Assembly (NCBI GenBank): GCA_937989675.1
Contig: CALKRK010000076.1
Location: 1 to 56,403 of the forward strand
Source: an uncultured Arenicella sp.
GTDB lineage: Bacteria > Pseudomonadota > Gammaproteobacteria > Arenicellales > Arenicellaceae
Reading direction: 5' to 3'
DNA: 56,403 bases
How positions within the stretch are numbered: position 1 is the first letter of the stretch; every line of letters begins with the position of its first letter. This document shows positions 1 through 56,403 of the stretch, piece by piece. Below the pieces are notes generated by a model. That model did no database searches. It saw only the letters and a program-made list of their open reading frames with translations, and had not been told where the DNA came from. The position numbers were made by a program, and so were the translations under genes.

Positions 1-750
1 AATTCAAATAAGGTCGATTCAAACTCGCTGCTAGCGCGTATCACTGAATTTTTCAAAACCAAGTCATCCAGAGCATGGGGGCCAGCACTGGCAAGCGTAG
101 CCATTGCAATTATTGCTTTACCGCTGGCGGTCAATTTTAACAATACTGAAATTGACTACTCCGAAGTCGCTCATTTAGGCGCTTGTGCAGACTGTGGCCG
201 CTACATTATCGACAGTTCAGTAACAACTCGGAGCGCCGCACCCGGGCTTAGCAAACTCACTCCGGAGTATCGATTAGCGGCAAAACTCGGTCGTATTAGT
301 GCGAGCCTAAAGATCGCGGCGTTGCTCGAGAGCGAAAGCACGATAGGCGCGTCGCGCAGCGAACTAGAGCGCCTAGCATTGACTGACACACACACCAGGC
401 TAAGCGGCGCTCTGGCCTCAAAAGATGCTAACGCGGAATCGTTAATTGCGGCTATTCAAGCGGACATGCGGTTGAGTGACTATCAAGCTGTTTTTGCCGC
501 AGCTAAGTCAATTCAAATCGCTAATATTTCGGCAAGGTTTGCCATCGATACTACCGATATACAGTCCGCGTTTACGCCTCTTGAGGCCGCCATAACTGAA
601 TTCGAAGCTATTGACGAACTCAATATTCGGCAAAAGAGCATTTTAAACGACTTAAAAAGCATCCTGACGACCAAGGAACTTAAAACACGCGAAACACTGC
701 AAAAACTAATTACGGTCTATGGCCGAGCGATGGAATCGCTCGGCGCCTAA
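1..750 (+). CDS. Membrane-anchored protein, 5'-truncated by the window edge; possibly anti-sigma-like (next to a sigma factor)
   Basis: Frame 1 is open from base 1 to the TAA at 750. It contains one hydrophobic segment (GPALASVAIAIIALPLAVNF), then a CADCG motif and a helical C-terminus. The track start (TTG at 322) is internal. Confidence 0.6.
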   Translation, partial: NSNKVDSNSLLARITEFFKTKSSRAWGPALASVAIAIIALPLAVNFNNTEIDYSEVAHLGACADCGRYIIDSSVTTRSAAPGLSKLTPEYRLAAKLGRISASLKIAALLESESTIGASRSELERLALTDTHTRLSGALASKDANAESLIAAIQADMRLSDYQAVFAAAKSIQIANISARFAIDTTDIQSAFTPLEAAITEFEAIDELNIRQKSILNDLKSILTTKELKTRETLQKLITVYGRAMESLGA

Positions 751-848
751 TCAGAATGGGCGAACAATAATCTTAAGCATAGAGCTTGTTTTAATACGAG
801 ACACACATTAGCATTAATCGCAGTGTAAAACCCTACTGCACACTAACA

Positions 849-1691
849 ATGCAAAATAAGACTGCTATTGCGCACGATGCGCATGAAGCAACAGACGCCG
901 AGCTAATACATGACTTTGTTAGCAACGCGTCAAACGCCGCTTTTGAAACGCTAGTAAGACGCCACTACAATATTGTTCACCGGCGTTTGCTCTCTATTAC
1001 ACAGAATCATGCCGACGCCGATGATTTGGCTCAAAAACTATGGTTGCGCGTGCTTGAACACCTTCCAAACTATCAAGATAAACAAAAGTTCCCGCATTTT
1101 TTGAATACCATCGCAACTAATCTTGTGAAAGATGAATGGCGTAAAAGTAGTGTTAGAAACAACTCATCGCTCGATGAAATGATGGAGAAAAGCCATAAGG
1201 ATACAGACGGTAATATCATGATGGTTGACGATGCCGATGTAGCCGATACCTTAGCAAATCGATCTGAGATAACACACTTGGTCACGGTGTTGATCCCCAA
1301 ACTTACCACCAAACTTAGAGCCGTATTTTTGCTTAGACACGAATCTGAATACTGGGATGGAAAACAACCTTTTCAGTGGCAGCACCTTGGGGAGCTCAAT
1401 AGCATGAGTGCCGACCAGGCATATGAGCGCTTTGTAACAACTCGAGATTCTTTGGTTACGGGGTCTCAAGAGCACAGTACTTTGAGCGAAGAAAATCGAC
1501 TGATTTTTTTGACATGGACACAAGCGCAACGGCTACAAAAAGCGAATAAACAGACAGAAACGTATTTAGCATCTCTGCTGAATATTCCGGTCAATACCTT
1601 TAAAACGCGGTACCGAGCTGCGCTGAAAGAGCTATCGCAGGGGCTAGAACGATGGAAGAATCAACAAGCCACAAGTCAGCACTCACAATAA
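849..1691 (+). CDS. Sigma-70 family (ECF-like) RNA polymerase sigma factor with a long linker between regions 2 and 4
   Basis: Region 2-like FETLVRRHYNIVHRRLLSITQNHADADDLAQKLWLRVLEHL...FLNTIATNLVKDEWRK; C-terminal region 4-like YLASLLNIPVNTFKTRYRAALKEL. Confidence 0.85.
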   Translation: MQNKTAIAHDAHEATDAELIHDFVSNASNAAFETLVRRHYNIVHRRLLSITQNHADADDLAQKLWLRVLEHLPNYQDKQKFPHFLNTIATNLVKDEWRKSSVRNNSSLDEMMEKSHKDTDGNIMMVDDADVADTLANRSEITHLVTVLIPKLTTKLRAVFLLRHESEYWDGKQPFQWQHLGELNSMSADQAYERFVTTRDSLVTGSQEHSTLSEENRLIFLTWTQAQRLQKANKQTETYLASLLNIPVNTFKTRYRAALKELSQGLERWKNQQATSQHSQ

Positions 1692-2467
1692 TATTTTTGC
1701 TTCTATTTGGATTAAGCTCATGCAGCACGTCTCCGTCGAAACATTATAGAAATCAATCAAGCTCTTATGGCTTTTCCGAGTCTAAGATCGAAACTACTGT
1801 ATTCGATCTGACGACATATGAAAAAGAAGGTAACTTAGACACAAACTCACTACATATATATATAGATGGTGATGGACAACCGTTTATTCATAATCGTTTC
1901 CCGAGCAAAGATCCAACGTCAAAGAATGGTTTAATGCTTAAACTCATGTCTTTAGATCCTAACCACAGTATTTTGTTAGGAAGGCCTTGTTATCATGATG
2001 ATCAAGCGCGTAACTGCAAGAATTCAAAATGGTGGACGAGTCATCGCTATAGTCAAACTGTCGTTAACGAGATGGCTAAGGCTATTGAGCAGCTGAACAC
2101 CGAAAACAAAAAGGTCGTCTTAATCGGCTTCAGCGGGGGCGGTGCGCTAGCAATGCTGCTGTCGACTAGAATCAAAGAGTTGAGTCATATTTTCACCATC
2201 AATGCGAATATAGATATCAACGCGTGGACAGAGAAACACCAATACACACCACTCTACGATTCACTAAACCCCATCGATTACCTGCACCAAACCAAGGAGT
2301 TGCCCCAAACACATTTGATTGGCCTGAAAGACCAAAACGTTCCAAATCAGTCTTGGGTTTACAAATTAAAATCGGGGCAAAACACCAAAATTTTGCGTTA
2401 CCCCGACTTCTCCCACTCATGCTGTTGGAGCGAAGTTTGGAATGCGGTGATCAATCGACCATATTAG
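1652..2467 (+). CDS. Alpha/beta-hydrolase-like lipoprotein
   Basis: Lipobox-like LSSCS after a hydrophobic N-terminus; nucleophile elbow GFSGGGALAML; C-terminal His in DFSHSCCW. Overlaps the 3' end of the sigma gene. Confidence 0.75.
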   Translation: MEESTSHKSALTIIFLLLFGLSSCSTSPSKHYRNQSSSYGFSESKIETTVFDLTTYEKEGNLDTNSLHIYIDGDGQPFIHNRFPSKDPTSKNGLMLKLMSLDPNHSILLGRPCYHDDQARNCKNSKWWTSHRYSQTVVNEMAKAIEQLNTENKKVVLIGFSGGGALAMLLSTRIKELSHIFTINANIDINAWTEKHQYTPLYDSLNPIDYLHQTKELPQTHLIGLKDQNVPNQSWVYKLKSGQNTKILRYPDFSHSCCWSEVWNAVINRPY

Positions 2468-2479
2468 CCTGCCTCTCTA

Positions 2480-4114
2480 TCACTCCTCCATCAATAACAT
2501 CAAGATCGGAGTCATATTCACATTTGTATCTAGAAGTTCTATTGCAAGATAATAGTTATCCGCTAATGGCGCCGGGATTATTGGTTCTGTTTGGCCATCG
2601 GGTACTAATTTAAAGTGCGTCGCTTTAATAAAATAGTCTCCAGGTGCCAACCTCTCGCTCTCTATTCTAGAGAAGCTGCCCGGCGATTCTCTATCTCGAT
2701 CGATGTTCAAATCTAATAAAGCCAAGTTAGCATCGTACAAAGATAGCTCTGTATCCACATTATTTCCCTCGAACGGCTTTGTCTCGATAAGAACGCGCGT
2801 TGATTTTCTTAACGTTAGCTTTACCCAATCTTCATCAGTTGAGGAGTCAAAACTATGTAACTGTAATACGTCACCCGAAATTCTTGTGGCTTGGGCGGCC
2901 GTATCATCCTCTTCGTATTCATCAACCAGACCTCTGAAGCCCGCGTTGGTGACACCGATCTTATATTTATCAATGCGCCCCAGAGAGCATTTGCCGCGTC
3001 GAGGGCTTTGATATGTAATGACCTCATCGCAAGCATCAATTGTGTAAACGTAACGCTTGCCACGAACCACGTCAAAATCGTTATAAATTGTGGCGTTTCC
3101 CTCAGGCTCAAAAGGCCCAATACAAGATTCAGGGTTTCCCTCTTCGCAGCGAATAATTTCATAACGAGGAGTTGAGTTTGGATTTGTAGTGGGCGACTCC
3201 CAACTTACTTCTACTCGGTCGTCAAACGCAGCCATACTTGCTTGAAAGTCAGCTTCGATAGCACCAACGGCTCGCCTAGAGCTAATACCACCACCGGGGA
3301 AACTTGGTCGTTGATCGTAACACCCTAAAGGCGTTAGTTGATGGCAGGAGTGAACAGAATAAGAATATCGTTTACCAATATCAAGGCCATCGGCTGCCGT
3401 AAATATACGCTGAAATACTCGCGTTCCAACATCACCCTCGGCAACGCTGATTTCATCTGGTGTTAAAGTGGCTACGTTATCGGTCAGTACTCCGGATGGG
3501 TCGTACTGGCGAATTACATACCAGCTAACCATGTTTACCCTTTGCTCCACATCATTGTTATCCAAGTAGATATCCCAGGGTACCTCCTGCCAGTTTAATG
3601 TAAGCTTGCCATCAGTATCATCAACTATCCTTACGTTATTCACTGCTGGCGGGACAACTTCTCTAGTTTGACTTAATACACAGTCTTCCATCACACCTGC
3701 AACAAATATACATGCACGAAAATAGTACTGCTCTCCAAGAATATCCGAGCGCTGCATATTGGCGTTCTGATCCTCAGGCAATGGCATGCTGAAACTGATG
3801 CTTGGTGATTCACTAGGTAGTGAAAACCCTCTGTCTGGATCAAACATATAGGTAGTCAAACTCGTATATGAACGCTCCATTTCCACGTCATCACCACCTG
3901 TAAAATCATTGTCGACCGAAGCCCACATTCGTACTGAAAAATCCGGGCTTGGGTCCGGGCCAATATTCCTCACCCAAAAAAAAGTGCTTTGATTACTCGA
4001 CGCTTGAATATTTTGACGACTATTAAACTGGATTTCTAAGTCGTATTGCGCGAAGCTTATTTGTGAAAATAAGGGGCCAACAAAAAAGATTAGGTAACAA
4101 ATTATTTTTTTCAT
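2480..4114 (-). CDS. Secreted protein with CARDB/FN3-like domains and a C-terminal PPC-like (bacterial pre-peptidase C-terminal) domain
   Basis: Signal peptide MKKIICYLIFFVGPLFSQISFAQ; DEYEEDDTAAQATRI...DEDWVKLTL...LSLYDANLALL...APGDYFIKA is PPC-domain-like. Confidence 0.7.
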   Translation of the reverse strand: MKKIICYLIFFVGPLFSQISFAQYDLEIQFNSRQNIQASSNQSTFFWVRNIGPDPSPDFSVRMWASVDNDFTGGDDVEMERSYTSLTTYMFDPDRGFSLPSESPSISFSMPLPEDQNANMQRSDILGEQYYFRACIFVAGVMEDCVLSQTREVVPPAVNNVRIVDDTDGKLTLNWQEVPWDIYLDNNDVEQRVNMVSWYVIRQYDPSGVLTDNVATLTPDEISVAEGDVGTRVFQRIFTAADGLDIGKRYSYSVHSCHQLTPLGCYDQRPSFPGGGISSRRAVGAIEADFQASMAAFDDRVEVSWESPTTNPNSTPRYEIIRCEEGNPESCIGPFEPEGNATIYNDFDVVRGKRYVYTIDACDEVITYQSPRRGKCSLGRIDKYKIGVTNAGFRGLVDEYEEDDTAAQATRISGDVLQLHSFDSSTDEDWVKLTLRKSTRVLIETKPFEGNNVDTELSLYDANLALLDLNIDRDRESPGSFSRIESERLAPGDYFIKATHFKLVPDGQTEPIIPAPLADNYYLAIELLDTNVNMTPILMLLMEE

Positions 4115-4227
4115 TTTAGATCCAGAAGCGGTTCAAATACCGCTATATCGAATTTGGTTTGAAACTCACTAATGCTGATAAAACATCAAGCAATGTCAGT
4201 AATAAAAGAGACTAGTCGCACGTTATT

Positions 4228-6198
4228 TCAAAAATCTTTACGTGCACTCAGGGAATAGTAGACATGATCAAAATCACTAATCCCGATCGTCTTATTAATG
4301 CTTGCATTAAGACTTATTTGGCTCGGGAATAAAAAATTGGCCCCGAGTAACAAGTTTCCGTAATCGGAATCGAGTTTTTCTAATGGCACGCTAAATATTG
4401 TCGAACCCACGCCAGACGTTGTTAAACCACTTTGCCTAAAGTCGATCGAACTGGTATCCGCTAGAAATCGGCCGGTCAACGCTCTCGAACCATCTTCAAA
4501 TTCATGCACCCAACTTGCTTTAGCCTGTGGAATAAACACGCCCCAATTTAAGCTAAACGGCTTGGAGATACTAAAACTGACGTCCGACGTAAACGACTCC
4601 AAATTGTAGTCATCAATCTCTAACGCCAAGCCAAACCCAACCTCGTTAGTGTTAGTATTTTCAGAAAAGCGTTTTATATCCGTGTCTACGTAATTTAAAC
4701 GCGCTGACAAATCGAGATTCACGTAGTCTCCAAACGTGCGACTCACACCGACACTCAAGATCTTTTGATCAGAATCGATATTGCTCAACACTTGCTGATC
4801 AACATCTGTACTAAAAGCGGTGTAAGCCATACGACGAACATTCTCAAGATCTCCATCACCAAATCCAGCAATCACATCTAAATTCAAATTATTTGAAAAC
4901 GCTTTAGCCGCATACATAGTGAACGTTTTCGTTTGTATATCAAGAGAGCCTGTATTACCGGAGAATTCCGACTCTGTCTCACCAAACCCATACGCCATGC
5001 CAGCAACCGTTGAAGAGTTGACCATGTAATCTACTCCGATTGTCATTGACCTACTCCGATAACCAAAACCATTTGACAATTCGCTGACGCCCTTATCGCC
5101 ATCGCCAGTCGTACCAAGAACGAAGGCACCAAAACGACCAGAATCGTCATCACCAGCGGCTCCTCCATAACTCCTATCGGAAGGCTTATTGTCAGCAAGC
5201 AAGCCTTTGGCTGGGTGACTAGCGTCAGAGCTAGCAACGTCTTTGTCGTTTTGTCGAAGGGCCGGCAGTATCGCAGCCAATCTCCCTCCGATGTTGCCGA
5301 CCTGTATTGTGTTAAGAAACGCCAAAGATTGACCTATGTCGCTGTATTGTTTAGCCGCGATCTGCCCAAGCGCGTTTAACTGGTTAGCCCCTTCTTTTTC
5401 GCGATTTATATCAATGCAGCGCTCTACCAAATCAGTCTGCGCCAGGGTGAGATTGCTGCTGCCTCTCAAATCGGTACATAGCGAAGCGAGACTGGATGCA
5501 ACAGACGACTCCGCGGGGAGAGCCTGGACTTCTAATGGTTGATCAAATTCAAAGGGCGCATTTCGAGCCTCTTGCTCTAATCGCTCAAGCTCAGCTAATC
5601 GCCTCTCTTCCGCAAGCCTGCGCTCCTCCGCTTCTGCTTCTCTGCGAGCCTCTTCTCTCTCGCGGCGACGTCTCTCTTCTTCCTCTGCTTGTCGCCTCTC
5701 CTCTTCAGCTTGTCGCCTGGCTTCTTCTTCCGCCTGCAGTCTGGCTTCTTCTTCCGCCTGCAGTCTGGCCTCTTCCTCTGCTTGCAGTCTGGCTTCTTCC
5801 TCTGCTTGCTGCTGAGCCTCTATATCGGCAATTTCCGCCGCCGATAACTCAACTTCGCAGCGCACAAATACACTATTCGCACCGCGGTCTCCACCATCGA
5901 CAAATCGCCCGACTCGACGACACTCGACCGAAGCATCAGTAATTAACTGACGCCCTTCTACAGATTGGGATGGCCTGCCGGTAAAAGTGGATGTTAATGT
6001 AGCCTGATACTCGCAAATACGTAATGTGTTTGTCTGCTCTATTTCCATAAAACCGGTAGGGCAAGCTGTCATCGCTGACGCCTTGGTCGAAAAAAATAGA
6101 AAGCTCGCCAAACACGTCAGCAAGTAATAAATGGCACGGCGCTGCGCGCAACGTGATTGTTGCAGAGCCGAACAATCATAGATGTTCGAAGGGTTCAT
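4228..6198 (-). CDS. Autotransporter-like protein: signal peptide, charged EEARLQAE coiled coil, C-terminal beta-barrel
   Basis: Hydrophobic N-terminus, long E/R/A repeat, C-terminal ~280 aa of alternating beta strands (SMTIGVDYMVNSSTVAGMAYGFGETESEF...) ending in aromatic ...YSLSARKDF. The start may be the track M at 6243 or the internal M at 6198. Confidence 0.75.
   Translation of the reverse strand: MNPSNIYDCSALQQSRCAQRRAIYYLLTCLASFLFFSTKASAMTACPTGFMEIEQTNTLRICEYQATLTSTFTGRPSQSVEGRQLITDASVECRRVGRFVDGGDRGANSVFVRCEVELSAAEIADIEAQQQAEEEARLQAEEEARLQAEEEARLQAEEEARRQAEEERRQAEEEERRRREREEARREAEAEERRLAEERRLAELERLEQEARNAPFEFDQPLEVQALPAESSVASSLASLCTDLRGSSNLTLAQTDLVERCIDINREKEGANQLNALGQIAAKQYSDIGQSLAFLNTIQVGNIGGRLAAILPALRQNDKDVASSDASHPAKGLLADNKPSDRSYGGAAGDDDSGRFGAFVLGTTGDGDKGVSELSNGFGYRSRSMTIGVDYMVNSSTVAGMAYGFGETESEFSGNTGSLDIQTKTFTMYAAKAFSNNLNLDVIAGFGDGDLENVRRMAYTAFSTDVDQQVLSNIDSDQKILSVGVSRTFGDYVNLDLSARLNYVDTDIKRFSENTNTNEVGFGLALEIDDYNLESFTSDVSFSISKPFSLNWGVFIPQAKASWVHEFEDGSRALTGRFLADTSSIDFRQSGLTTSGVGSTIFSVPLEKLDSDYGNLLLGANFLFPSQISLNASINKTIGISDFDHVYYSLSARKDF
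5717..5812. repeat. Four tandem 24-bp coding repeat units (EEARLQAE coiled coil)
   Basis: ctggcttcttcttccgcctgcagt occurs twice exactly in tandem (5717 and 5741), followed by two diverged units. Confidence 0.85.
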
Positions 6199-6672
6199 GG
6201 TGGGGTCCCCGATGTCTGTCCGCTTACAGTGACCCAATTTCACTTCGACGAATCCATGCTAGTCTCAAGAGAGCCGTTCGCATGATTTAAATAGCCGTTT
6301 CTACCCAAACGACGGTTCTTTAATGAAAAAAATACTTGAACAAGCTACGTACAGTAGGGTGTGACGCAGCCCAAGCGTTAATCTCGTTATTGCTTGTTCG
6401 CTAAAACCGTAAACAATCGGTCATAGCCATATACATATTCTAGATTCCTTCAATCCGTTTACAAAACTGGCCCAATTTCCGTTTTGCAACACTATTGCTC
6501 ATACTCAGCCTTAAGGTTTAGTTGAGCTGCAACACCGCTACTACCCATAGCGGCATACCTGTTTCATCCTGACAATTCTCCCCAAGCAATGAGACGGCTC
6601 TCTTTCTGGGAATGGTTCAATTATAGATTACGTACCTTCAAGAATGCTAGCGAGTATCAGGTTTTTAAGTTA

Positions 6673-8655
6673 CTAATTATTAGTTTTCATAGACTTAGGC
6701 GCGAAGTAAAACTCGCCACCTTGATGCCCCCCTGCCGCCAAAGGCGCATAGCGCGGTACCTGCCTAACATTATCTTTTGTCGCTAACGCCACCGAATGCG
6801 CCACCTGAGTTGCTAAGGAATCAGCGTCCAATAGCCCATCATTTTCATTTAAGACACGCAACAAGGCATTAGCAAAGACCGAGTGTTCGCTGTTATCGAG
6901 CGAATCGACTACTGGTTGAACACCACCGGATGACAACGCGACACGCGTCATCAACTCAACATCATTGCTTAAACGCAGTGCCTTTTTCTCAGCCGTTAAG
7001 CCACTGCGTAAGGTAACGATTCCAGATCGCATCAACGAACCCGAATAGCAAGAATCGGCAATCACAATTACGTTGCGCGCAGTCATGGCACGAATCTGAT
7101 CAGTAATACTTGCATTAGAAACCCAACGGACCGCACTTTCCGTAGAACCATCTACAGGAACCCAGTAACCTTGATCGTTTTCAGGATCTACCAACCCATG
7201 GCCTGCGTAATAAACCAGCAAATTATCATTGCTGGTTAACGATTTCCGCATATCTTCCAATGCCGTTAGCATCGCATCACGATTGGCATTAAGCTCAAGG
7301 CGCACCTTAAAACCATATTTTTCTTCCAACACTCGTGCAACTTCCTTGGCGTCGTTAACCGCGGTATCGAGCGGCTCCCAACCCTTCCCAAAGTCGTAAT
7401 CATTATTTCCGATGACAAGGGCGTGGTAATCCCCAAACTTAAAATTGGAACGGGTTAAAGCTCCAGAACCGCGCAACACGATATCAATATCGTCTGATGG
7501 TTTTATCAGTAATCGATGAGCAGTAAGCTCGCCACTAAGGTCAAGCACTTCAAGGTGAAGCTCCAAAACCTCACGCCCCACATCCAATGATTTTAAAAAC
7601 AAACCGTTGGCATCTAGCTCATAGCCTTCGCCATTAATCGTGAACGACTCAACCTTAGAAAAATTCTGGATCGCCCCAACAACATTAACAATTGAACCGG
7701 CTGGTACAGTCGTAGAACTGGTTCCATCAGTGGTTTGAAATTCAGGCCATTTTAGCGCAACGCTCGGAGTACCCGACGGCGTTAACGAAGCAATTTTTTG
7801 CTGCGCTTTTTGCAGTTCACTTTCAGCACCAGCTAGGCGCTCTTCGAGCAAAGAACTAAAACCATTTTCACTTTGCAGCTCTTTTTGTTTCTTTGCGAGC
7901 GTCTTTTCCAACGCCGCTTTTGCGTCATTCACCGCTGAATCTAACGCTTTCTTGAGTTCAACAATCTCTCTCTTGAGATTCAATACCGACTGTCGAGAGC
8001 GCTGTAAATCTGACTGCAATACTTCAGATTGACGCAGCGCTGAATCCGCTTTTCTTCTTTGAACTTCCAATTCTGCTTGAAGCTCTTCTATGCGCAACTG
8101 ATCTTGTTTCTGAATATTCTCGAATACCGACGCATACGCAATTTCATCTTCATCCAGACCCGATGCTTGTCGATAGAGGTTCATCGCTTGAACCAAATCT
8201 TTGTCAACTCCCAGACCTAATTCATATAAGCGGCCGAGGCTCATCTTAGCTGGACTGTATTCTTGTCTAATAGCCCGCTCATACCACATCACCGCCATTT
8301 TGTAGTCTGGCGTCTGCCCTAGCCCTTTCTCAAATATCTCACCAACAAAATACTGAGCTTTAGCATCACCTTGTAGTGCGGCCTCCTGCCAAACATTAAG
8401 AGATGAAGCCATATTAGCTCTGTCAAATTTGACGTAATCACCACCCTTAATCTCGCATTCATTAGCCGACGTTTTTGCTGGCCGCTTGCGACTCAGATAA
8501 GTACGATTAATACCTAGTTGACGGACTTTTCCCGGCAACAAACAATCAACAATCGCGGTTTGTTCAGCGGTAAGCGTCGCCGCTTTTGCACTCACGATGT
8601 TCATCGTAAGAACCAGCAACGAAGCCGCACTAACTAAGAGAACACCGGTTCGCAT
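6673..8655 (-). CDS. Secreted caspase-family (peptidase C14) protein with N-terminal SEL1-like repeats and a coiled coil
   Basis: Catalytic His motif LLVYYAGHGLV and Cys motif VIVIADSCYSGS; SEL1-like KAQYFVGEIFEKGLGQTPDYKMAVMWYERAIRQEYSPAKMSLGRLYELGLGV; N-terminal signal sequence. Confidence 0.9.
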   Translation of the reverse strand: MRTGVLLVSAASLLVLTMNIVSAKAATLTAEQTAIVDCLLPGKVRQLGINRTYLSRKRPAKTSANECEIKGGDYVKFDRANMASSLNVWQEAALQGDAKAQYFVGEIFEKGLGQTPDYKMAVMWYERAIRQEYSPAKMSLGRLYELGLGVDKDLVQAMNLYRQASGLDEDEIAYASVFENIQKQDQLRIEELQAELEVQRRKADSALRQSEVLQSDLQRSRQSVLNLKREIVELKKALDSAVNDAKAALEKTLAKKQKELQSENGFSSLLEERLAGAESELQKAQQKIASLTPSGTPSVALKWPEFQTTDGTSSTTVPAGSIVNVVGAIQNFSKVESFTINGEGYELDANGLFLKSLDVGREVLELHLEVLDLSGELTAHRLLIKPSDDIDIVLRGSGALTRSNFKFGDYHALVIGNNDYDFGKGWEPLDTAVNDAKEVARVLEEKYGFKVRLELNANRDAMLTALEDMRKSLTSNDNLLVYYAGHGLVDPENDQGYWVPVDGSTESAVRWVSNASITDQIRAMTARNVIVIADSCYSGSLMRSGIVTLRSGLTAEKKALRLSNDVELMTRVALSSGGVQPVVDSLDNSEHSVFANALLRVLNENDGLLDADSLATQVAHSVALATKDNVRQVPRYAPLAAGGHQGGEFYFAPKSMKTNN

Positions 8656-8693
8656 TTTATTAAGTATTAGGAACGGTAAACGTAAATTCCAAG

Positions 8694-9230
8694 TTACTGC
8701 TGAGCAGCAACCATGGTGGTGATTTCAACACGCCGATTTTCACCAGAGTTTGGTTTGGACGGATCGAGTAATTGCTCTTCACCATAGCCCGCTAACTGCA
8801 ATCTTGCTGGATCAACACCAAAGTTATCGTAAAGGTACTGGCCAACATTGACAGCCCGTTTACCAGAGAGTGCATTATTGTAGTCTTCATGCCCCACTGC
8901 GTCGGTATGCCCCGCTATCTCAAAACTGTAGTTAATCAACTGCTCACTCATTAGTGCTTCACCCAACGGGTTTAACTTAGCTTTGATTTCCTCAGTTAAG
9001 GCATAGGAATCAAACGCGAAATTAACACGCATAGAAATACTTGGAGGGGCTGCTGGAGCCTGATTTTCCTGGCCATTGAGCTTAATTCCACGAAGCTTAA
9101 TTTTAGGTTTTGGTTTCAAGCCATTAATGAATTCTTCTTTAGTGGTGAATTCGCTGTTCTCACTGGCCGCATAACTCAACGTGGTTACAGCCATTAAAAG
9201 CAACGTAGATAGTTTTATAAGCGATCTCAT
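8694..9230 (-). CDS. OmpA-family (peptidoglycan-associating) protein
   Basis: FDSYALTEEIKAKLNPLGEAL...FEIAGHTDAVGHEDYNNALSGKRAVNVGQYL...QLAGYGEEQLLDPSKPNSGENRRVEI. Start moved to MRSLIKLSTLLLMAVTTLSYA (9230), which gives a signal peptide. Confidence 0.92.
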   Translation of the reverse strand: MRSLIKLSTLLLMAVTTLSYAASENSEFTTKEEFINGLKPKPKIKLRGIKLNGQENQAPAAPPSISMRVNFAFDSYALTEEIKAKLNPLGEALMSEQLINYSFEIAGHTDAVGHEDYNNALSGKRAVNVGQYLYDNFGVDPARLQLAGYGEEQLLDPSKPNSGENRRVEITTMVAAQQ

Positions 9231-9231
9231 A

Positions 9232-9588
9232 TCATCCTCCAATATATAAGCAAAAGGTGTCAGAATAGTTAAAGGCATACGCCTTTTTCGAGTTTTTATT
9301 AGTCAAAATTGGAGTTTGTGCCACAGCGAGGCTCCAATCATGCTCAGCTACAATCAAAATGCCATCCTGCCAACATCTCAAAGTCTTATCTGCGCTGCGA
9401 ACGCTCTTTTTGTCGAACGTAAAAGCGTCAGAACGCTTGGCCTCCGAAACACTGGTGCCAGCTGATTTCGGCGCGGCGGCCGCCCCGGTAATAAGAACAG
9501 TAGAATCCTGCTTTAAGTCTGCTTGTGCGACACACGGTATACCAAGTAATAAACAGATTAGCAATGAAGTTCGTTGGAAATGGTTCAT
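9232..9588 (-). CDS. Small secreted hypothetical protein, two Cys in the mature part
   Basis: Start moved to MNHFQRTSLLICLLLGIPCVAQA (9588), a signal peptide. Tightly packed between neighbouring genes in the same direction. Confidence 0.65.
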   Translation of the reverse strand: MNHFQRTSLLICLLLGIPCVAQADLKQDSTVLITGAAAAPKSAGTSVSEAKRSDAFTFDKKSVRSADKTLRCWQDGILIVAEHDWSLAVAQTPILTNKNSKKAYAFNYSDTFCLYIGG

Positions 9589-9610
9589 GGTAGTCTCTAA
9601 TTTTAATGTA

Positions 9611-11203
9611 TTACTGAGTGGCGATTTCAAATGAAGCCACACCGAAACGGTTGTTCGTTGCTTTTGCGTACGCCTGTTTTATAACATCCAAGGAATACAC
9701 TGGCAGTTGTTCCAAATCGGGAACTTGTAATTCTGCAGGGAAATCAGTGTCAACGTATTTGGTAGCAAGAAAACAGTGAAGCTGCTCCATCGCCACATCA
9801 GCAACAAATGAGTACTGGTTGGTATCTGGCAGAACCAAACCACCATTCGACGATATAAAGCCATCAGCTGAAAAGCGGTTTGGAAACACTCGAACAAATG
9901 CATCTTCTTGTTGGAAATAACAGTTCAGATAGCCATCGGTATTGGTACTGATATTGACAAAGACTTCCTCGCCAACGCTAAAACTGTCGCCCCCCGCTAA
10001 TGACGCCAATTCAATTTCGATTGGCTTAACGGCCGGGGCTTCATTTACACCTTTTTTCTTTTTCTTCTTTTTATTAAGCTCGGCTTTTAGTTCGAGCTTA
10101 CGCTTGGTGTAAGCCAGTTCATGACCCTTTTCTGAAACTGGCGTGCGGTGCAGAAACGCCGTGTAAAAGTCTAGGTCAATCGCGGCCACTTCAGGTAAAC
10201 CAAGCCGGCGTTTGTATTCAAGAACCGCTAAAAGGTAATCCTCGGTGATATCTTCATCAATTGCACCGTTATAGTAACCACGCGCGGTGAGTTGCAACTT
10301 AAGTGTTCGATGTAACGTACCCATGCTTGAAAGCTGATAGAACCAATCGGAAATCTCTTGTTTAATTTCAGCGTGCTCAGGATCCATGCCTAAGCAATTC
10401 CAATAAGGTAGCTTTGTGAGCTTACCTACTAGCTCGATGGTAGAAAGCTCGACAAGAGCTCTTAATGCCTGGCCAACGGCATCTTTCGAACTACTCGAAA
10501 AGCTGTAGCTCATACCCGTTTTACTTATACCACCATCATAACTGGTAGACGAGCCACGAGTGAAAAGCTCAATTGAGTTCTTAGTAGTGACTCCCGGCAC
10601 CACTGACATGTTATGAGTCGTGATCACGCCCAAATCAATGGTCATGAAGGTCACCGAGCTGCTTGCAGACCTGCCTCCACCGCCGCCCACTGAAGACCCA
10701 TCATTGGTACCGGCTAGCTCAGCTGAAATATCGGCTTGTTTGCGGTAAAGACCATCATCGTATTGGGAGATTGAACCAATCATGTCAAACGGAGGTATGT
10801 CCTCATAAATACCTTTCTTACCAGCCTCGTTAATCAACGAAATTAAGTTGCCTGTGTCTTGCCCGTAGTTGACCAAACGAATCGCTCCACTGCGTTTAGT
10901 CATTTCAGAAATAGTGGAAATTATCATCTGGCGCGTGCCGGCATCCACTTTCTTAGTTTTATCCTTTACCTCTTCAAGCAACATAGCGTAATCAAAACGG
11001 CCAATCCCGAAAGATAAGAATAAATTATCCATGCAACGCAAGCTGTCTCGAAAGTCCGTCGTGTTCTTATGTGGCAATTGATCTGGGCCATTTCGTAACT
11101 GAGCGGCACGCTGCTCCACCCCATTATGTACGCCTGTGGTTATACAGCCAGTCGCAAACGCTGAAATAGCGAAAACGATCAATGTTTTTAGCAAGCGGTT
11201 CAT
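9611..11203 (-). CDS. Outer-membrane lipoprotein: CsgG/HfaB-like N-terminal region, peptidoglycan-binding-like domain, Lys-rich linker, DUF4384-like C-terminus
   Basis: Start moved to MNRLLKTLIVFAISAFATGC (lipobox). CsgG-like layout IYEDIPPFDMIGSISQYD...FMTIDLGVITTHNMSVVPGVTTKNSIEL...VGQALRALVELSTIELVGKLTKLPYW. PG-binding-like LTARGYYNGAIDEDITEDYLLAVLEYKRRLGL. DUF4384-like FSVGEEVFVNISTNTDGYLNCYFQQEDAFVRVFPNRF. Confidence 0.7.
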   Translation of the reverse strand: MNRLLKTLIVFAISAFATGCITTGVHNGVEQRAAQLRNGPDQLPHKNTTDFRDSLRCMDNLFLSFGIGRFDYAMLLEEVKDKTKKVDAGTRQMIISTISEMTKRSGAIRLVNYGQDTGNLISLINEAGKKGIYEDIPPFDMIGSISQYDDGLYRKQADISAELAGTNDGSSVGGGGGRSASSSVTFMTIDLGVITTHNMSVVPGVTTKNSIELFTRGSSTSYDGGISKTGMSYSFSSSSKDAVGQALRALVELSTIELVGKLTKLPYWNCLGMDPEHAEIKQEISDWFYQLSSMGTLHRTLKLQLTARGYYNGAIDEDITEDYLLAVLEYKRRLGLPEVAAIDLDFYTAFLHRTPVSEKGHELAYTKRKLELKAELNKKKKKKKGVNEAPAVKPIEIELASLAGGDSFSVGEEVFVNISTNTDGYLNCYFQQEDAFVRVFPNRFSADGFISSNGGLVLPDTNQYSFVADVAMEQLHCFLATKYVDTDFPAELQVPDLEQLPVYSLDVIKQAYAKATNNRFGVASFEIATQ

Positions 11204-11216
11204 TATCTGCTCTCGT

Positions 11217-11543
11217 CTAACAACGGTTCCCAGCATTAATAACATCGCCAATCACGATCGTTTGCTGTTCGATGTTACCAAAGGTTGGGCGTCGATTAGT
11301 TTCCAAGTTACCGATATCGACTGAACCACATTCGGATTCGGATTGCCCAAGATTTCGTTCCTCAAGATCAATGTAGTCATCGATGCCTTCATGCTGCATT
11401 TGACGCGACTGTGACTTGATACGCGAGATTTTCAGATTAACTTCATCTGACAACGCCAGCTCACCAGCTTGGCCTAACGAACAGAACAAACCGCAAGAAA
11501 TGGCTAGAAGAGCAAGTTTGGTATTTAAAGTAGGACGTTTCAT
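11217..11543 (-). CDS. Small secreted protein with two Cys (CGSVDIGN...GDVINAGNRC); possible HfaA-like accessory or minor subunit
   Basis: Signal peptide MKRPTLNTKLALLAISCGLFCSLGQA; C-terminal ECGSVDIGNLETNRRPTFGNIEQQTIVIGDVINAGNRC; 14 bp upstream of the lipoprotein start. Confidence 0.65.
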   Translation of the reverse strand: MKRPTLNTKLALLAISCGLFCSLGQAGELALSDEVNLKISRIKSQSRQMQHEGIDDYIDLEERNLGQSESECGSVDIGNLETNRRPTFGNIEQQTIVIGDVINAGNRC

Positions 11544-11675
11544 CGGAATTGTAAAAATGTGTTTCGTTCAATAGATATAACGTTCAGTTAGCGGAAAAGT
11601 TTCCTTTCTTTCAGACTATTTTCACTTCACTTGATGAGCGCCCTCCTTAGCGCTCTCAAATACCCAGATCAGCTA

Positions 11676-14600
11676 CTATTTAATACTCTCGATATTAAGT
11701 CTAGCCTTGCCTTTATAGCCTTTTGCTTTGTTAGTGATGCTGCCATCTACCGTGGTCTCACGCGTAAAATCACCAGTTACTGTCGAATTGATGATGGACC
11801 CGATATCAACATAGGCTTTGCTCTTGTAACCCCTAGCCTGATTACTAATAGAGCCATTAACCGTTGTCTTAACATCCACATTTCCAACGTTCGCGCCACT
11901 CAAAGCATTCACATTGACGTACGCCTTAGTTTTGTAGCCCTTCGATCTATTCGCAATACCACCATTCACCTGGGTATTCATAACAACATTACCGGAAGCC
12001 TTTGAACTGACCATCGAGCCCACATTGACATGTGCCTTGGTCTTAAAGCCACTAGCCCGGTTGTTGATGCCGCCTTTAACGACGGTATTCAGGTTGGCAT
12101 TGCCGCCGACAGAAGAATTGACAATTGAGCCGACGTCAACACGAGCACTGGTTTTGAAACCGCCAGACCGATTACTAATGTCACCATCAACACGCGTATT
12201 CAAAACTAGCCCACCCCCAATATTTGAGCCAGAAACGGAACCTGCGTTCACAACGGCCTTGGTTTTAAAGCCACCCGCCTTGTTGCTAACACCCTTTAAG
12301 CTAGTGTTGATCGACGCGTCTCCACCAAGTGTAGATCCACTTACTGAACCGACATTAGCGTAAGCTTTGTTGAACACACCGGAAGAACGGTTGTTTACGT
12401 TGCCTTTGACGGCAGTCTTCAACTCAATATCACCTTTAGCCGTTGAACCGACCACAGACCCAACGTTTGTTACCGCTTTGGTTTTTAGCCCCGACGCTTT
12501 CGAACTTACAGAGCCATTAATGGTGGTATCAATACTGGCTTTACCTTTGACGGTTGAACCATCGATTGCTGCCACGTTCAATTCAGACTTATTAAGTAGA
12601 CCACTGGCCTTATTACTGATGCTGCCTTTAGCATTCAACTTAACATCAACATCGCCGGTTCGGCTGCCGTCGATCTGTGCAATGTTCGCTTGTGCCTTGC
12701 TCAACAAGCCGCTTGCACTGTTATTCACGTCACCCTGAAGTGTGGCATCCAATACAACATCGCCATCGATGCGCGACTTGTTAATGCCTGCCACATTCAG
12801 TTCAGCTTTAGTAAACACACCAGCCGCTTTGTTGCTTATTCTGCCATTGGCGACCGTCGTCATTTTAGTATCACCGTTAACGCGAGAATTGGTCACTGAA
12901 GCTACATTTGACTTCGCCGAAGCACCTAATCCAGCGGCCAGGTTACGAACACCTTTGTTTATTTCGGTATTGATCTCAGTGTTGCCATTCATCGATGATT
13001 TCTCAATCGTCGCCACATCCATTTCAGCTTTTGATAACAAACCAGCCGCGGTGTTGCTGACATCCCCTTTCAGTGTGGTATCTATTTTAGTATCACCCTT
13101 CAAAGATGACTTCTTGATCGTAGACACGTTTGACTCAGCCAAGGCTAATAAACCTGCCGCTTTATTGGAAACCTTGCCATTAATATTAGTGGTAAGTTCA
13201 ACGTCACCTTGAAGGGTCGACTTTTTAATTGAGCCTACATTACTCTCAGCGAGCGTCAGCATACCGGCCGCTAAGTTGCTTACTTTACCTTTAACAACGG
13301 TATCCAACTTAGCGTTGCCGGTAATTGTCGACTTATGGATTGAACCTGTATTCGCATTGGCGATGGCGAATGCGCCACCAGCAATATTAGAAACAGAGCC
13401 ATCTATTTTAGTGTTAACCTCGGCGTCGCCGCCAAGCTTCGATTTTTTTATTGACCCCGTATTCGAAGTCGCCATCACGCCCACGCCGCCTGCGATATTC
13501 GTGACCGAACCATTGACCTCGGTGTTAATTACCGTTTTGCCTTCAGCACGCGAGTTCACTATTGAGCCGGTGTTCATGTCAGCAAGTGCGATAACGCCAC
13601 CCGCCACATTAACAATCTCGCCGTCGACTTTACTGTTTATCGTTAAGTCCTTTGTCTTCGCCTTATAGGCGGATCCAGCATTCGCTAAAGCAACAGAGCC
13701 AACACCCGCCCCTACATTCACAATACCGCCATCTACCTTACTGGAGATATTCAAATCACCATTTACCTTTGAGCTCTCTGCACCACCTGAATTCAATTTG
13801 GCAACGGCGCCAATGCCACCAGCAACATTAACCGTCGCGCCATTCACATCTGAAACGATATTGGCATTGCCTTTAACCTTCGTATTCGCGATGGCAGCCG
13901 TATTCAAAATTGCCGCTGAACCGATACCACCAGCAACATTAACTGTGGCGCCCTTTACTTTACTACTGACGTTAAGGTCGCCATCAACTTTGGATTTAAA
14001 TACACCGCCTGAATTTGCAATCGCAACGGCGCCAATCCCTCCAGCCACATTAGCCGTCGCGCCAACCACCTCTGACTTGATTTTAGCGTTGCCTTTAACT
14101 TTGCTATTAGCAATCCCGCCAACATTAGCAATCGCCACTGTACCGATACCGCCTGCCACGTTCGCCGTTGCGCCTACGACCTTGTTGTCAATTTCCAAGT
14201 CACCGCCAACCTTAGCTTCATGTGCCGCACCGGAATTAACGATTGCCACCGCACCGACACCACCAGCAACGTTAGCCACCGCACCTTTAATCGAGCTTTT
14301 AACCTTAGCCGAGCCCCCCACATTGGTCTTATTCAAACCACCGGAGTTAGCAATCGCTAAAGTGCCTACACCGCCCGCGATATTAGCAACAGCGCCAACA
14401 ACTTTGCTATCGACAGTTACGTCCCCATCAACTTTTGCTTTACGCACCGTTCCTGAATTCATTACCGCTATCGCTAATTCGCCAGCAGCAACGTTAGCGA
14501 CCGCGCCCTTCAGGTCACTTTTCAATTCGACATTTCCCTTAATATCTGATTTCACCACCGAAGCGGAGTTCAAGTCTGCGTAAGCCAGCATTCCTGCAGC

Positions 14601-16330
14601 CACATTCGCGGTCGCGCCCTGAACCTTATTATCAACTTTAACGTCTCCGCCAATATTCGATTTGACAATTGAACTCGAATTCGCCAACGCCACAGCCAAT
14701 TCACCAGCAGCTACATTCGCGGTGCCGCCGACAATATTGTTCTTAATTTGGGCATCGCCTTTCAGATTAGATTTTTTGATACTCGTGGAATTTAAATCCG
14801 CAACCGCAAGCATACCAGCGGCCACGTTAGCCGTTGCTCCCTTTAGCTTATTATCAATTCGAACATCGCCGTCCAACTTTGATTTTACGATGGAATCTGA
14901 GTTCACAGTCGCGATAGCAAGCTCACCTGCAGCAACATTCACCAAGCCGCCCACTACATCTGTATCGATTTTTGTTGTGCCATCAATCTCTGACTTAGCA
15001 ATTGATCCAAATTTAGTGTCTGCATAGGTAACCGTGCCAGCGGCGACGGTCACCACCCCACCTGTAACTTTGTTGTTTATCTGCGCTTCGCCTTTGACTT
15101 TGCTGTTCGCAATTGCACCAACTTTGGTGTTAGCAACACTCAGCTCTCCAGCAGCAACATTAGCAACACCACCGACAATATCGTTGTTAATCAGAGCTTT
15201 ACCATCAACTTTAGAACGACTAATGGTACCAACATTAACGTTCGCGGCTACTCCGGTGCCCGCAGCAACGTTGGCAACCCCACCGACGATTTTGTTTTTT
15301 ATGCTCGCATCACCTTTAACGTTAGAGCCAAGACTAATAGTGCCCACTTCCGTATTTGCGAGTACGCCTTCGCTAGCCGCAACCGTCACAACACCACCTT
15401 TGATATCGTTTTCTATAGCGGCATCGCCCGATACCTTCGACATGCTTACTGAGCCCACATTTGCATTTACGATAGAATAGTCTGCAACATTGACGGTAGC
15501 CACGCCCCCAACAATTTTGTTCTTAAGCGTGGTATCACCAGACACGTTTGAACCCATCGTAATTGAGCCTACTTCCGTGTTGGTTATCGAAAAATCCCCG
15601 GTTGAAACATTTGCTACACCACCAGTGATCTGATTATCAATGTCAACTGAGCCGCTCACTTTAGACAAATTTGTTACAGAGCCAACGACCGCATTACTGA
15701 TCGATTTATCACCTGTTGAGACGTTTACCACTCCGCCTTTGAGCGTATTGTTTACTTTCAGCTCACCTGACACACTTGCCCCATTGGTTACGCTGGCTAA
15801 CTCAGTATTGGTAATTGAGCTATCGCCGGTAGATACGTTGACCACGCCTCCCTCAATGGTGTTATTAAGCTCAGCCGAACCTGAACTTTTGACTTGAGCA
15901 CCATTCGTAACCGAACCGAGTTTCACTAAACTGCGTGACTTGTCGCCGGTGGCTATGTTAGCTGTACCACCCTTGATGTTGTTGTTGACCTTCAGCTCTC
16001 CATCCACTTTTGCCAAGGTGCTGATCGAACCGATTTCCGTGGTCACTTTTACTTTGTCCCCGGTCGCGACGTTAATCGCGCCACCAACAACATTATTATT
16101 GATCGTTGCTTTTCCGGCTACCGATGACTTGCCAGATACCGTTCCTAAACGTAATTTGCTGTCAGCTTTATCGCCAGTGACAATATTCGCCGCTCCGCCC
16201 TTGATATCATTATTCAAATTCGCTTCGCCGCTAATTTTCGAATTGCTTACAGCGCTAATCTCAGTCGCAGCTTTGGATTCCTCGCCAGTGGATAGCGTAA
16301 CGCTGCCACCTTTGAGTTCAGTATTTGCTT
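11676..16330. repeat. Coding tandem repeats, unit about 108-111 bp
   Basis: Translation shows in-register ~36-37-aa units; neighbouring units are more alike than distant ones (SVSTGD-type, then ANVAGGIG-type, then SNKAAGLL-type, then NRASGFKTKA-type). Confidence 0.85.
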
Positions 16331-16412
16331 CAAGCTCGCCGCTCACATCAGATTCCGCTGTAACTTGACTGGAGACGACCAGGGCGGCGATAAATATGGT
16401 TAGGATTTTCAT
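11676..16412 (-). CDS. Giant secreted repeat protein (1578 aa, about 40 copies of a ~37-aa solenoid-like repeat)
   Basis: Signal peptide MKILTIFIAALVVSSQVTAES. Repeats of the form [V/L]xGDxxINNxVxGGVxNVAxGxxxxAxxNxGSIxxSx over the whole mature length. I see no Cys or Trp. Confidence 0.9.
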   Translation of the reverse strand: MKILTIFIAALVVSSQVTAESDVSGELEANTELKGGSVTLSTGEESKAATEISAVSNSKISGEANLNNDIKGGAANIVTGDKADSKLRLGTVSGKSSVAGKATINNNVVGGAINVATGDKVKVTTEIGSISTLAKVDGELKVNNNIKGGTANIATGDKSRSLVKLGSVTNGAQVKSSGSAELNNTIEGGVVNVSTGDSSITNTELASVTNGASVSGELKVNNTLKGGVVNVSTGDKSISNAVVGSVTNLSKVSGSVDIDNQITGGVANVSTGDFSITNTEVGSITMGSNVSGDTTLKNKIVGGVATVNVADYSIVNANVGSVSMSKVSGDAAIENDIKGGVVTVAASEGVLANTEVGTISLGSNVKGDASIKNKIVGGVANVAAGTGVAANVNVGTISRSKVDGKALINNDIVGGVANVAAGELSVANTKVGAIANSKVKGEAQINNKVTGGVVTVAAGTVTYADTKFGSIAKSEIDGTTKIDTDVVGGLVNVAAGELAIATVNSDSIVKSKLDGDVRIDNKLKGATANVAAGMLAVADLNSTSIKKSNLKGDAQIKNNIVGGTANVAAGELAVALANSSSIVKSNIGGDVKVDNKVQGATANVAAGMLAYADLNSASVVKSDIKGNVELKSDLKGAVANVAAGELAIAVMNSGTVRKAKVDGDVTVDSKVVGAVANIAGGVGTLAIANSGGLNKTNVGGSAKVKSSIKGAVANVAGGVGAVAIVNSGAAHEAKVGGDLEIDNKVVGATANVAGGIGTVAIANVGGIANSKVKGNAKIKSEVVGATANVAGGIGAVAIANSGGVFKSKVDGDLNVSSKVKGATVNVAGGIGSAAILNTAAIANTKVKGNANIVSDVNGATVNVAGGIGAVAKLNSGGAESSKVNGDLNISSKVDGGIVNVGAGVGSVALANAGSAYKAKTKDLTINSKVDGEIVNVAGGVIALADMNTGSIVNSRAEGKTVINTEVNGSVTNIAGGVGVMATSNTGSIKKSKLGGDAEVNTKIDGSVSNIAGGAFAIANANTGSIHKSTITGNAKLDTVVKGKVSNLAAGMLTLAESNVGSIKKSTLQGDVELTTNINGKVSNKAAGLLALAESNVSTIKKSSLKGDTKIDTTLKGDVSNTAAGLLSKAEMDVATIEKSSMNGNTEINTEINKGVRNLAAGLGASAKSNVASVTNSRVNGDTKMTTVANGRISNKAAGVFTKAELNVAGINKSRIDGDVVLDATLQGDVNNSASGLLSKAQANIAQIDGSRTGDVDVKLNAKGSISNKASGLLNKSELNVAAIDGSTVKGKASIDTTINGSVSSKASGLKTKAVTNVGSVVGSTAKGDIELKTAVKGNVNNRSSGVFNKAYANVGSVSGSTLGGDASINTSLKGVSNKAGGFKTKAVVNAGSVSGSNIGGGLVLNTRVDGDISNRSGGFKTSARVDVGSIVNSSVGGNANLNTVVKGGINNRASGFKTKAHVNVGSMVSSKASGNVVMNTQVNGGIANRSKGYKTKAYVNVNALSGANVGNVDVKTTVNGSISNQARGYKSKAYVDIGSIINSTVTGDFTRETTVDGSITNKAKGYKGKARLNIESIK

Positions 16413-16475
16413 GGGTAGGGTTTCCTTGGTTTGGTCTTTTCACAATATTTAACGATTCAGAAACAATAAAGTTTC

Positions 16476-16507
16476 AAAAAAAACGCCACTTTTCGAAAAA
16501 AGTGGCG
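16476..16507 (-). terminator. Intrinsic terminator-like hairpin between the two solenoid-repeat genes
   Basis: Minus strand reads CGCCACTTTT-TTCG-AAAAGTGGCG followed by TTTTTTTT: a 10-bp perfect stem, 4-nt loop and T8 tract. Confidence 0.85.
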
Positions 16508-16535
16508 CCCTTAAAAACAGATGTGACTTGAACCG

Positions 16536-17411
16536 TTACTTAACTGATCCAATCGAAGAACTTGCAGAGCTCTCCTGGCCAGTCGCTAATGTCACTACAC
16601 CACCCAAAATATTGGTATCGATGTTGATTTCACCATCAGCCGTCGTGTTGCTAATCGTGCCGATTTCAGTAATCGCGCTTGATCCTTTACCTGTTGCCAA
16701 GCTAACCACACCAGCTTTGCCAATGACTGTATTAATCTTCGCATCGCCGTTGATCGTGCTATCAGTAATCGATGAGATATTAACAGTACTCGTTGACTCT
16801 TGGCCTGTCGCCAAGGCAACTACGCCACCCTTATCGATAACCGTCGTAGCTGAGATATTGCCCGTACCCTTTGTGCCTTTAAGAGATGAGAGTAGTAGTT
16901 CAGCCGTTGACTGCTTACCAGTTGCTAATGCAACCGCGCCGCCTTTGCCAATCACGGTGTTCAATTCCACTGAACCACCAGTCATTTCAGAACCAGTGAT
17001 CGTGCCAATGCCTACTTTTGCTGTCGCTTCTTGGCCGGTCGCCAGAGATACAACGCCGCCTTTTCCTATATCGGTATTAATCTTTACGTCGTTAACTTTT
17101 GAATCTTTAATCCGATTAACCGTTAGTTCAGACGTCGACTTATTACCGGTCGCTAAACTCACCAATCCGCCTTTACCAACTTTGAGCTGAAGATCAACAT
17201 CTCCATCCAACGTTGAGTTTTCAATAGTGTTTGCTGATAGCTCAGAAGTTGCCTCTTTACCAGTCGACAAACTCACTAAACCAGCCTTGCCTACTTCAGT
17301 TTTAATATTCAACTTTCCGTTCACTTCGCTTTCTGCAAAGCTGTTTGCAGACATACCGAGTGCGGCAATTAAAGAAAGAGCTAGGGTCGTTTTTTTGATG
17401 GTTAGGTTCAT
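16536..17411 (-). CDS. Secreted solenoid-repeat protein (291 aa, about 7 copies of the same ~37-aa repeat class)
   Basis: Signal peptide MNLTIKKTTLALSLIAALGMSANSFAES; repeats like DGDVDLQLKVGKGGLVSLATGNKSTSELTVNRIKDS; ends SSIGSVK. RBS-like ggag upstream of ATG. Confidence 0.9.
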   Translation of the reverse strand: MNLTIKKTTLALSLIAALGMSANSFAESEVNGKLNIKTEVGKAGLVSLSTGKEATSELSANTIENSTLDGDVDLQLKVGKGGLVSLATGNKSTSELTVNRIKDSKVNDVKINTDIGKGGVVSLATGQEATAKVGIGTITGSEMTGGSVELNTVIGKGGAVALATGKQSTAELLLSSLKGTKGTGNISATTVIDKGGVVALATGQESTSTVNISSITDSTINGDAKINTVIGKAGVVSLATGKGSSAITEIGTISNTTADGEINIDTNILGGVVTLATGQESSASSSIGSVK

Positions 17412-17748
17412 AATTTACTCCGTGATGATTTTGGGTAGTTAGGTTTAATTCGTAAAATACAATTTTTAATAATTTCTTTGCCTTACACTGGACTTAACGG
17501 GCCAAGCAAAAAAAGGTTTTACATTTTTTAACTTTTTTCTTCATCGAGCTCCGCATACCAAAATGTTATTTTATTTCAATTACTTAAGAAGACTTATAGC
17601 TATAAAGAAACACTAATTAGGCACATTGCGTTTCTATAAACACGTAAAAAAATATCGCCCGTTTTAAAAAAATGTCGGAAACGATCATCTAAGTTGGTAA
17701 AAAGAGAGTTACACTTGCTGCCTGATTTACTGCCCCACTTCACTGCGC

Positions 17749-18711
17749 ATGGACAACATCATTTCGATCAACGACCTCGCCAAGGTCTACGACAACGGCT
17801 TTGAAGCCCTTAAGACAATAAACTTGGATATTGAGCGCGGCGAGATACTAGCTCTGCTTGGCCCAAATGGAGCAGGTAAAACAACGCTGATTTCAACGAT
17901 TGCAGGGATCGTTTCACCAAGTTCTGGAACCATTTTGGTCGACGGCCACGATAACGTTCGCGATTACCGCTCTGCCAGAAAGTTAATCGGCTTAGTACCG
18001 CAGGAGTTAACAATCGGGGCATTTGAGACAGTATGGAATACGGTCAGTTTCACACGTGGCTTATTCGGTCAAAAGAAAGACCCCGAGTACATAACCCAGT
18101 TACTCAAAGACCTGTCGCTGTATGACAAGAAAGACAATCAACTGCGAATGTTGTCTGGCGGCATGAAGCGCCGTGTGCTTATAGCCAAAGCCCTATCGCA
18201 TGCACCACGCATACTGTTTCTTGATGAACCCACAGCGGGTGTCGATGTCGAATTGCGTAAAGACATGTGGCGAATCGTCAACAAACTGCGAGAATCCGGA
18301 GTTACAGTAATTCTGACAACGCACTATATTGAAGAAGCAGAAGAAATCGCAGACCGAATTGCCGTGATTAATCATGGTGAGATTTTATTAGTAGAAGACA
18401 AAACAGAATTGATGCAAAAACTGGGTAAGAAGCAACTTATTGTCGAATTCAAAGAGCCGCAATTCTCATTGCCTGACTCACTCAAGGACTATTCTTTGGA
18501 CATCGATGATAAAGGTTTGGTCTTAACCTACACCTACGATGCCACGGCCGATGCCACTGGTATTACTCGTTTACTGCAATCACTTGGTGAGGCGGGCATG
18601 TCACTCAAAGATGTGCGCACAACACAAAGTTCATTAGAAGACATTTTTGTCGATTTAGTGCATTCAGACGGTATTGCCGCGAACGAACAACCGAAGGAGA
18701 AATCAGCATGA
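17749..18711 (+). CDS. yadG: ABC transporter ATP-binding protein (YadG-like)
   Basis: Walker [10 protein letters not shown], signature LSGGMKRR, Walker [13 protein letters not shown]. Confidence 0.9.
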
Positions 18712-19469
18712 ATTTTGCCGCAATCCGCGTAATTTACCGAGCTGAGATGCAACGAGCCATTAATACACTGTTTCAAACGTTGGCCTCACCTGTGATTTCA
18801 ACGTCACTGTATTTCGTTGTGTTCGGTTCAGCCATCGGCTCGCGTATCCAAACCATTGATGGCGTCAGCTACGGCTTGTTTATCGTTCCAGGCCTTACGA
18901 TGCTTACTATTCTGACGCAAAGTATCTCCAACGCGAGCTTTGGTATCTACTTCCCCAAGTTCAGCGGAACAATTTACGAAGTGTTGTCTGCGCCTTTATC
19001 TTTCTTTGAAGCGTTGATTGGCTACGTTGGCGCTGCCGCGACTAAATCGTTTGTGATCGGCGTTGTGATACTGCTGACAGCAAGTCTCTTTGTCGACTTA
19101 CAAATTGAGCACCCGATTTGGATGCTTACATTTCTCGTTCTCACCTGCGTATCATTCAGCCTTTTCGGATTCATTATCGGCCTATGGGCTGACAGCTTTG
19201 AGAAACTGCAGATCGTACCTATTTTGGTAATCACACCCCTCGTTTTTTTGGGTGGTAGCTTTTACTCAATCAATATGTTGCCGCCATTTTGGCAAACGGT
19301 TTCGTTATTCAACCCAGTGGTGTATTTGGTAAGCGGGTTTCGCTGGAGCTTTTTTGAGGTATCCGACGTCAATGTTTGGACTAGCCTCACCATGATATTG
19401 ATATTTCTCGGAGTGTGCTTAGCAGTCGTTTCCTGGATGTTTAAAACAGGTTACAAACTAAAAGAGTAA
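18708..19469 (+). CDS. yadH: ABC-2 type transporter permease (YadH-like)
   Basis: Six-helix ABC-2 pattern; overlaps the ATPase gene by 4 bp. Confidence 0.88.
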
Positions 19470-19489
19470 AGCCGCAACGCGAGTAGAGC

Positions 19490-19912
19490 TCAATCAACGG
19501 CTAATGAAAAGAAGCGATCATAGCTACCTTTGGCAAAGCCTCGTAAGGTCTGGTCTCCACGCACCAGAAACGGAACACCTCGGCCGCCAGACCGTTGATA
19601 GTCACGTTTGGCCGACTTGTTGGTCTCGATATCGAGTTCCCGAAATTTGATTCCACGCTGATTCATATAAGCACGCGCCCGCTTGCAATACCCACACCAA
19701 GATGTTGAATACAATATCACTCTAGGTGTGGTTTGAGCCGCGCCACCGCCCGATACAGACACCTTAGTTTTAACCTGAGTACCTGACACTTGCGCCGGGG
19801 GCTGTTCGCCATAATGTGTTTTTCCATTCTCGTCGACCCATTTCTGCATGCCGGCTGAATAGCTCGAATGAGCGAACGCCATCGCAAATATAAGAAAAAG
19901 AGCGCGCGACAT
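19490..19912 (-). CDS. Secreted DUF4124-glutaredoxin fusion
   Basis: WVDENGKTHYGEQPP (DUF4124-like) then VILYSTSWCGYCKRARAYMNQRGIKFRELDIE...GGRGVPFLV (glutaredoxin-like). Start set at MSRALFLIFAMAFAHSSYSA; alternative starts lie upstream. Confidence 0.85.
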   Translation of the reverse strand: MSRALFLIFAMAFAHSSYSAGMQKWVDENGKTHYGEQPPAQVSGTQVKTKVSVSGGGAAQTTPRVILYSTSWCGYCKRARAYMNQRGIKFRELDIETNKSAKRDYQRSGGRGVPFLVRGDQTLRGFAKGSYDRFFSLAVD

Positions 19913-19916
19913 TTGC

Positions 19917-20804
19917 TTAATCCATTTGTTCGATTTCATAGCCTTCTTTCTCGAGCAAGGACAATAAACCATTGTCCCCAGCCATATGCAGAGCGCCTAC
20001 TAATACGAATTCCACTTCTTTGGTCTTGATCATTGCCTTTAAATCAGCCAACCAATCATTATTTCGATTCACCAGCAAAAAATCGTAGATCTTAGGGTAC
20101 TCAGACTCCATTTGCGCAATACCAGCCTCATTCATCAACGCCATATCGCCTGTTCGCCACGCTTTAAGAAGCACCTCCCAAGTCTCATTGGTCTTGGAAA
20201 TTTCATCTAAGGTAGAACGAATAAGTTTATTTGCGTCTAACTCATTGATACGCTGCATAAACGCCAATTGCTCGTCTACTAGTTCTAGATGTAAACGGTC
20301 TTTGCCATCTTGTTTTGCGCGCTGTTCAAAATGCATATCAACGCCAGCGGTCTCATCAATCAAACCTAGACGCTTAAGTTCTAAGGCCGTTAATGTAAAC
20401 ATTAACCCAGCTGGAGTGAATTTCTCAAACGCCGCCATCGGCATTTGCCTACTTTCCATTAACTCGGATAGCGCTTCGTAGGTATCACGAGACAAAACCG
20501 TCGAAAGCGAACGTGTATCTTGATACATCATAACGTCGAGCATCTTCACCTGAGTTTCTGCCGAAGTCAGCAACGAGGCGTCGGTTTCAAACCACACGTG
20601 TTCAGCGTCGGCGTAAGCCTTCTCAAAAGCCTCTGGCAAGGGATAATCGTTTTTAGACAGAAGATGGATAGTGCCCCCTAAATAGAGGTGGTGATCACCG
20701 TCACTCACTTTCCAAACAGGGGCCTTGGCGTGCGCCGAAGATATGGCGATTGTGAAGCACACCAGGCTAGCTAAGACCGCTCTTATCAAGTTGTGATTTA
20801 ACAT
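19917..20804 (-). CDS. TraB/GumN family protein
   Basis: APVWKVSDGDHHLYLGGTIHLLSKNDYPLPEAFEKAY ... VEFVLVGALHMAGDNGLLSLLEKEGYEIEQ. Confidence 0.92.
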   Translation of the reverse strand: MLNHNLIRAVLASLVCFTIAISSAHAKAPVWKVSDGDHHLYLGGTIHLLSKNDYPLPEAFEKAYADAEHVWFETDASLLTSAETQVKMLDVMMYQDTRSLSTVLSRDTYEALSELMESRQMPMAAFEKFTPAGLMFTLTALELKRLGLIDETAGVDMHFEQRAKQDGKDRLHLELVDEQLAFMQRINELDANKLIRSTLDEISKTNETWEVLLKAWRTGDMALMNEAGIAQMESEYPKIYDFLLVNRNNDWLADLKAMIKTKEVEFVLVGALHMAGDNGLLSLLEKEGYEIEQMD

Positions 20805-20867
20805 CGTTACTTTCCTACCATTACTGAATTTCTATTAATAAGCCACTATCTGAGACCATAGACGGAA

Positions 20868-21155
20868 TCAAGATTTGTATAAAACTTGGATGAAATGAAA
20901 ACCGAACTTTGTTTTGATCGGCCCTAGATATGCTTTATCTTCGCTGCCTTTGGTAAATACCGCCTTATCAAAAGGGCCAACCATTGCCCCTTTGCGAAAC
21001 TCACCTAAGTCACCGCCTTTCTTGGCTGATGGGCAGGAAGAATGTTTCTTCGCCAACTGAGCAAAATTATCTCCAGCATCCAAACGCTTTCGAACCTCAT
21101 TGGCTTGCCGCTGATTCTTAAGCAAAATGTGCGAAGCGCACGCTAGTTTGGCCAT
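20868..21155 (-). CDS. ppiC: Peptidyl-prolyl cis-trans isomerase C (parvulin)
   Basis: ASHILLKNQRQANEVRKRLDAGDNFAQLAKKHSSCPSAKKGGDLGEFRKGAMVGPFDKAVF...TKFGFHFIQVLYKS. Confidence 0.95.
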   Translation of the reverse strand: MAKLACASHILLKNQRQANEVRKRLDAGDNFAQLAKKHSSCPSAKKGGDLGEFRKGAMVGPFDKAVFTKGSEDKAYLGPIKTKFGFHFIQVLYKS

Positions 21156-21225
21156 AGTATTCTTCCGATAACCTTTAAAGTATTAGGTGCTGTCATATAA
21201 CGAATATTCGCGGCTCTCATTAAAT

Positions 21226-21720
21226 CTAGTCTTGCAGCCCTAGCCGCTTTGGCGATTGAAAATAACGTAACTCGCATGGTGCTTCTACAATCTCCGACCA
21301 CTCTGTTATTGGGCATTCGATTGATACTATGCCAGCTGTCGGTACGTTTTTTAATTCCGACCCACATAATTTGTTAGAGGCTTGGGTAATTGCGGGGTTA
21401 TGCCCGACGATTCCAACGCGCTGAACTTGGCTAGGCAAATTAGAGATGATTTCGATAAGCTCATCAGCATCAAAGGTATAAAACGTTAAATCTGGCACCA
21501 AGTTGAGGTTAGCGAATTCAGCAATACGCTCGGCAAAGGTAACGGCCCTAATCGCCGAGCTGCTATAGATAACATCCAAACCTTCGTCTGACTCAGCTAA
21601 CCACCGCGCCATGGTGAATGAATCACGTTCACCGCGTGCGTTTAGCGGGCGCTCGTGATCATCGAGGTCATGGTGTTTCCAGCTCGATTTAGCATGTCGA
21701 ATGAGAAGTAGTTTTTTCAC
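21226..21720 (-). CDS. SixA-like histidine phosphatase
   Basis: LLLIRHAKSSWKHHDLDDHERPLNARGERDSFTMARWL; VGIVGHNPAI. Confidence 0.88.
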   Translation of the reverse strand: MKKLLLIRHAKSSWKHHDLDDHERPLNARGERDSFTMARWLAESDEGLDVIYSSSAIRAVTFAERIAEFANLNLVPDLTFYTFDADELIEIISNLPSQVQRVGIVGHNPAITQASNKLCGSELKNVPTAGIVSIECPITEWSEIVEAPCELRYFQSPKRLGLQD

Positions 21721-21759
21721 TCGTTTACTCTCTCGTTAAGGCTAGCCCAAACGTTTTAT

Positions 21760-22875
21760 TCAGTCGTTAATTTTGTTAAGCAGGGTTATTTCCAGCCTGC
21801 TCAAGATCGGTTCCAAGGGTAACACGTAACTCTTTACCTTATTGCCACCGATCAAAATACCAACCACTTTTTCTTGTTCGTCATCATCCGTAACAACCAA
21901 GGCTCCAGAATCACCACCGGCCGAAAACGCACTCACGCCCATTGATTGTACTTCGAGTAACTCAGGGTAATACACCGTGCCTTTAAAAGTTTGAGAACTG
22001 ACAGGCCCGTAATAGCTCATCACATTGTATTCAATGGATTCAGGTTCATTCACTATTTTACTAATCTCGCCCTGCGTGCAATCGGTTGAGCGGCCCCACT
22101 TTTTAACACGTAGTTCCTCCCTAATCTCAGCAAACACAGTTGGTGTGTCGTAACAATTAGCGCCCTCACCCTGTACTGAACACACTCTTTTTTTATCCAA
22201 TATCTCAAAAAAAGCAATGTCACAATTATGCTGTATATCAAACACCTGCGGCAGACCCTGGCTCATCGGCCCGGTGGAATCATGTAGGCCGATCACACTG
22301 ATTTCATGGTTATCGGGGCTAACATCTTGTATGCCTGGCGAAACAATCGGCGTACCAACGCTGGCGGTATTGCAACCGCCAGTAACGTGGTTACATGAAA
22401 TGCCTATTAACTTACCAGCTTTGTTTTTTGCCAACGCGGTTAAGGTGCCGGCATTGCGTTGATTGCCTAAGCCAATGGATGAGCCGCAAGCAATACGGCC
22501 CTTATGCCAATAAACCGGATTAAACGTGCTCTGCACATTTTGGTCTATTTTGAAGGGCCTCTCAACAACGATTTCTAAACTGACCTTAAGATCGCTGAAA
22601 TGTCGCTCAAAGTCGCTGATCATTCGCTGCCGCTTAGTTCGAGCAATTGGCAAACGTGTGGCGATGGAAAAGCGGGTTATTCGCCCTTTCCTAGTCTTTG
22701 CAATTTTAACAATCTTGCGAGTTCTAAAATACTCCGCATGAGATTCGTCAAATGGTATTAGGTTCGCATCGCCGCTCATATTCGCAGCTTCACGCATAGC
22801 ATCATCCGACAATACCGCGTGCAAGAAAGACCAGCTGTACAACGCTTTGTGTAAATCGTCGGGGCGCGGAGGCAT
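21760..22875 (-). CDS. Trypsin-like serine protease with an N-terminal extension
   Basis: Candidate triad: His in GISCNHVTGG, Asp in HNCDIAFFE, Ser in AGGDSGALVV. No signal peptide seen. Confidence 0.8.
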   Translation of the reverse strand: MPPRPDDLHKALYSWSFLHAVLSDDAMREAANMSGDANLIPFDESHAEYFRTRKIVKIAKTRKGRITRFSIATRLPIARTKRQRMISDFERHFSDLKVSLEIVVERPFKIDQNVQSTFNPVYWHKGRIACGSSIGLGNQRNAGTLTALAKNKAGKLIGISCNHVTGGCNTASVGTPIVSPGIQDVSPDNHEISVIGLHDSTGPMSQGLPQVFDIQHNCDIAFFEILDKKRVCSVQGEGANCYDTPTVFAEIREELRVKKWGRSTDCTQGEISKIVNEPESIEYNVMSYYGPVSSQTFKGTVYYPELLEVQSMGVSAFSAGGDSGALVVTDDDEQEKVVGILIGGNKVKSYVLPLEPILSRLEITLLNKIND

Positions 22876-22878
22876 TGC

Positions 22879-24228
22879 CTACTCCGCCACCACGAATACG
22901 GTGCGCTCTGGGTCATCCACTTCGCCGGCAGCTTTAAGCTCATACACCCCGGTTTCCGCAAACTCGACATTCATTGTAAAGCGAAAGTTCTGCAAATCGA
23001 CGCCGTCAAATTTCACACGGATAGGGTCGCCAACTTCTTCAACAATCAAGCCTTCTTCAGACTCTTGGTCTAATAAAAGCAATTGCAATACACAAGTGGG
23101 ATTAGTTTGCGGTTGCGTGTAAGAAACACCAACCTCAATAGAATCCTTGAGTTTGTATTCTGTTCTATCGGTACTCAGCCCAAGTGCATTGGGCGCGCCA
23201 ACATCGGCTGCATCAGCCGCCGAATGCGGAACAACCGACACCGGAGCCCCAAGTATTTTATAGAGTGCAAAACGCAAACTGCGGTCTTCAAAAATAGTGG
23301 CATGCTTTTTTTCAGAGAACGCGTGCGGAATATCTACATGCAAGGCGCTGGCAACTGGAACCGTGCCATCGCCGCTCTCTTTGCCTTCAACGCCAGTCAA
23401 TTCACGCCCACTCCAATCCAATCGAAATAAGGTGGTATGTGCTGACCCAACAAAAGAGAAATACGAAACTGCGGCAGGGCGTTTTTTCACATCAAGCTTT
23501 GACCAAAATTGCCGAGATGATTCAATGTTCGCCGGTTCTAAACCGTATTTCTGAACAATGGCGTCATCGAAGGGGTCAACCGTTTCAGGTATCTTTCCAC
23601 GCAGCGTTGATCTTAAGGTGATTGCCGAACCCGCCGGCGCCACCAATTGATACGCTGTGGGGTAGCGCTTGTCTGACACGAGTTTCTTTACATTTTCCGC
23701 CGTCATTCCAGTACTGTGAGCCAAACCAGCCACCTGATTTAAAGCGGCGGCAGCTCCAGTATGTGGGGTACCTAATGTGATTAATTGAGTCACTTGGTTG
23801 AACCAAGGTTCATTATTAAACTCGCCACTCTCTAGCAAATAACGGAGTACCAGGCCGCCCATCGAGTGCCCAATCAAGACGATTTCATCAAAGGCTTCCT
23901 GTGCCGATAGATGTTCAGCAAGGTTGCGTGCTGTCGTCTGGTTAGGAAGCCGCCAATCATAGGCATAGGGAATAAAGCGGCGATCGGCCGCGCCTTCTAT
24001 CTCGTAGCCACAGGCTTGAATGTCTTTAAGAATGCAGCGGTAAACGGAATAAAAACGAATAACATCTTCAATCGGTTTAGTGGCGACCAAATCCGGCGAT
24101 AGCAAATCGTCAACATTGATATTCTTGCGAATAATCTGGCTTAGTTTTGGAGGCCAAACCCGTTTATTCGAAACCGAGTTGCGTAACTCCGACCCCATGA
24201 TTCCTGGTAAGAAAACGACACATTTCAT
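22879..24228 (-). CDS. LCAT/PGAP1-like lipase or acyltransferase with a C-terminal Ig-like domain
   Basis: VVFLPGIMGSEL; nucleophile elbow LIGHSMGGLVLRYLLE; SGDGTVPVASA with a following His (KKHATIFED). Confidence 0.85.
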   Translation of the reverse strand: MKCVVFLPGIMGSELRNSVSNKRVWPPKLSQIIRKNINVDDLLSPDLVATKPIEDVIRFYSVYRCILKDIQACGYEIEGAADRRFIPYAYDWRLPNQTTARNLAEHLSAQEAFDEIVLIGHSMGGLVLRYLLESGEFNNEPWFNQVTQLITLGTPHTGAAAALNQVAGLAHSTGMTAENVKKLVSDKRYPTAYQLVAPAGSAITLRSTLRGKIPETVDPFDDAIVQKYGLEPANIESSRQFWSKLDVKKRPAAVSYFSFVGSAHTTLFRLDWSGRELTGVEGKESGDGTVPVASALHVDIPHAFSEKKHATIFEDRSLRFALYKILGAPVSVVPHSAADAADVGAPNALGLSTDRTEYKLKDSIEVGVSYTQPQTNPTCVLQLLLLDQESEEGLIVEEVGDPIRVKFDGVDLQNFRFTMNVEFAETGVYELKAAGEVDDPERTVFVVAE

Positions 24229-24269
24229 TCTTTCCCCCCTGAGGCAAAATCGATTAATTCAAAAATCCC

Positions 24270-25031
24270 CTAAATACGTTGGCTCCGCTTGGTTATCGCC
24301 AACGCAATGCAAGCCGCTGAGAACAGCCCACCCCAGACCAGCGGCATAACCGTGTAGTCATCAAAACCCGCTAACCGATTTATTATTAGGGTTTCGCTAA
24401 CGACACCATTCAAAAACAATTTATCAACCAACACAAGCAGTATTGGAGCGATAAATGCCAGCAGAAATGGGTTTTTCTCGGCGATCTCAGAGCAAAGAAC
24501 ACACCACGCAATTGTTGGCACCATCGACCAAAGTAAAATTTTTGCGAGCCCTGACAATGAGTGCCCATAATAATTACTTAGGTACTGAAACGCAGTCACA
24601 TCCAACAAGATAAACGATACCGCTGCCTGACATGCAACAATAAGCAAAGGGATCAGCACTAGGGCAACCACAAGTTTTGAGGCCACCGTTAAGCCATCAG
24701 ACACGGGTAAAGAGCGCCAAAACAACACGCTTTGATCTTGGCGTTCATTATAGAGACAAGACAAGGAGTAAAAGATCGCGACCACAAATAGCGCCACCAT
24801 CACAATAATGTTCATAAAGTTCAGCGCCCTAGCAACAACGCCGTTCACAATGCTATCAACCTTGCTATCGATCTCGAACTCGCTTGGCACATCAAATTCA
24901 ATCGCCAGATTACCAAACGCCATTGAAACTCTTAATAAGACCGCAATGCCTATCAAAATAATCGGCACTCGCCATAAATTTTTGTGCTCTAACACTTCTC
25001 TCTTTACGAGAGCAATTAACTTATTGATCAT
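24270..25031 (-). CDS. ABC-2 family transporter permease
   Basis: Multiple hydrophobic segments; directly downstream of an ABC ATPase gene in the same direction. Confidence 0.8.
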   Translation of the reverse strand: MINKLIALVKREVLEHKNLWRVPIILIGIAVLLRVSMAFGNLAIEFDVPSEFEIDSKVDSIVNGVVARALNFMNIIVMVALFVVAIFYSLSCLYNERQDQSVLFWRSLPVSDGLTVASKLVVALVLIPLLIVACQAAVSFILLDVTAFQYLSNYYGHSLSGLAKILLWSMVPTIAWCVLCSEIAEKNPFLLAFIAPILLVLVDKLFLNGVVSETLIINRLAGFDDYTVMPLVWGGLFSAACIALAITKRSQRI

Positions 25032-25079
25032 GACAAACCTTCAAATTAAGACGAGTTATTGTTAGCAATAGCGGCATAC

Positions 25080-25943
25080 TTAACTGTTTGTGGCAACAAA
25101 CAGGTCTTCCAAACTTGGCACCTTTACTTCACCGTATTGACTGAGCTTGTCAGCGCTTACGTCTGCAAAGATTAGTTCAGTGCTGTCGGGCAGTGAACGT
25201 TGATAAATCGGTTGAATGCCTGGGTCGCTAAACACCACGTTTTGCGTTGTTACCAGTTTGCAATAGCGGCTCTTCAGATCCGCCATTTTAAAGTCGAGCG
25301 TGATCCGCCCTTCCTTGATAAACACCACGCGAGTCAAAATGCTCTCAATCTCATCAACCTGATGAGTAGTAATAAGGATCGAACGCTTCTGGTTGTAATA
25401 GTCTTGCACCAAACGATCTTGAAAATCACGACGGACTAACACGTCTAAACCGAGCGTGGGTTCGTCAAGCACTAAAAAGTCGGTGTTAATCGCCAGAATG
25501 GTGACAAGGTGTAAACGTGTTTTCATGCCTTTTGACAGCGACTCGATTTTATCTTCAAGGCGAATCGGTGTATCACTTAACAGCGACTTGGCGCGCTGAA
25601 TTTCAAATTTAGGGTGTGTGTCAGCAACAAAGTGAAACATATCGTTCACTTTCATCCATCCAGGTAATGAAGCTACATCAGCAATATAGCTCAGATGCTC
25701 TAACAATCGAGTTCGGTTACGAAACGGGTCTTGCCCAAAGATCGACAAATTCCCAGAGTATGTAATCAAGCCCATAATGGCTTTTAACAATGTGGACTTT
25801 CCAGCACCGTTGGGGCCAATTAGGCCTACGATCTCGCCTTCACCAATTGTGAGATTTATATCTCTTAGCGCTTCCTTATTGCCGTACTTCTTTGACAAAC
25901 CATTGATTGTGACGAATGGCTGGTTCGACTGATTTTCTGACAT
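25080..25943 (-). CDS. ABC transporter ATP-binding protein
   Basis: Walker A GPNGAGKST, signature LSKGMKTR, Walker B FLVLDEPTLGLD. Confidence 0.92.
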   Translation of the reverse strand: MSENQSNQPFVTINGLSKKYGNKEALRDINLTIGEGEIVGLIGPNGAGKSTLLKAIMGLITYSGNLSIFGQDPFRNRTRLLEHLSYIADVASLPGWMKVNDMFHFVADTHPKFEIQRAKSLLSDTPIRLEDKIESLSKGMKTRLHLVTILAINTDFLVLDEPTLGLDVLVRRDFQDRLVQDYYNQKRSILITTHQVDEIESILTRVVFIKEGRITLDFKMADLKSRYCKLVTTQNVVFSDPGIQPIYQRSLPDSTELIFADVSADKLSQYGEVKVPSLEDLFVATNS

Positions 25944-25992
25944 TGACTATCCGATTACGTATTTGGGTTTGATTCTGGTGCCCATTAAAGCA

Positions 25993-27330
25993 TTAATCGG
26001 TGTAGCGTTCCAAAAGATGACAAGATTTGGTTTGCGCCTTTAATGTAGAGACAAAGGTAAACACACCAGTCAGTTTACGAACCATGAGCATGAATTCGGA
26101 GGGTGGCACCACGAAACCTTTCGCTAACATTCTTTTACTTCCTAACTTACCTGCCCGCTTCAGCAAACGCGATGCGTGCCAATCGTATGCGCCACCTTCA
26201 GTTACTGCGTAGTTAGGAACATCACTAAAATCTCGAGCAAACGGCTCTATAATCAACTCGCAGAATTCGATGAAAGACTGCTTAACTTTGTCGCTATCTG
26301 ATGAGCGCAGACAGTTCAACTCAATAAGCCCGCTAACCGTCTTAGCCTCGTCCCCATAGTGAGCCGCCAAAATTGTCTCTTTGAGTGCCCGTGAAAAACC
26401 AGTTGGCAGTGACTGCACAGCGCCAAAATCTAGCAATACGAGTTTGTCGTCCTCGCCTTGAGGATCAATCAACACTCGATAATTTCCGAAATTAGGGTCG
26501 GTTTGCATCAGTCTCCACTCAAAGGCCTCCTTAAAAAAAAGGTTCAACATCGCATCCGCTAGTTTATTGCGCCGAGTTTGACTTAGTGCTTGAACCTTGG
26601 GATGCGTCACTTCAAACCCATTGATGTAATCCATAGCAAGCACTGATGTCGAACAGTACTCTCGATAATAGCCAGGCACTAGATAACGGTCGTCTCCAGC
26701 AAGAAGTCGGGACACTTCTTCAGCCGTTTGTAACTCACGCACATAATCTACTTCACTCACTAAATGAGCTTTCAACTCGGAAACGAGATCTTGAAATTGC
26801 CGACCAGAAGGCGCCCAACGAGCCAGCGTTAGCATTTGCAGTACGTTGCGGAAGTCGTCCTCAATAGAATCGGCCACACCGGGGTATTGAATTTTTAAGC
26901 AAAGCGGTTTATCAATCTGAATGCTTGAAGCAAGATGAACTTGTGCCAGCGATGCTGCCGCCAATGGGGTTTCTTTGATGGTCAGTCGTTCATTATTCGG
27001 CTCAAGCTGTTTTTTAATGGCACCCCATGATAACGGTTCAGTTTGAGCCTCAAGTGTGTGCAATGCCTTAGTAACAGCCTTCGGAAGTACGTGTTCGCCA
27101 TACAAAGCAAGCATCTGGCCAATTTTCACATAGGCACCTTTAAGCTTTCCAAGTTCGACGACGAAGCGCATCGCCTCGCGCTCCAACGCCATTTCATTGT
27201 GCAGGCGTTTTTGCTCTTTGGGCAGAAGAAAACCTGTGGCTTTCGATGATAGCAACCCAACACCACCTCGAGCCCCAGCAACCCCAACTGCAAAACGCCG
27301 ACGCAAACCACCTTTTTTAATCTCTTTCAT
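25993..27330 (-). CDS. ABC1/AarF/UbiB-family kinase-like protein
   Basis: KLGKLKGAYVKIGQMLALYGEHVLP, AAASLAQVHLA, LMQTDPNFGNYRVL, LVLLDFGAVQ. Start moved to MKEIKKGG (27330). Confidence 0.9.
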   Translation of the reverse strand: MKEIKKGGLRRRFAVGVAGARGGVGLLSSKATGFLLPKEQKRLHNEMALEREAMRFVVELGKLKGAYVKIGQMLALYGEHVLPKAVTKALHTLEAQTEPLSWGAIKKQLEPNNERLTIKETPLAAASLAQVHLASSIQIDKPLCLKIQYPGVADSIEDDFRNVLQMLTLARWAPSGRQFQDLVSELKAHLVSEVDYVRELQTAEEVSRLLAGDDRYLVPGYYREYCSTSVLAMDYINGFEVTHPKVQALSQTRRNKLADAMLNLFFKEAFEWRLMQTDPNFGNYRVLIDPQGEDDKLVLLDFGAVQSLPTGFSRALKETILAAHYGDEAKTVSGLIELNCLRSSDSDKVKQSFIEFCELIIEPFARDFSDVPNYAVTEGGAYDWHASRLLKRAGKLGSKRMLAKGFVVPPSEFMLMVRKLTGVFTFVSTLKAQTKSCHLLERYTD

Positions 27331-27574
27331 ACAACGAACAAATCGAAAACTCGAGCCAGCACCTATTCTACACCACCCTATTTTACTAGCTTTGGCGTAA
27401 GAACCCATTAAGGAATCGGCATAAATATACGAGTTCTGGAAAATCACCCGAATGGATGAGGTCGATTAAAGATTAAATAACTAGACTCTCTCGTGCAGGT
27501 CGTCATTAGGATAATGATTTTTGGCAGGACGCTATCGATCTGCATTGTTTCTCGAGAAATGTCTTAGGGCTGAG

Positions 27575-27612
27575 CCACCGTTGCTAATCACGATCTCCCC
27601 AAGCAACGGTGG
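27575..27612. other. Perfect 11-bp inverted repeat with 16-nt loop in a non-coding gap
   Basis: ccaccgttgct (27575-27585) pairs with agcaacggtgg (27602-27612). No T-tract on either side. Confidence 0.7.
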
Positions 27613-27950
27613 TTCATTTACCGTATTCATTCAAAAAAGTTCTCTTCCTTGAGTGAACATCTCCTTACCCTCGAGCTTCGACTCAAAAAGCTCCTTGGTT
27701 CTGCGCTTACGTGTTAATCGTAAACATAAAACAAAAACCTTATTCCATCCGCCACCCAATGCATCCAGCTCCCCAATTTGGCGAAGGTTCTTGCTCCCCC
27801 TGGTCACCAGCACTATGCTCTGCGTTGATGATTCCTCTGCTGAAAATAACGTTTACGTTACTTTTAGGCTTTGACTAGTTAGTGTCCAAACTGCTCATTT
27901 TCTCTCAGCAAATCAGCCGAATTTGAACAAAATAACAATTTATTGATACA

Positions 27951-27980
27951 AAAAAGAAAAAGCCGAGAAATTCTCGGCTT
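27951..27980 (-). terminator. Intrinsic terminator downstream of the CHAT/sigma operon
   Basis: agccgagaa-a-ttctcggct stem; minus strand continues with TTTTTCTTTTTT. Confidence 0.85.
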
Positions 27981-28010
27981 TAGGCTTTAGGAGTACATTT
28001 AACATGAAAG

Positions 28011-28472
28011 TTATCTAGCTCGAAAACCGCCGCCGCCCTGATCACCATCCCCACCACTCTGGTAAGCTAGAGCGACAACCTGAATACTTGGGCAACAGCA
28101 CTCGCAACAGCACTTCTCACAATCATTCCCCTCATCAAACGGGTTATCCTGAAACGTGAATACAGCTGGGTCATACTTAAAAAAGTGAAACCGCATAAAA
28201 AATACGTTTATTTTTTTCTTGCACTCATATTTAAAATTTAGGGTCAAAGTATTATCTTCTTCAACCTCCATTTTCAATGTTCCCTTAATTGGTACTAATT
28301 CTAGTTTTGCTTTTCCTTTTGCGTTATTCAACACAATTTTAGAGATAGGCCGATATTTGGACCCCGAAATAGCAAAATAGTCGCCGACTGAAAACTTTCT
28401 GCTTTCCTCAATGTAATAGATGGGCCAGTTGCCCTTTTTCAACGCTTCTGTAAAGACAGATGAAAGATTCAT
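28011..28472 (-). CDS. Hypothetical protein with a Cys cluster (CEKCCCECCC) and Gly-rich C-terminus
   Basis: Last gene before a terminator in a four-gene leftward operon; C-terminus FDEGNDCEKCCCECCCPSIQVVALAYQSGGDGDQGGGGFRAR. Confidence 0.75.
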   Translation of the reverse strand: MNLSSVFTEALKKGNWPIYYIEESRKFSVGDYFAISGSKYRPISKIVLNNAKGKAKLELVPIKGTLKMEVEEDNTLTLNFKYECKKKINVFFMRFHFFKYDPAVFTFQDNPFDEGNDCEKCCCECCCPSIQVVALAYQSGGDGDQGGGGFRAR

Positions 28473-28517
28473 TGTTAACCTCGTTCTAAGTTGTTAGTAA
28501 TTTGGGGGGATTGACCA

Positions 28518-29195
28518 CTAAAAACACGACTCTGTGTAATTACAGAAATCAACGCGTTCGTCTTGCCCGTTCTCGACGACTCCGTAAAGCTGCACTTCGG
28601 CGTCGGCAATTGACGCATGCTCAGGCAGTAACACTAAGGAGTCTCTCGAGCCACTGGCAAACTCAAACTCGTCGCTTTGCCATACTTCTTTTTCACTCTC
28701 AGCCGAGCGCACACTTAAATAGTATCGCGGGTAACGCACGTCTCTTACTCGCACGATCACCGCCGCCTGACCATCTACAACAGAAAGATCTAAACCTTTG
28801 GTAGAACCACTTGCACTGCGAACAACCGCAGACTGCAAACTCACTAGTTCAACGTTAGCGCTTGTCTCTGATTTTGACAGCCCTTTTATAGCGAATGGCG
28901 CAATACAAACAAGTAAAGCGGCCATCGCAAAAGTAGGTGCTGGCCCCGAAAACATACGACTCAGTTTACTTAGCCACGGCTCTGAACTACCTTGTGGAGG
29001 CACACTTTTAGCACCGCTATTATCCTGTTTCACTAGCCCCAAGCCTAAATTTAGCATTTGAGCCGAACTTACCATCTCCGCCACATCGGGCCGACATAAA
29101 AAATACGCCTCAAACTCTTCTGCGTCACCTTCGTCCAGCTGGTCGAGTATGTAGCGCTGGACGATGGCTTCTAAATTATCTTTATCAATATTCAT
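28518..29195 (-). CDS. Anti-sigma-factor-like single-pass membrane protein
   Basis: N-terminal VQRYILDQLDEGDAEEFEAYFLCRPDVAEMV (anti-sigma-like), then one TM segment (TFAMAALLVCIAPFAI), directly downstream of an ECF sigma gene. Confidence 0.75.
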   Translation of the reverse strand: MNIDKDNLEAIVQRYILDQLDEGDAEEFEAYFLCRPDVAEMVSSAQMLNLGLGLVKQDNSGAKSVPPQGSSEPWLSKLSRMFSGPAPTFAMAALLVCIAPFAIKGLSKSETSANVELVSLQSAVVRSASGSTKGLDLSVVDGQAAVIVRVRDVRYPRYYLSVRSAESEKEVWQSDEFEFASGSRDSLVLLPEHASIADAEVQLYGVVENGQDERVDFCNYTESCF

Positions 29196-29244
29196 AAGCT
29201 ACCTTTTTAACGATGGTGCGTAACCGGTCGGTATTCTCTCACTT

Positions 29245-29835
29245 TTAAAAGTATTTATTTCCCGCACTCTCTTCCCAAAGAGACCTAAACCGCTCTCGAG
29301 CGCGATAAAGCACGCGGTCAAAATGCGCTGGCGTTAAGTCAAACTCCTGACATAACTCCTCCTTGTTATCTCCAATTAAATAGAAACGTTGCAAAATTTG
29401 CTTATCTCTTTCAACACTTAACTCATCCAGCAACCTTGATACACACTGGCTTAATTGTCCATTGGCAAAGGCCTTTTCTGGAGTCGTGCCAGAGTCTACA
29501 ATCTCTCCGGCTTGTTCCTCGCCAAGCATTTGATTTTTGGTTTGCTTTCGTTGCCGCATTATCAGCTGATTTTTTGCTATCTGGATAATAAATGCCGCAA
29601 GCTTTTGCTTATTTCGAAGTTGGTTATCGCGCACTTTCTGCAACACCAACACCCATGTTTCCTGGGCAATATCGCTTGCCAGAGAGTGATCACGAGCTCG
29701 GTTATATAGCATTACTCCGAGGCCACGTTGATATCTGAGCACCATTTCTCGCTCAGCCTCTTGGTCACCCTCAAGAATTCTGCCCACCAAATTTTCGGAG
29801 ACCTGAGCCTCAGTTAATGCATTTTGCGCTGTCAT
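29245..29835 (-). CDS. ECF-type RNA polymerase sigma factor
   Basis: EREMVLRYQRGLGVMLYNRARDHSLASDIAQETWVLVLQKVR...KLAAFIIQIAKNQLIMRQRK; C-terminal region 4-like helix-turn-helix. Confidence 0.88.
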   Translation of the reverse strand: MTAQNALTEAQVSENLVGRILEGDQEAEREMVLRYQRGLGVMLYNRARDHSLASDIAQETWVLVLQKVRDNQLRNKQKLAAFIIQIAKNQLIMRQRKQTKNQMLGEEQAGEIVDSGTTPEKAFANGQLSQCVSRLLDELSVERDKQILQRFYLIGDNKEELCQEFDLTPAHFDRVLYRARERFRSLWEESAGNKYF

Positions 29836-32800
29836 AGCTTACTGTTTTCCAACCCACCTTGAAGTTGAAACCCGGCCCAAAAGTACGGGTCTCTCCAATC
29901 GTTATTTTTGTCTGAATACACGGCTATCTGAGCTTGGCGCAAAGCCTCAGACGCAACTAGACTATCATCTAATAGCCCAGAATAGAATCGAGCGGTCAAA
30001 TTAGCCGTTGCTTTATCTTGTACTTGCCAAAGCGTACCAATGACTTGGCTGGCTCCGCCTTCTATAAAAGCTCGGCTAAGGCTTAACAAGCCTTCGCCGG
30101 CAACTCCTCGGCCAAGTGAGCTCTCACAAGCACTGAGCATAACCAAATCCGCATTGATTTTAGCTGAACTAATCTCTGGTAATAGCCAATAATTGATACC
30201 ATTCTCCGACACCTTAGAAAACATTAGTCCCGAAAGTGCTGGCTCTAGACTATTGAGAAGACCATGAGTTGCAAAATGCAAGATAGAGTGCGGTTCCGCC
30301 ACTTTCTTTAAGAACTGTACTTTGGTTGCTCTATCAGCGACTAGAAGTGATACATTACTACCTGCAATTTTTTGTATCGCCTTTGCCTCCATTGCTGTAT
30401 TTGGCAACCGGACAAAGGTTTCCTGCACATCAACAGTTGAAATAGGATCTGCCACAACAAGTATCTTTCTATCCGCCGAATATTGTCTCGTGTTGGCCCT
30501 ATCCTCAATTGCCAAAATAGATCCAAAAGAAGGCGCATAAGTAATCGCTACTTTACCAATCAGGGGCGTAGACCAATCGTCGAGTATAAGCGGTGAGAAA
30601 GGAAGACCATTGAGCGGGCCATCAGGAACAATAATCAATGTAGCAATTGTTTCTCTTTCTAACCTTCTTGCAATTGGCTCGATAACTTGCGCACTCAAGT
30701 CGATAATCGCTTTTCGTTGTAGCCAAGCATTTGAGTTATCGCGGAGGTTAGGGTGACTAGTAATATGCCACTTCGCTTCATCAACCAGTGCTTCAATCTC
30801 GGCACGTGCTGGTAGTTGATGTAAGGTCGTTTCTTTTTCTCCAATTAGCCACAACCAGCTTTTAGCCCTCCCCAAAAAATAGTATGCAAGCAACTGATCA
30901 CTACTGGTGACCTTCGGCAAAGTTAAAGATTGATTGCCCGTACTCGGTTGCCAAACTATATTTCTTTCATCAAACAAGTCTGTTTCGATTTTCTCTAATT
31001 CTGCGCTGAGCTCGCGCGTAGTATTTATTAGACTCTCCCCGTCGCTTTCAGTATTTCGATACCACTTAGCGGCACTAATCAATATCTTGTCATGGATAGC
31101 ATCACGAGCTTTCGATACATTTAACGAGACATCTGAATCGTTATGCACCTGCCGGATCACTTCGTTCAATGTTCGAGCCTTATAAGACTCAACCAACTTG
31201 AGAGCCTCATTGGAGCGCGCCTCTTCTAACAACAACTCCACATTCAACGCAAATACCGATTTTTGTAGCGCAAAATAGTGCCTACGCAAATCACGTCGCT
31301 TAACCTTAGGAAGAGCTTGTTCAACAATAGAGCGAGCACTACTCAAATAAACTAGTGCTCGTTCGTTTTGGCCTACGCCTCGTGCAACAATCGCTCGGCG
31401 AAATAAGAACTTCGCTTGATCCGGTATAAGGCCTCGTTGACTTATAAACTTAGCAACTCTTGTAGCAAGTTGATCTGCCTCGTTATACGCTCCCAAGGAC
31501 GACAACAGTTCAACGGAGAGGCTAAAATTTTGAGCTAATAATACGTAGTCTTCTGTCTGAGACAGAGATTTTAACGCGGCAATATTTAGTGGTACCGCTT
31601 CCAAAATTCGATTTTGGTCCAGCTCCAATTCAGCAAACATAAGATTGTTTCTTCCCGCTGACCGATCTCTCCCGTTTTTTCTATCGTACTCAATCGCATT
31701 TCGAAAAAGCTTACGTGCTACATCTGGCCTATTTTGAGCAAACGCTATTTCTGCTCTTAGAAACGTAGAAGCCGCTAGCCGTGCTTCCATTTTGTTTGAC
31801 AAATAGAAATTATGCATTCGTTCTGAATAGCTTTCAGCGGCATCAAAATCTCCGAGCCGAACGGAGCTCTCCGCTCTCTCACGCAATAGATAACCGTAGA
31901 GATTACTGCTGCGCTCTTGATCTGCAATAGTCATCGCCGAAAACCGATTAAAAGCCTCGTCAAGGAATTCCTCAGCGATGTATCCCTCCCCAAGTTTGCT
32001 ATAGGCTATCGAAGTATAATAGAGAGCCCAAACTACGTAGACCGGAAAAGAGTACTCTTCCGCTAGAAGTTTTTGTTGCGCGCCATAGGCAATAGCCTTG
32101 GGAAATTGACCAGCCCTCTGGTTGGCCCAGCTTAGGTTACCAGTTGCGTTTAATAAGCCAAAATACCTATTAGCGCTGGCATAGATCGCACTTACCTCTT
32201 CAAATAACTTTAACGCCTCACTGAAGTTCGACTCTCTTGTTAAACTAATCGCGTAATAATTTGCTCCTTTGGCATAGTCGACTAACTCTCCAATCTCTTT
32301 AGCCTCATTCATGCCTCTTAGAAACAAGCTTCTTTTCTCTTCTATATTTGAAGTAAACCGCCCTAGCTGATATAGCGCCTGAACGCGATATCTACTTTTT
32401 CCAACTCCTTTAGCATCAGCTATCTCTGAAGCAAGCTTGCTAGTCCTCTTTACCTCCCCAGTACCAGAAAGAAGTTGCATCAAGACCGATTTAGCATGTA
32501 TCGCCCACTTATGTTGCGGTGTATCGTCTATTACCAACTCCAGTTCCGATATAGCTAGCTCCCTAAATTTCTTAGCATCGTCTCCACCCGAATTTAATGA
32601 TCTTGCCCTCGACTCGCTGGCGCTAGATATCGCTTGAAGAAACATAATATCTCGTTGCAATATTCCGTTACCACCCGATGTGCGATAGTCCACTTTCAAC
32701 GAATATGGACTATCTCGGTCAATGTTATTCGCTCCCTCGATAGTCACAAAACAAACTTCACAATCACTTTTTTTCGCCAATAGAAGTTCATCAAAAAACT

Positions 32801-33056
32801 TGTCGGCAAGAATATTTACCGTCTTAATCGGCGTTTCGTCGTTCTCTGAATACAGAGACAAAATATAATCCGCCGACTTCTGCGATGCTGTAACAACAAC
32901 ATAATCATGCTCACCAAACTCCAACTTAACCTTTAGCGGCTCGGCCAACCCTACCCCTTCGATCACCTTGGGGTTGGCGTGGGCATTCGTGTTGACGAAC
33001 AAAGTTACAAAGGCAGTCAGTGCAAAACTGAGCCTTTTAAAGCTGATGCAAAGCAC
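29832..33056 (-). CDS. TPR-repeat CHAT-domain (clan CD) protease
   Basis: His motif SILHFATHGLL, Cys motif LVMLSACESSLGRGVAGEGLLSLSRAFIEGGASQVIGTLWQV; TPR-like helices before it; N-terminal signal sequence. Overlaps the sigma gene by 4 bp. Confidence 0.92.
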   Translation of the reverse strand: MLCISFKRLSFALTAFVTLFVNTNAHANPKVIEGVGLAEPLKVKLEFGEHDYVVVTASQKSADYILSLYSENDETPIKTVNILADKFFDELLLAKKSDCEVCFVTIEGANNIDRDSPYSLKVDYRTSGGNGILQRDIMFLQAISSASESRARSLNSGGDDAKKFRELAISELELVIDDTPQHKWAIHAKSVLMQLLSGTGEVKRTSKLASEIADAKGVGKSRYRVQALYQLGRFTSNIEEKRSLFLRGMNEAKEIGELVDYAKGANYYAISLTRESNFSEALKLFEEVSAIYASANRYFGLLNATGNLSWANQRAGQFPKAIAYGAQQKLLAEEYSFPVYVVWALYYTSIAYSKLGEGYIAEEFLDEAFNRFSAMTIADQERSSNLYGYLLRERAESSVRLGDFDAAESYSERMHNFYLSNKMEARLAASTFLRAEIAFAQNRPDVARKLFRNAIEYDRKNGRDRSAGRNNLMFAELELDQNRILEAVPLNIAALKSLSQTEDYVLLAQNFSLSVELLSSLGAYNEADQLATRVAKFISQRGLIPDQAKFLFRRAIVARGVGQNERALVYLSSARSIVEQALPKVKRRDLRRHYFALQKSVFALNVELLLEEARSNEALKLVESYKARTLNEVIRQVHNDSDVSLNVSKARDAIHDKILISAAKWYRNTESDGESLINTTRELSAELEKIETDLFDERNIVWQPSTGNQSLTLPKVTSSDQLLAYYFLGRAKSWLWLIGEKETTLHQLPARAEIEALVDEAKWHITSHPNLRDNSNAWLQRKAIIDLSAQVIEPIARRLERETIATLIIVPDGPLNGLPFSPLILDDWSTPLIGKVAITYAPSFGSILAIEDRANTRQYSADRKILVVADPISTVDVQETFVRLPNTAMEAKAIQKIAGSNVSLLVADRATKVQFLKKVAEPHSILHFATHGLLNSLEPALSGLMFSKVSENGINYWLLPEISSAKINADLVMLSACESSLGRGVAGEGLLSLSRAFIEGGASQVIGTLWQVQDKATANLTARFYSGLLDDSLVASEALRQAQIAVYSDKNNDWRDPYFWAGFQLQGGLENSKL

Positions 33057-33218
33057 TTTAAGAGTCTCCCCAGTAGGGTTTGGGTGTGATCAAGTATATA
33101 AATTTGGCTAATTTAGTCAAAGTAGCCGCATTACTATGCCACTTTGAAAGTGTTCGGCGAGTCATGAAATGCTATAATCTCGTCACCGGAGTACCACCAA
33201 CCTTTAGGAAGTTTTACC

Positions 33219-35987
33219 GTGAATCCCCCAATCAACGCATTGAGCGATGAAGCAAAGATATTGCCTGATTTATTAGGCGAAGTAATTAAAGAACAAGAAG
33301 GCCAAGCCGTATTTGATGCAGTCGAGCTGCTTCGGCAAGGCTTTATTGGCCAGCGCCTAGACTCGAGCTCTGAAAAACAAGCCGAGCTATTGACGGCCAT
33401 TGAGGGCATGGAAATCGAAACGCTGGACCGTGTCATTCATGCGTTCAGTACGTTCTTTCATTTGGCAAATATCTCTGAAGAATACGACAACCAAAAGTCT
33501 AGAGCCGGCCTCGAAGAGCGCGGAGAGACCTGGAGCAACTCGTTTGTCGACATCATGGACGAGTTTAAGTCTGCCGGAAAGTCACTCGATGAGGTTATTG
33601 AGTTAACCAGTGACCTAAACTACTACCCCACCTTTACTGCACACCCAACCGAAGCCAAACGACCGGTTGTTTTGGAGGCCTTACAGCGTATTCACAAAGA
33701 ATATCAAGGCTTAACTGCGGGCGGAGTTGGTGAAGGTGAGATGTCTGAAATCAGGCATCGCCTAAAGGCAATGATCCAAATTTTCTGGAAAACCGAAGCG
33801 GTTCGTCCGTCTAAACCAACGGTTTATGATGAAATTGAAAACTCACTGTATTACTTTCGCGAGAGCATTTTCACTTGCCTGCCTGAAATCTATCGCGACT
33901 TAGAAAACGCCATAAAACACGCGTACCCAGAAGCACGCGGCCAAGCACTGGAAATACCGAATATTGTGCGCTTTGGTACCTGGGTTGGCGGTGACCGCGA
34001 TGGTAATCCGTTTGTCACACCAGAAATCACAAGAAATGCGCTTCGCATGCAGCAAATTGAAGTACTCAAAGAATACGCGCGCCGAGTCGAAGACCTGAGC
34101 CGAGTGATGACGCACAGTGCAGACCAAGTTGAGTTATCGCCAGCGTTCATCAAATCAATGGAAGACGACCATGTTCGCCTAACCAAATACTTTGGCCGTA
34201 AACATATTAAGGAGCCTTATCGCCGAAAGCTAAGCTTCGTAAAGCTGCGTTTGGAAAAGACCATTGCCCAAGCCGAAGCACGCTTGGACGACGGTTCACC
34301 TTCATTTGACCCACTGGCGTTTCGTAATGAAAACCAATTTCGCAATGAGATTATTCTAGTTCGCGATTCGCTAATTCATCATAACGAGGCGAATCTGACT
34401 CGTGGCAGCTTGCAAGACTTACTGCGCCTATTAGACAGCTGCGGGTTTTACCTGTCTAAGATGGATGTCCGCCAAGAGTCGACTTTGCATAGCCAAGCGA
34501 TTCACGAAATTGCTGCTACCATCGATGAGCCGGTTGATTACTTCGCAATGAGCGAAGCCGAACGCCAAAAATGGTTAACCGAAAAGCTTCAAGATTCTAA
34601 CGAGCTTGAGTTTGATCGCCGGCAGATCACCATTCAGAGTGCGGATATTATTGCCGTGTTTGACTTAATGAGCGAAATGCGCGACGAGATCTCCGAGCAT
34701 TGCTTTGGCAGCTATATCATCTCTATGACGCACGAGGCGAGCCATCTTCTAGAGGTTGCACTTCTTGCCAAAATGTCGGGGCTGATTTACGCGAACTCCG
34801 ACGGCACAATTCAAAGTGAAATACACATTGCTCCATTGTTTGAAACTGTTAAAGATTTGGAGCACGCTGAGCCAACACTTGAAAGCCTGTTTACCAACTC
34901 GGTTTATCGACAGCTACTGGCTTTCACCGATGATACTCAGGAAGTCATGCTTGGCTATTCTGACTCTTGTAAAGACGGCGGTATATTGGCTTCAAGCTGG
35001 AATTTGTACAAGGCCCAATTGAACATTGTTTCGGTTACGGACAAACACAATATTCGTTGTTTGTTGTTTCATGGCCGCGGCGGAACCATTGGTCGCGGTG
35101 GTGGCCCAACTCATGAATCCATACTCAGCCAACCTAAGGGCACGGTTAAAGGTGGCATTAAGTTTACTGAGCAAGGCGAGGTTCTGTCGTTCAAATATAA
35201 TTTTAAAGAAACAGCTCGGTATGAGTTAACCGTTGGTATTACTGGTTTAATGAAAGCCAGTGACCCAGCCAATGAAAATACCGATCAGGCCGAGCATACT
35301 CAAATGATGGAGCGCCTAGTTGAAACTGGCGAAAAATCGTTTCGTGACCTCACGGACGACAATGTCGCCACTATGCAGTATTTTTATGAGACCACACCAT
35401 CTAGCGAGATTGGCCTGCTCAATATCGGCTCTCGCCCCTCTCATCGAAAGAAAGCCGACTACTCTAAAAAGTCAATTCGAGCAATTGGCTGGGTGTTCGG
35501 CTGGTCGCAATCGCGACAAAATATTCCGGGCTGGTATGGCCTTGGAAGTGCACTGGAGCAAGCAATTGAAGATGGCGGCTTAAACACGCTTCAAGCGATG
35601 CAATCTGATTGGCGTTACTTTCAAAATTTACTCAGCAACTCCCAAATGGTTATTTTGAAAACAGATCAAGACGTTGCGAAGCAATACTCAAAACTCTGTT
35701 CTGACAGCGCGATAGCCGACGCTACTTATGGCCAGATGAAAACCGAATATGAGTTAGCTATCAGTAAAATTCGAGAGATCACCGGCGTCGATGAAATGAT
35801 GGCCGACTTCCCTGAAATCGGCCAATCCGTGCGCTGGCGAAATGCCTATCTTGACCCACTGAACTATATCCAAGTAATGCTACTCGGCCGGCTCGCCAAC
35901 GAACCCGACCGTATGCAATCACAGTGGCTTAAACCGGTACTCGATAGTATCAATGGGATAGCAACAGGGCTACGAAATACTGGCTAA
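33219..35987 (+). CDS. ppc: Phosphoenolpyruvate carboxylase
   Basis: FTAHPTEAKRPVV, GTWVGGDRDGNPFVT, LFHGRGGTIGRGGGPTHESILSQP, and C-terminal ...TGLRNTG. GTG start with aggaag RBS. Confidence 0.97.
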   Translation: MNPPINALSDEAKILPDLLGEVIKEQEGQAVFDAVELLRQGFIGQRLDSSSEKQAELLTAIEGMEIETLDRVIHAFSTFFHLANISEEYDNQKSRAGLEERGETWSNSFVDIMDEFKSAGKSLDEVIELTSDLNYYPTFTAHPTEAKRPVVLEALQRIHKEYQGLTAGGVGEGEMSEIRHRLKAMIQIFWKTEAVRPSKPTVYDEIENSLYYFRESIFTCLPEIYRDLENAIKHAYPEARGQALEIPNIVRFGTWVGGDRDGNPFVTPEITRNALRMQQIEVLKEYARRVEDLSRVMTHSADQVELSPAFIKSMEDDHVRLTKYFGRKHIKEPYRRKLSFVKLRLEKTIAQAEARLDDGSPSFDPLAFRNENQFRNEIILVRDSLIHHNEANLTRGSLQDLLRLLDSCGFYLSKMDVRQESTLHSQAIHEIAATIDEPVDYFAMSEAERQKWLTEKLQDSNELEFDRRQITIQSADIIAVFDLMSEMRDEISEHCFGSYIISMTHEASHLLEVALLAKMSGLIYANSDGTIQSEIHIAPLFETVKDLEHAEPTLESLFTNSVYRQLLAFTDDTQEVMLGYSDSCKDGGILASSWNLYKAQLNIVSVTDKHNIRCLLFHGRGGTIGRGGGPTHESILSQPKGTVKGGIKFTEQGEVLSFKYNFKETARYELTVGITGLMKASDPANENTDQAEHTQMMERLVETGEKSFRDLTDDNVATMQYFYETTPSSEIGLLNIGSRPSHRKKADYSKKSIRAIGWVFGWSQSRQNIPGWYGLGSALEQAIEDGGLNTLQAMQSDWRYFQNLLSNSQMVILKTDQDVAKQYSKLCSDSAIADATYGQMKTEYELAISKIREITGVDEMMADFPEIGQSVRWRNAYLDPLNYIQVMLLGRLANEPDRMQSQWLKPVLDSINGIATGLRNTG

Positions 35988-36039
35988 AATGGCCGAAGCA
36001 TTTTTAAACTGAGATAAAAGCACGTATACCGAGAAAGCA

Positions 36040-36858
36040 ATGAACGCGATAAGAAGATTCGCAGCGTCAAAGCTGTTTGACAACATTATCATCGGCCTGA
36101 TTTTGTTCACCGCTGCGATCATCGGTTTTGAGGCATTTCCACAATGGATGAACCCGCAGATTGAGGCATGGTTTAATCTGGCTCATCGAGTTGTACTTGG
36201 GGCGTTTATTCTTGAAGCAGCAATAAAGTTAATAGCAAACTGGCCCCGGCCACAAGACTATTTCAAAAATGGTTGGAACTGCTTTGATTTCAGTTTAATT
36301 GTGCTCTCATTGCTACCGATTGCTAGCGAATTTGCCATGTTGGGTCGAGTATTGCGCTTGTTGCGTGTACTGCGCCTTATCAACGCCTTTCCCGAGCTGA
36401 GGCTGATTGTTGAAACACTGGTGCGCTCGATCCCGTCAATGTTCCATATCACCATATTAATGGGGCTTTTGTTTTTTATCTATGCGGTATTGGGTTTCCA
36501 CCTATTTCATGAGCATGACCCAACCCATTGGCGCGACTTAAGCTACGCAGTACTTACCTTATTCAGAATCGTCACGCTCGAAGACTGGACCGACGTAATG
36601 TATAAGGCCATGGAGCTGTCACCTTTTTATGCAGCCTACTTTGTTAGCTTTGTAATTGTCGGAACCTTTGTGGTAGTCAACTTATTTATTGCCGTGGTTA
36701 TTAACAACTTGGATGAAGCCAAATACGCGCATCTCAAGAAACTTGAGCATCCAGAACTACATGACCAACTGCTGCAAACGTTAGTTGGTACCAAAGCCAG
36801 TATCGAAAACCTTGAGCAACAACTGAACGCCTTAAAAGAGAATACTCAAGGCAAGTAA
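36040..36858 (+). CDS. Single-domain voltage-gated cation channel (NaChBac/NavAb-like)
   Basis: S4-like RVLRLLRVLRLINAFPELR; pore FRIVTLEDWTDVMY; S6 then a C-terminal coiled coil. Confidence 0.92.
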   Translation: MNAIRRFAASKLFDNIIIGLILFTAAIIGFEAFPQWMNPQIEAWFNLAHRVVLGAFILEAAIKLIANWPRPQDYFKNGWNCFDFSLIVLSLLPIASEFAMLGRVLRLLRVLRLINAFPELRLIVETLVRSIPSMFHITILMGLLFFIYAVLGFHLFHEHDPTHWRDLSYAVLTLFRIVTLEDWTDVMYKAMELSPFYAAYFVSFVIVGTFVVVNLFIAVVINNLDEAKYAHLKKLEHPELHDQLLQTLVGTKASIENLEQQLNALKENTQGK

Positions 36859-36860
36859 TC

Positions 36861-37547
36861 ATGCAAACCATACCAGTACAAAACTTAGCACTGGTTCTGG
36901 TTCCCGCATTGCTTGTGGTGCTTATCTTGTGGCGATGGCGCGCAGGCCCCAATACGGCTATCTATGCTTTAGCGCGCATGATTCTGCAACTGTGTTTAAT
37001 TGGTTTTGCACTTACGTACCTGTTTGCGACTCAGCTAGCTGGGCTGGTTATGGCAGTACTCGCGCTAATGCTAATGATCTCTTCTTGGATCGCGCTTCGG
37101 TCGGTGCCTGAACGTCGTAAAGAACTGTACTTCAAGGCCTTGCTTGCTACCTTCTTGGTTAACATTAGCCTTCTAGCATTGATCACTCAGGGTGTGCTTG
37201 TCAGTAGGCCTTGGTACGACCCAAGTTTGGTTATTCCTTTAGCAGGCATGGTATTCGCCGTGGGGATGAACGCGATCAGTCTGTTTGCCGAGAGATACTT
37301 CTCAGAATCCCGCCAGCACTCGGATGAGAAAGCACGCAATATTGCTTATCGTGCCACGTTAATTCCGACAATCAACTCGCTGTTCGCCGTCGGACTAGTC
37401 TCCCTTCCTGGGATGATGACCGGGCAAATTTTGTCAGGTGTATCGCCACTTATTGCCGTCCGTTATCAAATTATGGTGATGTTAATGCTGTTTGCCTCTT
37501 CAGGTCTAACCGCCGCTATGTTTTATACCTTGATTCGTCGCAAGTAA
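36861..37547 (+). CDS. FetB/YbbM (UPF0014) family ABC transporter permease
   Basis: Hydrophobic 228-aa protein with MVFAVGMNAISLFAERYFSE and PGMMTGQILSGVSPLIAVRYQIMVMLM, typical of FetB. Confidence 0.9.
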   Translation: MQTIPVQNLALVLVPALLVVLILWRWRAGPNTAIYALARMILQLCLIGFALTYLFATQLAGLVMAVLALMLMISSWIALRSVPERRKELYFKALLATFLVNISLLALITQGVLVSRPWYDPSLVIPLAGMVFAVGMNAISLFAERYFSESRQHSDEKARNIAYRATLIPTINSLFAVGLVSLPGMMTGQILSGVSPLIAVRYQIMVMLMLFASSGLTAAMFYTLIRRK

Positions 37548-37622
37548 ACCGAGAGTTTAAGCGGCTATTAGTTCCGACGCAGCGCTGACAATTTTTGCTA
37601 TTACTACCCAATTTTCGTCATT

Positions 37623-37958
37623 ATGGACTCTTCTACTGAAGGAGTCTATTCTCAGCAACAAATCAAAATTGATAATAGCTGTCTAACTTTGCCACTCAAC
37701 TATAACCATAAAAATCTAACACCCGTGCCACACGTACTCTACTCAAAAGGCCGTTTGCGGCTAAACTTTAATCGCGAAGACTCGATTCGACAATTGTCTA
37801 GGTTGACTCACAAACCTGAAGACGAAATTATAGAGCGGTTACTAAATGGCGAACGCAAAAAGATAAAGAGTAGCGATTCTCTAGAATCGCTCTTTCGACT
37901 TAAGCGCAAGCTCGAAGCACGCGGGCTGGATGTGTATATAGAAACAGACGCTGAGTAG
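37623..37958 (+). CDS. Hypothetical protein
   Basis: Open frame in a gap between genes; no family recognised. The true start is uncertain. Confidence 0.4.
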   Translation: MDSSTEGVYSQQQIKIDNSCLTLPLNYNHKNLTPVPHVLYSKGRLRLNFNREDSIRQLSRLTHKPEDEIIERLLNGERKKIKSSDSLESLFRLKRKLEARGLDVYIETDAE

Positions 37959-38320
37959 CCGATCAATTTAATGGCCGCGCAGAATCAGTTGCCACCACGA
38001 GCCCCTTGTCAGACATTTTCGTTTCTAGACACCCATTCCACTATATAACCACCAATCCTGTAGGGATGATTATTTATCTGCCTGCTTACTAAAACAATTG
38101 GCTTTTTCATCTATTCATCACGTATGTGAATGTGATACGTTACGCGCACTTGAGAGAGATTCAGCTCAAGCGGGTTGGCAAAAATAGTGGGTAACTTTGT
38201 AGTGTGTCGTTTACTCAACGGAGTAATTTTTTGCTAGTTAAATATTTTTATATTGCACCCTATTGGCGCCCTTAGAAAGCGCTAGCAATAGCAAACATTT
38301 ATTCTACGAGGGGGATAAAT

Positions 38321-40504
38321 ATGACCACCACAGCCAAGCGCTTAGCGCTTTTCGGGTTCTTGCTGCTCGTCAGCACACTTTTTCAATCAACTGCAAGTGC
38401 GACCTTTTATCGAGTTAGTAGTTATATTCACAGTAGCCACAATTACCACCATGGCTACCAATATAGTCAGCACACTGCTTACCGATATTCGAATAAATCC
38501 AGTCGACAATATATGTACTGGAGGTGCCGTTATTACGGATGCAGAATGGACTTACGCCCGGTTGCCAGAGCCGATAACTACCAAGGCCTTGTTGGTGAAT
38601 TCTTTCAGAGGAATGTTAAACACAATGATTATCAGGGTGACGCGCCTGCTTACACACGAATTGTTGCCGGGCAACTACCCCCGGGTATACACCTTCGTTA
38701 CGACGGTCTAATTGTTGGCACACCAACCAAAGCCGGCACTTATTACATCAAATACAAACTCCGAGACAAAGATGGAGACGCTTCATATTCCATTGTCACC
38801 ATCGTTATAAAAGAACCTAACCTTCTGCCAGAAGCGGTAGATGACGAGTTTCATGGCGATATTGGCATCGCATTCTCTGAGAATGTTATTGATAACGATA
38901 CTCCGGGCGATGGACCTGCCACAGCTGAACAGATAGATGGCGAATTACCTCCAGGGCTATCAATAAGCGCTGACGGCTCGTTAAGCGGCGTTCCAACAGC
39001 ATCAGGTGTATTTGTCGCAGATTACAAAATCACCGATTCAAATGGCGATACATCGAACGCTTCAATTACAATAACAATCAAAGAAACAATCAGTTATTGC
39101 CCTCAACCCGCGTTATCTGATGAGTTGCATGGTGGGTCTGATAGTCACGCGATATGGATTCCGGAAATCTCAAAAAATCTTCAATTCTTGAGCCAGCCCA
39201 ATACTAGTCGTGTACTGCCGAATGGGGATTTGACCATATTCGGCACGGTTGCTGATGGGGATATTCAATTTGACGTAACGCTGAACTACAGCGGCTACAC
39301 TGACTACAGCGATTCACCAAAGCTTGAACTGAAAAACAGCGCCTATAAAGAAAATGGCGGCCCAATAGACCCATCGACTTGGGAGTTCTATTCACATTTT
39401 TCAGCGACCTTTATCGGAACAAATGGGATCTGGGATGGTGTGAAATTAACCGCAGAATTACGCGGGCCATTGGCGCAACTTGGGCTAGGAGCTAACGGCA
39501 AAAATGGCAATCATGGCTTAGCAAATTGGTTTAATGCAACGATCAAGTCCGCTACCGGCACTCTGCCTGACGGCTTCTCGATCGATCAAACCTTAGCAGG
39601 TGATGTTAACATTGACTTGCCTGATGAATGCCCAAGAAAAATCGTAAAAACTCAATGTTCTGTGACAGCAGTACCAGATGAGTTCGGGCAATCTTCTGGC
39701 AATGGTCACTCTGTTGTCATAGTCGACACACCAAGCCGCAGACTTTCATTCGACCCAGCAGGGCAAGTCGACATCTATGACAACGGTGATATCAGTATAT
39801 CTGGTACTGTGGTCGACAATAATGATGGTTCAAAACTAGAGGTAACCTTGAACTATACTCAGGCTACCGATGTAAATGCCAACCCTAAGCTTGAGCTTAT
39901 CCCTGCAGCGTATGCCGATCAAGGCGGCCCAGTTGACCCCAGCACTTGGAACTACTTCGCTGACTTTAGTGGTGTTTTGGCTGGCCCAACAGGAGATCCG
40001 ACCTATGACGGTGTCGTATTCAACGCCACCCTACGCGATAGCATCCCTCAAATCGGAGAAGGAGCAAATGGCAAGAACATCGGCTTTGGCTTATCAAACT
40101 GGTTTGATCTTATCGTCGTCGACGCTCCAGCATCTTCAACCTTTGCTGTCGGTGACACGTTCACGGGCGATGTAAATATCGGCATAAAAGACAATTGCGA
40201 TGTCATTGTTGATAACCCAGTTGATGCGATCAACGACAGCTATACACTTAATATGGGCCAGCTACTGGAAGCAAATATTCTAGATAACGATGTCTTAGGC
40301 GACCCAAGCATAACTCTAACGTTTGATCCCGAATCGGTACCCGAAGGGTTTGCATTATCGATTGATGAAGATACTGGAGCAATAAGCGGCTCATCCTTTG
40401 AGCCGGGTACATATGTCTTCAGCTATACCATTACCGATGCCGACGGCGATACAGACACCGCTACCGTGACTATCGTCATCCTTAATAATACGCCAGATGG
40501 CTAA
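38321..40504 (+). CDS. Secreted multi-domain protein: Ig-like (He_PIG-like) domains plus two copies of an unrecognised ~165-aa domain
   Basis: Signal peptide; GQLPPGIHLRYDGLIVGTPTKAGTYYIKYKLRDKDGDASYSIVTI and similar; duplicated LEVTLNY...PKLEL...GGPxDPSTW...GANGKN...GLxNWF. Confidence 0.85.
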   Translation: MTTTAKRLALFGFLLLVSTLFQSTASATFYRVSSYIHSSHNYHHGYQYSQHTAYRYSNKSSRQYMYWRCRYYGCRMDLRPVARADNYQGLVGEFFQRNVKHNDYQGDAPAYTRIVAGQLPPGIHLRYDGLIVGTPTKAGTYYIKYKLRDKDGDASYSIVTIVIKEPNLLPEAVDDEFHGDIGIAFSENVIDNDTPGDGPATAEQIDGELPPGLSISADGSLSGVPTASGVFVADYKITDSNGDTSNASITITIKETISYCPQPALSDELHGGSDSHAIWIPEISKNLQFLSQPNTSRVLPNGDLTIFGTVADGDIQFDVTLNYSGYTDYSDSPKLELKNSAYKENGGPIDPSTWEFYSHFSATFIGTNGIWDGVKLTAELRGPLAQLGLGANGKNGNHGLANWFNATIKSATGTLPDGFSIDQTLAGDVNIDLPDECPRKIVKTQCSVTAVPDEFGQSSGNGHSVVIVDTPSRRLSFDPAGQVDIYDNGDISISGTVVDNNDGSKLEVTLNYTQATDVNANPKLELIPAAYADQGGPVDPSTWNYFADFSGVLAGPTGDPTYDGVVFNATLRDSIPQIGEGANGKNIGFGLSNWFDLIVVDAPASSTFAVGDTFTGDVNIGIKDNCDVIVDNPVDAINDSYTLNMGQLLEANILDNDVLGDPSITLTFDPESVPEGFALSIDEDTGAISGSSFEPGTYVFSYTITDADGDTDTATVTIVILNNTPDG

Positions 40505-40521
40505 ATTTAATTTATTACCTA

Positions 40522-40556
40522 CAAAAAAACCACGACTCATGTCGTGGTTTTTTTTG
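40522..40556. terminator. Bidirectional intrinsic terminator
   Basis: aaaaaaa-ccacgac-tcat-gtcgtgg-tttttttt between convergent genes. Confidence 0.92.
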
Positions 40557-40597
40557 TTCGATTCTACTAACAATCGATTGATTGAAACTCGAACGTT

Positions 40598-41602
40598 TTA
40601 CTCGTCCAGAATAATTGGCAAGATAGGCGTTATTGTCACGCCCTGATCTGCTTCAACAAAAATACTGCCTGGAGACTCCCTGCGAATAAACGACTCCATG
40701 GCACTTACTCTTGCATACGCTTGAGAGCCCCTTTGAGCTTCACACGTTTGAAAACCAAAGCTCACAGTGCCGACAATGGTCGTCCGACCATCTATATTAA
40801 AAAGTAACGGGCCACCGCTGTCACCACTGCACGAACCGCGACCGCTGTTTGCTTGCCCGGCGCAGATCATTCTATCTGTGATTGGTGTAATACCAGCCGC
40901 CTGGCTCCATAAGCGATTACATTCTGAATTACTTATTACAACAGCAGACGTTTCTCGAAGCACCGACGAGTCCGTCACGGGGTTAGTTGACGTCAAGCCA
41001 ACGCCAATAACGCGTGTCGATTCTCCAACAAACTTATCACTCCCAACATGAATACCGATACTCGGCGCCAAACTATTACGAGTCATCGTCAAGACAGCAA
41101 TGTCTGCGTCAAAACGAACAGATGAGTAAGCTGGGTGTCGGGCGACGCGATTGAGTCGAAAAAAATCATTCGCGGTAATGGAATCATTAAAACTATAGAA
41201 GTTCGTTAGAAGAAAATAGCTGGAGGCGGAGTTCTCGGAGCAATGTGCCGCGGTAAGAACCTTATTTCTAGCAATCAGTGTTCCACCACAAATCCCGGTA
41301 ATATTGCCTCGTCCATCAGTGAGAATAACCAATGTAAATTCACGATAACGACCACGCCCTGCTGGAGTTCCACCAATAATAAAGGGCGTTGCTCCTAAAG
41401 AACCTTCCTGCGCTTTGTCTTGCAACTCCTCGGCCAACTCTGATATCGAAGGGTAAACCGCACCGGCACGCGAGCCTACTGACTTTAATGCCGAGGAAAG
41501 CTGTGTTGCAACTTTCTCGCCATTCGTATTCGCGAACGAGCCTTGTGTTATGGTCAGTGCGGCCAACACCCAAATTACACGGCCAAATTGCATCTTTCTC
41601 AT
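40598..41602 (-). CDS. Secreted trypsin-like (S1) serine protease
   Basis: VLTAAHCSENS, FDADIAVLTM, GSCSGDSGGPLLF; N-terminal signal sequence. Confidence 0.93.
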   Translation of the reverse strand: MRKMQFGRVIWVLAALTITQGSFANTNGEKVATQLSSALKSVGSRAGAVYPSISELAEELQDKAQEGSLGATPFIIGGTPAGRGRYREFTLVILTDGRGNITGICGGTLIARNKVLTAAHCSENSASSYFLLTNFYSFNDSITANDFFRLNRVARHPAYSSVRFDADIAVLTMTRNSLAPSIGIHVGSDKFVGESTRVIGVGLTSTNPVTDSSVLRETSAVVISNSECNRLWSQAAGITPITDRMICAGQANSGRGSCSGDSGGPLLFNIDGRTTIVGTVSFGFQTCEAQRGSQAYARVSAMESFIRRESPGSIFVEADQGVTITPILPIILDE

Positions 41603-41964
41603 AGATTAAACCTTTACTAAGTTGGAGTTATGGTAATTACAGGTGAGCCACACAGGAACTAGGGCGAGACATCATAATAACTAGACCGTTAGTTTGGTCG
41701 CCTTATTGCCCTTTAAACTATTCTATAGCGCAAAGAATCCTTACCCTGCATCTCGCAAGACCGGCCGATAAAAACAAACGATAAATATAGTTAAAGGCTT
41801 CGAACAAAACCATCGAGTTCCCTACCCACCTACTCCGCACAAAAGCGGAAAACCGAGAAAATTATACTTTTTCTGAGTGCTCTAGGCTAATGAACAATCT
41901 TAATAATTAAAAATACAGTCTACTGAAGTTTGCAAAATAGCCGATTAGCTTGACAATCGTAGCC

Positions 41965-43056
41965 CTACTGGAGATAGGGCTCCAGTGCGTCCATTAGCGG
42001 AGAGTCACTGCCATCATTACGCGGCTCTATTGACAAGGGGTAATCGCCCCACCAAGGGCCGGCTGCCCAGTAAGCCCAGCCAACCCAAACATCGGTGTTG
42101 TCATCAATATGATCTAGTGCACTACTCATTGCATTGATGCATCGTGGTGTATTAACAATTCCAAACTCACCTAAAAATCCCTTCATCTTGTGTTGCTTTA
42201 GCCATGCAGTGAATTCGATCAAACGATCTTGCCCAACTGAATCGCTAACACACCCCTCGCCCTGATACCGACCAGAACCATTAGAATCAAAATATTGATG
42301 CACCTCGATCACAAATCGCTCGGCTGGGTCGCGCACTCCGCGCATCACCTGGGCGTTGGGGGTTCCATACCAATCTTGACTCCAAGTGAAAGCTCCCGTG
42401 TATGCATTGCCGGGCACGAATATCCAATTGTTTGCACCTTCGGCTCGAATGGCTGCAATTGCTGAATTTGCAGCACTTAACCAAACCTCGGTTGGCATAT
42501 CGTGAGGTTCGTTCATTAAGCCAAATATAACGCGAGGGTTGTTCTTAAAGAGGCGTGCCAATCGTGACCAAAAATCAGCAAAATCCGCATTATCGACACC
42601 GCTACCCTCTAACCCAATAACTTGATCATAATAACGAGCATAATTATGTGGATCTAACACTACGTAAGCACCCTTGGCTGTGCTTTGGGTAACAAAATCG
42701 ACCAAGCGTTGCTGCTCAAGAGAGTCGAATGCCGCTTGTTTGGAATGCTGCAAACGCTCCCAAGTAAATGGCAGACGAATCACACGCATGCCCTTGGCCA
42801 TAAAATAGTCCACCTCTCCTTGGTTTGGATAAATATAGTCGCGCCCGAATGTGGCCGGGTACACCACAGGCCCGAACTCAGCACCCGCCAAATTCACACC
42901 ACGTAGAAACGGCAGTGTGCCGCTCTCACCTTGAGGTTCATTCGTTCGAGCAGGAATCACTACAACGAGATCATCCAATGGAATAACCGTGGTAGCGCTA
43001 GATACAAATAGGCCCGAGACAACAATAACCACGAGCAAGATAACAGCTTTTTTCAT
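41965..43056 (-). CDS. Glycoside hydrolase family 5-like cellulase/endoglucanase
   Basis: LRGVNLAGAEFG, MRVIRLPFTWERL, VIFGLMNEPHDM (acid/base), KGFLGEFGI (nucleophile). Confidence 0.9.
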   Translation of the reverse strand: MKKAVILLVVIVVSGLFVSSATTVIPLDDLVVVIPARTNEPQGESGTLPFLRGVNLAGAEFGPVVYPATFGRDYIYPNQGEVDYFMAKGMRVIRLPFTWERLQHSKQAAFDSLEQQRLVDFVTQSTAKGAYVVLDPHNYARYYDQVIGLEGSGVDNADFADFWSRLARLFKNNPRVIFGLMNEPHDMPTEVWLSAANSAIAAIRAEGANNWIFVPGNAYTGAFTWSQDWYGTPNAQVMRGVRDPAERFVIEVHQYFDSNGSGRYQGEGCVSDSVGQDRLIEFTAWLKQHKMKGFLGEFGIVNTPRCINAMSSALDHIDDNTDVWVGWAYWAAGPWWGDYPLSIEPRNDGSDSPLMDALEPYLQ

Positions 43057-43156
43057 CTGACTAGTTTAACGCAAACCGTCAACAAAAAGCTCGACCAAGC
43101 TTGATAAAGCAAATGAGCTCAGTACTTTAGAACCAATAAAGCGATCAGGGGACTAA

Positions 43157-43471
43157 TCAATCACGATGCCACTCTCGATAAGATTCCCCGGTTGGGCCAA
43201 CAACCTTCGCGTCTAGCGAATTCGCTAATTCCACCATTTTTTTCAGCATGGGTTTTGAGGGTGTGTCGACATCAATGTTGCCGTTTGACCAAATCATTTG
43301 TTCTGAAGTTTTAGCGCCATCAAATATGGCTGAACCACTATCGCCCTCGTTAACAATAAATGAAAACGCGTCGTCTCGTTCAACAACGGCCAACCAATCC
43401 CTTAGCGCTATTTCTCCAGCACGATCCTTATGCTGACCGCTCCGTTTAATATATAGGTGATAACTCATCAA
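43157..43471 (-). CDS. Small hypothetical protein
   Basis: Intact 104-aa frame with soluble globular composition; no family recognised. Confidence 0.55.
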   Translation of the reverse strand: MMSYHLYIKRSGQHKDRAGEIALRDWLAVVERDDAFSFIVNEGDSGSAIFDGAKTSEQMIWSNGNIDVDTPSKPMLKKMVELANSLDAKVVGPTGESYREWHRD

Positions 43472-43781
43472 ACTACCTCACTCGGGTACATGTAGATAAT
43501 AATCACCCCTACCGTTTGAACTCTAAATTAGTCGCCGTGCAAATTCTGTAAAATTAAAAAAAAATAATGGCGAACTCTAGCGATACCTATCATGTCGTCT
43601 GCGCCGTAGCCATACCGGCCAATCTAGTCAAATCCTTGAAACACCATCAAAACACAAACCATGAAATTGCCATAAATAAGTAGATGAACTAACCTTAATG
43701 TGCCCTCATATTATCAAACACAGGGGAATAGAAAGGATCTCAATGACTGAGCAAAATAACTTATAAACACAGGAGTCACTT

Positions 43782-44726
43782 ATGTTTCAAAACATTCAGT
43801 TAATCGCAATAATCGCCGTTATCGCCTCGATTATTGTTCTTGTAATCGGCCGACAGGGGTCGCCAATAGGGGCATTTCGGGGTTTGGCAAAAACCATCGT
43901 TGCACCCGCATTATTGGTATTCATCGCCCTTTTTTGCGTACAGCAAGTCCCAGCAGGCCACGTTAAGGTCGCCACCTTGTTCGGTAAAGTTCAGGACAAT
44001 GTCTACGCTGAAGGTTTGCACTTTCCTGTAAACCCTCTTTATGCGTGGAACGAATACGATGTACGTCAAAAAACACTTAAGTTCGACAAGATGGGAGTGC
44101 CTTCTCAAGATCAGTTAATCTCACACTTTGATGTATCACTACAATATCGATTGATGGGCTCGCGAGCACCGGAAGTTAAAAAGAACACTGGTACAGCTAA
44201 TGACGTAGTACAAATTCATGTAGTGCCCTACTTCCGCTCACTGATTCGTGAGCAAGGTAAAACCGTGGCGAACGCCGAGGAATTCTACTCAGAATCCGTG
44301 CAAAATCGTATGCAAGTCGAAATGATGCAGGCACTAACCAACAAACTCGAGCCAATTGGTATCGAAATGCAAGGCATCTTGATTCGCAACGTTAAGCTAC
44401 CGCCGTTTATCGCCACCGCTGTTGAAGACAAAAAGCGGCGCGAACAGGAAGCCGAAAAACAAAAGGCCGAGCTTAAGCGGTTTACGACTGAGCAAGAACA
44501 AAAAATTGCAACAGCCAACGCCGAATTTGAAGCTGCAAAACTGGAAGAACAAAAGATTCGTTTATTAGCCGACGCCGAGGCCTACAAAATAGAAAAAATA
44601 AACAAGGCGGCGCAACAAAGCCCGGCCTATATCCAGTTAAAGCAAATCGAAGCTTGGAATGGTATCTTGCCAAAGTACGTCGGTGGCGAAAATATGCCGA
44701 TTTTGGACTTGCGTGCTAACAATTAA
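43782..44726 (+). CDS. SPFH/prohibitin-family membrane protein
   Basis: VQQVPAGHVKVATLFGKVQDNVYAEGLHFPVNPLYAWNEYDVRQKT; IGIEMQGILIRNVKLPPFIATAVEDKKRREQEAEKQKAEL. RBS ggag. Confidence 0.93.
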   Translation: MFQNIQLIAIIAVIASIIVLVIGRQGSPIGAFRGLAKTIVAPALLVFIALFCVQQVPAGHVKVATLFGKVQDNVYAEGLHFPVNPLYAWNEYDVRQKTLKFDKMGVPSQDQLISHFDVSLQYRLMGSRAPEVKKNTGTANDVVQIHVVPYFRSLIREQGKTVANAEEFYSESVQNRMQVEMMQALTNKLEPIGIEMQGILIRNVKLPPFIATAVEDKKRREQEAEKQKAELKRFTTEQEQKIATANAEFEAAKLEEQKIRLLADAEAYKIEKINKAAQQSPAYIQLKQIEAWNGILPKYVGGENMPILDLRANN

Positions 44727-44772
44727 GTTTAACCGTCACATAGAGACCGAGAAGCTGACAACCTAAAGCAAC

Positions 44773-44806
44773 AAAGGCTTGTCATACTAATTTATGACAA
44801 GCCTTT
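44773..44806. terminator. Inverted repeat between convergent SPFH and TonB-receptor genes; likely terminator
   Basis: aaaggcttgtcata-ctaatt-tatgacaagccttt: 14-bp perfect stem; weak T-tract. Confidence 0.7.
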
Positions 44807-44861
44807 ATTAAACTTAAACCTCCCACGATTTATCGAATAAACCGTGCGAACTTAGTCTGCG

Positions 44862-47684
44862 CTAGAATTCTCCACGAAGACCAATTGCGAAACGCGGTCC
44901 ACTACTAGTCGCGCGAATCAACTGTCGACTTGAACGACCGTGGCTACGGCTTGTTTCATCGGTGATATTTAAGCCTTCAACAAATACGCTATACGTATCA
45001 GAGATGGCGTAACTAGCAGAAAAGTCCACTTGGCTATAAGCCTCAGTAAATACAGGCTCAAAGTCATCGACTTCCGACAAAAACTCATCGCGCCAGTTGT
45101 AAGCAACCCTCACTTGATATGGGCCCTTCTCATAGAAAGCGACTATATTAGCAGAATCACTTAGACCAGTAAGTGGCGCTGGATCTTGTCCATCAAAGTC
45201 ATTAAGGTCGAATTCAATATCGCCATCGGTATAAGTATAGTTAGCGATAAACCCAAACCCATTGTCAAAAACGTGCTGCAGCGCAATCTCAGCTCCACTT
45301 ACATTTCCTTTTTCATTAGAGTTCGTAAAACGCGACACCTCAAAAACGATTTCTGGGTCAGAAGCAATACCAAAACACTCGAGACCAGGGCAACCCGCAC
45401 GCGGTGTTATTTCTGCAGGGCTACGCAATGGGTTGCCGTTGATATCGGGAAGCGTGGTATTAATGGTTTCTTGTACAGTAAAGGCACTGACATCTTTGCT
45501 GAATAGACCGAGCGACGCATAACTTCCAGGTTTGTAATACCACTCGAATGAAAGGTCTAAACTCTCGGCAAGAGCAGGCTCGATACCTGCATTGCCTTGA
45601 TTAGCCGTAAATAGGCCTTGACCCGGCACTGCGCTTGGCCGCAAAGGCCCAAATTCAGTAGTTGGTGTTAGTGCACCGATAGGTGAACGAGTGATAGTCT
45701 CGCTGTATGAAGCACGCACAACAAATTCATCGGAGACATCTAATTTAACATCAATGCTTGGCAACACAAAATCATAAGAGCCTGAAAGAGTATCAAAAAC
45801 TGAGCCTTCACCACGAATTAGGTCGATTTGCGCGCCATTGCCCAAACGAGTTCGAGCTATTGGCTGCGTTTCGGATTGCCCCGTAATATCCGTTTCTTCG
45901 TAACGTACCCCTAGGTTAATGGTTAGAGGCATTTCCTTAATTGCCGTATCAATATCAGCAGAAACGAATAGCGAGGTTGTTTCTTCTTCGACGCGCTCTA
46001 CCGATGCATCAGGTGTACCAAAAAAGCCCGCGGCAGTTGCCACATCAACGGCTTGGCGTACATCATAGCTAAACAATCGAGGGTACAGACCGGGGCCAGA
46101 ACCAGTGAAGTCATTAAAAGCACTGCCTCTATCTACGGTCGTAATACCCACCGGGCTGTTGTCCAAACCGGTAATAAAGAAGAAGAAGTTGGTTGTAGCC
46201 GCGTCATACGTGTAGTCATGTTTAGCCGCGCCAAAGGTTAAATTAGTCACCCCCTGCTCAGTACCAAAATCATACTTACCAACAAGCTTAACTTCCTCTA
46301 TTTCGTTCTTTACCTGCCGACCACGTTGTACTGCGATATCCGAAATAAGTAAACTTGTATCGAAGACATCAAACGGCGCCTGAAAGCCAATCGAAGGAAT
46401 GTCACCATCATTAAAATCCAGCGTCAACAAATCGACATTCGGTGTTCTAAAGTTTATTACGTTCTCAGCAAATTGATTGCTGCCACCCGGTTGTGACTCT
46501 GAAACAGAGTTATGTGCATCTAAGTTAAAACTAAGATTGTCATTTACATCCCAATTTATATTGATGCCGACTGAATCGTTTTCAGTAGAAAGGTCCTGAG
46601 CCCAGCCAAATGCGTCTATATCAATCTGGTTGCCATTGTCTCGGAGATTTACCAAGCCATTTTCATCTGATTCACCGGAACGAAACCCATCAAAGCCAAA
46701 CCAGAAACCGGTGGAAAGGCGCTCCGCCTTTTCGTCATAGCGCGACAAGGTGTAATCCACATCAACTTGAATGTTGTCTGTCGGTGCGTATTGCAGAACA
46801 AACTGACCATTTACTCGTTCACGCTCAGTATCCTGAGTTTCGAACTGAAGGTTTCGTATCAAATATAAATTACCCTGAGGGTTGGTATTTCGACTGGTAT
46901 CAATACCAGCTTCAACTCCACCATTAAATCCATTTTGATATGGATCAGGGTCGGGATATACGGATTCTAGACGACTATCACGCTCTGAATAGGATAATCC
47001 AGCAAGCAACCCGAGCTTGTTGTCCAAAAACTTGTTACTCAAGATCATTGAAACGTCCGGAGTATAGTCTGAACCTTTTACATTGGTGGTATCAATGCCA
47101 GCTTTGGCATTTACAACGGCCTTGAATCCGTCAAAATCAAATGGCTTTGCAGTACGGATATTGACAGTAGACCCGATTCCTCCGGTTGGGAGATCGGCGC
47201 GACCAGTTTTGTAAACTTCGACCGCTGAAACACTTGCAGCCCCTAATTCGTTGAAGTCAAAACTTCGATCGAACGCGCGCGTAATCAAAGAAAGAGACGT
47301 CGGCATAGAGCGACCGTTTAAAGTTACCAAATTGAAGCGTGGGCCAAAACCTCGCACGGTAACCTGATTGCCTTCATTATTACTCCGGTCAATTGAAACA
47401 CCCGTAACGCGCTGCAATGACTCAGCCAAGTTTGAATCAGGAAACTTACCAATATCTTCAGCGGTGATAGCGTCGACTACCCCTTTCGAGTTACGTTTTA
47501 GTTCTGAAGATTTGGCCAATGAAGACTTAATTCCAGTCACCACTATCTCCTCCAATGCTGTCGCGCTAGAACTATCTTGAGCAGCGGCGATGGGTACTGT
47601 CATACCAAATACGGCTGCGGCTACAGCTTTAAGGGCAAACGAAGTACCAGGCACTCTGTCTGAGTGCTTAATCTTTAAACTCAT
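44862..47684 (-). CDS. TonB-dependent outer-membrane receptor
   Basis: ALEEIVVTGIKSSLAKSSELKRNSKGVVDAITAEDIGKFPDSNLAESLQRVTGVSIDR plug domain; C-terminal barrel ending ...RFAIGLRGEF. Confidence 0.96.
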   Translation of the reverse strand: MSLKIKHSDRVPGTSFALKAVAAAVFGMTVPIAAAQDSSSATALEEIVVTGIKSSLAKSSELKRNSKGVVDAITAEDIGKFPDSNLAESLQRVTGVSIDRSNNEGNQVTVRGFGPRFNLVTLNGRSMPTSLSLITRAFDRSFDFNELGAASVSAVEVYKTGRADLPTGGIGSTVNIRTAKPFDFDGFKAVVNAKAGIDTTNVKGSDYTPDVSMILSNKFLDNKLGLLAGLSYSERDSRLESVYPDPDPYQNGFNGGVEAGIDTSRNTNPQGNLYLIRNLQFETQDTERERVNGQFVLQYAPTDNIQVDVDYTLSRYDEKAERLSTGFWFGFDGFRSGESDENGLVNLRDNGNQIDIDAFGWAQDLSTENDSVGININWDVNDNLSFNLDAHNSVSESQPGGSNQFAENVINFRTPNVDLLTLDFNDGDIPSIGFQAPFDVFDTSLLISDIAVQRGRQVKNEIEEVKLVGKYDFGTEQGVTNLTFGAAKHDYTYDAATTNFFFFITGLDNSPVGITTVDRGSAFNDFTGSGPGLYPRLFSYDVRQAVDVATAAGFFGTPDASVERVEEETTSLFVSADIDTAIKEMPLTINLGVRYEETDITGQSETQPIARTRLGNGAQIDLIRGEGSVFDTLSGSYDFVLPSIDVKLDVSDEFVVRASYSETITRSPIGALTPTTEFGPLRPSAVPGQGLFTANQGNAGIEPALAESLDLSFEWYYKPGSYASLGLFSKDVSAFTVQETINTTLPDINGNPLRSPAEITPRAGCPGLECFGIASDPEIVFEVSRFTNSNEKGNVSGAEIALQHVFDNGFGFIANYTYTDGDIEFDLNDFDGQDPAPLTGLSDSANIVAFYEKGPYQVRVAYNWRDEFLSEVDDFEPVFTEAYSQVDFSASYAISDTYSVFVEGLNITDETSRSHGRSSRQLIRATSSGPRFAIGLRGEF

Positions 47685-47804
47685 AATATTGCTTCTCCTT
47701 TTAGGTTTAATTAGCAGGGCTAGATTTTTTTATGTAGTGTGAACGAAAAATCGAAGATCCATTCGTCATCGATGATCTTATAGCGGCAACCCATAAAAAA
47801 CAAT

Positions 47805-47842
47805 AGATTGTTGACAATAATATAGAAGATTGTTAACAATCT
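47805..47842. promoter_or_regulatory. Candidate operator: two related palindromes upstream of the TonB receptor
   Basis: agattgttaacaatct (47827-47842) is a perfect 16-bp palindrome; agattgttgacaata (47805-47819) is a near copy 22 bp away. Confidence 0.6.
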
Positions 47843-48014
47843 AATTGTATGCAGTGAATAGTATCCTCCTTAATCCTGATCGAGAACGCTCTCCCATCGT
47901 CTCAATGCAATAAATCTGTCTGGATTTTAGAACCTAACCAGACTAACTTCGCCTCAAAAGGGCGATGCCAATCGCATAGCCCTTTCAAAAGTTAAAACTA
48001 GGCCTTTATATGAA

Positions 48015-49964
48015 CTAAAACGAACCGGTAGTCGTTTTGTTTTGATTAGCTGGGAAGCTAGTATTTGAACCTGACTCCCAAACCACACCTTGGTTCGGGT
48101 TGTTTTCATTTCGTTTTAAACATTTCCACTGAACGTTTTCACCCTGCGGCACCTCTATGGTTGCGCTCCAAGTCGGATAATTCGTAGGGTTAAGAATCAA
48201 AGCGTTCGCGGGGTTCCAATCACCCAAAACGGCCAGATTTCCAACTGCATACACACTCTGCCCCATCACGGTAGTACCATTATCGCATTCAAATTGAATG
48301 TCAACAGCACCGCCGCCAGTTCCAGACGTTTTGGTCGCGGTGAGTTGCTTGGAGGAATCGTTGAAAGTGATGTCATAGGTGCCGGCACCTTCGGTAATGA
48401 CGAAGTCTTGGTTCGGATACGCTTCATTCCAATTTTGGAATCGTGCAATCTTAAACCTAGGATTATTAGCCGCAAATGTCTGCGTCGTTCTCCACAAACC
48501 ATCCGAGAATGTCATTGCAGTAGTAGACCAAGAATTGGGGGTACCACGAAAGTAAGCATTGTCCCAAACAGCGCCTCCTGGATTCCCGTCTCCCATTTTT
48601 GTTCCTACATGAATTGCGGAGGCACCAATCTGTTTTACATCGAACTGCGCCGTGCCGTCTCCGTTAACCGTTATAGTCGGGCCGCTACAGGAGCCAGCAT
48701 CACTGTTAAAATTGCCATTAACGATGTCACAGTACTGGCCCGCTGGCATACCCGTTTGCAAGGTTCGAGTTAGGCGGCCATTCTCGCGATTAATCGCGAC
48801 GAAACCCAAACCACCCCGACCAAATGCGATCTGACTGTTACCGTTGTCCCACCAATTCGTGAGTGTGAACTCGGTCTGAGTGGCATTGCGGAAACCGACC
48901 ATATTCGCTACACCGCGAAAGCGATGTTCACATACCCAATTCGCACCACAAGCGTCACCCGAATGTACACCATTTGCCGGTGGACCTTGGTCGTGGTCAT
49001 TGAACTTATAGCTAGACATAACCTTGGGGTAGCCATATGGGTAAGCCAATGCAAAAATTTCTCCAAGTTCATAGACCGCATTCGAATCCTTATAAGTGAG
49101 CGTGTTATTTGTGTTTTGTCTTTGATCATCATGATTTGAAACAAAAATAACCGCATCTTGGCTCGCTAACCAACCATCGAAATTGCGCAAACCACGCAGG
49201 TCTTTTAGCGGGCCTCGCCCCTTGAAATAGAACCCCATCGTGCGTTCAAAGTTGAACTCAGTTACGTCTCCAACGCTTGTGTATTCGCTGGGCTGAATAG
49301 GCTCACCTGGAGCGCCAATAACCTCCTGGAAAATATAAGGGTTGCCGTTAAGCCTTGCTTTAATCGCTGCAATGTCTCCCGACGGCATATGTTTCGAAGC
49401 ATCGATACGAAAACCGGCCACGCCCAAACCGATCAGATCGTTCATGTAATCAGCAATTCTTTGGCGCACGTAATCTGAGCTAGTTTTCAAATCGTTCAAA
49501 CCAACTAGATCGCAGTTCTGAACTTCCCAACGATCGTTATAATTACTAATGTCTCTAGCACACCCGTTAAAATCATTGGCGCCATAAGGCACTTCCGGGT
49601 AGTTCCTGTCTAAGGCAGCCATATGGTTGATCACCGCATCGACATAGATGTCAACGCCCACGGCCTTGCAGCGGTCGATCATGTTTTTAAACTGGTTGCG
49701 GTTTCCACTGCGGCCGGTAATCTCGTAGCTTAATGGCTGGTAACGAGACCACCATTCTGAGCGGGTAATCGATTTTTGTGGTGGCGAAACCTGCACCGCA
49801 GCGAAGCCTTTCGGGCCAAGATGTTGTTCGCATTCCAACGCAATATCGTTCCAACTCCATTCGAATAAGTGAACAAACGCGGTGCGCGATTGCGCAAACA
49901 CACCTCCACTGTTACTGCAAAGCGCAACGACAAGCGTTGTAAATATTATGAGACGTTTCAACAT
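48015..49964 (-). CDS. Secreted alpha-amylase (GH13) with C-terminal starch-binding (CBM20-like) region
   Basis: VDIYVDAVINHMA, GVAGFRIDASKHM, YIFQEVIG, FVSNHDDQR; C-terminal VDIQFECDNGTTVMGQSVYAVGNLAVLGDWNPANALILNPTNYPTWSATIEVPQGENVQWKC. Confidence 0.95.
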   Translation of the reverse strand: MLKRLIIFTTLVVALCSNSGGVFAQSRTAFVHLFEWSWNDIALECEQHLGPKGFAAVQVSPPQKSITRSEWWSRYQPLSYEITGRSGNRNQFKNMIDRCKAVGVDIYVDAVINHMAALDRNYPEVPYGANDFNGCARDISNYNDRWEVQNCDLVGLNDLKTSSDYVRQRIADYMNDLIGLGVAGFRIDASKHMPSGDIAAIKARLNGNPYIFQEVIGAPGEPIQPSEYTSVGDVTEFNFERTMGFYFKGRGPLKDLRGLRNFDGWLASQDAVIFVSNHDDQRQNTNNTLTYKDSNAVYELGEIFALAYPYGYPKVMSSYKFNDHDQGPPANGVHSGDACGANWVCEHRFRGVANMVGFRNATQTEFTLTNWWDNGNSQIAFGRGGLGFVAINRENGRLTRTLQTGMPAGQYCDIVNGNFNSDAGSCSGPTITVNGDGTAQFDVKQIGASAIHVGTKMGDGNPGGAVWDNAYFRGTPNSWSTTAMTFSDGLWRTTQTFAANNPRFKIARFQNWNEAYPNQDFVITEGAGTYDITFNDSSKQLTATKTSGTGGGAVDIQFECDNGTTVMGQSVYAVGNLAVLGDWNPANALILNPTNYPTWSATIEVPQGENVQWKCLKRNENNPNQGVVWESGSNTSFPANQNKTTTGSF

Positions 49965-50040
49965 ATTCTCCTCTGTAATGAGATGCATGACTGTAGGGAA
50001 TATGAAGGCTATAAACGAAACTGTATCTATTCAATTTACT

Positions 50041-50089
50041 GAATACGTATTCATTCTCGATCCGGTCTAATTACATACGTATTCATTCT
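50041..50089. promoter_or_regulatory. Candidate operator: duplicated ATACGTATTCATTCT upstream of the amylase
   Basis: ATACGTATTCATTCT at 50043-50057 and 50075-50089 (32-bp spacing, about three helical turns); the first sits in the perfect palindrome GAATACGTATTC. Confidence 0.55.
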
Positions 50090-50240
50090 TCCAATCGGCA
50101 TCAAGCGCTCAATATTTCAAATCGACATCAAACTTATGTGCCTCAGAGAAACAAATATTATCCAAATTTTAAGTGTGAAAACCCACAAAGCCAATAAAAT
50201 ATGATATAAAAGCATATCATTATGTCTTTTTGGTTTAATT

Positions 50241-50786
50241 ATGAGTTTTATACGCACAACACTAATTGTAGAGCTTGCGTTGGTAAGCGCTTTCACTAGC
50301 ATGAGCGCCAGTGCAGGGTCGGTTCGTTCGATCAGCCCCTCCTACGAAGTCGCTGGTAATTCTGGTGAAACTTACAAAGAGAGATTGGTAACTTGTTCAA
50401 ATACCAACGAAAAAAGGATTATTCGTCTTAGCCTTGAGTCCAATAAATGGTGTGCTGCACCGGACTTTACTGAGTGCTCAAGCCAAAAAGTTAAGGTTGC
50501 GAATAACGCTTGCAGCGCTAAATCCAAGTCAGTTGTCGCAAGTAAAAACGATGAACAAAAACGAGCTCAAGCTAAGCCTCAACCAAAGCCTGCCGTCAGT
50601 ACAAAGCAAAAGGTAGACACATCACCGAAGGTGGATCGAATAGCTTTGGAAACTGAGCTCATTGAGATTGAACAGCAACGGCTTGCTTTAAAAAAACGGC
50701 AGATTGAACTAACTAGAGAAACGTTAAGACTTCAGGCCGCTAGCCAAGGCCAGGTAAACGGTGTATCTAGCTCATCTTTGCCATAA
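50241..50786 (+). CDS. Secreted hypothetical protein with a C-terminal coiled coil
   Basis: Signal-like N-terminus, Cys pairs, then TELIEIEQQRLALKKRQIELTRETLRLQ. Confidence 0.65.
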   Translation: MSFIRTTLIVELALVSAFTSMSASAGSVRSISPSYEVAGNSGETYKERLVTCSNTNEKRIIRLSLESNKWCAAPDFTECSSQKVKVANNACSAKSKSVVASKNDEQKRAQAKPQPKPAVSTKQKVDTSPKVDRIALETELIEIEQQRLALKKRQIELTRETLRLQAASQGQVNGVSSSSLP

Positions 50787-51516
50787 AACTTAACGGTGCT
50801 ATTTTCATAAACCGACACATCAAAGCCCAAGGCCAAGAGGGTACATAATAGTTTGCGCCCTCTTTCTCAATCGCTTTAAGAATTGCTCGGCAACCAGTTT
50901 CAGTGTCGACCATAAAAGGCACTTTTTTTACATTCTCGTTAATTTCGCTGCGAATAAAGCCAGGGTGAATTGTTGTTGCCTTGATCGGGCTACCTAGTAA
51001 ATCAATGCGAATCCCTTCTGTTAGCGAGGTTATTGCCGCTTTCGTTGCCGCATACACGGTCATTGCACGCCGGAAGCCACGTACCGCACTCACTGATGAT
51101 ATTGTGACTAAATGACCATGATTTTGCGCGCGAAACAATTCTAACGCCGCCTCACACTGCGCGATTGCTGAGACAAAGTTAGTCACCGCGGTTTGTTTGT
51201 TCGCATGAAAATACCCAGTACCAAGCGACGCACCTTTACCCATCCCAGCATTAACAATCACTCTATCCAAATGACCGAGGTCTTCAGCAAAAGCACGAAA
51301 GACTTCGAACACTTGGTCGTGATCATTTACATCCAGCACTCTCACCGACACAGTAACGTTCGGATTAATCTTTGCGATCTCTTCTTTCAGCTCGTTTAGC
51401 TTGTCAACTCTGCGTGCGCATAATGCAAGGTTTCGACCTTGTTCCGCGTACATCTTCGCCATGGTGAAGCCCAAACCTGAACTGGCGCCGGTGATCAATA
51501 TATTTTGTCTTTTCAT
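50767..51516 (-). CDS. Short-chain dehydrogenase/reductase
   Basis: ILITGASSGLGFTMAKMYAEQG; VIVNAGMG; YAATKAAITSL. Confidence 0.92.
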   Translation of the reverse strand: MKRQNILITGASSGLGFTMAKMYAEQGRNLALCARRVDKLNELKEEIAKINPNVTVSVRVLDVNDHDQVFEVFRAFAEDLGHLDRVIVNAGMGKGASLGTGYFHANKQTAVTNFVSAIAQCEAALELFRAQNHGHLVTISSVSAVRGFRRAMTVYAATKAAITSLTEGIRIDLLGSPIKATTIHPGFIRSEINENVKKVPFMVDTETGCRAILKAIEKEGANYYVPSWPWALMCRFMKIAPLSFMAKMS

Positions 51517-51557
51517 CTTAAACCTCTCTTTTTAGTAATACGCTAGTTCTAGATAAG

Positions 51558-52262
51558 CTAACTATAGGTAATAAAGTGTTTGTTACCCGCGCCCTCAAAA
51601 TGCGTGTGCTCGTTCAATGATGCAACAAACAAACGTGAACCCGTAGCAACTAATTTTGTGACGCCGCAGTTGAGTAGAGTCCAGTTCATTTGCATAATTT
51701 TCTCTGGCTGCACACCGAGTAAATGCTGGCTGACCAAGGAAATTGGGCCACCAGAGGTAAACACAGCGATATTCCTAGCACCTGCATTATTGGCAAGTGT
51801 GTTTTTTAAGGCGTGATGAACTCGCGAGGTATATGCCGCCCATGACTCCGAATAGTCTTTGTCATATGCCCCGCTAATCCAACGGTCAATCGCAGCGTTG
51901 AAATCGTCTTCAAACACTTTTTTGGGATTTGCTTGTTTACGCAGATAATTAGTTAAGCCCTTGGCGGAGGCAAACTCCGGACGCAGTTGCGCCAAAATGT
52001 CTTGATGATCGTATTCGTTCCAGCCAGCTTCGTATATTGGAGCCAGATCTTCAAGCCGAGCGCCAAACTCCATTAGGCAATTGCTTGCAGTTTGCTCGTG
52101 CCGAAACATTGTCCCAAGGCAAACCGCGTCAAACATAGGCAAACGTTGACTTAACACTTGCCCTAAACGCGTTGCTTGTTGCTCTCCAAGCTCGGAGAGC
52201 TTGTCATAGTTCTCTTGCCCGAACGAAGCTTGCCCGTGGCGAATCAGATAGATGCTTGCCAC
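51558..52262 (-). CDS. Histidine phosphatase family protein
   Basis: IYLIRHGQASFGQENYDKLSELGEQQATRLG; AVFTSGGPISLV. Confidence 0.88.
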   Translation of the reverse strand: MASIYLIRHGQASFGQENYDKLSELGEQQATRLGQVLSQRLPMFDAVCLGTMFRHEQTASNCLMEFGARLEDLAPIYEAGWNEYDHQDILAQLRPEFASAKGLTNYLRKQANPKKVFEDDFNAAIDRWISGAYDKDYSESWAAYTSRVHHALKNTLANNAGARNIAVFTSGGPISLVSQHLLGVQPEKIMQMNWTLLNCGVTKLVATGSRLFVASLNEHTHFEGAGNKHFITYS

Positions 52263-53350
52263 TATTGGGCCCTCTTTATCGCTTTACGGCACCGATGCAT
52301 CAAGTAATGTACAAAGATCCAGAGAGGTTTGAATGCCGGGTTATCGGTTTGCTTATGGTGGTAACGGTAATAAATTTGTTGTGCGATGCCCGCTAATCTA
52401 AACAGGCCATAAACCTCATAAAAGGTGAAGTCTTTAACTTCAAAACCAGTGTTCTTCAAATAGTAATCAATCACTTCTTGCCGAGTTAACATCCCTTTTA
52501 GGTGTGTTGGTTGGCGGCGCGTCTTTTGTGCAAAAAAATCATCATCCGCCTCAACCCAATAAGCGAGACTATTACCAAGATCCATCAAAGGATCTCCCAG
52601 CGTGGCTAACTCCCAATCCAACACACCGATAATCTTGGTAGGCTCTTGCGCATCCAACACTAAGTTATCCAGCCGAAAATCATTATGTGTCAGGCAGATA
52701 GTTTCCTTTTGAGGAAGATTCTCAGCCAGCCATTTCATTACGCCTTTGCCGCTTGGCACATTCCACGTTTTGGCATTTTCGTAGCGTTTGCTCCAACCGG
52801 AAATTTGCCGTTCGGAATAACCTTCGCCTTTCGCAAGGTGGTCAAGCCCAGCGGCTTTATAGTCCACCTTGTGAAGCTTGATCAGGCTATCTAGCGCATT
52901 GAAACACAGCTGCCGATTTTGCTCTGCGCTCATATTCAGCCCTTTGGGCATATTCGTCCTTGGTATCCAGCCACTAATCTTTTCCATCACATAAAATTCG
53001 GCACCGATCATGGATTCATCATCGTTGTAAGCGAGCATATCCGGCACGTAAGGGTAAACCGGCTTAAGAGCTTTTTGCAGGCGATGTTCGCGCCCCATAT
53101 CATGCGCTCCCTTTGCTTTGGTGCCTGCTGGGGCACGACGCAGTACCAGCTCACGCTCAGGGTAAGCTAAGCAGTAGGTCCAATTGGAAGCGCCACCTGA
53201 ATACTGTGTGACATCTGGTTCTCCAGAAATACCCGCAACTTGAGCAATCAACCACGGATTCAGTGTGGTTAAATCAAGTTCCTCACCGGCCCTGACGGCA
53301 CCGCCCTTATCCAGTTTTTCACTGGCCTTACTTTCATTACTATTAGCCAC
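52262..53350 (-). CDS. APH-type phosphotransferase family protein
   Basis: TQYSGGASNWTYCL, ICLTHNDFRLDNLVLDAQEPTKIIGVLDWELATLGDPLMDLGN. Confidence 0.92.
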   Translation of the reverse strand: MANSNESKASEKLDKGGAVRAGEELDLTTLNPWLIAQVAGISGEPDVTQYSGGASNWTYCLAYPERELVLRRAPAGTKAKGAHDMGREHRLQKALKPVYPYVPDMLAYNDDESMIGAEFYVMEKISGWIPRTNMPKGLNMSAEQNRQLCFNALDSLIKLHKVDYKAAGLDHLAKGEGYSERQISGWSKRYENAKTWNVPSGKGVMKWLAENLPQKETICLTHNDFRLDNLVLDAQEPTKIIGVLDWELATLGDPLMDLGNSLAYWVEADDDFFAQKTRRQPTHLKGMLTRQEVIDYYLKNTGFEVKDFTFYEVYGLFRLAGIAQQIYYRYHHKQTDNPAFKPLWIFVHYLMHRCRKAIKRAQ

Positions 53351-54155
53351 GTTTCTTAACGAACTTTTTGGTCCGCTTCTTCACTATATTTAAGTAAACT
53401 TCAATCGGCAAAAAACGCTTCAGACGATGCGCTTTCAAGCCCTCTTTATGCGTCACAATTTTGAACTTTCGAGCAGTTACGGCCGCGTGAATCTTGTTTG
53501 CTATTTCGTCAGCGGTTACGCCTGACTTTTTGATCATCTTGTTGAGAGCACTATGCATACCATCATCGTCACTGCGTAAAGACTCAGCCAGATTAGTATC
53601 GAAGAATGCCGGGCATGCCACACTAACGTGAATTCCCTCGTGCGCGAGCTCTAAATGAGCTGTTTCGGAATAACTGACCATCCCGGCCTTAGAAAGCGAA
53701 TAACTGCCCATTCCTGGTGCGGGTGTGATTCCGGCCTGCGAAGCGATATTAACAATGTCTCTTTCTGACGAATTACTATTGCGCAACAGAGGCAGCATGG
53801 CCTTGGTCATTCGTACTTGACCAATAACGTTTATATCAAGCACCCACTGCCATTGCTCCAGACTTTCAGAATCCAAAGAACCAGCGGTTGCAACGCCAGC
53901 ATTATTAACCAACATATCCAGGGACTTCCAACGTTCGGCTAAGGCAATCGCCAGCTTATCGACGTCCCATTGCTTGGTAATGTCGCACGCGTGAAAAAAT
54001 GCAGACCCGCCTAAGTTTATTATTTGCTCAACAGTTTCATTAGCGCCTTCGTTGTTAATATCAGCAACGCAGACCTCCGCACCATCTTGTGCATAGCGCA
54101 GTGCCAGCGCTCGGCCCAAGCCAGAGCCGGCACCCGTAATTAGAATTTTTTTCAT
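53343..54155 (-). CDS. Short-chain dehydrogenase/reductase
   Basis: ILITGAGSGLGRALALRYAQDGAEV; LVNNAGVATAG; YSLSKAGMVSYS. Confidence 0.92.
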   Translation of the reverse strand: MKKILITGAGSGLGRALALRYAQDGAEVCVADINNEGANETVEQIINLGGSAFFHACDITKQWDVDKLAIALAERWKSLDMLVNNAGVATAGSLDSESLEQWQWVLDINVIGQVRMTKAMLPLLRNSNSSERDIVNIASQAGITPAPGMGSYSLSKAGMVSYSETAHLELAHEGIHVSVACPAFFDTNLAESLRSDDDGMHSALNKMIKKSGVTADEIANKIHAAVTARKFKIVTHKEGLKAHRLKRFLPIEVYLNIVKKRTKKFVKKRG

Positions 54156-55381
54156 CGTGAAGTCATATATTTTTTAATCTCAAGGCGGGTCACCATGCCC
54201 ATGTGTACTTCATCCGGGCCGTCCGCTAAGCGTAATGCTCTCACACCAGCCGCGAAGTGCGCCAGCGGAAAATCAGAACACATACCTGCGCCGCCGTGCA
54301 TTTGCACAGCCATATCGACTACTTCTTGTGCCATTCTCGGTACCGCCACCTTGATTGCAGATATCTCCGTCATGGCATTTTTCACACCTACGTTATCTAT
54401 CTTCCATGCCGCGTTAAGTGTGAGTAAACGAGCTTGGTCAATTGCAATTCGCGCTTGCGCAATACGTTCTCCATTGCCTCCAAGCTTAATTATTGGCTTA
54501 CCAAAAGCCTCCCGTTTAAAACCTCGATCAATCGCGAGTTCTAATGCTTTCTCGGCCAAACCAATGGTTCTCATGCAATGATGAATTCGGCCAGGTCCAA
54601 GCCGGCCCTGCGCAATAGCAAAGCCCTTACCCATTCCCATAATCAAATTTTCTTTTGGAACTCGAACATTCGTAAGGTGCATCTCACCATGTCCAAAAGG
54701 AGCATCGTAATCACCATACGCCGTTAGCATGCGTTTGACATCAAGCCCTTGCGAGTCCAGCGGCACAATCACCATTGAGTGTTGGTTGTGGCGGTCGTTG
54801 CCAGGGTTCGATAAGCCCATAAAAATAGTGAACTTAGCGTTCGGATGCCCTAAGCCTGTGCTCCACCACTTTTTCCCGTTGACTACAATATCATCACCAT
54901 CTTCTTCAATAGTGGCTTGCATGTTGGTAGCGTCTGAAGAGGCTACGTCCGGCTCAGTCATGCCGAAAACAGAACGGATTTCACCAGCCAATAGGGGTTT
55001 TAACCACTTCTCCTTTTGCTGGTCATTCCCAAAATGGTAGAGAACTTCCATGTTTCCCGTATCCGGCGCATTACAATTAAATATCTCAGGAGCAAATAGC
55101 ATGCGCCCCATTTCTTCCGCTAGTGGCGCATATTCGAGTGTGGTTAACCCTTGGCCTAGTTCATCATCAGGTAAGAATAAGTTCCAAAGCCCTTGCTCCT
55201 GCGCCAAGGTTTTAAGCTCTTCAATTTTTGGGTGCACCTGCCAATTGCGCCAATCACCATCTGGGTTAAGCTCGTGGATCTCTGTATAGAGTTGCATTTC
55301 AAACGGCTCAACGTGGTCCTGCATAAACGTTTTGATCCGTTGAATGTAGTCTTGGGTCTTCGCGCTGTGTTCAAAATTCAT
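54152..55381 (-). CDS. Acyl-CoA dehydrogenase family protein
   Basis: FGMTEPDVASSDATNMQ, NGKKWWSTG, GFKREAFGKPI, MHGGAGMCSDFPLA. Confidence 0.94.
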   Translation of the reverse strand: MNFEHSAKTQDYIQRIKTFMQDHVEPFEMQLYTEIHELNPDGDWRNWQVHPKIEELKTLAQEQGLWNLFLPDDELGQGLTTLEYAPLAEEMGRMLFAPEIFNCNAPDTGNMEVLYHFGNDQQKEKWLKPLLAGEIRSVFGMTEPDVASSDATNMQATIEEDGDDIVVNGKKWWSTGLGHPNAKFTIFMGLSNPGNDRHNQHSMVIVPLDSQGLDVKRMLTAYGDYDAPFGHGEMHLTNVRVPKENLIMGMGKGFAIAQGRLGPGRIHHCMRTIGLAEKALELAIDRGFKREAFGKPIIKLGGNGERIAQARIAIDQARLLTLNAAWKIDNVGVKNAMTEISAIKVAVPRMAQEVVDMAVQMHGGAGMCSDFPLAHFAAGVRALRLADGPDEVHMGMVTRLEIKKYMTSR

Positions 55382-55502
55382 TAAGTACTCTCGGCCAAAT
55401 TAAGCCTAATCAAGGGGTTCTAGTTATTGTTCAAGAATACTTTATAAAAACATGAATGAAATGAAATATACTACACATAAACTATGAATCTTATTCACAA
55501 CA

Positions 55503-56403
55503 ATGTTAGACAATAAACGCATTCAACAACTTGATTTGAATCTATTAAAGGTGTTCAAAAGCCTTTATGAAGAACGCAATATGACGCACACCGCGGATGC
55601 CTTGCACATAACGCCTTCAGCGGTAAGCCATGCCGTCAAGCGGTTGCGTGATGCGCTCGGAGACCCTCTTTTCCGCCGCTCTCAAAACCAAATGGTTCCA
55701 ACCGCGGCCTGCCAACGAATGGCACCACTCATCATCGATAACTTAACTCGATTACAGCAAATATTGCAGCAATGGGGGGAGTTTGATCCAGCAAGCAGCC
55801 AGCATCACTTTCGTATTGGAATGCACGATGCACTGGAACCTTCCTTCTTACCGAAGTTAACGAAAGTCTTTGCTCGGCAAGCACCCGGAGTTAGCTATGC
55901 AAGTGTTAAAGTCGATCGAACCAATTTAAGCCGCGAACTCGACGCAGGCCATATTGATATCGCGCTGGATGTCGCAATGCCAGTAAAACCATCGGTGCGG
56001 AGTAAAATGTTATGGTCCAGTGATTTTTGTGTGTTAATGCGACGCGGTCACCCATTAACCGGCAAACTCAATAAGAAAAACTACCTTTCAGCATCCCACA
56101 TAAATGTCTCAAACCGGCCAATAGGAATGACATTGGAGGACACCTTTTTTCAAAACCAAGGCCTGACTCGCAACAGCAATATTCGCTGTCAGAATTATTT
56201 TGCCGCCACAAAAATTTTGAAAATATCCGACCAATTACTTACCGTTGCAAGAAGCATGTCAGAACAATTCGTCGATGATGATCTGATTGTCGAACCTGTT
56301 CCATTTAATATCTCAAATTTTGGCACGCATCTTTATTGGCACCAGAATACTGATCAGGACAGTGCCATAAAATGGCTTAGAGAAATGATACTCGATGACC
56401 TCC
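55503..56403 (+). CDS. LysR-family transcriptional regulator, 3'-truncated by the window edge
   Basis: ATG at 55503 opens MLDNKRIQQLDLNLLKVFKSLYEERNMTHTADALHITPSAVSHAVKRLRDALGDPLFRRSQNQMVPT. Not in the ORF track because it runs off the end. Confidence 0.93.
   Translation, partial: MLDNKRIQQLDLNLLKVFKSLYEERNMTHTADALHITPSAVSHAVKRLRDALGDPLFRRSQNQMVPTAACQRMAPLIIDNLTRLQQILQQWGEFDPASSQHHFRIGMHDALEPSFLPKLTKVFARQAPGVSYASVKVDRTNLSRELDAGHIDIALDVAMPVKPSVRSKMLWSSDFCVLMRRGHPLTGKLNKKNYLSASHINVSNRPIGMTLEDTFFQNQGLTRNSNIRCQNYFAATKILKISDQLLTVARSMSEQFVDDDLIVEPVPFNISNFGTHLYWHQNTDQDSAIKWLREMILDDL

What the first reader, a model, noticed from the sequence alone, without database searches (positions are those of the whole stretch)
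6673..17411. Candidate undescribed surface-fibre/adhesin secretion system: two solenoid-repeat proteins plus CsgG-like lipoprotein, OmpA and caspase
Seen directly: seven consecutive leftward genes in tight order, all with signal or lipoprotein N-termini. They are repeat protein (291 aa), giant repeat protein (1578 aa), small 2-Cys protein, lipoprotein, small 2-Cys protein, OmpA, caspase. Established: in curli and Caulobacter Hfa loci, a CsgG-family OM lipoprotein exports repetitive fibre or anchor subunits aided by small periplasmic proteins. Inference: this locus follows the same logic with a different, much larger solenoid cargo, and adds peptidoglycan-anchoring parts and a periplasmic clan CD protease. 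I do not know of a described system with this composition.
Basis: partly seen in the sequence, partly recalled or inferred. Interest (0 to 1): 0.88.

Follow-up and report, generated by a model that had tools for sequence, protein, structure and literature searches.

The report
Curli-like export system, new solenoid cargo
A marine Arenicella-type bacterium carries a gene row that looks like a distant cousin of the curli fibre exporter: a CsgG-type outer-membrane pore that can also grip the cell wall, small helper proteins of no known family, and repeat proteins predicted to fold into long beta-solenoid rods; the same row recurs across many Proteobacteria and no description of it was found.

Summary
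In detail: seven leftward genes, all with Sec signal or lipoprotein N-termini, sit where reported; three start codons need trimming. The lipoprotein's N-terminal domain has the CsgG fold (Foldseek's 25 best PDB hits are all CsgG, E 3e-7; VIA Z 14.8; hhalign with E. coli CsgG E 2e-7) and keeps two amphipathic hairpins. It adds peptidoglycan-binding and DUF4384 domains. The 291-aa repeat protein is predicted as a beta-solenoid; the 1578-aa one has 41 repeats of about 37 aa and no Cys, Trp or Pro. About 80 further loci in Alpha-, Beta-, Gammaproteobacteria, Magnetococcia and Desulfobacterota keep parts of the cassette cargo, 2-Cys A, CsgG-like lipoprotein, 2-Cys B, OmpA, caspase. 2-Cys A was found in 8 of 398 sampled genomes, each time beside the lipoprotein. 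CsgE, CsgF and curlin repeats were not found. Elsewhere the cargo is mostly curlin-sized (median 125 aa), so the giant is lineage-specific. Best reading: a CsgG-family, wall-anchored exporter of beta-solenoid surface proteins, related to but distinct from curli and the Caulobacter Hfa anchor. Export and function are inferred, not shown.

The parts
16536..17411 (-). Repeat cargo 1, 291 aa, signal peptide plus 7 repeats of 37-39 aa; predicted beta-solenoid
   Evidence: (AF2 mean pLDDT 88.8)
11676..16412 (-). Repeat cargo 2, 1578 aa, signal peptide plus about 41 repeats of 37 aa; no Cys, Trp or Pro
11217..11543 (-). 2-Cys protein A, 108 aa, signal peptide; motif C-G-x-[IV]-x-I-G-N ... G-D-V-I-N ... 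C; no known family
9611..11203 (-). CsgG-like outer-membrane lipoprotein, 530 aa: lipobox, CsgG fold (about 44-273), PG-binding-like region (about 278-350), DUF4384 (408-469)
9232..9588 (-). 2-Cys protein B, 118 aa, signal peptide; motif C-W-Q-x-G ... C; no known family
8694..9230 (-). OmpA-type peptidoglycan-binding protein with signal peptide
   Evidence: PF00691 E 5.7e-22
6673..8655 (-). Secreted Sel1 + coiled coil + caspase (C14) protein, 660 aa, His486/Cys536 dyad kept
4228..6243 (-). Autotransporter-beta-domain protein; same place in the two nearest relatives and in two distant loci; membership of the system less certain
2480..4114 (-). Secreted Fn3-like/PPC-domain protein at the end of the row; homologues at the same place in one relative; membership uncertain

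Best explanation
The row encodes a CsgG-family outer-membrane export and surface-display system. Proposed mechanism: the repeat proteins cross the inner membrane by Sec and stay unfolded in the periplasm; the lipoprotein assembles into a CsgG-like oligomeric pore, each protomer giving two beta-hairpins to the barrel; the repeat proteins thread through the pore and fold outside into beta-solenoid rods (short subunits in most species, which may stack end to end; pre-joined long rods in Arenicella). The lipoprotein's peptidoglycan-binding domain and the OmpA protein tie the pore to the cell wall. The two disulfide-type small proteins act as dedicated periplasmic or surface helpers (the place that CsgE/CsgF/CsgB hold in curli), and the caspase cleaves cargo or clears stalled cargo in the periplasm. 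Shown: gene content, conservation, CsgG fold, predicted solenoid, intact catalytic dyad. Inferred: pore, export, folding outside, helper roles, caspase role.
For: AF2 model of the lipoprotein: CsgG is the top fold by a clear margin (Foldseek ranks 1-25, E 3.1e-07 to 8.9e-05; VIA Z 12.4-14.8 over 156-183 residues for CsgG entries, next family PelC at 10.5); hhalign to E. coli CsgG E 2.1e-7 over its whole length. Family-mean hydrophobicity alternates residue by residue at 157-164/172-178 and 220-227/229-237, as two amphipathic TM hairpins need. Lipobox with non-Asp +2 residue (Ile). PG_binding_1 in 32 of 44 and DUF4384 in 43 of 44 members. Cargo: predicted beta-solenoid with strand order to its last residues, no Cys/Trp/Pro, low in aromatics across 78 cargos (W 0, F 0.7, Y 0.35 percent), as suits threading unfolded. 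Conservation: of 52 loci with 2.5 kb on both sides, cargo 35, 2-Cys A 34, OmpA 36, caspase 32, against about 2-3 percent expected from 5-6 OmpA and 4 caspase genes in the window's own genome. Independent scan of 398 genomes: lipoprotein in 20, 2-Cys A in 8, all 8 within the 20 and adjacent (hypergeometric about 9e-12). Eleven further loci not used for the profiles (nearest lipoprotein 70 percent identical or less): 2-Cys A in 8, caspase in 8, OmpA in 6.
Against: No experiment. PF03783 score is under its curated cut-off for the window protein. AF2 loops at the hairpins are low confidence (157-179 under 50) and the oligomer was not modelled. Repeat-rich input favours solenoid predictions. The pore fold is shared with non-pore lipoproteins (PelC, LptE, HpaA: lower Z). 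2-Cys A or the caspase is missing from a good share of loci (18 of 52 and 20 of 52).
Confidence: 0.7

Rival explanations
1. Hfa-like anchor: the cargo is exported by the CsgG-like pore but its job is to hold an exopolysaccharide at the outer membrane, as HfaA/HfaD do for the Caulobacter holdfast, rather than to be a fibre or adhesin itself.
For: 30 of 44 lipoproteins match the HfaB model NF037935 at E <= 0.1, best 3e-7, more than match CsgG in Pfam (12 of 44). In Caulobacter, surface placement of HfaA and HfaD depends on HfaB (PMC6707917).
Against: HfaB has no PG-binding or DUF4384 part in its 264-position model; scores are far under the 300-bit cut-off; no polysaccharide synthesis genes recur beside the loci in the clustering of neighbours.
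Confidence: 0.15
2. Periplasmic or outer-membrane scaffold: lipoprotein, OmpA and solenoids form a wall-to-outer-membrane structure that stays inside the envelope; nothing is exported.
For: Two wall-binding parts; relatives of the fold such as PelC and LpoB-like proteins are not protein exporters (one LpoB hit).
Against: CsgG itself is the clear best fold match and both hairpins are kept with alternating polarity; a 41-repeat rod (about 20 nm at 0.48 nm per turn, general knowledge of beta-solenoids) is about as long as the whole periplasm.
Confidence: 0.1
3. The repeat proteins leave by another route (two-partner secretion or the autotransporter encoded at 4228-6243) and the lipoprotein does something else.
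For: The generic fold neighbours of the cargo model are two-partner adhesins HMW1 and EtpA (Z 14.9, 14.1); three relatives have a ShlB-type pore or pair close by.
Against: No TPS secretion domain and no TpsB in the window row; in L071 the ShlB partner has its own TPS-domain protein; cargo sits next to 2-Cys A and the lipoprotein in most loci without any TpsB.
Confidence: 0.05

Closest known systems
Curli (type VIII secretion; CsgA/B/C/E/F/G)
   Same: CsgG-fold outer-membrane lipoprotein with two hairpins; Sec-exported repeat subunits, mostly about 100-400 aa, predicted beta-solenoid; small accessory proteins in the same row. A subset of cargos carries one Q-x-G-x-x-N (the curlin arc motif) per repeat.
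   Different: Repeats of 31-41 aa instead of about 22; no PF07012, CsgE or CsgF; no detectable homology of cargo to CsgA/CsgB, of 2-Cys A to CsgF or of 2-Cys B to CsgE; lipoprotein about twice as long with PG-binding and DUF4384 domains; OmpA and caspase partners.
Caulobacter holdfast anchor HfaA/HfaB/HfaD
   Same: CsgG-family lipoprotein HfaB with two secreted partners; best named family model for the lipoproteins.
   Different: HfaB is CsgG-sized; partners not recognised here; no 2-Cys proteins, OmpA or caspase described in the paper read (PMC6707917).
Two-partner secretion adhesins (FHA/HMW1/EtpA)
   Same: Long secreted beta-helix proteins.
   Different: No TPS domain or TpsB pore in the window.

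Membership tests
Curli / type VIII secretion | CsgG-fold outer-membrane lipoprotein | tested here: met
   AF2 + Foldseek/VIA; hhalign with E. coli CsgG E 2.1e-7; Pfam score itself just below the cut-off
Curli / type VIII secretion | CsgA/CsgB subunits with curlin repeats | tested here: not met
   No PF07012 in the cargos or the window's genome (genome 80 percent complete); no hhalign match to CsgA/B; motif-level resemblance only in other loci
Curli / type VIII secretion | CsgF and CsgE accessory proteins | tested here: not met
   PF10614 and PF10627 absent from the window's genome, both found in the E. coli control (genome 80 percent complete); 2-Cys A unlike CsgF, 2-Cys B unlike CsgE. Some alphaproteobacterial curli systems also lack these (PMC3521004).
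Curli / type VIII secretion | Secretion through the pore and amyloid fibre on the surface | not testable with these tools
   needs the bench
Hfa holdfast anchor | HfaB-family lipoprotein | tested here: inconclusive
   NF037935 matches 30 of 44 members at E <= 0.1, best 3e-7, all far below its cut-off
Hfa holdfast anchor | HfaA and HfaD partners | tested here: inconclusive
   No NCBIfam match for the window's small or repeat proteins; direct comparison with HfaA/HfaD not run
Two-partner secretion | TPS domain on cargo and TpsB (ShlB/POTRA) pore | tested here: not met
   No PF05860, PF03865 or PF08479 among the nine proteins of the row
OmpA-domain peptidoglycan-binding proteins | PF00691 domain above cut-off | tested here: met
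   78.3 bits, cut-off 27.2
Caspase-like C14 peptidases | C14 fold family with His/Cys dyad | tested here: met
   PF00656 E 1.1e-27; H486 in YAGHG and C536 in DSCYSG invariant in seven aligned neighbours' proteins

The most novel reading that the evidence does not exclude
A separate branch of CsgG-type secretion, spread over Proteobacteria and into Desulfobacterota, that exports a family of 31-41-residue beta-solenoid repeat proteins with its own two disulfide-bonded helper families, carries its own peptidoglycan anchor and uses a periplasmic caspase; the cargo ranges from curlin-sized polymerising subunits to 40-repeat pre-joined rods.
Probability: 0.5. Interest if true: 0.85.

Novelty: new variant of a known kind. 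Interest (0 to 1): 0.72.

Why it matters
CsgG export is known from curli and Hfa only. A relative in about 5 percent of sampled phylum species (20 of 398), with other helpers, wall anchoring in the pore protein and cargos from 95 to 1629 aa, would show how one pore can serve different solenoid cargos, would offer new self-assembling protein rods and a new nanopore scaffold, and would give a bacterial caspase a concrete, testable setting outside cell death. It also makes the question of what CsgE/CsgF do testable by comparison with unrelated proteins in the same role.

Tried and rejected
The profile of the lipoprotein hits PDB chains by its PG-binding part first, CsgG only at E 0.1, so the sequence search alone does not establish CsgG. 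Cargo profile: no PDB sequence match; Foldseek E above 0.05, so only 'beta-solenoid' is claimed, no specific relative. 2-Cys A as a stray cargo repeat or cap: hhalign aligns only the signal peptides, rejected. Curli operon elsewhere in the genome: a stronger CsgG match lies at G000:C55, but with no lipobox at its reported start and no csg genes around it. Promoter scan: fewer sites than in shuffles, not used. Literature: eight searches; no paper pairs CsgG with DUF4384, and none retrieved describes this composition; only open-licence PMC papers were searchable, so a description elsewhere is possible.
Full report
WHAT IS THERE. The seven ORFs are real and lie on the minus strand at 6673-17411. 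With trimmed starts every product has a Sec signal peptide or, for the lipoprotein, a lipobox. Close relatives L015/L024 and L016/L029 (Arenicella MAGs; lipoprotein about 50 percent identical) keep the order repeat protein, repeat protein, 2-Cys A, lipoprotein, 2-Cys B, OmpA, caspase, autotransporter-barrel protein; L016 has one extra DUF2807 gene between OmpA and caspase. The system is patchy in its own genus: 3 of the 18 genomes assigned to it, the window's included.

THE LIPOPROTEIN. Pfam gives DUF4384 above its cut-off and CsgG just below it. An alignment of 44 relatives was modelled by AlphaFold2 (mean pLDDT 80, pTM 0.61). Foldseek's 25 best PDB hits are all CsgG. VIA-align gives Z 14.8, rmsd 4.7, 173 residues for 4uv2_P, and the next family, PelC, is 10.5. 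hhalign of the family with E. coli CsgG spans residues 3-254 of CsgG, E 2.1e-7. At the places of the two CsgG hairpins the family-mean hydrophobicity alternates residue by residue. C-terminal to this the family carries PG_binding_1 (32 of 44 members at E <= 0.1) and DUF4384 (43 of 44). In the window protein the PG-binding stretch is recognised only weakly, by related models (His-Xaa-Ser HxsA E 0.015).

THE CARGO. The 1578-aa protein is 41 tiled repeats with consensus xAxxNxGSIxxSKVxGDxxIxxxVxGGVxNVAxG, no Cys, Trp or Pro, net basic; the 291-aa protein has no aromatic residues at all. DNA copies are at most 72 percent alike, so the repeats are old and kept at protein level. The AF2 model of the 291-aa protein is a regular beta-solenoid, three main strands per 37-38-residue turn, pLDDT above 90 from residue 31 on and ordered to the last residue; caution: the alignment was made of repeat fragments and repetitive sequence favours such models. 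PDB neighbours are generic beta-helices. Across the other loci the cargo is mostly short (95-391 aa apart from Arenicella; median 125; period 31-41, most often 37), usually just upstream of 2-Cys A, and 23 of 87 called cargos end in a C..[IV]G..C cap-like pattern. The profile of short cargos matches the Arenicella cargos (hhalign E 9.6e-14, with signal peptides and low complexity included). In twelve cargos with four or more copies (Burkholderiales-type loci and the nearest Arenicella orthologue L024) the curlin arc motif Q-x-G-x-x-N occurs about once per repeat (93 in all 78 cargos, 13.8 expected from shuffles; examples). The window proteins have none; they show x-G-G-V-x-N in that place. Since hhalign finds no homology with CsgA or CsgB this is a lead, not a test.

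THE HELPERS. 2-Cys A forms a family of at least 58 members by HMM, with two Cys 24-42 residues apart in nearly all of those listed, motif C-G-x-[IV]-x-I-G-N ... G-D-V-I-N ... C, without Pfam, NCBIfam or PDB match. 2-Cys B has C-W-Q-x-G ... C in all 29 members. Neither resembles CsgF or CsgE. The OmpA protein and the secreted Sel1-caspase with an intact His/Cys dyad recur.

CONSERVATION. A genome-contig scan returned 75 loci. Of 52 loci with 2.5 kb or more on both sides, within 9 kb: cargo 35, 2-Cys A 34, OmpA 36, caspase 32, 2-Cys B 18. Background from the window's own genome is 5-6 OmpA and 4 C14 genes in 3.58 Mb, so about 2-3 percent would be expected in 18 kb. The profiles were trained on these loci, so two outside checks were made. 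(a) In 398 genomes of the phylum the lipoprotein profile hits 20 and the 2-Cys A profile 8; all 8 lie in the 20, on the same contig, 5 to about 640 bp away (p about 9e-12 if genomes were independent). (b) In 11 new loci with at most 70 percent lipoprotein identity: 2-Cys A in 8, caspase in 8, OmpA in 6, cargo in 5. A tree shows two main groups, one mostly Alphaproteobacteria/Magnetococcia with some Thiotrichales, one Gamma/Beta; the window sits with the Arenicella MAGs (100/99 support). Two rows titled Myxococcaceae/Hyphomicrobiales sit among Beta/Gamma rows, which may be transfer or misbinning.

WHAT IT IS NOT. Not curli by its defining parts: CsgE, CsgF and curlin repeats were not found in the genome, though the genome is 80 percent complete. 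Not two-partner secretion. Relation to Hfa remains open: HfaB is the best named model for many members, but HfaA/HfaD were not compared directly.

MECHANISM. Shown: gene content, order, conservation, CsgG fold, predicted solenoid, catalytic dyad. From established knowledge of CsgG (nonameric pore threading unfolded subunits) and of HfaB-dependent surface placement of HfaA/HfaD (PMC6707917), export of the cargo through the lipoprotein pore is the most economical reading. Wall attachment through PG_binding and OmpA, helper roles of the 2-Cys proteins and cargo processing or quality control by the caspase are inference. Estimated probability of the export reading: 0.7 for the full statement, about 0.85 if Hfa-type anchoring is counted as export too.

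NOVELTY. New variant of a known kind: CsgG-type export with a different cargo family, unrelated helpers and a wall-anchored pore protein. No description was found in eight literature searches, which cover open-licence PMC papers only.

Noticed in passing
L024:3419-4408; L032, L034, L035, L037-L040, L046, L053 cargos: Curlin-type Q-x-G-x-x-N motif about once per repeat in the cargos of these loci, absent from the two window cargos. May mark common descent with curlins or convergence on the same beta-arc.
   Followed up: partly
window 2480-4114, 40598-41602; L016:16894-18507: Secreted proteins end in similar tails (NMTPILMLLMEE, TITPILPIILDE, DITPIIQLLLSDEQ): possible C-terminal sorting tag in this lineage.
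   Followed up: no
L071:12706-16715; L037; L073: A ShlB-type pore plus TPS-domain protein stands directly downstream of the system in L071, with ShlB-like proteins near it in L037 and L073.
   Followed up: partly
L022, L023, L025, L026, L027, L029, L032, L034, L040: A DUF2807 (putative head GIN domain) secreted protein recurs on the same strand in nine loci; Pfam checked in three of them.
   Followed up: partly
L127-L130 (G593, G756, G565, G575): A variant row 2-Cys A, CsgG-like lipoprotein (584-598 aa), caspase without OmpA nearby, in one bacterial family.
   Followed up: no
G000:C55:17544-18128 and G000:C173:13586-18023: Own genome also has a stand-alone CsgG-domain protein (E 8e-48) with no csg genes around it, and a separate row of three large secreted genes, two with C14 caspase domains.
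   Followed up: partly
window 29245-33056: A sigma-factor-like gene (29245-29835) and a 1074-aa secreted protein form another leftward row in the same window; not examined.
   Followed up: no

Follow-up and report, generated by a model that had tools for sequence, protein, structure and literature searches.

What a CsgG-type lipoprotein that carries its own peptidoglycan-binding domain might secrete is the question raised by one gene of the window, the 56,403-nucleotide stretch of DNA from an uncultured Arenicella sp. that was analysed here. The gene (9611..11203, minus strand) starts with an ATG at 11203, and its frame is open throughout, encoding a lipoprotein of 530 amino acids that was characterized from its ORF, domain matches, a family alignment and an AlphaFold2 model. 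The domain order is a signal peptide with a lipobox, a CsgG/HfaB-like domain, a three-helix domain of the PG_binding_1 type, a KKKKKKK linker (residues about 383–389) and DUF4384. Every peptide quoted by the sequence-only reading, from the lipobox to the DUF4384 region, is located in this ORF, including IPPFDMIGSISQYD (residues 136–149), FMTIDLGVITTHNMSVVPGVTTKNSIELFTRGSS (186–219), VGQALRALVELSTIELVGKL (243–262) and LTARGYYNGAID...YKRRLGL (305–337). The lipobox cysteine, Cys20, is invariant in an alignment of 55 family sequences, in line with an outer-membrane lipoprotein signal. The ORF is not a chance one, because relatives of near or full length occur in other genomes and 19 columns of the alignment are invariant.

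The CsgG/HfaB-like domain comprises residues about 48–271 (10391..11062, minus strand). In the window protein alone, the Pfam CsgG family PF03783 matches residues 142–265 with E=0.0016 and 18.3 bits, below the Pfam cut-off of 20.8, while the HfaB family NF037935 matches with E=0.0012 and 18.2 of the 300 bits set for this equivalog. When family members were scanned singly, 11 of the 55 matched PF03783 at E<=0.01. Since this sequence evidence is weak, the case for CsgG is built on profile-profile and fold comparison. The 55-sequence family profile was compared by hhalign with a set made of HfaB sequences from an alphaproteobacterial sample and the source genome's own CsgG paralogue, and was aligned over columns 9–270 with Prob 98.9 and E 3.3e-17; this is a single pairwise comparison, for which the probability is a better guide than the E-value. 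Profile matches to CsgG in the PDB reached only E 0.4–2 (0.4–0.5 for the domain alone).

The AlphaFold2 model, computed from the 55-sequence alignment (pLDDT 82.9, pTM 0.65, most core segments above 90), shows an alpha/beta core, two long hairpins (139–162/175–195 and 201–216/221–236) that flank a central G/S-rich segment, and a C-terminal helix (239–263), and in these elements, as in being a lipoprotein, the protein resembles CsgG of type VIII secretion. Cys57 and Cys270 are invariant in the domain. In a Foldseek search of the PDB, E. coli CsgG entries occupy the first 25 ranks (6l7c_A at the top, with E 5.0e-7 and prob 1.00) and PelC and HpaA come next, although the TM-scores to CsgG are modest (0.40–0.57 by target length, rmsd 8–14 A). 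The proposal of a CsgG/HfaB-like region is thus borne out, and the opposite case named with it, of no CsgG match and no CsgG core, does not hold. The Helicobacter adhesin HpaA, at Foldseek ranks 27–32, has a CsgG-type alpha/beta core in common with the model.

The CsgG channel is a nonameric ring with a 36-stranded transmembrane barrel. In the window protein, the strongest 12-residue stretches with amphipathic alternation of the beta type (227–238 and 153–164) fall in the predicted hairpins or at their edge, and clear alternation of hydrophobicity is confined to short parts of them, so that a membrane-spanning barrel is only suggested. In the hhalign alignment the loop that follows the first core strand is about nine residues shorter than in HfaB/CsgG. 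We take this region to be the site of the CsgG constriction and, because it is shortened, gating would have to differ from that of CsgG if the placement is right.

The PG_binding_1-like domain spans residues about 297–352 (10148..10315, minus strand), where the model shows three helices. Although PG_binding_1 (PF01471) is not significant in the window protein alone, which gives weak NCBIfam matches of peptidoglycan-binding type at 288–350, it is matched in 34 of the 55 members scanned singly, with a best E of 2.9e-13. In the PDB the family profile matches best to an L,D-transpeptidase, SleB and CtpB, in each case to the peptidoglycan-binding domain (E 0.004–0.03). DUF4384 (PF14326; residues 408–469, 9797..9982, minus strand) is found in the window protein itself with E=2.2e-7 and 31.3 bits against a cut-off of 27, and this is the sole DUF4384 in the source genome. 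It is present in 46 of the 55 members, and some members without it retain the CsgG-like part and S1, the small protein described below. Both C-terminal domains proposed by the sequence-only reading are therefore supported, the first through the family and the second directly. The open-access literature yielded no description of a protein in which CsgG is joined to DUF4384 or to a peptidoglycan-binding domain.

The surroundings of the gene, which were not part of that earlier reading of 9611–11203, provide the stronger part of the finding: an operon with repeat proteins. On the minus strand of the window the gene order is a 291-aa repeat protein, a 1578-aa repeat protein, S1, the CsgG-like lipoprotein, S2, an OmpA-like protein and a Sel1-caspase protein. 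From S1 to the Sel1-caspase gene neighbouring genes are 40 or fewer bases apart or overlap, and about 130 bases separate the end of the 1578-aa repeat gene from S1. A promoter scan gave fewer sites than were found in shuffles. The order repeat protein, S1, CsgG-like protein, S2 and OmpA on one strand recurs in distant proteobacteria, and in further regions from other sampled genomes the operon order is identical. With S1 and S2 members gathered by iterated profiles no further than 9 kb from the CsgG-like gene, S1 lies directly upstream of that gene in 46 of 55 loci with enough sequence and S2 downstream of it in 33 of 50; an OmpA-like ORF is near it in 26 of 31, a count in which some ORFs are more distant or on the opposite strand. 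No description of this operon was found in the open-access literature.

The OmpA-like protein (8694..9230, minus strand; Pfam OmpA, E=4.4e-22) is periplasmic, with a C-terminal peptidoglycan-binding domain. Its gene is often followed by one for a secreted DUF2807 (head-GIN) protein; such ORFs, for example L030:12714-13550, are found in about 18 loci. The next gene of the apparent operon in the window (6673..8655, minus strand) encodes a protein with Sel1 repeats and a caspase-like Peptidase_C14 domain (E=1.1e-27), the role of which in the system is unproven. At many other loci, too, caspase-like ORFs are found at most several kb from the CsgG-like gene, and the source genome has only three Peptidase_C14 matches. 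Elsewhere in the window, the protein encoded at 4228–6243 unusually joins a TolA-like Ala/Glu/Arg coiled coil to an autotransporter beta-barrel domain that comes after it, and a similar gene follows the caspase gene in L030. At 28518–33056 (minus strand) the translations point to a large TPR/CHAT-like protein, then a sigma-70-family factor and a possible anti-sigma factor.

S1 is a secreted protein of 108 residues (11217..11543, minus strand), recognized by profiles and by its conserved position upstream of the CsgG-like gene. It has a helix-like N-terminal part and a conserved C-terminal motif, CGxVDIGN...IVIxGDVINxxNxC. When this C-terminus (as CGxVDIGN...VIITGDVINANNxC) was aligned to one unit of the neighbouring repeats, hhalign gave a score of 16.0 with an HH probability of only 2.6%, while none of 60 column-shuffles scored above 10.5 and none of four other families above 9.9; a noisier unit alignment scored 17.6. 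There is thus a hint, at the level of sequence, that the C-terminus of S1 resembles a single solenoid repeat. S2 is a secreted protein of about 118 residues (9232..9588, minus strand) with an LRCWQxGxLI...C motif and without a Pfam or NCBIfam match, and is proposed to be a periplasmic accessory.

The two repeat proteins of the window are both secreted. The larger one (11676..16412, minus strand), the proposed main substrate, has about 43 tandem repeats of 37 residues, and the smaller one (16536..17411, minus strand), the proposed second substrate, about 8 tandem repeats of 38 residues. The period of 37–38 residues was obtained by autocorrelation for both, which rules out a curli-like unit of 22 residues. 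Long ORFs on the plus strand at 12025–17190 are mirror frames of these repeat genes and not real genes.

Tandem-repeat ORFs on the strand of the CsgG-like gene, defined by a period of 28–44 residues and z >=8 against shuffles, lie upstream of it in 32 of 53 loci and downstream of it in 6 of 46; of these six, five have the repeat style of the upstream ones. Some CsgG-like loci have no repeat gene nearby. Across loci the period is 31–39 residues and the number of repeats ranges from 2 (L034, L041) to about 43, with two-repeat proteins at L041 and L127 that are 99–104 residues long. As judged by eye, the upstream repeats share N-x-x-(Q/N)-x-x-x-G-x-x-N-x-x-x-x-x-I-G-(S/N) or a near variant. The repeat proteins have signal-like N-terminal stretches, and the ones that were scanned gave no match to an autotransporter domain.

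A 265-residue stretch of the 291-aa protein, modelled by AlphaFold2 from in-register windows of this protein and related ones, folds as a beta-solenoid with about three main strands per turn; its pLDDT of 95.9 and pTM of 0.90 may be inflated, as can happen with near-ideal repeats. Sequence searches place the repeat proteins in no Pfam or NCBIfam family and give no PDB match at E<=1, and the repeat model has no PDB match by Foldseek at E<=0.001. Given the lack of a Pfam, NCBIfam or PDB sequence match, curlin and Fap were rejected as the identity of the repeats.

The family is patchily distributed. A search among 100 relatives of the source organism gave full- or near-full-length homologs in 8 other genomes; of 18 congeners, 2 have the protein. 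An overlapping set of 56 loci from GTDB species genomes covers gamma-, beta- and alphaproteobacteria, with some loci in records labelled Deltaproteobacteria, Magnetococcales or Myxococcaceae. Laboratory isolates with the locus include Noviherbaspirillum autotrophicum TSA66 (L035) and Azohydromonas lata NBRC 102462 (L049). Among 399 evenly sampled Pseudomonadota genomes, 20 including the source have the CsgG-like domain at E<=1e-10 (19 of 398 without the source). Two matched Azospirillum plasmid records give the gene no annotation other than 'DUF4384 domain-containing protein'. The longer members L129–L132 (584–598 aa) have a divergent S1 and no recognized S2 or repeat gene nearby. The source genome has two more CsgG-family genes, L012 (G000 C55:17544-18128) and L013 (G000 C58:3868-4179), and the stretches examined around them contain no genes for repeat proteins or csgE/csgF-like genes.

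The system shares with curli an operon with secreted repeat beta-proteins. In curli, CsgG and CsgF form the outlet and CsgE is periplasmic, and the number of repeats in CsgA homologs varies from 3 to 62 (PMC12822426). CsgG itself belongs to a larger family of paralogs, according to Dueholm et al. (PMC3521004). Unlike CsgG, the window protein has the additional PG_binding_1 and DUF4384 domains and scores under the Pfam cut-off, and the substrate repeat is 31–39 residues as opposed to about 22 in curli. CsgE (PF10627), CsgF (PF10614) and curlin repeats (PF07012) are missing from the source genome, which is about 80% complete, and from the operon proteins scanned. The repeats are similar to those of curlin (CsgA/B) and FapC in being secreted, imperfect, rich in Asn, Gln and Gly, variable in copy number and predicted to form a solenoid, but they give no Curlin_rpt match and are modelled with three strands per turn. 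FapC and CsgA gave no PDB sequence match to the repeats, FapC is absent among the Foldseek results shown, and no FapF-type exporter was seen in the genomic contexts read.

HfaB, of the Caulobacter holdfast anchor HfaABD, is of the same superfamily, has a small secreted protein encoded just upstream and acts with secreted partners. By profile tests, however, S1 is not HfaA (hhalign Prob 1.2) and the repeats are not HfaD, with no HfaD-like ORF below E 0.39 in a search with the repeat unit model, and the window protein has extra C-terminal domains. By the tests run, the system is neither curli nor HfaABD, and since the features tested differ from both, it is taken here as a putative new form of CsgG-type secretion.

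The locus is probably that of a peptidoglycan-tethered CsgG-type channel, which would export solenoid proteins into a surface fibre or adhesin. The lipoprotein, an outer-membrane member of the CsgG/HfaB superfamily, would likely assemble into a ring, in which two beta-hairpins from each subunit would form the secretion channel as they do in CsgG. The C-terminal PG_binding_1 and DUF4384 domains would be situated in the periplasm, where PG_binding_1, together with the OmpA-like protein of the operon, may tether the channel to peptidoglycan; we infer both the pore activity and this physical tie. The substrates would be the Sec-dependent tandem-repeat proteins encoded directly upstream, which may fold outside as beta-solenoids and build the fibre or adhesin. 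S1 might be the subunit that couples to the channel, caps or nucleates, comparable in function to CsgF/CsgB, and S2 might be the counterpart of CsgE. Of this picture, the computation shows the domain architecture, the CsgG-like fold, the solenoid fold of the repeats and the conserved order of the genes; an oligomeric pore, contact with peptidoglycan, the direction of export, a fibre and the parts played by S1 and S2 are deduced from these.

Export through such a channel is indicated by the CsgG fold, the hydrophobicity peaks of the hairpins, the invariant Cys20 and the frequency of the two C-terminal domains in the family, and by the conserved operon order, the upstream bias of the repeat ORFs, the confident solenoid model and the signal-like stretches of repeat proteins in which, among those scanned, no autotransporter domain was detected. 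It is weakened by the CsgG similarity below the cut-off, the modest TM-scores and the shortened loop, by the absence of CsgE, CsgF and curlin and of the repeat gene or DUF4384 in some members, and by the overconfidence that AlphaFold can show on near-ideal repeats.

PelC, an outer-membrane lipoprotein ring with a related alpha/beta core, serves polysaccharide export, and by analogy with its place in Pel export the CsgG-superfamily fold could instead make a peptidoglycan-linked ring or scaffold without a pore, which anchors surface material or another transporter. The ranking of PelC and HpaA directly after CsgG, the restriction of clear alternation to short hairpin parts and the shortened constriction region would all fit such a scaffold, but CsgG fills the 25 ranks ahead of PelC, two long hairpins flank the G/S-rich segment, and at most loci no further outer-membrane exporter was detected right next to the solenoid proteins. 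We consider this explanation unlikely. Somewhat less likely still is a holdfast-type anchor, in which the channel and its secreted partners would fix a polysaccharide adhesin and not a protein fibre. HfaB is among the closest named families, the order of a small secreted protein and the CsgG-like gene resembles hfaA-hfaB, and HfaB is the putative exporter of HfaA and HfaD (PMC6707917); the failure of the HfaA and HfaD comparisons and an HfaB score of 18 of 300 bits, far from the cut-off, speak against it, and no holdfast genes were noticed in the window.

The association of DUF4384 with the caspase could also be the core of the system, which would then be a module for envelope stress or proteolysis, with the CsgG-like part doing no more than positioning a regulatory domain. 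Such a module is suggested by the caspase-like gene in the window's gene run and near many family loci and by papers on bacterial caspase homologs that mention DUF4384, but we regard it as very improbable: the caspase gene is absent or far away in many loci that keep S1, the repeat gene and S2, and some members that lack DUF4384 have the CsgG-like part and S1 in place.

Returning to the exporting channel, we lean, with less assurance than for export itself, towards an undescribed and widespread analog of curli, made of a self-anchored CsgG-type channel, new solenoid substrates with repeats of 31–39 residues and two new families of small proteins, in which a single repeat-like turn at the end of S1, closed by a predicted disulphide, could cap or nucleate the solenoid. 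Curli is the best-studied bacterial pathway for functional amyloid. If the proposal is true, curli has a sister system in about 5% of sampled Pseudomonadota genomes, with a CsgG-type channel that bears its own wall anchor and works without CsgE and CsgF. Its substrates would be a new solenoid family of naturally graded length, useful for fibre biology, biofilm research and the design of nanopores or biomaterials, and both the replacement of CsgE and CsgF and the effect of repeat number on fibre properties would become testable.
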